Below are positions 1 through 33,701 of a DNA stretch of 33,701 bases, one piece after another; position 1 is the first letter of the stretch, and every line of letters starts with the position of its first letter. The position numbers and the translations under genes were made by a program. Source of the stretch: Martelella mediterranea (GTDB taxonomy: Bacteria > Pseudomonadota > Alphaproteobacteria > Rhizobiales > Rhizobiaceae); assembly GCF_021021415.1 (NCBI RefSeq), contig NZ_JAINWJ010000063.1, forward strand, positions 1 through 33,701. The letters are read 5' to 3'. Below the pieces are notes generated by a model that had not been told where the DNA came from, did not search any database, and saw nothing but the letters and a program-made list of their open reading frames with translations.

Positions 1-39
1 CGTACGAACCCAACAGGACAGTTGCGACACAGAACCTAA
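1..39. mobile_element. Possible end of an insertion sequence cutting the ParB-like gene
   Basis: ParB homology ends abruptly at about base 40. Read on the minus strand, the sequence inward from there begins near GGTTCTGTGTCGCAAC. This loosely resembles the GG-x-TCTGT-x-GCAA type terminal repeat of IS6-family elements, but it is not an exact match to one I know. The rest of any element would lie outside the window. The call is weak and depends on the homology break. Confidence 0.3.
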
Positions 40-408
40 CAGCGCAGCGCGCTGGACGTTTTCGGCAAGGGAATCTTCCTCGGCCGAGATGTCGCTGTCG
101 GCCTCGCGCACATGGCAGGGCACCGGCGTGGTCCGTGCCAACCGCTTCTTCTTGGCGAGAAGTTCGAGCGCCCGGAACCGGCGGCCGCCGGCCGGAACCT
201 CGAACATGCCGGTCTCCTTGCCGTCGTCGTCCACGACCGGACGGACATTGAGGTTCTGCAGGAGGCCGCGGCGGGCAATGTCCTCGGCCAGGTCCTCGAT
301 CGAGACGCCCGCCTTGATGCGACGGACGTTGGACTGGGAGAGGACGAGCTTGTTGAAGGGAATGTCGCGCGAGGCGCTGAGGGTGATCTTCTTGGCTGCT
401 GTCGCCAT
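1..408 (-). CDS. ParB/RepB/Spo0J-family protein, N-terminal part, probably disrupted
   Basis: The frame runs open from an ATG at 408 to the window edge, 136 codons. It reads as the N-terminal ParB domain of large ParB-like proteins on alphaproteobacterial plasmids and integrative elements: residues about 15-30 have the 'LVLSQSNVRRIKAG' signature, followed by 'EVPAGGRRFRALELL' and then 'DSLAENVQRAAL'. Family members normally continue after that last motif with a conserved HPLDQF-type segment and several hundred more residues. Here the last 13 codons (bases 39-1) do not resemble the family. The simplest reading is interruption by a mobile element just after the ParB domain, although the frame stays open to the edge. 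Such proteins bind DNA in partition or in regulation of mobile-element genes. A structured leader precedes the start. ParB domain identity is firm; disruption is inferred. Confidence 0.75.
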   Translation of the reverse strand, partial: MATAAKKITLSASRDIPFNKLVLSQSNVRRIKAGVSIEDLAEDIARRGLLQNLNVRPVVDDDGKETGMFEVPAGGRRFRALELLAKKKRLARTTPVPCHVREADSDISAEEDSLAENVQRAALLGSVSQLSCWVRT

Positions 409-420
409 GGTGATTTACTC

Positions 421-466
421 CGCGACGGGCGCCGAGAGCCTCTCTCTCGGCTTCCAACCCGTCACG
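421..466 (-). promoter_or_regulatory. Structured 5' leader of the ParB-like gene (copy 1 of 2)
   Basis: In the minus-strand transcript an outer 9-bp stem (CGUGACGGG with CCCGUCGCG, one U-G pair) encloses a 7-nt unpaired strand, an inner 7-bp hairpin (CCGAGAG / CUCUCGG, loop AGAGG) and a 2-nt spacer. The outer stem ends next to GAG, giving a GGAG ribosome-binding site that overlaps the last stem base and lies 9 nt from the start codon at 408. The same architecture recurs before ardC with compensatory changes, which supports a folded RNA, perhaps controlling translation. A protein-binding DNA palindrome remains possible. Confidence 0.65.
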
Positions 467-593
467 GAAACAGGGCGCAGCCCTCTTCCTCTCTCTTCCG
501 AACCCCGTAGAAACGGAAAGCCGGAGAGCCGGATCGGCGGCAACGCGAAGGAACGCGAATACGGATCGGCGGCATTGCTGACGAGCCCCGCGT

Positions 594-1454
594 TCACACA
601 CCGCACATGCCTTCGCATTCATTGCCCCACAGATCGAGCTGGCCGTGATCGGCGGCGGTGGAGAGGTCCGCCCGGTCGAGCGGGACCGCCTGGCGGTGGA
701 GATAGACCTCGCCGCGCACACCGCGCAGGCCGGTGCGGATCATCCGATCCACCTGCACGGCGTCGGCCCAGGCCTCAGCGTCCTCGTCGCGCATCGCGCG
801 CCACATGGCGTCCGAGTGGAAGGGACAGCCGACGCAACTGCTCTTGGGCGGTTCGGGATAGCCATGGCGCTGGAGCCAGGCCAGGCAGTCCTGCCGGCTC
901 ATGTGCCGTTCGACCAGCGGCCATCGGTTGACCTGCCAGCATTCGAAGGACGGCTTCATCCGCAGCACCTCGTCGGCCGAGATGCCGATCCATTGCTCGA
1001 CCACTGCGTGATCGGGCGAGCGCCGTCGTGTCAGGCCGGCGAGTTCGCGTACCTTCCGGCGGATCGGGACGATCTTGTATTCCTTCGTGCATTGCCGCCG
1101 GATCATGCCGATCTGTGCCTTGCCGCGCTGTTCGGCCCGGGTGAACGCCGGAATCGACGCCCACCTGCCGCCCTGGGTGGCTCTGGCGAGATCGTCGCGG
1201 ATATTTCCGGCGGAGACGATGTGGACCGGAAACGGTAGTACGTTGGGTGACATGAGCCAGTCGAGATGCTCGTAGACCGCCCGTGGCTCCCAGCCGGTAT
1301 CGGCGAAGATTGCGCAATCGGGCATCGGGCCGACGATGCCGTGCGCCGCCATCAGCGCCAGCGTGGTGGACTGCACGCCGGCGCCGAGGCTGAGGATCCG
1401 CAGACGGATGCGCGGATCGTCGGTCGCGGGAAAGAAGGGAGACGGCGCGTTCAT
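594..1454 (-). CDS. PAPS reductase-like (adenine nucleotide alpha-hydrolase fold) protein
   Basis: This 286-residue protein belongs to the N-type ATP pyrophosphatase/PAPS-reductase superfamily. Near residues 20-30 it has the modified nucleotide-binding loop 'LSLGAGVQSTTLALMA', followed by 'CAIFADTGWEP'. A Cys cluster, 'KSSCVGCPFHSD', lies near residue 205. Relatives are common on phages, plasmids and integrative elements, where the substrate is generally unknown. The related DndC protein acts in DNA phosphorothioation, but no dnd partners are present, so that role is not supported. The start overlaps the ardC stop by four bases (ATGA), so the two genes are translationally coupled. Fold assignment is good; the reaction is unknown. 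Confidence 0.75.
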   Translation of the reverse strand: MNAPSPFFPATDDPRIRLRILSLGAGVQSTTLALMAAHGIVGPMPDCAIFADTGWEPRAVYEHLDWLMSPNVLPFPVHIVSAGNIRDDLARATQGGRWASIPAFTRAEQRGKAQIGMIRRQCTKEYKIVPIRRKVRELAGLTRRRSPDHAVVEQWIGISADEVLRMKPSFECWQVNRWPLVERHMSRQDCLAWLQRHGYPEPPKSSCVGCPFHSDAMWRAMRDEDAEAWADAVQVDRMIRTGLRGVRGEVYLHRQAVPLDRADLSTAADHGQLDLWGNECEGMCGV

Positions 1455-2404
1455 GACGCCGACTCCAGCTCCACAGGTCGCGGCTCGGTGTCCTCCTCGG
1501 GCGCGAAGGCGAGAAGCCAGTCGGCGGCCTTGCCCGCCTGGCTGGCGGCACGGACGATGGCGCGGTCGTCCTCGCGCAGCACCTCAAGCCAGGAGGCGAT
1601 GTAATCGGCGTGCCGAACGGTCGGGGCGATGCCGAGTGCGGCACAGCAGAAGGCCGCATTGATTTCGGCGATGAGCTCTTCGAAGGCGTATTTCTTCGAG
1701 CCGAACGAGCCCGAGAAATCACGCCCCAGACGCGAGACATGGCCTGTCGCGTGACCCATCTCGTGCAGCGTGGTGCGGTGCCAATTGATGGGTTCGAAAT
1801 AGGCCTGCGGCGGCGGCACCTGCACATAGTCATGGGCGGGCACGTAGAATGCCCGGTTGCCGCCGATGCGGAAGTCGATGCCGGTGGCGGCGATCAGTGC
1901 CTCGACACGCGGTTCGATCAGACCCGTCGGCACCGGCGGTGCGGCGGTCGCGAGATCGTCGGGCAGGTTCTCGCACTGGTCGGTGTTGAAGACGGTGAAG
2001 CGCTTCAGGAACGGGATCGCCTGGGCGTCCTTGCCGGTCTCGCGCGCCCGGCGCTTCTCGTCCTCCGGCACGAAGCGGTCGGCATAGACGACGGTGGTGC
2101 CGCGCTCGCCCTTGCGAACATTGCCGCCAAGCGACAGCGCCTGTCGGAAGGTCAGCCAGCTCTGGCCGGAAAAGCCGCGTTCAATAACAGCGCCCCAGAG
2201 GAGCAGGACGTTGATGCCCGAATACTGACGATCGGTGGAGGCGTTCTTCGGGAGGCCAAGGGGCGCCTTCGCCGCCGCCGTTCCCCAAGGCTGGACCCAG
2301 GGCACACGGCCGGCCTCCAGCTCGGCGATGATCTTGTCGGTGATTACGGAATAGAGGTTGGTCCGGTCGCGCCGGGCACCGGATTTGCGGTTCTGTCTGG
2401 ACAT
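1451..2404 (-). CDS. ardC: ArdC-like antirestriction protein with zincin domain
   Basis: The 317-residue product has the two-part ArdC layout. The N-terminal ssDNA-binding domain (DUF1738 type, residues about 15-130) includes 'GRVPWVQPWG' and 'NVRKGERGTTVVYADRF'. The C-terminal zinc-metallopeptidase-like domain has 'HEMGHATGH' near residue 215, supplying the HExxH-type ligands, and 'EELIAEINAAF' about 25 residues later with the third acidic ligand. ArdC proteins protect incoming plasmid DNA from host restriction during conjugative entry. The gene is followed by the coupled PAPS-reductase-like gene and preceded by a structured leader that matches the one before the ParB-like gene. Length and motifs look intact, so the protein is probably functional. 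It marks this side of the window as mobile-element backbone. Confidence 0.85.
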   Translation of the reverse strand: MSRQNRKSGARRDRTNLYSVITDKIIAELEAGRVPWVQPWGTAAAKAPLGLPKNASTDRQYSGINVLLLWGAVIERGFSGQSWLTFRQALSLGGNVRKGERGTTVVYADRFVPEDEKRRARETGKDAQAIPFLKRFTVFNTDQCENLPDDLATAAPPVPTGLIEPRVEALIAATGIDFRIGGNRAFYVPAHDYVQVPPPQAYFEPINWHRTTLHEMGHATGHVSRLGRDFSGSFGSKKYAFEELIAEINAAFCCAALGIAPTVRHADYIASWLEVLREDDRAIVRAASQAGKAADWLLAFAPEEDTEPRPVELESAS

Positions 2405-2414
2405 CGCGGTTCTC

Positions 2415-2460
2415 CGCGACGGGCGCCGGAGGCCTCTCCTCCGGTCCTCGTCCCGTCACG
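2415..2460 (-). promoter_or_regulatory. Structured 5' leader of ardC (copy 2 of 2)
   Basis: This copy has the same 46-nt architecture as the leader at 421-466: an identical outer 9-bp stem, a 7-nt unpaired strand, a 7-bp inner hairpin, an identical AGAGG loop and a 2-nt spacer. The inner stem here is CCGGAGG / CCUCCGG. Two A-U pairs of the other copy are replaced by two G-C pairs, so pairing is kept although the sequence changed. The GGAG ribosome-binding site again overlaps the base of the outer stem, 7 nt before the ATG at 2404. Confidence 0.65.
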
Positions 2461-2475
2461 GCAAACCGGTCCGCA

Positions 2476-2827
2476 CTCTCACTTTTATGGGCCCCCTCCG
2501 AGTCAAGAGGGCACGATTAGGAATTTGGGACGCCCCGGCCAGGCGCCCTCCCTGCAATCTTGAATGCGGCACTCGGTCCCGAGATGTCCGTGGCAAGGGC
2601 GTGGTTCGCAAGAGCCTATCACCGGCTCGACTTTTATCCGGTCCGGCATTCCGGCCAACTCCGGTGCCGCAACCCCAATCCCGTTTGCTGCGGGTGTTGC
2701 CCTTCGAGGGACGGGACCCTTCTCTACGAACGGCATCTTTCAGCCCAGTGAGAGTTCGGTCACACATCCGCCCGGCATCCCCGGCGGTCGCGAGCCGCGC
2801 GGGAATTCGATATGTTGCCGTGGCCGC
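2476..2827. other. Non-coding stretch between ardC leader and IS110 transposase
   Basis: I see no convincing gene here; the open frames are short, lack ribosome-binding sites and read as low-complexity Arg/Pro/Gly-rich shadows. The stretch should contain the promoter of ardC and the right (3') end of the IS110 element. I could not place the element boundary, because IS110-family elements often lack clear terminal repeats and target duplications. Several GC-rich short inverted repeats occur, for example around 2641-2670, but none is distinctive. Confidence 0.5.
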
Positions 2828-4009
2828 TCAGGTCACGATGGCACCACGCGGAACCATGCCCGTCGTCGCGTAACGCCACAGAGCGATCAGCAGCTTGCGA
2901 GCGAGCGCAACGACCATGATCCTTCGCATCCGTCCCGTCGCGCCCTCGGTGCGCCTGCGATGCCACCGCGCCAACTCGCTGTCGGGCTGCCAGAACAGCC
3001 AACGCCAGCTCATCTGGATCATGTGAGCCCGCAGCAGTGGCGGCCCCGCCTTGGTGATGCCCTGGTCGCGTGACACCGAGCCGCTGGCCCAAGGCGCCGG
3101 CGCAAGCCCGCTCCAGCCGCCAATCTCGCGACGGTTGCGGAACTCGCGCCAGAATGCCTCCCGCGCCAGGATCGTGGCATCGTTCATCCCGATCCCCTTC
3201 AGCCGGTTCAGCGTCACGATCATCGAGGCGTCTTGCGCTGGTTCAGCGGCCGTATCAGTCTGCTGGCTGCGGTCCCGGACAATGGCGTCGCGTTCGGCCT
3301 CCACCTGTGCGATCTGCCGTATCACCAGCGCCAGGCGCTCCAGTTCGCGCGTGATCTCCCGCTTCAGGCAGGGTCCGAGAGGCCGACCGTCTCCAGTCAC
3401 GAGTGCATCCAGGCGTGTCACCGCATCACGGGCACGGGGATCGAAATCCATGATCCCCTGCGTTTTCAGCAGGCCCTTGATCCGGTTCCCGTGCGCCGTT
3501 CTCTCCTTCACCAGGCGCTGGCGTTCCCGCAATCCGCGGCGCACATCGTCCTGTTCCACAGTCGGCACACGAACCTCGCTCAGCACCTGCCGTTCGCCGC
3601 GCGCCCAAGCCATCAATGCACGAACCATCCCCCGCGCATCGATCCGATCCGTCTTCGCACGTTTGGCCCGGCGGTCGACCAGCAAGCTCGCCGGATCAAT
3701 CACCACGACACGGATGCCAAGCGCAGTGAGGCGACGATAGAGCCAGAATCCTTCATATCCGGCCTCGTAGCAGATGACGACGGCCGGCGCACCGAGCTCT
3801 GCTGCGGCCAGCTTTGCTCGCGCCCGATCGATCAGCGTCAGCAGAGCATCCACATCGCCGCAGGCCATCGCATGCAGCGCGATCTTGTCTGCCAGTGACA
3901 CCTGAATACCAACTACCCACTTCGACCGGCTCATCTCCACCGACACAAAAATATCGCCGCAAGCCGGTACATCTTCGATTTTCACTACAACTTCACTATC
4001 CTCGAGCAT
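2828..4009 (-). CDS. IS110-family transposase (DEDD/RuvC-like with Tnp domain)
   Basis: The transposase has about 393 residues, typical for the family. The N-terminal RuvC-like DEDD domain is readable in order: 'FVSVEMSRSKW' (a Glu stands where many members have Asp), 'VVICYEAGYEGFWLYRRL', then 'AKTDRIDARGMV' with the two later Asp residues. A helical middle part follows. The C-terminal Tnp_20-type domain carries 'RLKGIGMNDATIL' and 'GGWSGLAPAPWASGSVSRDQG', which includes the serine-rich catalytic segment. The ATG at 4009 is preferred because AGAAAGGA lies just before it; an in-frame ATG at 4024 is an alternative. The gene is intact. In this family the transposase works with an element-encoded bridge RNA that pairs with target and donor DNA. 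Confidence 0.92.
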   Translation of the reverse strand: MLEDSEVVVKIEDVPACGDIFVSVEMSRSKWVVGIQVSLADKIALHAMACGDVDALLTLIDRARAKLAAAELGAPAVVICYEAGYEGFWLYRRLTALGIRVVVIDPASLLVDRRAKRAKTDRIDARGMVRALMAWARGERQVLSEVRVPTVEQDDVRRGLRERQRLVKERTAHGNRIKGLLKTQGIMDFDPRARDAVTRLDALVTGDGRPLGPCLKREITRELERLALVIRQIAQVEAERDAIVRDRSQQTDTAAEPAQDASMIVTLNRLKGIGMNDATILAREAFWREFRNRREIGGWSGLAPAPWASGSVSRDQGITKAGPPLLRAHMIQMSWRWLFWQPDSELARWHRRRTEGATGRMRRIMVVALARKLLIALWRYATTGMVPRGAIVT

Positions 4010-4046
4010 CGTCCTTTCTCCCATCTCGGTTCAACTCGTCGAACCG
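2828..4046 (-). mobile_element. IS110-family insertion sequence (outer ends not resolved)
   Basis: The span covers the intact transposase gene and an upstream inverted repeat, CGGTTC (4027-4032) and GAACCG (4041-4046), separated by 8 nt. The true ends lie somewhere within about 2476-2827 and 4047-4181. No obvious terminal inverted repeats or target duplication were found, as expected for the family. IS110 elements encode a bridge RNA in a non-coding end; about 350 nt downstream and 150 nt upstream of the gene are available for one. The insertion is intergenic and breaks no recognisable gene. Confidence 0.5.
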
Positions 4047-4094
4047 TAAAAGGCGGTGCGACGCGCCCCATAGGATCTCTTAGAAGGGGGCGTT

Positions 4095-4111
4095 GCGGGG
4101 GAATCCCCCGC
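4095..4111. repeat. GC-rich 7-bp hairpin
   Basis: GCGGGGG and CCCCCGC are separated by AAT. It lies between the helicase operon and the IS110 element. On the minus strand it is downstream of the last helicase gene and could contribute to transcription termination, but no T tract follows, so a canonical intrinsic terminator is not claimed. Confidence 0.5.
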
Positions 4112-4147
4112 TCGAATGGGTCGGCCGAGACTACAGGCTTGGCCGCA

Positions 4148-4163
4148 GGGGAAGGCCTTCCCC
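4148..4163. repeat. Perfect 16-bp palindrome after the helicase operon
   Basis: The sequence GGGGAAGGCCTTCCCC is perfectly self-complementary with no spacer. It begins 18 bases beyond the stop of the minus-strand SF2 helicase gene. It may be a protein-binding site, part of the transcription end of the operon, or target-type sequence near the IS110 insertion. The role is unknown. Confidence 0.55.
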
Positions 4164-4181
4164 ACCATCTTCTTCGAACGG

Positions 4182-7100
4182 TCAGCTGCTTGCGATCACC
4201 TTCAGCCGCATGGCGCGCGTCTCAAGGAGATAGGTCTCCACGCTGGCCAGCAGATGCAGTCCCTCTTCGGTGACCGCGGCGCGCGATAGGCCAGGTTGAA
4301 CGATGCGCACATCGAATTCGTAGCGATAGTCCTGCCAGCTCGCTTTCAGCTTCTTGAGGAAGGCGGCTGTTCCCTGTTCGAAGCGGGAAGTCTGGCCCTT
4401 CTCGAGGCGCAACTTCTCCCGTTTGAGCATATGAATGAACATACGATTGGGACGATCGCGCCAGCGGGCGGATTTCTGGGCCTGCCCGCACACTTCGTAG
4501 AGATCCTTGACGCGCGCGCCAGGTGCGTCGGAACTGGAATATTTGCAATGGTAAAGCGTCAACTGCACGAGACCTTCAGTCACTCGAAGCGTGACGACGT
4601 CCGCGATCTCACCGGCGCCGTCATCGTCGAAGATGAGGTCATAGGTGTCGCCCTCTGCGAGCAATGTCTCGATGACGCGCCGCTGCACGGAGTCGACCCG
4701 CTTTTCAGGTCCCTGCGCCTCGGCGCGGATATTGGTCTTCGACCAATCCCAGGCCTCGATCCGGTCGACGGGATAGGGTTCAACCACGACGCCTTCAGGC
4801 AGAGCATAGAGGTGGCTGTAGATCAGCAGTGAGCCATCCCCAAAATCGATCTGTGGGGAATCTTCGCCGAAGGATTCCGACAGCGGTTTCACCTTGCCGC
4901 TGACCTTGATGGTTGTTTTCGGACCAGAGCGCTGCGGATAGCGAGCGCCACCTTCGGCAAACACGATTTCGAATTCGGCGACATGGGTGTCGCTGCGCAC
5001 CGTGAAGCGCAATGGACCCGTGCGTTCATGATCCAGCAGTTCGATGTCGCATTCGGCGAAGGCTACGGCTTCGTCGCCGAAACTGATTTCGATCCGGTCC
5101 TCGATTTGCGTCAACAGCGATTCCGGCCAGTGGATCGCGACCGGAGGCACCTGCGGGCGTTCGCTGATCTGGCGAGGCCGCATCGCGCTCTTGAAGACGC
5201 CATCGGTGGTGATCCCCGGATCGTTGACGGCCTTGCCGATATCCGCGCACCATTCGACCCAGTCAGTCAGATCGCGAACCCGCGAAATCGACCAGAACTT
5301 GCCTTTGGCCGAACAGCCACGAGAGGCGGGAACGCCGTCGAGGAAACCGGTGGCGAACACGTTGTTCTTGATGCGCGACTGGGACTTCGCCGTGTCGAGT
5401 CCGTCGGCGACATCGACACCCATATACATGGAGTAGCGGACACCGCGTCCCTGATGGTGCGTCAGGCCAAGATTGCGCAGGATCAGGCGATTGAACCCAT
5501 GCAGGCTGCGGAAGACCTCCTCGCCCTCGACCCGGCGCGTTGCCTCACCGCAGACCGCCTTGGCCAATCGGTCATACGGTCCCTTGATCGAGCTGCTGAT
5601 ATAGAGGAGCTGACTATCGGGATCCCAATGCATCATGTGCAGGTCCCAGGTGACATTGGTCGCGTGCTGGGCCGTGGTCCAGCCGGCCTGCTCTTCGGAC
5701 CGGGTGACGAAGATGGCGACACGCTGGTGTGGGTTGACCTTCATGCCGAGATAGACGCCGGGACTATACAAGTCCTCGGCCCGCAAAGGCTCCCAACCAT
5801 CGCAATTGGTGCGATAGACGACCGCGTTCATCTTCGGTTCGAGCGTCTGCAGCGGAATGTCGCTCAAGTCACCGACAAAGCCCTTGAACATCTCGGCACG
5901 GCGGATCTGCCGGTCGATTTTCGCGGTGCTGAGTGCCTCGACCAGCGCGTTCCAGTCGGCATCCTCCGCATAGAGCTTGGCCAGCGAACGATCAATGTCG
6001 TCAATGCCGGTATTGGCGATGACGGTGGCGTCGCCGAGGCGTGGATCCTGGCGGGTGAAGCGGCCGACAAACTGGATGGTGACAGCGATGCTCTTGTGCG
6101 GATCGTGCAGGGCGGCGATCTTCAGTTCCGGCAGATCGAAACCTTCTCCGAGCATGTCCACGCAGACGATGATCCGGCTCTCGAAGCGCCGCAGAGCGGC
6201 AAGGTTTGAACGGCGTTCACGGATCGACTGCTGGCTATGGACGATGACCGGACGAAGTTCGGGGTACATCTCGCTGTAAAGCTGGTGGAGGGCTCTGGCG
6301 CGGTCGATAGTCTGGCAGCGCGCCATGGCGAGATGGTTGAGGCCGGCGTCCAGATCACCCTGGAGGACTTCGCCGAGCTTCTCCGCGATCGCGAGATCGG
6401 CGTCCGCCTGATCGAGCCCGAAGACAGCCTCGAAGCGGATCGGCTTGAAATAGCCTTCGGCCTGCGCCTTCTTGAGCGGATAGGTGTAGATGAACTCGCC
6501 GTCGACGCGCCGGCCGTCCTCACGGAATGGTGTGGCGGTGAACTGGACGATCGGGAGCGCCGGCTCGCGATCGGCAAAGAGGCCCCGAAAGCGCGCCCAG
6601 GTCGGGGCGCCGATGTGATGAGCCTCGTCGATAAACAGCGCCGCGGCACGAGCTGCCATCCGCTCCTGGACCGCTGCTTCGGCGCGGCCGGCGATCTGCA
6701 TTGTGGTGACGATGACATTGGCGCTGTCGAAGATCTCATCCACCTCGGTTACCGTCGTCGGAATGTGCGAAAGGCGCATCACTACGGGAAATGCTGCCTT
6801 GTCTTCCAGGCATTGCTGTTGCCTCAGCACGCCGAAGGTCTCGAACTTGCCCGCGATCTGCTCTCGCAGAGCGTCCGTCGGCACCACGACCAGTAGCCTC
6901 TCGAAGCGCTGGTGGGCGTTGAGCGCGAGCATGGTTTCCGTCTTGCCGGTGCCCGTCGGCATGACGATGGTGGCCGGATCGCTCGATCGCGTCGCATGGG
7001 CCAAAGCCGCGTGCAACGCGCCGATTTGAGGACGTCGCAGACCGGGCTGGGCTGGCTGCTCGTTTTCGGCTGCTCGTCCCTCCCGGAGATGAAAGGCGCC

Positions 7101-7520
7101 CGACCAGGATGCCGAAACCGCTGCCAGCCGTTCGACCCGCGCTTGGCCGCTCAACGTGTCGATGCGGATGGGCAACGGGGCCATCCACCGGCCTTCGCCG
7201 GCATCGAGTGCTTCGACGATCTGCGCCGGCTCACTCGCGCCGGGGACCAGCAGAATGAGATCCGCCTCCAGCGACGTGGCGGTCTTCGCGTTGATAATCT
7301 TCAGTGTCTCGCCGGACGGCAGCGTGGTTTCATGACCCGTCACACGGCGGATCGAAAAGGGTCGCAGCCGGCAGCGCACGCGCAGCGGCGGAACCGCCAA
7401 CTGGCGTATCGGGCTTCCCAGGACCTTGCCCTCGATCGCAAGCCGAGCCGGCAGCAGCAGTTCGACCTCGGGATTGAAGAGATCGTCCTGGGCGGGCTCG
7501 GTGCGCTTGCGGGAGGCCAT
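4182..7520 (-). CDS. Large SF2 DEAD/DEAH-box helicase, last gene of helicase-nuclease operon
   Basis: The 1112-residue protein has a full SF2 helicase core: Walker A 'MPTGTGKTETML' near residue 187, 'ALFIDEAHHIG' (DEAH) near 298, 'FTATPFREDGRR' (motif III) near 328 and 'QFVGRFTRQ' (motif VI) near 485. The core resembles type III restriction/UvrB-like translocases. About 160 residues precede it, and a long C-terminal region of some 600 residues follows. Near residues 970-995 'GEIADVV' and 'LTLYHCKYS' recall the D...(E/Q)xK arrangement of restriction-type nucleases, with His-Cys-Lys at the usual acidic position; a nuclease-like or degenerate nuclease fold is a guess. The start follows the UvrD-like stop by 14 nt and has GAGGA 7 nt upstream. 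It probably unwinds or translocates on DNA in a defence complex with the two upstream products. Confidence 0.8.
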   Translation of the reverse strand: MASRKRTEPAQDDLFNPEVELLLPARLAIEGKVLGSPIRQLAVPPLRVRCRLRPFSIRRVTGHETTLPSGETLKIINAKTATSLEADLILLVPGASEPAQIVEALDAGEGRWMAPLPIRIDTLSGQARVERLAAVSASWSGAFHLREGRAAENEQPAQPGLRRPQIGALHAALAHATRSSDPATIVMPTGTGKTETMLALNAHQRFERLLVVVPTDALREQIAGKFETFGVLRQQQCLEDKAAFPVVMRLSHIPTTVTEVDEIFDSANVIVTTMQIAGRAEAAVQERMAARAAALFIDEAHHIGAPTWARFRGLFADREPALPIVQFTATPFREDGRRVDGEFIYTYPLKKAQAEGYFKPIRFEAVFGLDQADADLAIAEKLGEVLQGDLDAGLNHLAMARCQTIDRARALHQLYSEMYPELRPVIVHSQQSIRERRSNLAALRRFESRIIVCVDMLGEGFDLPELKIAALHDPHKSIAVTIQFVGRFTRQDPRLGDATVIANTGIDDIDRSLAKLYAEDADWNALVEALSTAKIDRQIRRAEMFKGFVGDLSDIPLQTLEPKMNAVVYRTNCDGWEPLRAEDLYSPGVYLGMKVNPHQRVAIFVTRSEEQAGWTTAQHATNVTWDLHMMHWDPDSQLLYISSSIKGPYDRLAKAVCGEATRRVEGEEVFRSLHGFNRLILRNLGLTHHQGRGVRYSMYMGVDVADGLDTAKSQSRIKNNVFATGFLDGVPASRGCSAKGKFWSISRVRDLTDWVEWCADIGKAVNDPGITTDGVFKSAMRPRQISERPQVPPVAIHWPESLLTQIEDRIEISFGDEAVAFAECDIELLDHERTGPLRFTVRSDTHVAEFEIVFAEGGARYPQRSGPKTTIKVSGKVKPLSESFGEDSPQIDFGDGSLLIYSHLYALPEGVVVEPYPVDRIEAWDWSKTNIRAEAQGPEKRVDSVQRRVIETLLAEGDTYDLIFDDDGAGEIADVVTLRVTEGLVQLTLYHCKYSSSDAPGARVKDLYEVCGQAQKSARWRDRPNRMFIHMLKREKLRLEKGQTSRFEQGTAAFLKKLKASWQDYRYEFDVRIVQPGLSRAAVTEEGLHLLASVETYLLETRAMRLKVIASS

Positions 7521-7534
7521 GGTCGCGTCCTCGG

Positions 7535-10500
7535 CTACGCCGCGATCGTCTGGGGAGAAGGCGGGACGGTGATCACCGTCCCGTTCGTCATCAGAACGAT
7601 CAGGCCCCGTTCGGCGCCGGTCATGTCGAGATAGGCACGCACCTGAGCCCGATAGTGATCAAGTGTCTCCTGGGTGGGATTCACATCGCTCTTCCAGTCG
7701 ATCACGACGGCTGGCCGACCTTCCGGATCAACCGTAAGTGCGTCCGCGATGCCCGCCGTCGCAACCAGCTCGGCATTCTCCAGCTGAAGGGCATAGACCG
7801 GAAATTCAGCGAGCAATGAGGGACGCAAGGCCGCAACCTCCGACAAGGCCAGCGTTCGCGTCACGCAACCGGCCAGTTCCTCAGGCGAAAGCCCGTTCGC
7901 CGGATCGGAGGCGGGCTCCTCGCCGAGCGCACGGATGAGGTCAGTGGCACGCGCGGTGAGCGCCTCGCCGGCCTCGTCGCATTCCCCTGTCAGGACTTCT
8001 TCCATGAGCTTGTGAAGGATCAGTCCACGCTCGCGCCCGCCCTGGACGGAGGCGGGCGCTTCTGAGTCTGGCGCCGGAGCATCAGCCGAACCGGCCCAGA
8101 TGTCCGGCTCTTCTTCCTGAAGCACCGAACCGATCGCCGTCTCGTCGCGGCTCGGCGCAAGCCAGGTCAGGTGCATCTGCCTTTCGGCAATCGCATTTGC
8201 CTCAGTGGCGAAACTCTCCCGTGTCTGGTCGTTTGCGGCATCGCCTGTCACCGCGATCGGGTCGAGCGGCAGATGCGACACGTCGACGTGAGGGAGATCT
8301 GTCAGGGACAGGTCCACCAGGCCGATCCAGGCTGATTTCGAAGGCGTTACGTCGAGCCGCGGCAAGATCAAGAGTTCCCGGGCGCGGGTTGCCGCGACAT
8401 ACCAGAGCCGGACCCGCTCGCGATCCAGTTCATCCTTCTCTGCCTGCCGCGCCGCGTCGTAACCGGACGGAGGGACACCCAGAACCGGGCAGTAGAAGGT
8501 ATCAGTCTGGCGATCGGTCACGGCGCTGTCGGGCGCTATTACCCCTGTCATGGTGTTGATGGGGATGACGACCGGCCATTCAAGACCTTTCGCGGCATGC
8601 ATCGTGTAGAGGGCAACGGCTTCTTCCTGCGCATCAGGCCGGCCTTCCACCGCGCGGGCCTCATCTGCCCATGCCGCCGTCATTGCCTCGGAAAAGGCCC
8701 GCAGACCCCGTACCGCATAGCTGACGGCGAGGCTGAGATAGAGATCGACATTGGCAAGCGCTCGTTCTGCCTGACCGCGATGCCGCTCCAGAAGAACCGG
8801 GCGTACCCGAAGGACGTCGACGGCCTGCGAAAGAAGATCGTGTGGTGTCGTGCTGTTGGCGCGTTTCTGAAGCGCTTGCAGCCGCTCGATCACATTCCGC
8901 GCCAGCGGATGAACTATTGCCGCGGGATCGATGCCGAGGTCGAGCCGCGGGATCCGGTCGGGTTCTTCTTCCGAACGCGGGAGCGCCCAGGCGATGTCCA
9001 GGAGTTCCTCTTCGCTGAGCCCGACAAGCGGGCCCCGCAGTAGTGCGCCGAGCGCCAGCGTATCACGACGATCGGCGAGAATCCGCGTGATCGCGATAAG
9101 GTCCTGCACTTCCTGCCGGCGAAACAGACCTTTGCCGGCCTGGGTTGCGACCGGGATGCCACGACGCTCAAGGGCTTCTTCATAACGCCAGAGTTCCGCG
9201 CCGGTCGGGGCGAGCAAAGCGATGTCGCCCGGCTGGCACGGCCGTTGTGCACCGGCTTTGCGATCCTGGACCGGATGACTGCCGATCAAGCGTGCGCAAA
9301 GTTCAGCCACCGCTTCGGCTTCGGCGTCGCGTCGCTGCTCGGCGCTGGCCTTGCCGTTCTCGTCAGCGACCGCGATATCGATCGCCGCGACGCAGACGCC
9401 GTCTTCCGGATCGTCGTGGAAGGGATCGAGCGCGGTGAAGCCGGGCTGGCCATCAGCCGATAGAACAGCCTCGAACCGTTGGTTGACGAAAGTGAGGATC
9501 GAGGCACAGGAACGGAAATTGGTCGAGATCGAGACGAGGCCGTCCGCGTCCAGCGTCGAGAAGGCGGTGCGCGCCTGGACATAAGCGCCGACATCCGCGC
9601 CGCGGAAGCGATAGATTGCCTGCTTGGGGTCACCGACCAAGAAGAGTGCGCCCGGCCGAATCCGGAAGCGCGTCCAGTCCTGCGGATCATCACCGGGATC
9701 GCCGCATAGACGCCAGAAGATTTCGGCCTGGAGCGGGTCGGTATCCTGAAACTCGTCGACCAAGACCTTTGAATACCTCTGGCCGAGCGCCTGTCGCACA
9801 GTTTCATGGTCGCGCAACAGGTCACGTGCGGCGTAGATGAGATCGTCGAAATCGAGTTGGGCGCTGGCGCGCTTGTGCTCACGATAGCGCGCAAGGATTG
9901 TGCGTGCTTCGTCGATCAATATCGTAAGGACCTGGCCGGATACCGCCTGGAGCAGTGCGGTCCACGCGGCACAGCACGCCTCATACAGGCCGCTGGCCGT
10001 ATCGTTCAGCCTGTCGCCGTCTGCCTTGGACAGTCCTGCCTGCTTTGCCGCTGCCGCCCATTTGCCCTTCTTGCGGTAGGCGTAAAAGCTGCCCGTCCCG
10101 GTCGTAAGGTCGGGATGCGGGCGTGCAACCAGCAACCCGACGAGCCCGGCGGGTGTGGAACCATCTGCAACTGATGGAAGGGCAGCCGCCATTTCAGAAA
10201 AGCGCGCGGCGAAGACCTCCGTTTCCGGCTCATCGACGCCGGCGCCTTGCATAAAGGCCGAAAGTTCGTCGGCCGCCTGCCGGAAGGCTTGCAGGTGACC
10301 TGCAAAGGGCATCGCTTCCGGTGCGACCAGATTCCTCGACCGCCGGAGGGCTTCGGCGATCTTGTGCATCAGAGCGACGGTCTCTCCCGGGTTATGCAGC
10401 ACCATCTCGGCGAGGACACCGCCCTGATCGCCAGACAATCGTTCGCGCAGCCAGCCATCGACGATTTCGAGGAAGTTGAGATCGGCCTGGTTGCGGTCGA

Positions 10501-10930
10501 TGACCGCTGCGCCCGGATCGATATCCGCTTCCGCCGGGTAGGGCTTGATCAATCGCTGGCAGAAGCCGTGGATGGTCGAACAGGTGATTTCGTCGATCGC
10601 CGTGCTGGCCGACATCAGATTCTCGCGCTGTGCCGCAGACAGTCCCTCCGGCAGGCCGGCGCGGAGCTCCGGTGCGATATGGCCGGCGGCGAGATCTTCG
10701 ACGAAATCCCGAACGCGCAGGAGGAGCTCGCTGGCCGCCAGTTCGGTAAACGTGACCGCGGCGACGGAACTTGGCGCGACACCCTGCGCCAGCATGACAG
10801 CGATCCTGCCGGCCATCACGGCGGTCTTGCCCGATCCCGCGCCGGCCTCAACCAGAATGGATCGGTCGTGACGGCTGATCGCGTCATGCCGGGCGCCATC
10901 ATCATTCAGAACTTTCACGCTGCTCATCAT
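7535..10930 (-). CDS. UvrD/AddA-like helicase-nuclease
   Basis: The 1131-residue protein is an SF1A helicase with a C-terminal RecB-type nuclease, similar in layout to AddA. Visible in order: Walker A 'AGAGSGKT' (29-36), 'STIHGFCQRLI', 'DFDDLIYAARDLL', Walker B 'VLVDEFQDTDPLQ' near 390, 'LFLVGDPKQAIYRFRGADV', 'ISTNFRS' near 470, 'LYTMHAAKGLEWPVV' and 'LWYVAATRAREL'. The nuclease shows 'GIADALTV', 'VVIDWKSD' near 1077 and 'YRAQVRAYL' (Q-x3-Y), so the catalytic D, DxK and helix motif are all present. The start overlaps the AddB-like stop by four bases (ATGA). With its neighbour it forms an AddAB-like pair, but its setting next to BREX argues for defence rather than housekeeping recombination. 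Confidence 0.85.
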   Translation of the reverse strand: MMSSVKVLNDDGARHDAISRHDRSILVEAGAGSGKTAVMAGRIAVMLAQGVAPSSVAAVTFTELAASELLLRVRDFVEDLAAGHIAPELRAGLPEGLSAAQRENLMSASTAIDEITCSTIHGFCQRLIKPYPAEADIDPGAAVIDRNQADLNFLEIVDGWLRERLSGDQGGVLAEMVLHNPGETVALMHKIAEALRRSRNLVAPEAMPFAGHLQAFRQAADELSAFMQGAGVDEPETEVFAARFSEMAAALPSVADGSTPAGLVGLLVARPHPDLTTGTGSFYAYRKKGKWAAAAKQAGLSKADGDRLNDTASGLYEACCAAWTALLQAVSGQVLTILIDEARTILARYREHKRASAQLDFDDLIYAARDLLRDHETVRQALGQRYSKVLVDEFQDTDPLQAEIFWRLCGDPGDDPQDWTRFRIRPGALFLVGDPKQAIYRFRGADVGAYVQARTAFSTLDADGLVSISTNFRSCASILTFVNQRFEAVLSADGQPGFTALDPFHDDPEDGVCVAAIDIAVADENGKASAEQRRDAEAEAVAELCARLIGSHPVQDRKAGAQRPCQPGDIALLAPTGAELWRYEEALERRGIPVATQAGKGLFRRQEVQDLIAITRILADRRDTLALGALLRGPLVGLSEEELLDIAWALPRSEEEPDRIPRLDLGIDPAAIVHPLARNVIERLQALQKRANSTTPHDLLSQAVDVLRVRPVLLERHRGQAERALANVDLYLSLAVSYAVRGLRAFSEAMTAAWADEARAVEGRPDAQEEAVALYTMHAAKGLEWPVVIPINTMTGVIAPDSAVTDRQTDTFYCPVLGVPPSGYDAARQAEKDELDRERVRLWYVAATRARELLILPRLDVTPSKSAWIGLVDLSLTDLPHVDVSHLPLDPIAVTGDAANDQTRESFATEANAIAERQMHLTWLAPSRDETAIGSVLQEEEPDIWAGSADAPAPDSEAPASVQGGRERGLILHKLMEEVLTGECDEAGEALTARATDLIRALGEEPASDPANGLSPEELAGCVTRTLALSEVAALRPSLLAEFPVYALQLENAELVATAGIADALTVDPEGRPAVVIDWKSDVNPTQETLDHYRAQVRAYLDMTGAERGLIVLMTNGTVITVPPSPQTIAA
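7562..7583. repeat. Perfect 22-bp palindrome near the 3' end of the UvrD-like gene
   Basis: The half-site CGGGACGGTGA is followed directly by its exact reverse complement. It lies in the last codons of the UvrD-like gene (encoding TVITVP), about 40 bases before the start of the SF2 helicase gene on the minus strand. As RNA it would fold into a strong hairpin between the two genes; as DNA it could bind a dimeric protein. By chance about 0.01 such palindromes would be expected in a window of this size under equal base use. Confidence 0.6.
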
Positions 10931-13581
10931 TCCGCCTCCCAGATCGGCGCGACCTCGCTGAGCCGCTCGGTCGAGGCGGCTTGTTTGCGTTTGCAGTAGG
11001 TGGCGCCTGCGTTTGCCGGCAGGGCAAAGGCGAGATCGTCATAGTCGCTTCCCGTATCCGGCCCGGGCAGTGCCGCGCCGCTGGCCAATGCGGTTCTCGC
11101 CGCCCGCAGGTATGCCTTGATTTCCGCCAGGACGATGTCCGGCTCGTCGAGCTGGAGATCAAGCGGTTCACGCGGATAGAGCAGCGAGGCGCTGATCGCG
11201 ATGTGGTCGCCCAGGAGCGCCTTGACGGCGAAGGCATAAAGGCAACGCTGAAGCTCGCGGCCGCCGTTCACGCGTATGTCGCCTTTGGGCGGCTTGCCGG
11301 TCTTGTAGTCGCGCACGAGTGCCCGGCTGCCGTCATCAGCGATGTCGAGCCGGTCGATATAGCCGGCAATGTGAAATCCGGTGTCGGGGATGATCACCGG
11401 CACACTGGCGTCCCAGGGCAGTGCCGCCTCCGACTTGGGCTCGGACCCGCCGAACGGGACTTCGCCAAAGGATCGGCTGCCCGGCAAATGATCATTGCCA
11501 TAGGCAAGCGCCTGTCCGGCAAGAGCGCGCGCGTCCCCGAGCGTGCGGCCCCAGATAACAGCGGGCGGAACGGGCCGCTCGCTTTCCCACTCGGCAGCCA
11601 CCGCACCAGCGGCTTCGTCTACCGCAGCCTGAATGGCAGCCACGTCGGCCGACGCCAGGCCGCCCGTCGCTTCGAGGTTTCGCAGGGCGCGGTCGAGCAC
11701 CAGATGGATGAGGTCGCCGGTTTGCAGGGCGTCAAGCACGAGCGGCTCGGCACTGCCTTGCGGGGATTTCCAACCGAGAGCATAGCGCCAGAGGAAATTG
11801 AGGGGGCTGCGCAGCAGTGTCTTGAGCGAGCTCGCCGACTGGGTCCGCTGGAGGATCGCGAGAACCAAAGGATGATCGGACCTGACCAGGCCATCATGAG
11901 CTGTCACATCGGCCATGCGCCAATCGCGCCAGCAGGAACGCGCACTCAATGCCTGGGGATCGGCGGCGAATTCCTGCGGCCGCGCCATCAGCCGGTCGGT
12001 TTCACTGAAGGCATGGGCGGGAACGGCGTTGCGCCGCAGATAGGCTTCCTCGTCATAGGTGGCGAGGAGGGGGCTGCGACCCAAGAGCCGGCCGTCGCTG
12101 TCGCGTCGGGCGCGGGAGAAGACGACGTCGCTGCCCGTAGTGGCGAGGATCGTATCAAAGTCACGGCGATCTGCCAGACTGACGGGAAGCGGGTCGAGTT
12201 CGTCCGTTGGAATGATGTGGTCCGGGATCAGCCGATCTTCGGCGATCCCGCGTGGCCAGCGGGAGGAATTGAGACCGATCAGCCGAGCGAAGCGTCGCGG
12301 CGACGCGGCGAGGGCGCTGGCCGGCATCCAGGCCACGCAGACGGAGGCCTCGAGCCCGTCATCCAGTTTCAGTGATTCCAGCGTGCTGTCGATCGCGCCG
12401 GCGGGCCCTGCCAGTAGGGCTTTGCGCCAGATCGACAATGCCCGGCCCTTGAGGAAGGCTTCACCGATCTCCTGTGCCGCGTCCGGTCCCTTTGCCAGCA
12501 GATCGACCGCAGCACGCAGCACCGGGGCGTGATCCATGCCGTCGGGCCAGTCGTCCGGCGCGAGGCGCGCCAGCAGTTGGTTCCAGGCGGACGGCGTTGA
12601 CAGGGGTGCATCGCTTGGAAGGACGCGCATCCAGCCATCGGGAAGGGAAGCCAGAGGTGCAGAATCGCGGCACAGGGCGGCGAGACGGCGCAAGCGCGAC
12701 TGCGAAAGCCCGCGCACGACGATGTCGGCGAGTGCCGCTGCCGCTTGTCCGTCACGTGTGGTGACGGCCGGGACGCCATGAACGAAATGAAAATCGATAC
12801 TGGCATCGGCGCGCAGCGCGAGAAAGTGATCGTCGTAGTCGGCCGGCGACGCGGTGGCGATGGCAATGTCGGCGGGCGATACGCCCGACGCGAGCAGCGA
12901 CCGAACCCAACGCAGTGTCTCGACTGCCTCATGGTAAGCGGTCGCGGCGCTGACGGATCGAATGGCCGGCGCCTCGGCGTCACCCCGAGCGACAGCAACG
13001 CCGCTTTCCTTGAGCCAGGCCGGGACAGGGCGAGGACCTGACGTCCATTGCATGGGGATGTGCTCGGCGAGCGCCTTCAGCAGAGGCCGCCAGCAGGGAG
13101 ACAGTTCGGTCAGTCCGACGATTTCCATCGAGCCGAATATGGCGGGCGCATGGGTGATCTGGCTGATGGCTGCTGCGACAATATCGACCGGACGCATCAT
13201 TCCGCCCGGAAGTTCGGTGAGAACAGCGGCCTCCAGGCGAGCGATGGCTTCAAGTCTTGGATGATCAGCTGACCGGGAGGCAAGATCGATACCGGCCCGC
13301 CACGCCTTGTGCAGTGTATCGGCGGCCGCGCCGATCATGCCCGGCAGCATCTTGATATCTTCCAGTTCGCCCATCGGTGTTTCAGGGAGGGCCGTCTGGA
13401 TCGCCGCGCGCAGGCTTTCTTCGTCGATTGCGCGGGCGAAGCCGCCCGCGAGCCGCACCGCGGCTTGTTCGAACGACATGATCTGGAGGCCATGTTGACC
13501 GCCGCGGGCCGCCGCAAGGCGGGCCTCCCGCATTGCCAGGCGACCATACACGACGAGGGTGGATCGCTTCGCGGCCGTCAT
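10927..13581 (-). CDS. AddB-like PD-(D/E)XK nuclease without helicase P-loop
   Basis: The 884-residue product matches the layout of AddB/RecC-like subunits. The N-terminal region begins 'STLVVYGRLAMREA', where a P-loop would sit in AddB, but no GxGKT is present. The C-terminal nuclease contains 'IAGYIDRLDIADDG' near residue 743, 'LVRDYKTGKPP' near 757 and 'ELQRCLYAFAV' (Q-x3-Y), so the catalytic set is complete. Classical AddB has four Cys residues binding an Fe-S cluster around the nuclease. Here the usual 'CP-x-x-F' position reads 'SPLNFLWRYALGW' and only one late Cys is seen, so the cluster is probably absent. GGGGGA precedes the start at good spacing. The gene starts 18 bases after the small-protein stop and overlaps the UvrD-like gene by four bases. 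Confidence 0.8.
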   Translation of the reverse strand: MTAAKRSTLVVYGRLAMREARLAAARGGQHGLQIMSFEQAAVRLAGGFARAIDEESLRAAIQTALPETPMGELEDIKMLPGMIGAAADTLHKAWRAGIDLASRSADHPRLEAIARLEAAVLTELPGGMMRPVDIVAAAISQITHAPAIFGSMEIVGLTELSPCWRPLLKALAEHIPMQWTSGPRPVPAWLKESGVAVARGDAEAPAIRSVSAATAYHEAVETLRWVRSLLASGVSPADIAIATASPADYDDHFLALRADASIDFHFVHGVPAVTTRDGQAAAALADIVVRGLSQSRLRRLAALCRDSAPLASLPDGWMRVLPSDAPLSTPSAWNQLLARLAPDDWPDGMDHAPVLRAAVDLLAKGPDAAQEIGEAFLKGRALSIWRKALLAGPAGAIDSTLESLKLDDGLEASVCVAWMPASALAASPRRFARLIGLNSSRWPRGIAEDRLIPDHIIPTDELDPLPVSLADRRDFDTILATTGSDVVFSRARRDSDGRLLGRSPLLATYDEEAYLRRNAVPAHAFSETDRLMARPQEFAADPQALSARSCWRDWRMADVTAHDGLVRSDHPLVLAILQRTQSASSLKTLLRSPLNFLWRYALGWKSPQGSAEPLVLDALQTGDLIHLVLDRALRNLEATGGLASADVAAIQAAVDEAAGAVAAEWESERPVPPAVIWGRTLGDARALAGQALAYGNDHLPGSRSFGEVPFGGSEPKSEAALPWDASVPVIIPDTGFHIAGYIDRLDIADDGSRALVRDYKTGKPPKGDIRVNGGRELQRCLYAFAVKALLGDHIAISASLLYPREPLDLQLDEPDIVLAEIKAYLRAARTALASGAALPGPDTGSDYDDLAFALPANAGATYCKRKQAASTERLSEVAPIWEAE

Positions 13582-13599
13582 TGCTTCCCCCTTTCCGGG

Positions 13600-13743
13600 T
13601 TACTTCTTGTTCGGACGCTGGGTCAGCGCCGACGCTGCCGCGCTCTTGGCGGCCTTGCTGCTTTTCGGGTCCCGCAAGACCATTGCGGCTGCACTCGCCG
13701 CCTTCTTGCTGGTTACCTCACGATTCGTACGACGCTTCGGCAT
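13600..13743 (-). CDS. Small basic conserved protein, first gene of helicase-nuclease operon
   Basis: This 47-residue, Lys/Arg/Ala-rich protein begins 'MPKRRTNREVTSKKAAS' and contains 'VLRDPKSSKAAKSAA'. AAGGAG lies 7 nt before the ATG, a strong ribosome-binding site, and the stop is 18 nt before the AddB-like gene. From memory, short proteins of this pattern are widespread in proteobacteria as uncharacterised products, but I cannot name a family. No membrane segment, Cys or enzyme motif is visible. Its leading position suggests a regulatory or accessory role for the helicase-nuclease proteins, for example a DNA-binding or inhibitory partner. A longer frame upstream of this ATG exists, but it reads across the divergent control region and is unlikely to be used. 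Confidence 0.65.
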   Translation of the reverse strand: MPKRRTNREVTSKKAASAAAMVLRDPKSSKAAKSAAASALTQRPNKK

Positions 13744-13778
13744 TCTGCCTCTCCTTCCGAATCTCCTAATCGCCGCCA

Positions 13779-13807
13779 TTGACGATCGTTCAAGATGGGA
13801 ATAATAG
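13779..13807 (+). promoter_or_regulatory. Candidate promoter of the BREX operon
   Basis: TTGACG (13779-13784) and TAATAG (13802-13807) are separated by 17 nt. The -35 box is good and the -10 box poor, so the call is tentative. Transcription would start near 13814, about 60 nt before brxR and just upstream of the inverted repeat at 13819-13852, where a bound repressor could block it. Confidence 0.35.
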
Positions 13808-13833
13808 TTATACGGATTGATGGGATATGTCCA
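13807..13833 (-). promoter_or_regulatory. Candidate promoter of the helicase-nuclease operon
   Basis: On the minus strand TGGACA (13833-13828) and TATAAC (13812-13807) are separated by 15 nt, shorter than ideal. The boxes match well. The -35 box lies inside the inverted repeat at 13819-13852, and the -10 box touches the last base of the candidate BREX -10 on the other strand. This would give a leader of about 55 nt before the small-protein gene. Confidence 0.3.
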
Positions 13834-13852
13834 TATACTTTTTATCCCCATC
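13819..13852. promoter_or_regulatory. Inverted repeat, candidate BrxR operator
   Basis: The outer arms are GATGGGATA (13819-13827) and TATCCCCATC (13843-13852), complementary apart from one inserted base. An inner repeat, ATATG and CATAT with 2 nt between them, spans 13825-13836. It lies between the two divergent operons, 21 bases upstream of brxR. BrxR-type WYL regulators are known to bind inverted repeats upstream of their own gene, so this is a plausible autoregulatory site. Because it overlaps the minus-strand -35 candidate, it could also control the divergent operon. Confidence 0.5.
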
Positions 13853-13873
13853 GTGGAATCGAAGGTAGGCGGC

Positions 13874-14797
13874 ATGAAAGAAGGCGTTACGGCTTTGAAG
13901 TGGGGGGTGGAGCGTCGGCTCGAATTCATCGAGTTTCGATTGTTCTGGGAAGGCGGTGTGAACCGCTCTGACATTATCGAAATGTTCGACGTGTCGGTTC
14001 CGCAGGCGTCAAAAGATCTGACACTGTATCAGGAGAGAGCGCCCCAGAACGCTGTCTACGACAAGAGCGCGAAGCGTTATGTCGCGAGTTCGCAGTTCTC
14101 GCCGATATTCTTGAAGCCGGATCCGGATGGCTACCTGTCGCGCCTAAGGTCTCTGAAGGAAGGCCTCGCCGATCCAGGGGAATCCTGGATATCGAGTCCG
14201 CCGGAGACTGACATCGCGCTGACGCCGCGCCGTGAAGTAGATTCGGATGTGCTGAAAGCGGTCCTGCAAGCTGTGCGCGAGACCCGCTCTATCGAAGTCT
14301 ACTATCAGTCGATGGGAAGCAGGCGAACCGACCCGATGTGGCGGCGGATGACACCTCATGCATTCGGCTATGACAGCTTTCGGTGGCACGTTCGTGGCTA
14401 CTGCCATATTGATGAAAAATATAAGGATTTCCTTCTGCCGCGCATCCTCGGCGTCCGCGACATGGATGTCCCCGGCCCGGGGGGCGATCAGGATACCTTG
14501 TGGAAGAAGACCTTTGATATTGAGATCGGTCCCCATCCCGGACTGACTCCCAGTCAACGCGCGGTCGTCGCGAAAGACTATGGCATGACGAATGATCGTG
14601 CCGTCCTTTCGGTGCGGTATGCGATGCTGTTCTATGTACTCAAGCGGCTAGGCCTGCTCGGAGACGCGAGCCAGCAGAATCCGCGCACCCAGCATATTGT
14701 AGCTCTCAATCCCCACGAGACCGAGCGCGCGCTCCAGCGAGCGGATTTCGAGTTCGGAGAAGTCGAACAGTCTGCCAAGGCGGCTGGAGGCGTTTGA
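13874..14797 (+). CDS. brxR: BrxR-like WYL-domain transcriptional regulator
   Basis: The 307-residue protein has the BrxR three-part layout. The N-terminal winged helix-turn-helix (residues about 13-55) includes 'GGVNRSDIIEMFDVSVPQAS'. The WYL domain (about 130-210) has 'SIEVYYQSMGSRR' and the signature variant 'RWHVRGYC' near 171. A C-terminal WCX-like extension follows. BrxR proteins are DNA-binding repressors located at the head of many BREX loci, and the WYL domain may sense a ligand or nucleic acid. The ATG at 13874 is chosen because AGGTAGG lies just upstream; a longer frame from 13817 would read through the candidate operator. The stop overlaps the brxA start by one base (TGATG), so it leads the BREX operon. 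Confidence 0.85.
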   Translation: MKEGVTALKWGVERRLEFIEFRLFWEGGVNRSDIIEMFDVSVPQASKDLTLYQERAPQNAVYDKSAKRYVASSQFSPIFLKPDPDGYLSRLRSLKEGLADPGESWISSPPETDIALTPRREVDSDVLKAVLQAVRETRSIEVYYQSMGSRRTDPMWRRMTPHAFGYDSFRWHVRGYCHIDEKYKDFLLPRILGVRDMDVPGPGGDQDTLWKKTFDIEIGPHPGLTPSQRAVVAKDYGMTNDRAVLSVRYAMLFYVLKRLGLLGDASQQNPRTQHIVALNPHETERALQRADFEFGEVEQSAKAAGGV

Positions 14798-15414
14798 TGG
14801 ACGGGCTTCAGGAAAAACCCTACTTGATGTCTTTCGGGACTGGCGGTCTCTACATCAACGAGAGCGTCGACATAGCTCGCCTACATGACGACGACGACTG
14901 GGACGCCACGGCGCTTCGTGCGCAAGAGCGCGGGGTGTTCCCAGTTCGCAAAGCCAGCTCTGCGCGCCGGTCCGTTCGAGAGATCGTAAATCGCCTGAAA
15001 CACCTTTCTCCGGAAGGATTGGTGCTACTTGTCGACGGCAATCGGAGCGAACAGGCGGCGCTTCTCTGGCTCGCGACTTGCCGGACCTACAGGTTCATTT
15101 CCGAGTTTGCCGTCGAGGTGCTGGGAGACAGGTTTCTGTCATTGCGGACAGGTCTCTCCTACAGTGATTTTGATGCTTTCTTGTCCGCCAAGGAGGAGTG
15201 GTCTCCAAAGTTGGCAGCGCTGTCTGCTTCCACTCGCGCAAAACTTCGCGCGGTACTGTTCCGACTGATGCGCGAGGCAGAGATCCTGTCGCAGGATGAT
15301 CGGATACTCGGAGCGATGTTGTCGCCGCGCGTGCTGGCCATCATCCACGCCGAGAACCCCGAGGAACTTCGATATTTCCCTGGGGCCGAACGACAGGCGG
15401 GGAGGACAGGATAG
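14797..15414 (+). CDS. brxA: BrxA (DUF1819 family) BREX protein
   Basis: The 205-residue protein matches BrxA/DUF1819: 'YLMSFGTGGLYINESVDIA' near the N-terminus, 'LSPEGLVLLVDGNRSEQAALLW' near residue 70 and 'YRFISEFAVEVL' near 95. BrxA is a small, mainly helical DNA-binding protein of type I BREX; its exact role is not settled. The start is the ATG at 14797, with GGAGG 6 nt upstream and overlapping the brxR stop. A TTG three bases earlier is less likely. The end overlaps the brxB GTG start by one base. The position directly before brxB and brxC is the standard type I order. Confidence 0.9.
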   Translation: MDGLQEKPYLMSFGTGGLYINESVDIARLHDDDDWDATALRAQERGVFPVRKASSARRSVREIVNRLKHLSPEGLVLLVDGNRSEQAALLWLATCRTYRFISEFAVEVLGDRFLSLRTGLSYSDFDAFLSAKEEWSPKLAALSASTRAKLRAVLFRLMREAEILSQDDRILGAMLSPRVLAIIHAENPEELRYFPGAERQAGRTG

Positions 15415-16025
15415 TGGCACGACTGAGCAATATGGCAACCGCGAAGGACCGTTTTGATCACCTCTTCAAGGTTGTCGGGAGCGAGAGATTCCTCAAGAAG
15501 CAGGGACTTGGAAATGAAGTGCCATTCTTCATCTGCCCCTATCCGGCGGAGGAAGCGGTTGGCATGGACATGATGCGTGCCAGTCTCGCTAAGAAACTTG
15601 AGAATCGTGGTGTGCGCGTGTTTGAAATCAATTTCTACGACCTCAGCATCAACCTGCTGCGCGACCGGGGCATCTGGGATGACGTTCTCGCGGCAGAGCC
15701 AAGCATCGGAAAGGACGAACTCAAGGAACTTCTGCAGGGCGTTCTCGATCCGGAAACCCATCTCATTCCGGAGATTCGGGCCCGCCTTGCGGAGCGGCAG
15801 TTTGATGTCCTGTTCCTGTCGGGTGTCGGCGAGGTCTTCCCCTATATACGCTCCCACAACGTGTTGAATAACCTTCAGAGCACCGCCAAGGAGAAGCCGA
15901 CGGTGATGTTCTTTCCAGGAAAATATACGCAAAGCCTGGATACCGGCGCGTCACTCGATTTGTTCGGGATCCTGCATGACGATAAGTACTATCGAGCGTT
16001 CGATATTACGCACTATGAGATTTGA
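15414..16025 (+). CDS. brxB: BrxB (DUF1788 family) BREX protein
   Basis: The 203-residue protein matches BrxB/DUF1788: 'VPFFICPYPAEEAVGMDMM' near residue 40, 'VRVFEINFYDLSI' near 67, 'FDVLFLSGVGEVFPYIRSH' near 135 and 'PTVMFFPGKYTQSLD' near 165. BrxB is required for BREX defence in systems studied by mutation, but its activity is unknown. The GTG start at 15414 sits 8 nt after GGAGG and overlaps the brxA stop (TAGTG); an in-frame ATG at 15432 is an alternative. brxC follows after 7 nt. Confidence 0.9.
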   Translation: MARLSNMATAKDRFDHLFKVVGSERFLKKQGLGNEVPFFICPYPAEEAVGMDMMRASLAKKLENRGVRVFEINFYDLSINLLRDRGIWDDVLAAEPSIGKDELKELLQGVLDPETHLIPEIRARLAERQFDVLFLSGVGEVFPYIRSHNVLNNLQSTAKEKPTVMFFPGKYTQSLDTGASLDLFGILHDDKYYRAFDITHYEI

Positions 16026-16032
16026 GGGGGGC

Positions 16033-19000
16033 ATGACCAAACTTCGCGACATCTTCGAAAAGCCTGTTGATCGTCCGATTGAGGGCGTCATCAAGGCAGA
16101 CGACCAAGCCGGGCTCAGAGTCGAGCTCGAGGAGTATGTCATCACGAATGAAATCGAGCGCCAGCTCGAACGGTTCCTTGATGCCTACAACGACTATGGC
16201 ACGGCCAACGGGGTCTGGATCTCAGGCTTTTTCGGTTCTGGCAAATCGCATCTGCTGAAAATGCTGGCCCTCCTTCTCGAGAACCGCGACATCGACGGGA
16301 GGCCGGCCTACGAGCTTTTCAAGCAGAAATGCGCCCACAATGAAATTCTCGCGGCCGACCTCCGCAAGGCCGTGTCTATCCCGTCGAAGAGCATCCTGTT
16401 CAATATCGACCAGAAGGCCGACGTTATCTCGAAGGGGCAGACGGACGCGCTGCTTTCCGTGTTCCAGAAAGTCTTCGACGAAATGTGCGGCTACTATGGC
16501 AAGCAGCCGCACATCGCGCAGTTCGAGCGCGATTTGGACAGTCGCGGAGTCCTCGGGGCGTTCAGGGAGGCATATCAGTCTGTCGCCGGGAAATCCTGGG
16601 AGCGCGGACGTGAGCAGGCGTTGTTGGAGAATGCTAATGTCTCCAGGGCTTATGCTCAGGTCACCGGCGCCAATCCGTCCGATGGCGAAGGAATCCTGAC
16701 GCGGTATCGCCAGGATTTCCGGTCATCAATCGAAGATTTCGCCGAGAAGGTGAAGGCTTATATCGAAACGCAGAAGCCGGGATTCCGCCTGAATTTTTTC
16801 GTTGATGAGGTGGGCCAGTACATCGCCGACAACGTCAAGCTGATGACCAATCTGCAGACGATCGCAGAGAGCTTGAACACCAAGTGCCGCGGCCGGGCCT
16901 GGATCGTCGTGACAGCGCAGCAGGACATGGCGTCCGTCATCGGCGACTTGAACCAGCGGCAGGAGAATGACTTCTCAAAAATCCAAGCGCGCTTTGCCAA
17001 TCGGATGCCGCTAAACAGCGCCGATGTCGCCGAAGTTATCCAGAAGCGGCTGCTCAAGAAGACCGAGTCCGGCATCAGTGGCTTGTCCGATCTCTATCAC
17101 CGCGAGTCGAACAACCTGAAGACGCTGTTCGACTTCACTGACGGCTCAATCCGACTGGAAAATTACCGGGACCGCGATCACTTCATTCACAGCTACCCTT
17201 TCGTTCCTTACCAATTTCCGCTGTTTCAGTTGGCAATCCAGAACTTGTCCCAGCACAATGCCTTCGAAGGAAAGCACAGCTCTGTCGGCGAACGGTCGAT
17301 GCTGGGCGTTTTTCAGGAAGTGGTAGTACGGCTCGCGGATCTTTCTGTAGGCGGTCTTGCGACCTTCGATCAGATGTTCGAGGGTATTCGCACAGCACTC
17401 AAATCCAATGTTCAACAATCTATCCTGATCGCTGAAAAGAACTTGGGCGACGAATTCGCCACGCGAATTCTTAAAGCGCTATTTCTGGTCAAATACGTCA
17501 AGGGCTTCAAGCCCACATCCCGCAATGTCGCTGTCTTGATGCTCGATAGATTCGAGACGGACCTGACGAAGCACAAGCGGCGAGTTGATGAGGCGCTAAG
17601 CCTGCTTGAGCAGAACACCTACATCCAGCGCAGCGGCGAGCTGTTCGAGTTCCTGACCGACGAGGAAAAGGACGTCGAACAGGAAATCAAGGCGATCGAG
17701 ATCGATACGTCAGAGATCGCCAAGGAACTGGAGACGCTGATCTTCGATGGTGTCATCAAGACTCGAAGGCTTCGCCACGAGGCATCCTCACAGGACTACC
17801 CCTTCGCGCGCTACCTCGATGACCGGCTGGCTGGCCGCGACTACGAACTGGCAATCAACGTCATCACGCCGTTTCACGAGCAGAGCGGTAACGCGGAGGC
17901 GACCGCCATGCGCACGATGTCGAGGGACGAACTTGCCGTTGTTCTCAATGCGGACAATCGCTTCGTCAGTGACCTGATGGCGTTCAAGCGGACGGATAAG
18001 TATGTCCGTCAGGCGCGTTCCGTGACACAGCAGCCGAGTATCGAGCGCATCGTCCGCGACAAGGGCGAGCAGAACAACAGCCGGCAGCGTGATCTGACGG
18101 TTAAGGCGCGCGCGCTGATGGGCGATGCCCGGCTTTTTGTACGCGGGGAAGAAATCGAGGTTCGCTCAGAGGATGCTCAGGCCCGGATCGAGCGGGCATT
18201 CCAGACGCTTATCGACAAGGTTCACGTCAACCTCGGCATGCTTCGCGGCGTCACTTACTCCGAAAACGAGATCGGTCGGTTCCTCGCGCATGGCAACGAC
18301 GGCATGCTTGATCAGGATGGCGCCAATCTCACCGAGGCCGAGCAGGAAATTCTCAACTTCTCACAGTCAAACGCGCGCAACGGCATCAGGACGACCGTGA
18401 AGGCCATCGTCGAGCGTTTCGAGCGCAAGCCATATGGTTGGTCTTACGCAGCCATCCTTTGCACAGCAGCCAGTCTGCTTGGACGTGGTAAAATCGAAGC
18501 GCGTTCGGATGGCGGCTCGTTGGAGGGCGATGCGCTGCTACGTGGGCTTCAGAATGCCCACGCTCTGGGCAATATCGTGCTTGAACTCCAAGTAGAGTTC
18601 ACGCCAGCGCAGACGCGCAAACTTAAAGAATTCTTTCGCGAATTTTTCGATGAGCAGCCGGCCGGCACCGAGGGCAAAGCACTCGGAATCGAAACGGCTG
18701 AAGCCTTCGACAAAGTCACGAAGGAGCTCGCATATCTGGAGGGGCAATCGTCGAGTTACCCGTTTCTGTCCGCGCTTGGCCAGCTCCAGGACTCACTCAG
18801 TGAGGTCACGGGCAAGCCCTATGCCTGGTATCTTCAGGACTTCAGTCACCACGAGGATCGGCTGCTCGATCTGAAGGAAAGCACTCTCGACCCGATCCGT
18901 CGCTTCATGGGCGGTGGTCAGAAGGCGATCTATGACGAGGCGCGGAGCTATCTGCTCGACCAGAATGCCAATTTCGGATATGGCGGCGAAGATAAAGCAC

Positions 19001-19566
19001 GCGCCATCCGCGAGGTTCTGAACGATCCCGATTGCTTCAAGGGCAACGCCATTCAGCAGATCAAGGGCGCCCTTGATGCCCTGAGAACGGAGATCGACAA
19101 TCGGCTCGAGGCGGAACGCAAGACGGCGATTGCCGATGTCGAAGAGCTTCGCGCCAAGTTGCGGGCGCTGCCCGAATTTACCTCCTTGGCAGAACCCGAC
19201 GCTCGTGAAGTCGAGGCGGCCTTCACGACGGTTCTTGATACAATCCAGACCAGCAAGCTGATCGCGGTGATCCGCGAAAGTGTCAGCAGATTCCGGACGG
19301 CCGGCTTTCCCGCACTGCTCGGCCGCGTAACGGCGCGCCCCACTGACAAGAAAGACGATGAGGACGACAAGCCGAGCACCCTAGGGGACACGGCGGGGGG
19401 TACGCCACCAGCACCGACCCGACCGGAATACGTGGCTGCCAGCGCGCTGCGTGTCACCTACGTTAAGCCGTACTTGTCCGACGAACAGGATATTGACGCC
19501 TACCTTGATACCCTGCGCGAGACGCTGATTGCCGAAATCCGCGCGGGCAAGCGGGTGACCGTGTGA
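16033..19566 (+). CDS. brxC: BrxC (PglY-like) P-loop ATPase
   Basis: The 1177-residue ATPase is of BrxC size. Walker A 'SGFFGSGKSHLLKM' lies at about residues 64-77 and Walker B 'LNFFVDEVGQYI' near 256, followed by 'AWIVVTAQQDM', typical of the AAA+/ORC-like core in this family. The remainder is long, helical and charged, and the C-terminus includes a low-complexity acidic stretch, 'KKDDEDDK', near residue 1117. BrxC is an essential core BREX ATPase thought to bind DNA and couple recognition to exclusion. The ATG at 16033 is preferred over an earlier in-frame start because GAGGGGGG directly precedes it and the alternative overlaps brxB by 50 bases. The stop overlaps the next start (TGATG). 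Confidence 0.93.
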   Translation: MTKLRDIFEKPVDRPIEGVIKADDQAGLRVELEEYVITNEIERQLERFLDAYNDYGTANGVWISGFFGSGKSHLLKMLALLLENRDIDGRPAYELFKQKCAHNEILAADLRKAVSIPSKSILFNIDQKADVISKGQTDALLSVFQKVFDEMCGYYGKQPHIAQFERDLDSRGVLGAFREAYQSVAGKSWERGREQALLENANVSRAYAQVTGANPSDGEGILTRYRQDFRSSIEDFAEKVKAYIETQKPGFRLNFFVDEVGQYIADNVKLMTNLQTIAESLNTKCRGRAWIVVTAQQDMASVIGDLNQRQENDFSKIQARFANRMPLNSADVAEVIQKRLLKKTESGISGLSDLYHRESNNLKTLFDFTDGSIRLENYRDRDHFIHSYPFVPYQFPLFQLAIQNLSQHNAFEGKHSSVGERSMLGVFQEVVVRLADLSVGGLATFDQMFEGIRTALKSNVQQSILIAEKNLGDEFATRILKALFLVKYVKGFKPTSRNVAVLMLDRFETDLTKHKRRVDEALSLLEQNTYIQRSGELFEFLTDEEKDVEQEIKAIEIDTSEIAKELETLIFDGVIKTRRLRHEASSQDYPFARYLDDRLAGRDYELAINVITPFHEQSGNAEATAMRTMSRDELAVVLNADNRFVSDLMAFKRTDKYVRQARSVTQQPSIERIVRDKGEQNNSRQRDLTVKARALMGDARLFVRGEEIEVRSEDAQARIERAFQTLIDKVHVNLGMLRGVTYSENEIGRFLAHGNDGMLDQDGANLTEAEQEILNFSQSNARNGIRTTVKAIVERFERKPYGWSYAAILCTAASLLGRGKIEARSDGGSLEGDALLRGLQNAHALGNIVLELQVEFTPAQTRKLKEFFREFFDEQPAGTEGKALGIETAEAFDKVTKELAYLEGQSSSYPFLSALGQLQDSLSEVTGKPYAWYLQDFSHHEDRLLDLKESTLDPIRRFMGGGQKAIYDEARSYLLDQNANFGYGGEDKARAIREVLNDPDCFKGNAIQQIKGALDALRTEIDNRLEAERKTAIADVEELRAKLRALPEFTSLAEPDAREVEAAFTTVLDTIQTSKLIAVIRESVSRFRTAGFPALLGRVTARPTDKKDDEDDKPSTLGDTAGGTPPAPTRPEYVAASALRVTYVKPYLSDEQDIDAYLDTLRETLIAEIRAGKRVTV

Positions 19567-20738
19567 TGATCGCCGGCGTCGAGATTGAGAACTTTACAGC
19601 GTTCGGAAGCTTGAAGCTGTCGTTGTCTCCGCGAGTGAACGTGGTCATAGGTTCCAACGGGACGGGCAAGACGCACCTACTGAAGGCAATCTATGGTCTG
19701 GCGCTGGCGGGCCTGCCAACTTCCACTGACAATTCGGACGAGGAGGTGGCGCTCAGCATAACAAGGAAATTCCTGCGGCTCTTTTCTCCTGAGGAAGACA
19801 GGCTTGGCGAGCTGCGGTCCAGCGGCGCGTCCGCGCCAGCACGGCTCAGCCTGGTGAGCAGCGATGACTCCCGCGTTGCGATCTCGTTCAATAGCCGCTC
19901 TCGATCGCTGCAAGTCAAAGTGGATGCCCGCGGCGAGGGGCATGAACTGCATCCCGTGTTCATTCCGACGAAGGAGGTACTGTCGCTCGTCCGTGGTATG
20001 CGCCACCCGGATCATGATCGCGCCACGGTCGAGATGATCTTCGACGACGGCTATATCGACCTTGCGGAACTCCTTGTACGTCCGGGTTTCGAGGATGAGG
20101 CTTCGAGCCTTGATGAGGACCCAAGGCTGTCGCGTGTCGTCCGAGAACTAGTTGCACTTGTCGGCGGGCGGTATCGATGGACGAGCGAAGGCGCTTTCCG
20201 CTTCGAGCCAGGCCGCTACGAGGAGAAAGTCGATCCCGCTCGGTCGAAGTCGAAGGCTGCGCAGGCTTATCAGGACTCGACCGTCACCCGTTTCGTGCCG
20301 AAAGGCGGGCAATCGCTGTCGAGTGGTATGACCGCCGAGGGATACAGAAAAATCGGCGTGCTGCATCGGTTGCTCTGCAACGGGTCGATCAACCCCGGCG
20401 CCACTGGCGTTCTGCTGTGGGACGAGCCGGAGGCGAATCTGAATCCGAAGCTGATGAAGAAGCTCGTCCAGGTGCTTCTTGAGCTGTCGCGCAACGGTCA
20501 GCAGATCGTCCTCGCCACCCACGATTATGTCCTTCTGAAATGGCTGGACCTGTTGATCGACAACGGCAAGGAGGACCATGTCCGGTTTTACGCCCTCTAT
20601 CGCGATTCAGACACTCAGAAAATGGCGGTGGAGAGCGCCGACAGCTACTCGCTGATCTCGAAGTCCGCAATTTCCCACACCTTCGCCGAGCTGTTCGACG
20701 AAGACGTGGCGCGGGCGCTGGGGGGAGCGAGGCCATGA
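19566..20738 (+). CDS. ABC/SMC-type AAA ATPase embedded in the BREX operon
   Basis: The 390-residue ATPase has a RecF/SMC-like ABC fold: N-terminal 'GVEIENFTAFGSLKLSLSP', Walker A 'GSNGTGKT' (29-36), the ABC signature 'LSSGMTAEGYRK' near 250, Walker B 'GVLLWDEPEANLNPK' near 282 and the switch-His segment 'VLATHDYVLLKWL' near 316. No TOPRIM or other effector domain is attached. It is not a core BREX component. It is linked to brxC by a one-base overlap (a GTG three bases earlier is an alternative start) and to the next gene by four bases. Comparable ATPases pair with small nucleases in defence systems such as Septu, Gabija and PARIS, where the ATPase senses infection and releases or activates the effector. 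Such a role is inferred here. Confidence 0.8.
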   Translation: MIAGVEIENFTAFGSLKLSLSPRVNVVIGSNGTGKTHLLKAIYGLALAGLPTSTDNSDEEVALSITRKFLRLFSPEEDRLGELRSSGASAPARLSLVSSDDSRVAISFNSRSRSLQVKVDARGEGHELHPVFIPTKEVLSLVRGMRHPDHDRATVEMIFDDGYIDLAELLVRPGFEDEASSLDEDPRLSRVVRELVALVGGRYRWTSEGAFRFEPGRYEEKVDPARSKSKAAQAYQDSTVTRFVPKGGQSLSSGMTAEGYRKIGVLHRLLCNGSINPGATGVLLWDEPEANLNPKLMKKLVQVLLELSRNGQQIVLATHDYVLLKWLDLLIDNGKEDHVRFYALYRDSDTQKMAVESADSYSLISKSAISHTFAELFDEDVARALGGARP

Positions 20739-21286
20739 CGCCGTACAGGGCAGAGCCGAACGCCGATCTGGAATTTTCATTTCCCGACGAGCTCGTTTGG
20801 GAGGAACTCGACCGGCAGGGCGTCAAGCTGCCGGTGCAGATGAAGTTCGTGGATCTCGTCATCGAAAGGGATGAGGACATCCTGCTGGTCGAGATCAAAG
20901 ATCCGTCAAACAAGGCAGTGCCGTTTGCGGAGCGGCAGAGCTATTTCAAGCGGCTGTCGGACAATTCAATTCTTACGCAGGAGCTGACGCCGAAGGCGCG
21001 CGGCTCCTACACGTTTCTCCATCTGATGGAGCGTGATGCCAAACCGTTCAAATATGTCGTCCTTCTCGGTCTGGATGCTTTTGATCCCGAGCAACAGAAG
21101 GCGCTTCTCACCGGCTTCAAGGATCGGCTGCTGGCCGACATTCGATGCGAAACTGACTCGCCCTGGCGGCGTCAACACATAGCGGACTGCGTCGTGCTTT
21201 CCGTGGACATCTGGAACAAGACATTTGCCGACTGGCCCGTGACCCGGGTTCCCGCAGCGGCTGCAAATGGGGAGGCAGCCGCCTGA
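20735..21286 (+). CDS. Small putative PD-(D/E)XK-like protein paired with the ATPase
   Basis: I do not recognise a named family for this 183-residue protein. Near the N-terminus 'VDLVIERDEDILLVEIKDPS' places D40, E53 and K55 in the D-x12-ExK spacing of restriction-type nucleases, with E24 as a possible helix acid. Later segments alternate beta-like and helical stretches ('YKYVVLLG'-like near residue 110). I therefore suggest a PD-(D/E)XK nuclease or related fold, unproven. The ATG at 20735 overlaps the ATPase stop (ATGA) and follows GGGGGAG; a longer upstream frame reads out of phase through the ATPase gene and is rejected. The stop overlaps the pglX start by one base. Strict coupling to the ATPase suggests a two-component effector. 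Confidence 0.6.
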   Translation: MTPYRAEPNADLEFSFPDELVWEELDRQGVKLPVQMKFVDLVIERDEDILLVEIKDPSNKAVPFAERQSYFKRLSDNSILTQELTPKARGSYTFLHLMERDAKPFKYVVLLGLDAFDPEQQKALLTGFKDRLLADIRCETDSPWRRQHIADCVVLSVDIWNKTFADWPVTRVPAAAANGEAAA

Positions 21287-24200
21287 TGGATACCTCGAAG
21301 CTTAAGAAGTTCGCGCAGTTTGCCCGGCGCACCCTGATGGGGCAGGTCAGCGCCAAGCTGGACTCCGTGCTCGCGCCGGGCGCTGCCGCGCGGCGCGAGT
21401 ATCCGGAGGCGATGAAGAAGCTCGAGGCGGCCGTCGCACGGGATGGCAAAGGGCAAGTGATCGAGCGGGTAGCGTACATCTGGTTCAATCGCTTTTCGGC
21501 CTTGCGCTTCATGGACGCGAATGACCTCAACCCCGTTCGCGTCGTCTCGCCCTTGTCCGGTCAGTTCCAGCCAGAAATTCTGGCCGAGGCCAAGGCCGGG
21601 AACATCGACGAGGACCGCGTCCCGGAAAAGATTCGCGTTCAGGTCCGCGCTCTGCTAGATGGCCGCACGCCAAGCCCGGACGCGCAGGCCGAGGCCTATC
21701 GGCTACTTCTCGTCGCGATCTGCAATGACTGGCACCGGGTTATGCCGTTCCTGTTCGAGCGGATCGATGACTACACCGAGCTGCTGCTCCCTGAGGATCT
21801 GCTGTCGAACGCCTCGATCCTCGCCTATTTGCGCGAGGCGATGACGCGGGACGTCTGTGAGGATGTCGAGGTCATCGGTTGGCTCTATCAGTTCTACATC
21901 TCCGAGAAGAAGGACGAGGTCTTCGCAGGGCTGAAGAAGAACGTGAAGATTACGGCCGAGAACATTCCGGCCGCCACGCAACTATTCACCCCGCACTGGA
22001 TTGTGCGCTACCTGGTTGAGAATTCCCTCGGCCGACTTTGGATGCTGAATCGGCCCGGCTCTCGGCTGACGGAGCGCATGGATTATTACATCGCGCCGGA
22101 AGAGCCGGAGACGGACTTCCTGCGCATCACGTCACCGGAGGAGATCAAGGTCTGTGACCCGGCCTGCGGCTCAGGGCATATGCTGACCTACGCTTTCGAC
22201 CTCCTCTGCGCCATCTATGAGGAAGAGGGATATGATGTGGCCGAGATCCCCGGCCTGATCCTCACCAACAACCTCTACGGCATAGAGATCGACGAACGCG
22301 CCGGGGCGTTGGCCGCGTTCGCGTTGACGATGAAGGCGGCCGGACGTCGCAAACGCTTCCTCAGGCAAGCAAACAAGAATGGGGTCCAGCCCAATATCTG
22401 CGTGCTGGAGAACGTTAACTTCAGGGACGACGAACTGGCCGACTATGTGAAAGAGGTCGGGCGCGATCTGATCACCGAAGACATGCGCGAAACGCTAGAG
22501 CAGTTCCGGGAAGCGAAGAATTTCGGCTCGCTAATCATGCCGAAGCTAAAGGACGTAGCCGAACTGCGCCTGTTAATTGCCGAGAAACAGTTCGAAAACA
22601 ATCTTTTCCTGCGCGATGTGCATGAGCGGGTACAGACCGTCCTGCGCATGGCTGACTATCTTAGCCCCAAATATCAGATTGTAGTCGCCAACCCGCCATA
22701 TGCCGGCGCCAGCGGCCTGAACCCAAATCTGCAGACCTTTGCGAAGTCGAACTTCCCGTCAAGCAAAGCTGACCTTTACGCCATGTTCATGGAACGTAGC
22801 CTGGCGCTATGCATGAGCCGGGGCCTGCTTGCGATGATCAACATGCAGTCTTGGATGTTCCTTGGCACATACGAGAAGCTTCGAGCCTCTCTATGGAAGG
22901 CTGCCGCGATTCTAAACATGGCGCACCTAGGCGAACGAGGCTTTGATACCATTGGTGGGGCTGTTGTCTCCACAACGGCTTTTGTTCTGGAAAAATCCTC
23001 CAATAAGAATCTCGTTGGTACATTCGTTCGGCTTACAGACGGGAAGTCTGAGGCTGAAAAGTCATCAATGATGCAATTGGCCAAAAGTGATCGAGACTGC
23101 GGGTTTTTGTACAAAGCCAAGACATCGGATTTTCAGTCCATACCTGGTGAACCGGTCGCGTACTGGTTGAGCGATCAATTTCGAAAGGTGTTCTCTGGAG
23201 CGAAACGCATTTCAGATTATGCTGATCCGCGCGCTGGATTGCAGACAAGCGACAACAATCGCTTTTTGAGATTCTGGCAGGAAGTCGATGGCGGTAAGAT
23301 CGAATACGAATGTGCTTCGAGAGAAGTGGCGGCGAGCAGTGGAGCGAAATGGTTTCCCTGCACGAAGGGCGGTGGGTTCCGTCGCTGGTATGGATTCAAT
23401 GAGTACATCGTGAATTGGGAGAACGACGGCAAAGAACTTTTCGAGTTCGCTGCGAGTCTTTATGGGTCTCCTACGCGTATTATCAAGAATGCAAATCGCT
23501 ATTTTGAAAGCGGGCTCACTTGGTCCAGTATCGCTCCAGCATTCTCGATCCGCTACTGCCCTCCGGGTTTCATATTCGAAACGAAAGGCTCGATGTGTTT
23601 TCCACGTAGGACAGAAGATGCTCTGCCATTGCTCGCCTTAATGAACTCAAAGATTGTGGAAGCTGCGCTGAAGGTTTTTAGCCCAACGCTGGATTTTCAC
23701 GAAGGACCGCTTGGGAGAGTCCCCGCAGTTTTTGAAGAATTTCGCGCGAATGCGGCTTTATCCGCGGAGCGTGCCATAGAAATCTCTAGATATGATTGGG
23801 ACGCTTCTGAGGGCTCTTGGGATTTTACGGTACTTCCGCTGCTTTCACCTGACTACCGGGCTGGGACGCTGGAGGCTACCTATGGCCGCCTGCGCACCCA
23901 CTGGCAGCGCATGGTAGACGAACTACAGCGGCTGGAGGAAGAAAATAACCGTACTTTTATCGATGCTTATGGCTTGCAGGACGAGTTGAAACCAGAGGTG
24001 CCGGTCGGGGAGATCACCCTGACCTGCAACCCCGCCTATCGTTATGGCATAAAGGGCACTGAAGAAGACCGAGAGCAACGCCTCTTGGCGGATTCCATGG
24101 CCGACCTCGTCAGCTATGCCGTGGGCTGCATGTTCGGCCGCTACAGTCTCGATGTGCCCGGCCTGATCCTCGCGAACCAGGGTGAGGGATTGGAGGAACA

Positions 24201-24822
24201 TCGCGCCAAGGTGCCAAACCCAACCTTCGAGCCGGACGCTAACAATGTAATCCCCGTGCTCGATGGCGATTGGTTCGCCGACGACATCGCTGCCCGCTTC
24301 CGGCGGTTCCTGCGTGTCACCTTCGGCGAGGAGCATTTCCAAGAGAACCTCGCCTTCGTCGAGGAGGCGTTGGGCAAAGATATCCGCAGATATTTCACTC
24401 GCGACTTCTTCAACGATCATGTGAAACGGTACAAGAAGCGGCCTATCTACTGGCTCTTCTCAAGCCCGAAAGGCACCTTCAACGCGCTGATCTACATGCA
24501 CCGCTACCGTCCCGATACGGTGAGTGTGGTGCTCAACGACTATCTTCGCGAGTTCCGCTCCAAGCTTGAGGCGCACCGCAGGGCGCAGGAAACACTCAGC
24601 ATCAGCGGGGACGCTTCGCCCGCCCAGAAGACCAAGGCCTTGAAGGAGATTGAGGCGATAGCCCGGCAGATCGAGGAGCTAGATGCGTGGGAGCGAGACG
24701 TTTTGTTCCCGCTGGCGACCAAAAAGATCGAGATCGATCTCGATGATGGGGTGAAGGCCAACTATCCGAAGTTCGGCGCCGCCCTAAAGCCCGTCAAGGG
24801 CCTGAGCGATGCGGACGACTGA
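21286..24822 (+). CDS. pglX: PglX (BrxX) adenine-specific DNA methyltransferase
   Basis: The 1178-residue protein is typical of type I BREX PglX. Motif I 'VCDPACGSGHMLTYAFDLL' lies near residue 290 and motif IV 'VVANPPYAG' near 468, defining an N6-adenine (gamma-class) methyltransferase. An N-terminal helical region precedes it, and a long C-terminal target-recognition and DNA-binding part follows. In studied BREX systems PglX methylates one strand of a short asymmetric site, marking host DNA as self. The start overlaps the preceding stop (TGATG), and pglZ follows after two bases. Bases roughly 22,900-23,850, which encode the region expected to recognise the target, are visibly more A+T-rich than the flanks, consistent with exchange of specificity segments. 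Confidence 0.95.
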   Translation: MDTSKLKKFAQFARRTLMGQVSAKLDSVLAPGAAARREYPEAMKKLEAAVARDGKGQVIERVAYIWFNRFSALRFMDANDLNPVRVVSPLSGQFQPEILAEAKAGNIDEDRVPEKIRVQVRALLDGRTPSPDAQAEAYRLLLVAICNDWHRVMPFLFERIDDYTELLLPEDLLSNASILAYLREAMTRDVCEDVEVIGWLYQFYISEKKDEVFAGLKKNVKITAENIPAATQLFTPHWIVRYLVENSLGRLWMLNRPGSRLTERMDYYIAPEEPETDFLRITSPEEIKVCDPACGSGHMLTYAFDLLCAIYEEEGYDVAEIPGLILTNNLYGIEIDERAGALAAFALTMKAAGRRKRFLRQANKNGVQPNICVLENVNFRDDELADYVKEVGRDLITEDMRETLEQFREAKNFGSLIMPKLKDVAELRLLIAEKQFENNLFLRDVHERVQTVLRMADYLSPKYQIVVANPPYAGASGLNPNLQTFAKSNFPSSKADLYAMFMERSLALCMSRGLLAMINMQSWMFLGTYEKLRASLWKAAAILNMAHLGERGFDTIGGAVVSTTAFVLEKSSNKNLVGTFVRLTDGKSEAEKSSMMQLAKSDRDCGFLYKAKTSDFQSIPGEPVAYWLSDQFRKVFSGAKRISDYADPRAGLQTSDNNRFLRFWQEVDGGKIEYECASREVAASSGAKWFPCTKGGGFRRWYGFNEYIVNWENDGKELFEFAASLYGSPTRIIKNANRYFESGLTWSSIAPAFSIRYCPPGFIFETKGSMCFPRRTEDALPLLALMNSKIVEAALKVFSPTLDFHEGPLGRVPAVFEEFRANAALSAERAIEISRYDWDASEGSWDFTVLPLLSPDYRAGTLEATYGRLRTHWQRMVDELQRLEEENNRTFIDAYGLQDELKPEVPVGEITLTCNPAYRYGIKGTEEDREQRLLADSMADLVSYAVGCMFGRYSLDVPGLILANQGEGLEEHRAKVPNPTFEPDANNVIPVLDGDWFADDIAARFRRFLRVTFGEEHFQENLAFVEEALGKDIRRYFTRDFFNDHVKRYKKRPIYWLFSSPKGTFNALIYMHRYRPDTVSVVLNDYLREFRSKLEAHRRAQETLSISGDASPAQKTKALKEIEAIARQIEELDAWERDVLFPLATKKIEIDLDDGVKANYPKFGAALKPVKGLSDADD

Positions 24823-24824
24823 GC

Positions 24825-27326
24825 ATGGAGGAGCGGATCGCAAAGGGCCTCGAAGCGCAGTTCGACAAGCACCGCATCGTCTTCTGGTACGATCCGGCGC
24901 ACGAATTCCGGCAGGCATTTGAGGCACTGACGCTCGATGGCGTCGAAAAGATCGAGGTGGCGAACACTGAGTTCGCGGTGAAGTATCGCGTCCTGCGTGA
25001 GGAGCCGAAGCGTCGTTTTTTGCTCTATCGGGAGGGACCGCGGCCGGCCGACATCGACAACTGGCTGCTCGACGTGGAGTTGGCGCATGGAGTGTTCAAG
25101 AGCGATCAGGTCGCGATTTGGCTGGCGGACCTGGGATTGCCGATCAGCTTCGAGGACGTGGTTCGGGAACATCAGGAATTCTTTCGCTCCGGGCGTCGGC
25201 TGGAGAAGCTCAAAGCTGCCGTTCGCGGAGACGACACGAAGGTGAAGCTGCGTCTGAGGATGCTCAGCGTGTGCGCCGGGGCCGACGGCGACTTCGATAC
25301 GGTTGTCGAGGCGTTGTTGGGAGAGCTGGCAGCCGGCAAAGATGACAGCCTGCGATTGATCGACCGTGTCGGCTTGAGCGGTTTCCTCTGGGATCAGATG
25401 GAACGATTCTTTGGCTACCGTGCTGGAGAAGGGAGCGTCGGTGACTTCGCGATCACGCTGTTCAAGTCCTGCTACCAGAGCGCGGTCGGTGGAGAAGCGA
25501 ATCTAGCTCCCGAGGCCCTCGTGTTCTTCCGTCGCTGGAAGAACAACCGGAATGCAGAAGAAGCCTTTTCTGCCCTCTCGGCCGAATATGCCGGGGCGCT
25601 AGGCGTGGCACAGGATCTCGCCAAACGCGATTTCCGCACGTTAATCGAAGTGGACTACTTCGAGGAGGTCGACCGGGCGATCATCCGCGCACTGGTCCAT
25701 GAGGTTGGCAACCAGACTGTGGCGCAGGGAGATGTCCTGAACTGGATCCGTCAGCGTCGGCAGAGCCATTGGTATGCTGCCTATCGCGACCTCTATGAAG
25801 CGATCGGCTTCGCCGCCGAGTTCCAGCAAGCAATGGCGCAGGTCACGCTCGGCATGACGAGCTTGATGGAAGGCGTCGAGCGTTACGCGAAGAGCTGGTT
25901 TCGGATCGATCAGCTCTACCGGAAATTCATCTGGCGCATGCAGAAGTCCGGCCAGGCGACGCTCATGCGCGAATTGTTCGAGCAGGTCGAGAACCATTAC
26001 GTCAACAGCTACCTTCTGCGCCTGAACGAGGCCTGGCAGACGCATGTCGACGGAGCTGAAACCTGGTCAGCGTCCTCGATCCCCGCACAACGCAGTTTCT
26101 ACAGGGAGCATGTCGGCGAATTTCGCCGACGCGATCAGAAGGTGTGCGTCATCGTTTCCGACGCGCTTCGCTATGAAGTAGCGGAGGAGCTGCGAGAACG
26201 CATTCTCAGCTTGGACCGCTACGAGGCAGGCATCGATCCGATGTTCGGCAGCCTTCCGAGCTACACCCAGCTCGGGATGGCGGCGCTTCTCCCCAACGGC
26301 GAGCTGCAGATCGCGGACAACGACAGCGGCACCGTTCTGGTGAATGGTCAGAGTTCGCAGGGTATCGAGAACCGCAGGAAGATCCTCGCGACAGGACGGT
26401 CGGGCGACAGAACGACGGCCGTGAAGGCGGAGGACCTCATGGCGCTGGACAGGGACGAGGCGCGAGCGCTCGTCCGCGATCATGACGTCGTTTACGTCTA
26501 TCATAATTTGATCGACGCGATCGGCGACAAGCGGGATTCAGAGGAGCGCGTTTTCGAGGCCGCCGAAGACACGATCGAGGAGGTTGTGCGGATTGTCAAA
26601 AAGCTAAACGGCGCCAACGCCAACAACATGATTGTGACGTCCGATCACGGCTTTATCTACCAACACCGCCCCATCGAAGAGAGCGACTTCTCCTCGGCGC
26701 AGGTCGAAGGTGACGTGATCCTTTTCCGCGACCGGCGTTTCATCCTTGGCCACGGTCTGAAGGGCAATCTTGGTTTGCGACACTTTACGCCGGAGCAGGC
26801 CGGTCTCGAAGGCTCGGTGGAATTGCTCATCCCCAAATCCATCAATCGACTTCGTCGGCAGGGATCGGGGAGCCGGTTCGTGCATGGCGGCGCGACCCTT
26901 CAGGAGGTTGTCGTTCCCGTCGTCAAGATCAACAAGAAGCGACAGAGCGACACGACCGCCGTTGAGGTGGAGATCATTGGAAGCTCCAACCAGTTGATCA
27001 CGTCGAGCCAGATTTCGGTTCGCTTCTACCAGGTGGAGGCCGTCACGGAGAAAACCCAGACGCGCGCACTCAGAGCGGGGATTTATGCCCAGTCGGGCGA
27101 GTTGATCTCGGACAGCCACGAGCTTGTGTTCGACTTCCGATCTGAGAACGCGCGCGAGCGCGAAGTCCCGGTCCGGTTCCTCCTCCTCCGTCGGGCCGAC
27201 GAATTCAACGGCCAGGAGGTGGTTCTGAAGCTGGAGGAGCGGCATGGCGACACGTCCCACTTCAGGGAATATCGCACAGCTCGCTACACGCTGCGTCGAA
27301 GCTTCTCGAGCGACTTTGATTTTTGA
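24825..27326 (+). CDS. pglZ: PglZ (BrxZ) alkaline-phosphatase-superfamily protein
   Basis: The 833-residue protein has the PglZ domain of the alkaline phosphatase superfamily: 'VCVIVSDALRYEVAEELR' near residue 444 and 'MIVTSDHGFIYQHR' near 604 supply the metal-binding Asp/His residues. The N-terminal half ('HRIVFWYDPAHEFRQAFE' near 17) is characteristic of type I PglZ. PglZ is a required BREX component; in related systems it shows metal-dependent phosphodiesterase activity. It follows pglX by two bases and precedes brxL by 11. Length and motifs are intact. Confidence 0.95.
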   Translation: MEERIAKGLEAQFDKHRIVFWYDPAHEFRQAFEALTLDGVEKIEVANTEFAVKYRVLREEPKRRFLLYREGPRPADIDNWLLDVELAHGVFKSDQVAIWLADLGLPISFEDVVREHQEFFRSGRRLEKLKAAVRGDDTKVKLRLRMLSVCAGADGDFDTVVEALLGELAAGKDDSLRLIDRVGLSGFLWDQMERFFGYRAGEGSVGDFAITLFKSCYQSAVGGEANLAPEALVFFRRWKNNRNAEEAFSALSAEYAGALGVAQDLAKRDFRTLIEVDYFEEVDRAIIRALVHEVGNQTVAQGDVLNWIRQRRQSHWYAAYRDLYEAIGFAAEFQQAMAQVTLGMTSLMEGVERYAKSWFRIDQLYRKFIWRMQKSGQATLMRELFEQVENHYVNSYLLRLNEAWQTHVDGAETWSASSIPAQRSFYREHVGEFRRRDQKVCVIVSDALRYEVAEELRERILSLDRYEAGIDPMFGSLPSYTQLGMAALLPNGELQIADNDSGTVLVNGQSSQGIENRRKILATGRSGDRTTAVKAEDLMALDRDEARALVRDHDVVYVYHNLIDAIGDKRDSEERVFEAAEDTIEEVVRIVKKLNGANANNMIVTSDHGFIYQHRPIEESDFSSAQVEGDVILFRDRRFILGHGLKGNLGLRHFTPEQAGLEGSVELLIPKSINRLRRQGSGSRFVHGGATLQEVVVPVVKINKKRQSDTTAVEVEIIGSSNQLITSSQISVRFYQVEAVTEKTQTRALRAGIYAQSGELISDSHELVFDFRSENAREREVPVRFLLLRRADEFNGQEVVLKLEERHGDTSHFREYRTARYTLRRSFSSDFDF

Positions 27327-27337
27327 CGGGGGATCCA

Positions 27338-29410
27338 ATGACCGCGCTGGACGACAAGATCAACGAATGTTTCCCCGGTTTGGTGGTTCGCAAGGATTTG
27401 GTCAAGGCGGTAAAAGGCAATGCCATTGTCCCATCTTACGTGTTGGAGTTCCTGCTCGGCCAATACTGCGCCACCAACGACGAGAGCTCGATCCAATCGG
27501 GGATCGAGACAGTAAAGGAAATCCTCCGCAAGCATTACGTCCACCGCAACGAAGCGGGGCTGATCCGATCGAACATTCGGGAAAAGGGCCGGTGGAAGGT
27601 GATCGACAAGATCAGTGTCGATCTCAACACCGACAAAGACGCCTATGAGGCGACTTTCGCCAACTTAGGCATTAAGAAAGTCATCATCGACTCCGACACT
27701 GTGAAGGCCCATCCCAAACTGTTGGTTAGCGGCGTCTGGTGCATTGCCGACGTCGAATACGAGCACAGCGAGGATAAGAACGTCGAACCTTGGATCTTGG
27801 GCAGCATCAAGCCGATTCAGCTATCGAAGTTTGACTATGACGCATTTCTCGGCGCGCGTGCGGGATTCACGACCGATGAATGGATCGACCTGCTGTTCCA
27901 GACGGTCGGCTTCGATCCAGAGATGTTCGGTCGGCGCAGCAAGCTCCTGCAATTGATGCGCCTCGTTCCGTTCGTTGAACGAAACTACAATCTGATCGAA
28001 CTGGGGCCGAAGGGCACCGGCAAGTCTCACATCTTCTCGGAGTTCTCGCCGCACGGTATCCTGATTTCAGGAGGTGAAGTTACGGTTCCGAAACTATTCG
28101 TCAACAACAGCTCGGGGAAAATAGGACTAGTCGGCTACTGGGATGTGGTAGCCTTCGATGAGTTCGCCGGCAGGCAAAAGCGGGTCGATAAGGCGCTCGT
28201 TGACATATTGAAAAACTACATGGCCAACAAGAGTTTCTCGCGAGGGGTGGAGACTCTCGGCGCCGAAGCATCGATGGTATTTGTTGGGAACACCAAGCAC
28301 AATGTTCCGTACATGTTGAAGCACACGGACTTGTTTGAGGAACTTCCAGAAAAATACTATGATTCGGCCTTTATCGACCGGCTTCACACCTACTTGCCAG
28401 GTTGGGAGATCGATGTCATTCGCGGAGAAATGTTCGCATCCGGGTATGGCTTCGTCGTAGACTATTTGGCCGAAATCCTTCGGCATATGCGCAATGACGA
28501 CTACTCCAATCGCTACCAGGACCTGTTCACGCTCTCGTCGGATATTTCGACGCGTGATCGCGATGGGGTGAACAAGACGTTCTCAGGGATGATGAAGTTG
28601 CTCTTCCCGGCAGATAACGCAACCCCTGCCGAGATGGAGGAGATCCTGTATCTCGCAATTGAGGGCAGGAAGCGGGTTAAGGATCAGCTTCTTCGGATCG
28701 ACAATACGTATCCAGAAACGGATTTTTCTTTCACAGCGATTGATGGCCGCAAGGTAGTTGTCAAGACGCTCGAAGAAACAGAATATTCTCAATACTATCA
28801 CAAACGGGCGCCCGCTCATGACCAAAGTGGACCTGACAGTGCAGTCAATGATGACACACCTGTCTCGCAAGCTTCTGAGACGGTGGCGGAGGAGGAGTTT
28901 TTTGCAGGTCCGCGCGAGGGGCACAAGATTTTCAACGAGAATCAGAAGGGCGTCACCTATTCCGAACTTTTCTGGCCATGGCTTAAAGGCGCAACGAATA
29001 TCATAATTACTGATCCCTATATTCGCATGTTTCATCAGGTTCGGAATCTGATGGAGTTCATTGAGATGGTTGCGGTGCGGAAAACGCCTGGTGACGAGAT
29101 CGTGGTGCGGCTTATCACTTGCCAAGATGAGATATATCCAGAAAAGCAACAGGGAAATCTCGTAGCTGTTGAGAGCGCGTGCGAAACGGCTGGCATCAAA
29201 TTCTCTTGGGAGTTCGATGCAACGAATACGATTCATGCTCGCCATATCACGAGTGACACCGGTTGGAAGATTAGTCTCGATCGAGGGCTCGATATCTTTC
29301 AAAAGTTCGAGATGAACGATGCATTTAACTTGGCCAATCGCTTGCAGGAGTATCGCCAAGTTAAGACGTTCGAGATCACGTATCTTCGTAGCGACGGCAG
29401 ATCAGGATAG
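27338..29410 (+). CDS. brxL: BrxL-type AAA+ protein with MITD1-like C-terminal domain
   Basis: Residues 1 to about 500 of this 690-residue protein match BrxL: 'INECFPGLVVRKDLVKAVK' at the start, 'FVERNYNLIELGPKGTGKSH' with Walker A near 222-230 and 'GYWDVVAFDEFAG' as Walker B, then 'DSAFIDRLHTYLPGWE'. BrxL forms DNA-binding AAA+ rings. Instead of the usual C-terminal Lon-like domain, residues about 520-690 resemble the PLD-like C-terminal domain of MITD1 (MIT_C): 'VTYSELFWPWLKGA', 'DPYIRMFHQVRNLMEF' and 'GWKISLDRGLDIFQ'. No HKD motif or Ser-Lys protease dyad is seen. An acidic, low-complexity linker joins the parts. The ATG at 27338 follows GGGGGA; a TTG at 27323 overlapping the pglZ stop is an alternative. 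Confidence 0.88.
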   Translation: MTALDDKINECFPGLVVRKDLVKAVKGNAIVPSYVLEFLLGQYCATNDESSIQSGIETVKEILRKHYVHRNEAGLIRSNIREKGRWKVIDKISVDLNTDKDAYEATFANLGIKKVIIDSDTVKAHPKLLVSGVWCIADVEYEHSEDKNVEPWILGSIKPIQLSKFDYDAFLGARAGFTTDEWIDLLFQTVGFDPEMFGRRSKLLQLMRLVPFVERNYNLIELGPKGTGKSHIFSEFSPHGILISGGEVTVPKLFVNNSSGKIGLVGYWDVVAFDEFAGRQKRVDKALVDILKNYMANKSFSRGVETLGAEASMVFVGNTKHNVPYMLKHTDLFEELPEKYYDSAFIDRLHTYLPGWEIDVIRGEMFASGYGFVVDYLAEILRHMRNDDYSNRYQDLFTLSSDISTRDRDGVNKTFSGMMKLLFPADNATPAEMEEILYLAIEGRKRVKDQLLRIDNTYPETDFSFTAIDGRKVVVKTLEETEYSQYYHKRAPAHDQSGPDSAVNDDTPVSQASETVAEEEFFAGPREGHKIFNENQKGVTYSELFWPWLKGATNIIITDPYIRMFHQVRNLMEFIEMVAVRKTPGDEIVVRLITCQDEIYPEKQQGNLVAVESACETAGIKFSWEFDATNTIHARHITSDTGWKISLDRGLDIFQKFEMNDAFNLANRLQEYRQVKTFEITYLRSDGRSG

Positions 29411-29426
29411 CAGCAGTGGGCGACGA

Positions 29427-32400
29427 TCATCCCCCGATGAGACGAGCAAGCCTATCAATTTCAGCCATATCGAGGCCTGATCCGGCCGTTTCCTTTGTCT
29501 CAATGAGGATGTCGCCGCCTGCCTGCTCATCAATCGGTCGTATGCCCGCTGCAAGATAAGCAGCTCGTTTGATTTGCCAACGAGCAGCGTATTGCGGGTC
29601 CGAGAGCATGCCGAGATGCTCCCAGTAGTAGGTCACGCCGGAATCGTCGTCGACGATCGTGAAGTCTGGCCACCGCATTTTCCCATCGAGTTGCAATGGC
29701 TGTTCGTAGACATAGGCGATCCCCATCCCGTTCAACTTTTCAGCGATTGCTAACTCAGATTTGGACCGCACGAACTCGCCGCGGCTGGTGCGATGTAGGA
29801 GATGCTTGTCGAGAAAACGCGGACCTGAGATTGTCTTGACCGCGACCGGTCCGGGCGCTTCGAAGAGATCCGTCATCCGCCGCGCTATTTCCGAGGCGGA
29901 CGGGTCCGAGTACCGCCTCAGGGCACCGATATCGTCTTCGTGAAGAAGTATGAGTTCTTGCCGGTGTCGAGTTATGGCGGTGTAGAGGAGCTCCCGAGAT
30001 AAAGGCCGACAGTTGCGCGGTAACACCAGGAATGTCCGCTCGAATTGGCTACCCTGTGTCTTGTGGACAGTGAGTGCATACGCCAGTTCGAGATCGGGCG
30101 TGCCTTCCTCACCGGAAAATTCGCTGGCAAAGTAGGTGAACTTAACGCCCGGCTGGCTGGCGAACTCGACCTCGAGATCGCGCGGGCGGAATTTCATCTT
30201 ACCTGTCTTATAGCCCCCAACTACGATCCCGATGTCACCGTTAGCGACGTAAGCACGCTCTTGGCGCGGATAGGTGCGTCGGCGGCCATTGTTGCGAAGA
30301 TTGATGACTTTGTCGCCCCACAGGACACCTTGAGGCCCGGCGGGTTTTGGGTATTTGGCGTACGGTGTCAGCGCACGATCACGTACTTTGCTGCGAAATC
30401 GTCGTTGAATTGAAAGGTTGATCGCTTCCACGCCGGGCGGGCCGGCCCGAACGGGCGAGAGTACCTGCCAGTCATGCGCTGACGCCGCGGCACCGCCATC
30501 CGTCTCTTCGGCGCGCCTCGCCCAGAACAGGACGTGCCCCTCCCACTCGCTTCCGCCGATGCTGAGCTCAAATCCACGTTGGTCGGCGCCATCGGCAAGT
30601 TCCAGCCCGCGGACAATTTCTTCGGCCAAAGTAGGTTCGAGATCGCTCGGGAGAGACCAATGAGCCGTCCGCACGTGCGACAAGGTGCCGGATTTGAGCG
30701 AATCCCATACCTCGTCTGCGCCAGCGTCCAAAGGCTCTCCGCTGAATTGCCGGGCTAACAGGACATCGCCGCGATCGGTGCCGCGCTGTCGGCCGATGAT
30801 GGTAAGCTCGGCATAGCCAGGGGCGATCTTCGGGAACTGTGGTGTATCCTCAGACGGTGCGAGTTGACGACAGATATCCACGAAGGGCCTGCCGGCACCG
30901 ATGGGCGGAAGCTGTCGAGGATCGCCAACGAGGATCAACCGGTCGACACCCTCGATTGCGTCGATGAGTGCAGCGAGTTGATCTTCGGTCAGCATCGAAC
31001 ACTCATCCACGATGACGGAGCGAAAGCCTTTCTCGCGCGGTGCGTCGGGATTCCGGAAATAGCGTCCGCTTGTCCCATCATACCTTTCGTAGCGTTGAAG
31101 GAACTGGGCAAGCGTCATGCCTTCACCGAGACGCTCGGTCGCTTCTTCTAACCGAACACGCGCCTTTCCCGTGGGAGCAAGGAGAAGGATGCCTCCGGAG
31201 TTTATCTCTGGCAGGTCACACAGGACCCTCAATAGCGTGGTCTTACCCGACCCCGCAGGACCGATAAGGACCGAGAAGCGCCCACATGCGAGTTGCTCTA
31301 GCGCGCTCGTTTTCTCGCGCCGTGCGAGGTCTTCGACCTCAGCCTCGACTCCGACGCCGATTGCCGGGAGAACCGCATCCACGAGTGAGCGCCAATCGTG
31401 GACTATTTGATGGCGTCTACCCCCGACGCGCTTCCGCACCGCGTTGGTGATCGCGGTGCGCGACGCGCCATAGCGCCGAAGCTTCAACGCGAATTCACCG
31501 TCAGATGTCCGGGCAGCCTCCAGGCTTTGCGCGAGGTAGTCCGCAACCATGTCGATGACATCCTCATCGACCACGCAGCGAGGATCGAGGGGTGCCTCAA
31601 TCGCCCGGCTCACGATCCATCCTCGCGGCAATAGAGTGTGCCCTTCGTTTTGGACCGCATACTCGAGCATGTCGATGATCAACGCCCTAACACGACGCTT
31701 GTCGATTCCGTCGGTCATCGTTGTTCCCGCGGGTAGCGGGGCAGCTTCGCGAATTGCATCGACCGGAAAGACGCCACGATCGATCACGCCAAAGGGTATC
31801 CTCTGGGCGGCGGTCTCGTCTCGCTCGAACAGAAGATACGGGTTCCCCAAAAGATCCGCGTCGCTTGCAGGTTCGTTGAAGACGTCTCGCTGGCTCGGCT
31901 GGTAGGCCCGCAGCGCCTGCTCCGCTGTCAGGTTGCATCGAGCGACGAGATCGAGAAGCTGACGTCGTGCCGGCGCAAGGCTCTTCCATTTCTCACGGTA
32001 GCTCGCGCCAAATCCTAACTTTTCAGCTTGCGGAAATCCGGAGGGCGCCTTCACGATGCCGTCGATGAATGCGAATGCGTTAAACACTTCTCCTTCGCGG
32101 CTTCCAACACGCACGATCTCATGGGCGAGGAGGGATCCATGTTCCAGACCGAAGGCACTCAGGGCGCTCCCGAGGCCGGGATGGATGCCGCGAGCGGTCC
32201 ACAGGCGGGCGATCTCGCGGTCTATCCAAGCGAGCGACGCCGAGACGTCGGTCTCCACCACCTTTGCAGTCGACCGCAATGCCGCGGCGCAGGCGAGCAG
32301 CGAGGCAATCGCACCATCGTGACCGAGATGCTCGGAACCATAAGAGAAAGCATCGAACTGGTCCGCTGGTGCGAAGGCAACGCAATCCTCAATGGCGATA

Positions 32401-33188
32401 GCTGCGTCTGTCCGAGCGGCAGCGAGGACATCGTAATAGGGCATGAGGAAGCCATCGCTGCCATCGGGCCGTAGAGAGTGTCGGACACAGCGCTCCCAGA
32501 GTACGCCGCGAAGGTCACCTGCGGATTCATACGAATACTCCGTGTGCTCCCCCACGCCGTTAACCCTTGCGACGCCAATGATGACCCGGTTTGAACTCTC
32601 TGACAGAGGTGTCTTCTTTGCGTAGAAGAAGCAAAGAGAGGCTTTTGGCTGAAGGGCACCAAAGAAGGTGTCTAACATGATCAACTGGTTCGATCTGTCT
32701 TGCACCCAGCCGGTTTGGAAAGACAGATCTGGCTCCCGCTCAGGGTCGTAGGCGAGGCGCAACGCCGCAGCTTTGCCAGGATCCCCTGCGTTCTCGTCTC
32801 CTTCGACGTTGGATTTCAGCATCCAGCCGAATGGAATACACGCCGCCGAGTAGGCCTCAATGCGAAGCTTCGTCTCGCCGAAATGGCCGTGCGTCTCGGG
32901 GCTCGACTGCTTGTACGGGTGTTGCTTAGTCAAGACGAGGTCATGATCGGACATGAAACCGCCTCGCTCATCGATGCAAGGCGGAAGCTCCGCAAACGAG
33001 AGTTCATCGAACAGCTTCCCGGCTACGTTATCCTCGCTATCACGCTTCGCTGATGCGATCCGTCCGAGAACGAGACAGGCGGTATTCTCTGATGGGGCGT
33101 TGCAAACGCGGCCATTCCAACCGCCATCGTGCCACGGCACCCGAATCGTGATGTGTTGCCACGGCAACCGTCCGGAACCCGTGATCAT
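29427..33188 (-). CDS. RecD-like SF1 helicase fused to C-terminal PD-(D/E)XK nuclease
   Basis: This protein of about 1253 residues has an SF1B helicase core: Walker A 'IGPAGSGKTTLLRVL' near residue 642, 'SVIVDECSMLTEDQL' near 728, 'LILVGDPRQLPPIGAGRPF', and late motifs 'ELAYALTVHKTQGSQFE' and 'LLYTAITRHRQEL'. The C-terminus carries a nuclease pattern: 'RSKSELAIAEKL', 'RWPDFTIVDDD' near 1172 and 'YYWEHLGM' near 1193, then a 'W-x2-KRAAY' segment. The first 600 residues contain 'VPWHDGGWNGRVC', which I cannot assign. The ATG at 33188 is preferred because a G-rich tract directly precedes it; in-frame ATGs at 33206 and 33236 are alternatives. The gene converges on brxL with a 16-nt gap. It probably degrades or remodels invading DNA; a defence role is inferred from position. 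Confidence 0.8.
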   Translation of the reverse strand: MITGSGRLPWQHITIRVPWHDGGWNGRVCNAPSENTACLVLGRIASAKRDSEDNVAGKLFDELSFAELPPCIDERGGFMSDHDLVLTKQHPYKQSSPETHGHFGETKLRIEAYSAACIPFGWMLKSNVEGDENAGDPGKAAALRLAYDPEREPDLSFQTGWVQDRSNQLIMLDTFFGALQPKASLCFFYAKKTPLSESSNRVIIGVARVNGVGEHTEYSYESAGDLRGVLWERCVRHSLRPDGSDGFLMPYYDVLAAARTDAAIAIEDCVAFAPADQFDAFSYGSEHLGHDGAIASLLACAAALRSTAKVVETDVSASLAWIDREIARLWTARGIHPGLGSALSAFGLEHGSLLAHEIVRVGSREGEVFNAFAFIDGIVKAPSGFPQAEKLGFGASYREKWKSLAPARRQLLDLVARCNLTAEQALRAYQPSQRDVFNEPASDADLLGNPYLLFERDETAAQRIPFGVIDRGVFPVDAIREAAPLPAGTTMTDGIDKRRVRALIIDMLEYAVQNEGHTLLPRGWIVSRAIEAPLDPRCVVDEDVIDMVADYLAQSLEAARTSDGEFALKLRRYGASRTAITNAVRKRVGGRRHQIVHDWRSLVDAVLPAIGVGVEAEVEDLARREKTSALEQLACGRFSVLIGPAGSGKTTLLRVLCDLPEINSGGILLLAPTGKARVRLEEATERLGEGMTLAQFLQRYERYDGTSGRYFRNPDAPREKGFRSVIVDECSMLTEDQLAALIDAIEGVDRLILVGDPRQLPPIGAGRPFVDICRQLAPSEDTPQFPKIAPGYAELTIIGRQRGTDRGDVLLARQFSGEPLDAGADEVWDSLKSGTLSHVRTAHWSLPSDLEPTLAEEIVRGLELADGADQRGFELSIGGSEWEGHVLFWARRAEETDGGAAASAHDWQVLSPVRAGPPGVEAINLSIQRRFRSKVRDRALTPYAKYPKPAGPQGVLWGDKVINLRNNGRRRTYPRQERAYVANGDIGIVVGGYKTGKMKFRPRDLEVEFASQPGVKFTYFASEFSGEEGTPDLELAYALTVHKTQGSQFERTFLVLPRNCRPLSRELLYTAITRHRQELILLHEDDIGALRRYSDPSASEIARRMTDLFEAPGPVAVKTISGPRFLDKHLLHRTSRGEFVRSKSELAIAEKLNGMGIAYVYEQPLQLDGKMRWPDFTIVDDDSGVTYYWEHLGMLSDPQYAARWQIKRAAYLAAGIRPIDEQAGGDILIETKETAGSGLDMAEIDRLARLIGG

Positions 33189-33190
33189 AT

Positions 33191-33200
33191 CCCCCCCCCC
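33191..33200 (-). repeat. Ten-G homopolymer at the start of the RecD-like gene
   Basis: Ten consecutive G on the minus strand lie at -3 to -12 relative to the preferred ATG at 33188, where they also act as the ribosome-binding site. If translation begins at the in-frame ATGs at 33206 or 33236, the tract is coding and slippage would shift the frame. No other homopolymer of this length was noticed in the window. Confidence 0.85.
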
Positions 33201-33527
33201 ACTCATGCGGTGTCTCCAGTTGTTCCGCCAAAGCAAGCGGCTTAGTCAACCGCGTTAAGATCGAGGTTACCCGTCATGAAATGATCGGGCAAACCACCCA
33301 TTCCTCACCAGTGCGACCAATGTTGTCGTGAGCAAAAGTGACGCTGCTATAGCAACATGAAAATTGATAGATTGCGGCAAGGTTCATTGATGCGAACGAG
33401 TGGCAGCTACATCACTGTCGTCTGCGAGACTGGCCCCTTTGCAACCGGCCCCTTTCTCGTCTGTCAGTGAATTTCCCAACGGCGCTGGAAACGGGAGGTT
33501 TCACACGGGAGCTGCCAACAAATGTCG
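33201..33527. other. Non-coding region upstream of the RecD-like gene
   Basis: I see no convincing gene here. It should hold the promoter of the minus-strand RecD-like gene, but I could not find a well-spaced -35/-10 pair. A perfect 10-bp palindrome, TGCTATAGCA, lies near 33345 and could be a protein-binding site. The short open frames crossing this region lack ribosome-binding sites. Confidence 0.4.
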
Positions 33528-33563
33528 GTATCGGTGGTTGCGAGCCCCCGCAACCACCGATAC
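33528..33563. repeat. Perfect 15-bp stem-loop
   Basis: The arms GTATCGGTGGTTGCG and CGCAACCACCGATAC are exactly complementary, with a 6-nt loop AGCCCC. The stem directly adjoins the terminator-like hairpin at 33562, so on the plus strand the two would form the 3' part of a small structured RNA. On the minus strand it overlaps a short open frame of doubtful reality. Confidence 0.7.
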
Positions 33564-33604
33564 AAACACTCCCGAGGAAGCCCCTCTGGGAGTGTTTGTT
33601 TTTG
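33562..33604 (+). terminator. Rho-independent terminator, plus strand
   Basis: The arms ACAAACACTCCC and GGGAGTGTTTGT form a 12-bp stem, extended inward by GAGG/CCTC around a short loop with one bulged T, and followed by a T run (GTTTTTG). The T run is on the plus strand only. No plus-strand gene lies upstream within the window except the convergent BREX operon 4 kb away, so the terminator probably ends a small RNA or marks the edge of an unrecognised unit. Confidence 0.65.
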
Positions 33605-33701
33605 AAGCCTTTCCAAGGGCTTGCCGTTCCGTCCACGCCAAGATCTGACCCAGTTCGCCGTAAGAGCCGGATTCAAAAGTTCATGACGGGAAACAATATC
33701 G

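Follow-up and report, generated by a model that had tools for sequence, protein, structure and literature searches.

Among the closest described relatives of the genes analysed here is the canonical alphaproteobacterial AddAB, which has the same AddB-AddA order, an AddB that is a nuclease with an inactive helicase, an AddA combining helicase and nuclease, and few cysteines in AddB. The present pair differs from it in forming a separate clade and in being accessory and mobile, and it coexists with the canonical pair. An AddB-like family, TIGR03623 ('probable DNA repair protein'), matches our AddB weakly near the nuclease domain, at 43.7 bits and thus far under its cut-off of 299.6. Gabija (GajAB) likewise joins a UvrD helicase to a nuclease and occurs in defence islands, and GajB models match the AddA of our locus at up to 124 bits; however, the pair has two RecB-family nucleases instead of an OLD-TOPRIM nuclease and no adjoining GajA-type partner, no GajA (OLD-TOPRIM) gene being found within its operon and the AriA-like gene of the locus belonging inside BREX. 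Hachiman (HamAB) couples an SF2 helicase to a nuclease, functions that the SF2 protein of our locus may hold in one chain.

BREX operons are likewise headed by a WYL gene with an inverted-repeat site upstream, and BrxR binds a pseudo-palindrome upstream of BREX (PMC9122589). In contrast, the site described here separates two operons that diverge from it and also occurs with partners other than BREX. PMC12839542 lists auxiliary nucleases of BREX, and AddA, AddB, UvrD and RecB do not occur in its main text. A search of open-access papers and PMC preprints, main texts only, found none on the pair as a defence module. A preliminary description of the locus had recognised no named system in this gene combination, and this held: no model in PADLOC-DB 2.0.0, Pfam or NCBIfam names the AddB-AddA pair, and AddB gave nothing over noise against the PADLOC models (only E1-E2, E 0.003, 14.7 bits).

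Layout of the locus

The window, meaning the whole stretch of DNA that was analysed, comprises 33,701 nt from Martelella mediterranea (NZ_JAINWJ010000063.1 of GCF_021021415.1, positions 1-33,701, forward strand) and contains the following features:

4182-7520, minus strand: SF2 helicase, 1112 aa, an optional module; RadD/ResIII-like core and conserved C-terminal domain
7535-10930, minus strand: AddA-like SF1 helicase-nuclease, 1131 aa; Walker A, DEFQD and nuclease motifs
10927-13581, minus strand: AddB-like protein, 884 aa; C-terminal RecB-family nuclease, without helicase domain match
13600-13743, minus strand: basic Ala-rich protein, 47 aa, optional; decays repeatedly
13791-13855, no strand: putative bidirectional WYL operator, an imperfect inverted repeat
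13874-14797, plus strand: WYL-domain regulator (BrxR-like); start at the ATG of MKEGV, frame open from 13817
14794-29410, plus strand: partner system, type I BREX
14794-15414, plus strand: BrxA
15414-16025, plus strand: BrxB
15976-19566, plus strand: BrxC
19563-20738, plus strand: AriA-like/HEC-02A gene, inside BREX
up to 21286, plus strand: HEC-02B gene, inside BREX
21286-24822, plus strand: PglX
24825-27326, plus strand: PglZ
27323-29410, plus strand: BrxL

The ORFs of the 47-aa, AddB-like, AddA-like and SF2 genes were all intact and all on the minus strand, with the 47-aa gene 22 bp before AddB, a 4 bp overlap of the AddB and AddA reading frames and the SF2 gene 15 bp after AddA. The WYL gene and the BREX operon, in which the type I gene set (BrxA, BrxB, BrxC, PglX, PglZ and BrxL) is complete, run divergently from these four genes, confirming the earlier picture of four genes on one strand that share a control region with BREX.

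AddB and AddA form the natural unit

Pfam searches assigned a PD-(D/E)XK domain (68.1 bits) and no helicase domain to AddB, and assigned UvrD N- and C-domains and a PD-(D/E)XK domain to AddA. The helicase motifs of AddA are a Walker A at residues 31-36 and DEFQD at 392-396. The nuclease residues are H626, D743, D746, D758-Y-K760, Q778 and Y782 in AddB, and H973, D1063, D1078-W-K1080, Q1096 and Y1100 in AddA. As proposed at the outset, both nuclease sites are retained, their catalytic key residues being complete and invariant over 100 AddB and 83 AddA aligned rows. The absence of Fe-S cysteines from AddB, which has six cysteines (163, 304, 415, 550, 780 and 863), is not distinctive: the AddB of the canonical pair in this genome has a single cysteine in the whole protein. 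Fe-S loss was ruled out as a mark of the family.

The locus set consisted of the best 80 of 268 relatives. AddB was followed directly by AddA in 78 of these 80 loci and the remaining two stop at a contig edge. Matches were present in 64 plasmid records, and the 14 plasmid loci fetched from these all had AddA directly 3′ of AddB. The SF2 gene was present 3′ of the pair in 24 of the best 80 of 268 loci and an intact 47-codon ORF in 18 (two strongly diverged); the 47-aa ORF and a full-length SF2 gene were found together in seven (L026, L028, L032, L061, L075, L080 and L092). The 47-aa ORF is genuinely coding (dN/dS 0.10 and third-position bias); this and the recurring AddB-AddA order place the observation above chance. 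The natural unit is the AddB-AddA pair rather than the fixed four-gene operon first described: the SF2 and 47-aa genes occur independently, which AddB and AddA do not. A partnership of the 47-aa gene with AddB alone was ruled out, since members of its family also occur in G040 and G084, two genomes in which AddB had no match.

The pair is separate from canonical AddAB

The pair is a second AddAB, separate from the canonical AddAB of the same genome. As in the canonical enzyme, AddB and AddA are encoded jointly, with helicase and nuclease in AddA and a nuclease in AddB. The top NCBIfam match of the window AddA was TIGR02784, at 275.1 bits and below the curated cut-off of 860.75 bits, and the canonical AddA of the same genome reached 1395.6 bits. 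In a tree, 17 pair AddAs and 18 canonical AddAs were split by one branch (SH-aLRT 100). Canonical AddAB scored over the cut-off in 20 of 26 host genomes, that of the window among them.

Partners of the pair are varied and exchanged

Defence-panel proteins lay near 66 of the best 80 of 268 loci (60 of the 68 loci of at least 14 kb), the panel having been built from the same 80 loci on which it was counted; chromosomal control stretches, from three genomes only, contained such proteins in 0 of 20 cases. No panel defence gene was found near 14 of the 80, eight of these being at least 14 kb long. The pair resides on plasmids and in islands, and its partners included BREX, Hma, type III RM, Shango, Zorya and multi-ubiquitin genes, among others. 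BREX genes, flagged with the BrxA, BrxB and BrxC of the window, adjoined the pair in 10 of the best 80 of 268 loci. Among 385 alphaproteobacterial genomes the AddB-like protein was patchy, occurring in nine with the window's own genome counted. BrxC scored over the cut-off in nine, of which eight lacked the AddB-like protein; both occurred together only in the window's own genome. The adjacency count and this non-co-occurrence rule out BREX as a fixed partner, and the pair is not a BREX component.

On the AddB tree the partner label changed at least 18 times, where the least possible number is 6 and the mean for shuffled labels was 36.4; partner labels thus cluster, indicating that exchange is recurrent but not free. 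Of 207 different-partner pairs of loci (at least 80% identity), 153 had their homology begin no more than 40 bp from the AddB start, against 42 of 164 same-partner pairs, although these pairs are not independent and fast evolution 5′ of AddB could end alignments there without recombination. In the different-partner pairs, homology began between -900 and -151 in 27 of 207 and extended past -900 in nine, e.g. L028 with L075. Inspection of the cassette ends by eye revealed no site-specific recombination sites. CRISPR-like arrays were searched for because PMC10910872 refers to repeats of this kind next to an AddB-like nuclease; a simple scan picked out arrays in 2 of 112 loci, in each case distant from AddB.

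A putative operator is conserved beside AddB

The arms of the putative operator (13791-13816 and 13830-13855) are 77% complementary with 13 nt spacing, and a putative half-site, ATAAAAAGTATATGGACA, lies at 13828-13845 on the minus strand. The pair was divergent from a WYL gene in 49 of the best 80 of 268 loci. With at most one mismatch, the operator core was found beside AddB in 50 of 54 WYL loci, exactly so in 39, and it was retained with BREX, Hma, type III RM, Zorya and other partners. Loci without a WYL gene contained an exact core in 0 of 35 cases and a one-mismatch core in seven, all of them Shango loci in which it falls within a gene. A longer half-site (at most one mismatch) was found in only 3 of 9 AddB genomes. 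Over 639 different-partner pairs, the DNA-binding segment of the WYL protein was conserved, at 81%, and the rest of the protein diverged, at 53%. What is new here is one conserved putative operator beside AddB that is independent of partner type. Its retention across partners and the frequency of the divergent WYL gene suggest co-control, beyond mere neighbourhood.

Proposed role of the pair

We give roughly even chances to the proposal that defence islands carry the pair as a mobile, exchangeable helicase-nuclease module, yoked to the adjoining system. It would be an end-degrading effector that can be swapped and that shares one WYL switch with its partner, and its function would be in defence. 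The WYL protein would bind the operator and set how strongly the two operons on either side are expressed. The partner (BREX in this case, with PglZ as its nuclease) would recognise unmarked DNA and leave nicks, cuts or exposed ends; PglZ nicks and linearises DNA (PMC12205998). AddB-AddA would then load on double-stranded ends, with AddA unwinding and both nuclease domains cutting the strands. A local cut, or a phage genome that has stalled, would thereby end in thorough destruction. Synergy between Druantia and Zorya needs RecBCD (PMC13192584). Weighing against this proposal are the lack of genome-level co-occurrence with BREX, the loci near which no panel defence gene was found, the clustering of partner labels, the different-partner pairs whose homology extends well past the AddB start, the one-mismatch cores in Shango loci and the scarcity of the longer half-site. 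The pair, being far diverged from chromosomal AddAB, might also evade phage proteins that block RecBCD/AddAB.

A broader and more tentative suggestion, somewhat short of an even bet, is that a regulatory socket is common to anti-phage systems of Alphaproteobacteria that are otherwise unrelated, with one WYL DNA-binding specificity, one bidirectional operator and a plugged-in RecBCD-class cassette as the common effector. If so, defence islands would be wired besides being stacked, with a nuclease effector exchangeable between mechanistically different systems under retained shared-operator control. Systems limited to marking, nicking or stalling invader DNA would gain a shredder by a one-cassette swap with co-regulation built in, which would explain DNA destruction in some hosts by BREX-like systems without a strong nuclease. 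A second, phage-inhibitor-tolerant AddAB would be available for study, and the operator would serve as a sequence tag for finding more wired islands.

The best-surviving rival, which we judge unlikely at roughly one chance in four, holds that the two genes suffice as a defence system, sensing and degrading DNA ends alone like Gabija or a plasmid-borne RecBCD, and that the neighbours vary only through the accumulation of defence genes in islands. The integrity of the two genes amid very mixed neighbours, the sharp cassette borders, the loci without a panel defence gene, and the absence of WYL gene and operator at Shango and multi-ubiquitin loci are consistent with this; however, the recurrent divergent WYL gene and an operator conserved across different partners suggest co-control. 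Improbable in our view is a DNA-repair or maintenance module that mends breaks caused by toxic partners or serves a carrier plasmid. AddAB is a break-repair family, as the TIGR02784 match recalls, and 40 of the 64 matching plasmid records were typed conjugative and 12 mobilizable, but most hosts already have canonical AddAB, many loci are on chromosome-scale contigs (e.g. CP059260.1) and the neighbours are mainly defence genes. A dedicated destructive arm of BREX made up of all four genes, as raised in the preliminary description, is very improbable: the window-type divergent layout of pair and SF2 gene recurs in L014, L028, L032, L059, L061, L069 and L098, but the BREX counts above largely refute it, and in L005 the cassette, at 96% identity, adjoins Shango.

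The SF2 gene

The SF2 gene is an optional module and not obligate with the pair; viral contigs contained full-length SF2 relatives, and a search of them for AddB found no relative. Its helicase core (RadD/ResIII-like) spans residues of about 161-505 and is followed by a conserved C-terminal domain (FDDDxGEIADV..HCKYS..CGQ). This domain may be PD-(D/E)XK-like, judging from a structure model (pLDDT 86.5) with an order compatible with an alpha-beta-beta-beta-alpha core, in which an invariant His takes the E/Q position; the full-length model was poor (pLDDT 40) and was left out. Foldseek returned 0 matches at E <= 0.001, the weak ones being Shedu (8ti9, E 0.21) and FokI (2fok, E 0.54, prob 0.54), and the C-terminal parts matched 0 Pfam families at E up to 1, DUF1837 included. 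In this the protein differs from Hachiman, and a HamA/DUF1837 identity was ruled out. Azaca and the SF2 gene are alternative 3′-side add-ons of the pair.

Genes of the window

The minus strand of the window carries four intact genes, with a 4-bp overlap between the AddB-like and AddA-like genes and a 15-bp gap between the latter and the SF2 helicase gene. A WYL regulator gene followed by a complete type I BREX operon runs in the opposite direction, and 130 bp separate the start of the 47-aa ORF (13743) from that of the WYL gene, which we placed ourselves at 13874.

4182-13743, minus strand: 47-aa ORF, AddB-like nuclease, AddA-like helicase-nuclease and SF2 helicase
19563-21286, plus strand: AriA-like (HEC-02A) and HEC-02B genes, nested between BrxC and PglX, inside BREX
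27323-29410, plus strand: BrxL, with a C-terminal PLD-like MIT_C domain (Pfam, 137.5 bits)
29427-33236, minus strand: RecD-like helicase, convergent with BrxL (1519 bits to the PADLOC candidate PDC-S68)
1451-4024, minus strand: ArdC-like antirestriction gene and IS110-type transposase, adjoining the 3′ end of the four-gene operon

AriA-like and HEC-02B genes are nested similarly in BREX at L028, L059, L061 and L069. The PLD-like MIT_C end of BrxL is described for some type 1 BREX systems (PMC12839542).

A recurrent AddB-AddA pair

The AddB-AddA pair is a real, recurrent module whose enzyme class is known and whose proposed role is new; the module itself is new to the libraries and literature searched. 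PADLOC-DB contained no AddB model beyond a chance-level match of 14.7 bits, and its matches for AddA were generic UvrD models only. The nearest NCBIfam families were alphaproteobacterial AddA (276 bits, cut-off 860.75) and, for AddB, TIGR03623 (43.7 bits, cut-off 299.6). The canonical AddA encoded in the same genome scored 1395.6 bits and is 29% identical to the window AddA; in a tree of 36 AddA proteins, built by a quick method and containing long branches, a single branch (SH-aLRT 100) split 17 pair AddAs from 18 canonical AddAs. The preliminary description held that both nuclease sites are retained, and this was borne out: among the sequences passing length and stop filters, from 103 loci considered, the nuclease residues (His, Asp, DxK, Gln, Tyr) were identical in 100/100 AddB and 83/83 AddA rows, and in the AddA Walker A motif Thr replaced Ser in one row of the 83. 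Like the window AddB, the canonical AddB of the same genome lacks the Fe-S cysteines.

The AddB-like protein was found in 9 of 385 alphaproteobacterial genomes (the window's own included; one of the nine holds only a broken piece). Among 398 genomes sampled from the phylum, 3 carried it, as did 64 plasmid records, of which 40 were typed conjugative. A scan of genome contigs gave 268 relatives, and because only the best 80 (L021-L100), the base of most counts, were kept, distant relatives are under-represented in them. Of the four-gene unit first proposed, the AddB-AddA core stood, and the SF2 and 47-aa genes proved optional. AddA comes after AddB, in the same orientation, in 78 of these best 80 loci, the two exceptions (L030 and L056) both ending before AddA could begin, and in all 14 plasmid loci fetched of the 64. 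The SF2 gene follows the pair in 24 of the best 80 (full-length in 21), and an intact 47-codon ORF is present in 18, two of them strongly diverged.

Partner systems and their exchange

The pair occurs beside many kinds of defence system (partners).

Partners of the AddB-AddA pair. PADLOC-named partners sit across from or upstream of the pair, with Azaca on its 3′ side; labels of the remaining loci were assigned by similarity to these representatives.
Shango (SngABC): L005, PADLOC
Hma: HmaA and HmaB in L040, HmaC in L079, PADLOC
Type III restriction: L060 and L042, PADLOC
Zorya (ZorA and ZorD): L033, PADLOC
Other BREX kinds: L064 and L097, PADLOC
DRT1a: L089, PADLOC
Lamassu-like SMC protein: L083, PADLOC, weak (85 bits)
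Azaca (ZacABC): L006, L040 and L037, PADLOC
Multi-ubiquitin, ThiF and DUF6527 set: L006
CBASS-like genes: L009, record annotation only
Gabija-like genes: L010, record annotation only

A defence protein of our panel was near 66 of the best 80 loci (60/68 among those of at least 14 kb) and near 0/20 control stretches (20 kb each, three genomes), a contrast that is inflated because the panel was drawn from the same loci. A set comprising a response regulator, a small protein, a second UvrD-like helicase, multi-ubiquitin, ThiF and DUF6527 recurs in L006, L015, L027, L029, L052, L065, L067 and L073, often upstream of the pair.

The suggestion that the pair is a destructive arm of BREX did not hold. 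BrxC over its cut-off and the AddB-like protein each occurred in 9 of the 385 genomes, together only in that of the window, and BREX (flagged by BrxA, BrxB or BrxC) stood beside 10 of the best 80 loci.

A tree of 93 AddB proteins (64 labelled), built by a quick method, requires at least 18 changes of partner label; set against a minimum of 6 for seven labels and a shuffled mean of 36.4 (0/200 shuffles as low as 18), this indicates that partners were often exchanged, with a tendency of related pairs to stay with the same one. Sixteen hand-chosen locus pairs, compared at the DNA level, showed cassette-like borders. Between the window (BREX) and L005 (Shango) the match, at 94.8%, extends from AddB +15 to the SF2 end, and L042 (type III RM) matches L051 (Hma) from -21 to 5995, near the AddA stop. 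Among locus pairs of at least 80% identity, which are non-independent and in which the stretch upstream of AddB evolves fast, homology started no more than 40 bp from the first base of AddB in 153/207 different-partner and 42/164 same-partner pairs, and reached past -900 in 9/207 versus 112/164. When each of 48 loci was compared with its nearest different-partner neighbour, homology started inside this 40-bp range in 37.

A shared putative operator

The region between the divergent operons contains an imperfect inverted repeat (arms 13791-13816 and 13830-13855), and the element ATAAAAA(C/G)TATATGGACA...CCGT(G/A)TAATTATTATTCCCAT was seen across loci with different partners. Of the 54 loci that carry a WYL gene, 50 have its core, TATATGGACA, with at most one mismatch, and in 39 of these the core is exact; the remaining four loci are L009, L051, L084 and L100. 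Among 35 loci without a WYL gene the exact core was never found, and a one-mismatch core occurred in seven, all Shango and within a gene. Counting both strands, the 4.1 Mb of these loci contain 42 exact copies of the core. At up to one mismatch the longer half-site occurred four times in the 385 genomes, three times directly upstream of AddB (own genome, G066 and G175) and once elsewhere (G328), and was absent from six of the nine AddB genomes; because a reversed control pattern also occurred four times, it is the position of the half-site and not its count that is telling.

In their DNA-binding segment, WYL proteins with different partners (639 pairs) are 81% identical, against 53% over the remainder; for the same partner (307 pairs) the values are 91% and 78%. 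The WYLs of type III RM and BREX-b are 92-98% identical in this segment versus 42-43% elsewhere, and the L100 WYL 91% versus 45%. From sequence, this is how one shared putative operator under different sensors would look.

Proposed mode of action

Enzymes of the AddAB family load on double-stranded ends, unwind the DNA and cut both strands. As a family member, the pair would by analogy load, unwind and cut likewise, and may shred DNA that its partner marks or cuts. Shredding is a step we infer; those surrounding it find support in published reports, in which PglZ, a contributor to BREX defence, nicks DNA and makes it linear (PMC12205998), a pseudo-palindrome upstream of BREX is bound by BrxR (PMC9122589), many defence systems co-occur with WYL regulators (PMC9122601), synergy of two defence systems requires intact RecBCD (PMC13192584) and several systems monitor RecBCD inhibition (PMC12904381).

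The optional genes

The helicase part of the SF2 protein is similar to RadD and type III Res proteins. Even at 34-41% identity (A3) its C-terminal domain remains conserved, with the motifs FDDDxxGExADV and HCKxS, and in a good predicted structure of this domain (pLDDT 86.5, pTM 0.77) we read the strand-helix order of PD-(D/E)XK folds. A fold search with this model gave no match at E 0.001, the weak ones including Shedu (E 0.21) and FokI (E 0.54), and the candidate nuclease has an invariant His where PD-(D/E)XK folds usually have Glu or Gln. Full-length SF2 relatives (36-44% identity) were found on at least seven viral contigs (L161-L165, L167 and L198), in which a search for AddB found none. 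Among the matches listed, some stand-alone viral relatives adjoin what we read as type I restriction-like genes. At L025 the SF2 frame is broken.

The 47-codon ORF has a median dN/dS of 0.10 over 193 pairs of its 21 copies (the 18 together with the window, L014 and L103), and differences from the window copy number 128, 94 and 392 at codon positions 1, 2 and 3. Worn remnants persist in further loci, and the family extends to two genomes that gave no AddB match, G084 (L114) and G040 (L115), one of these two relatives preceding a TPR gene. At L031 the ORF continues into another frame.
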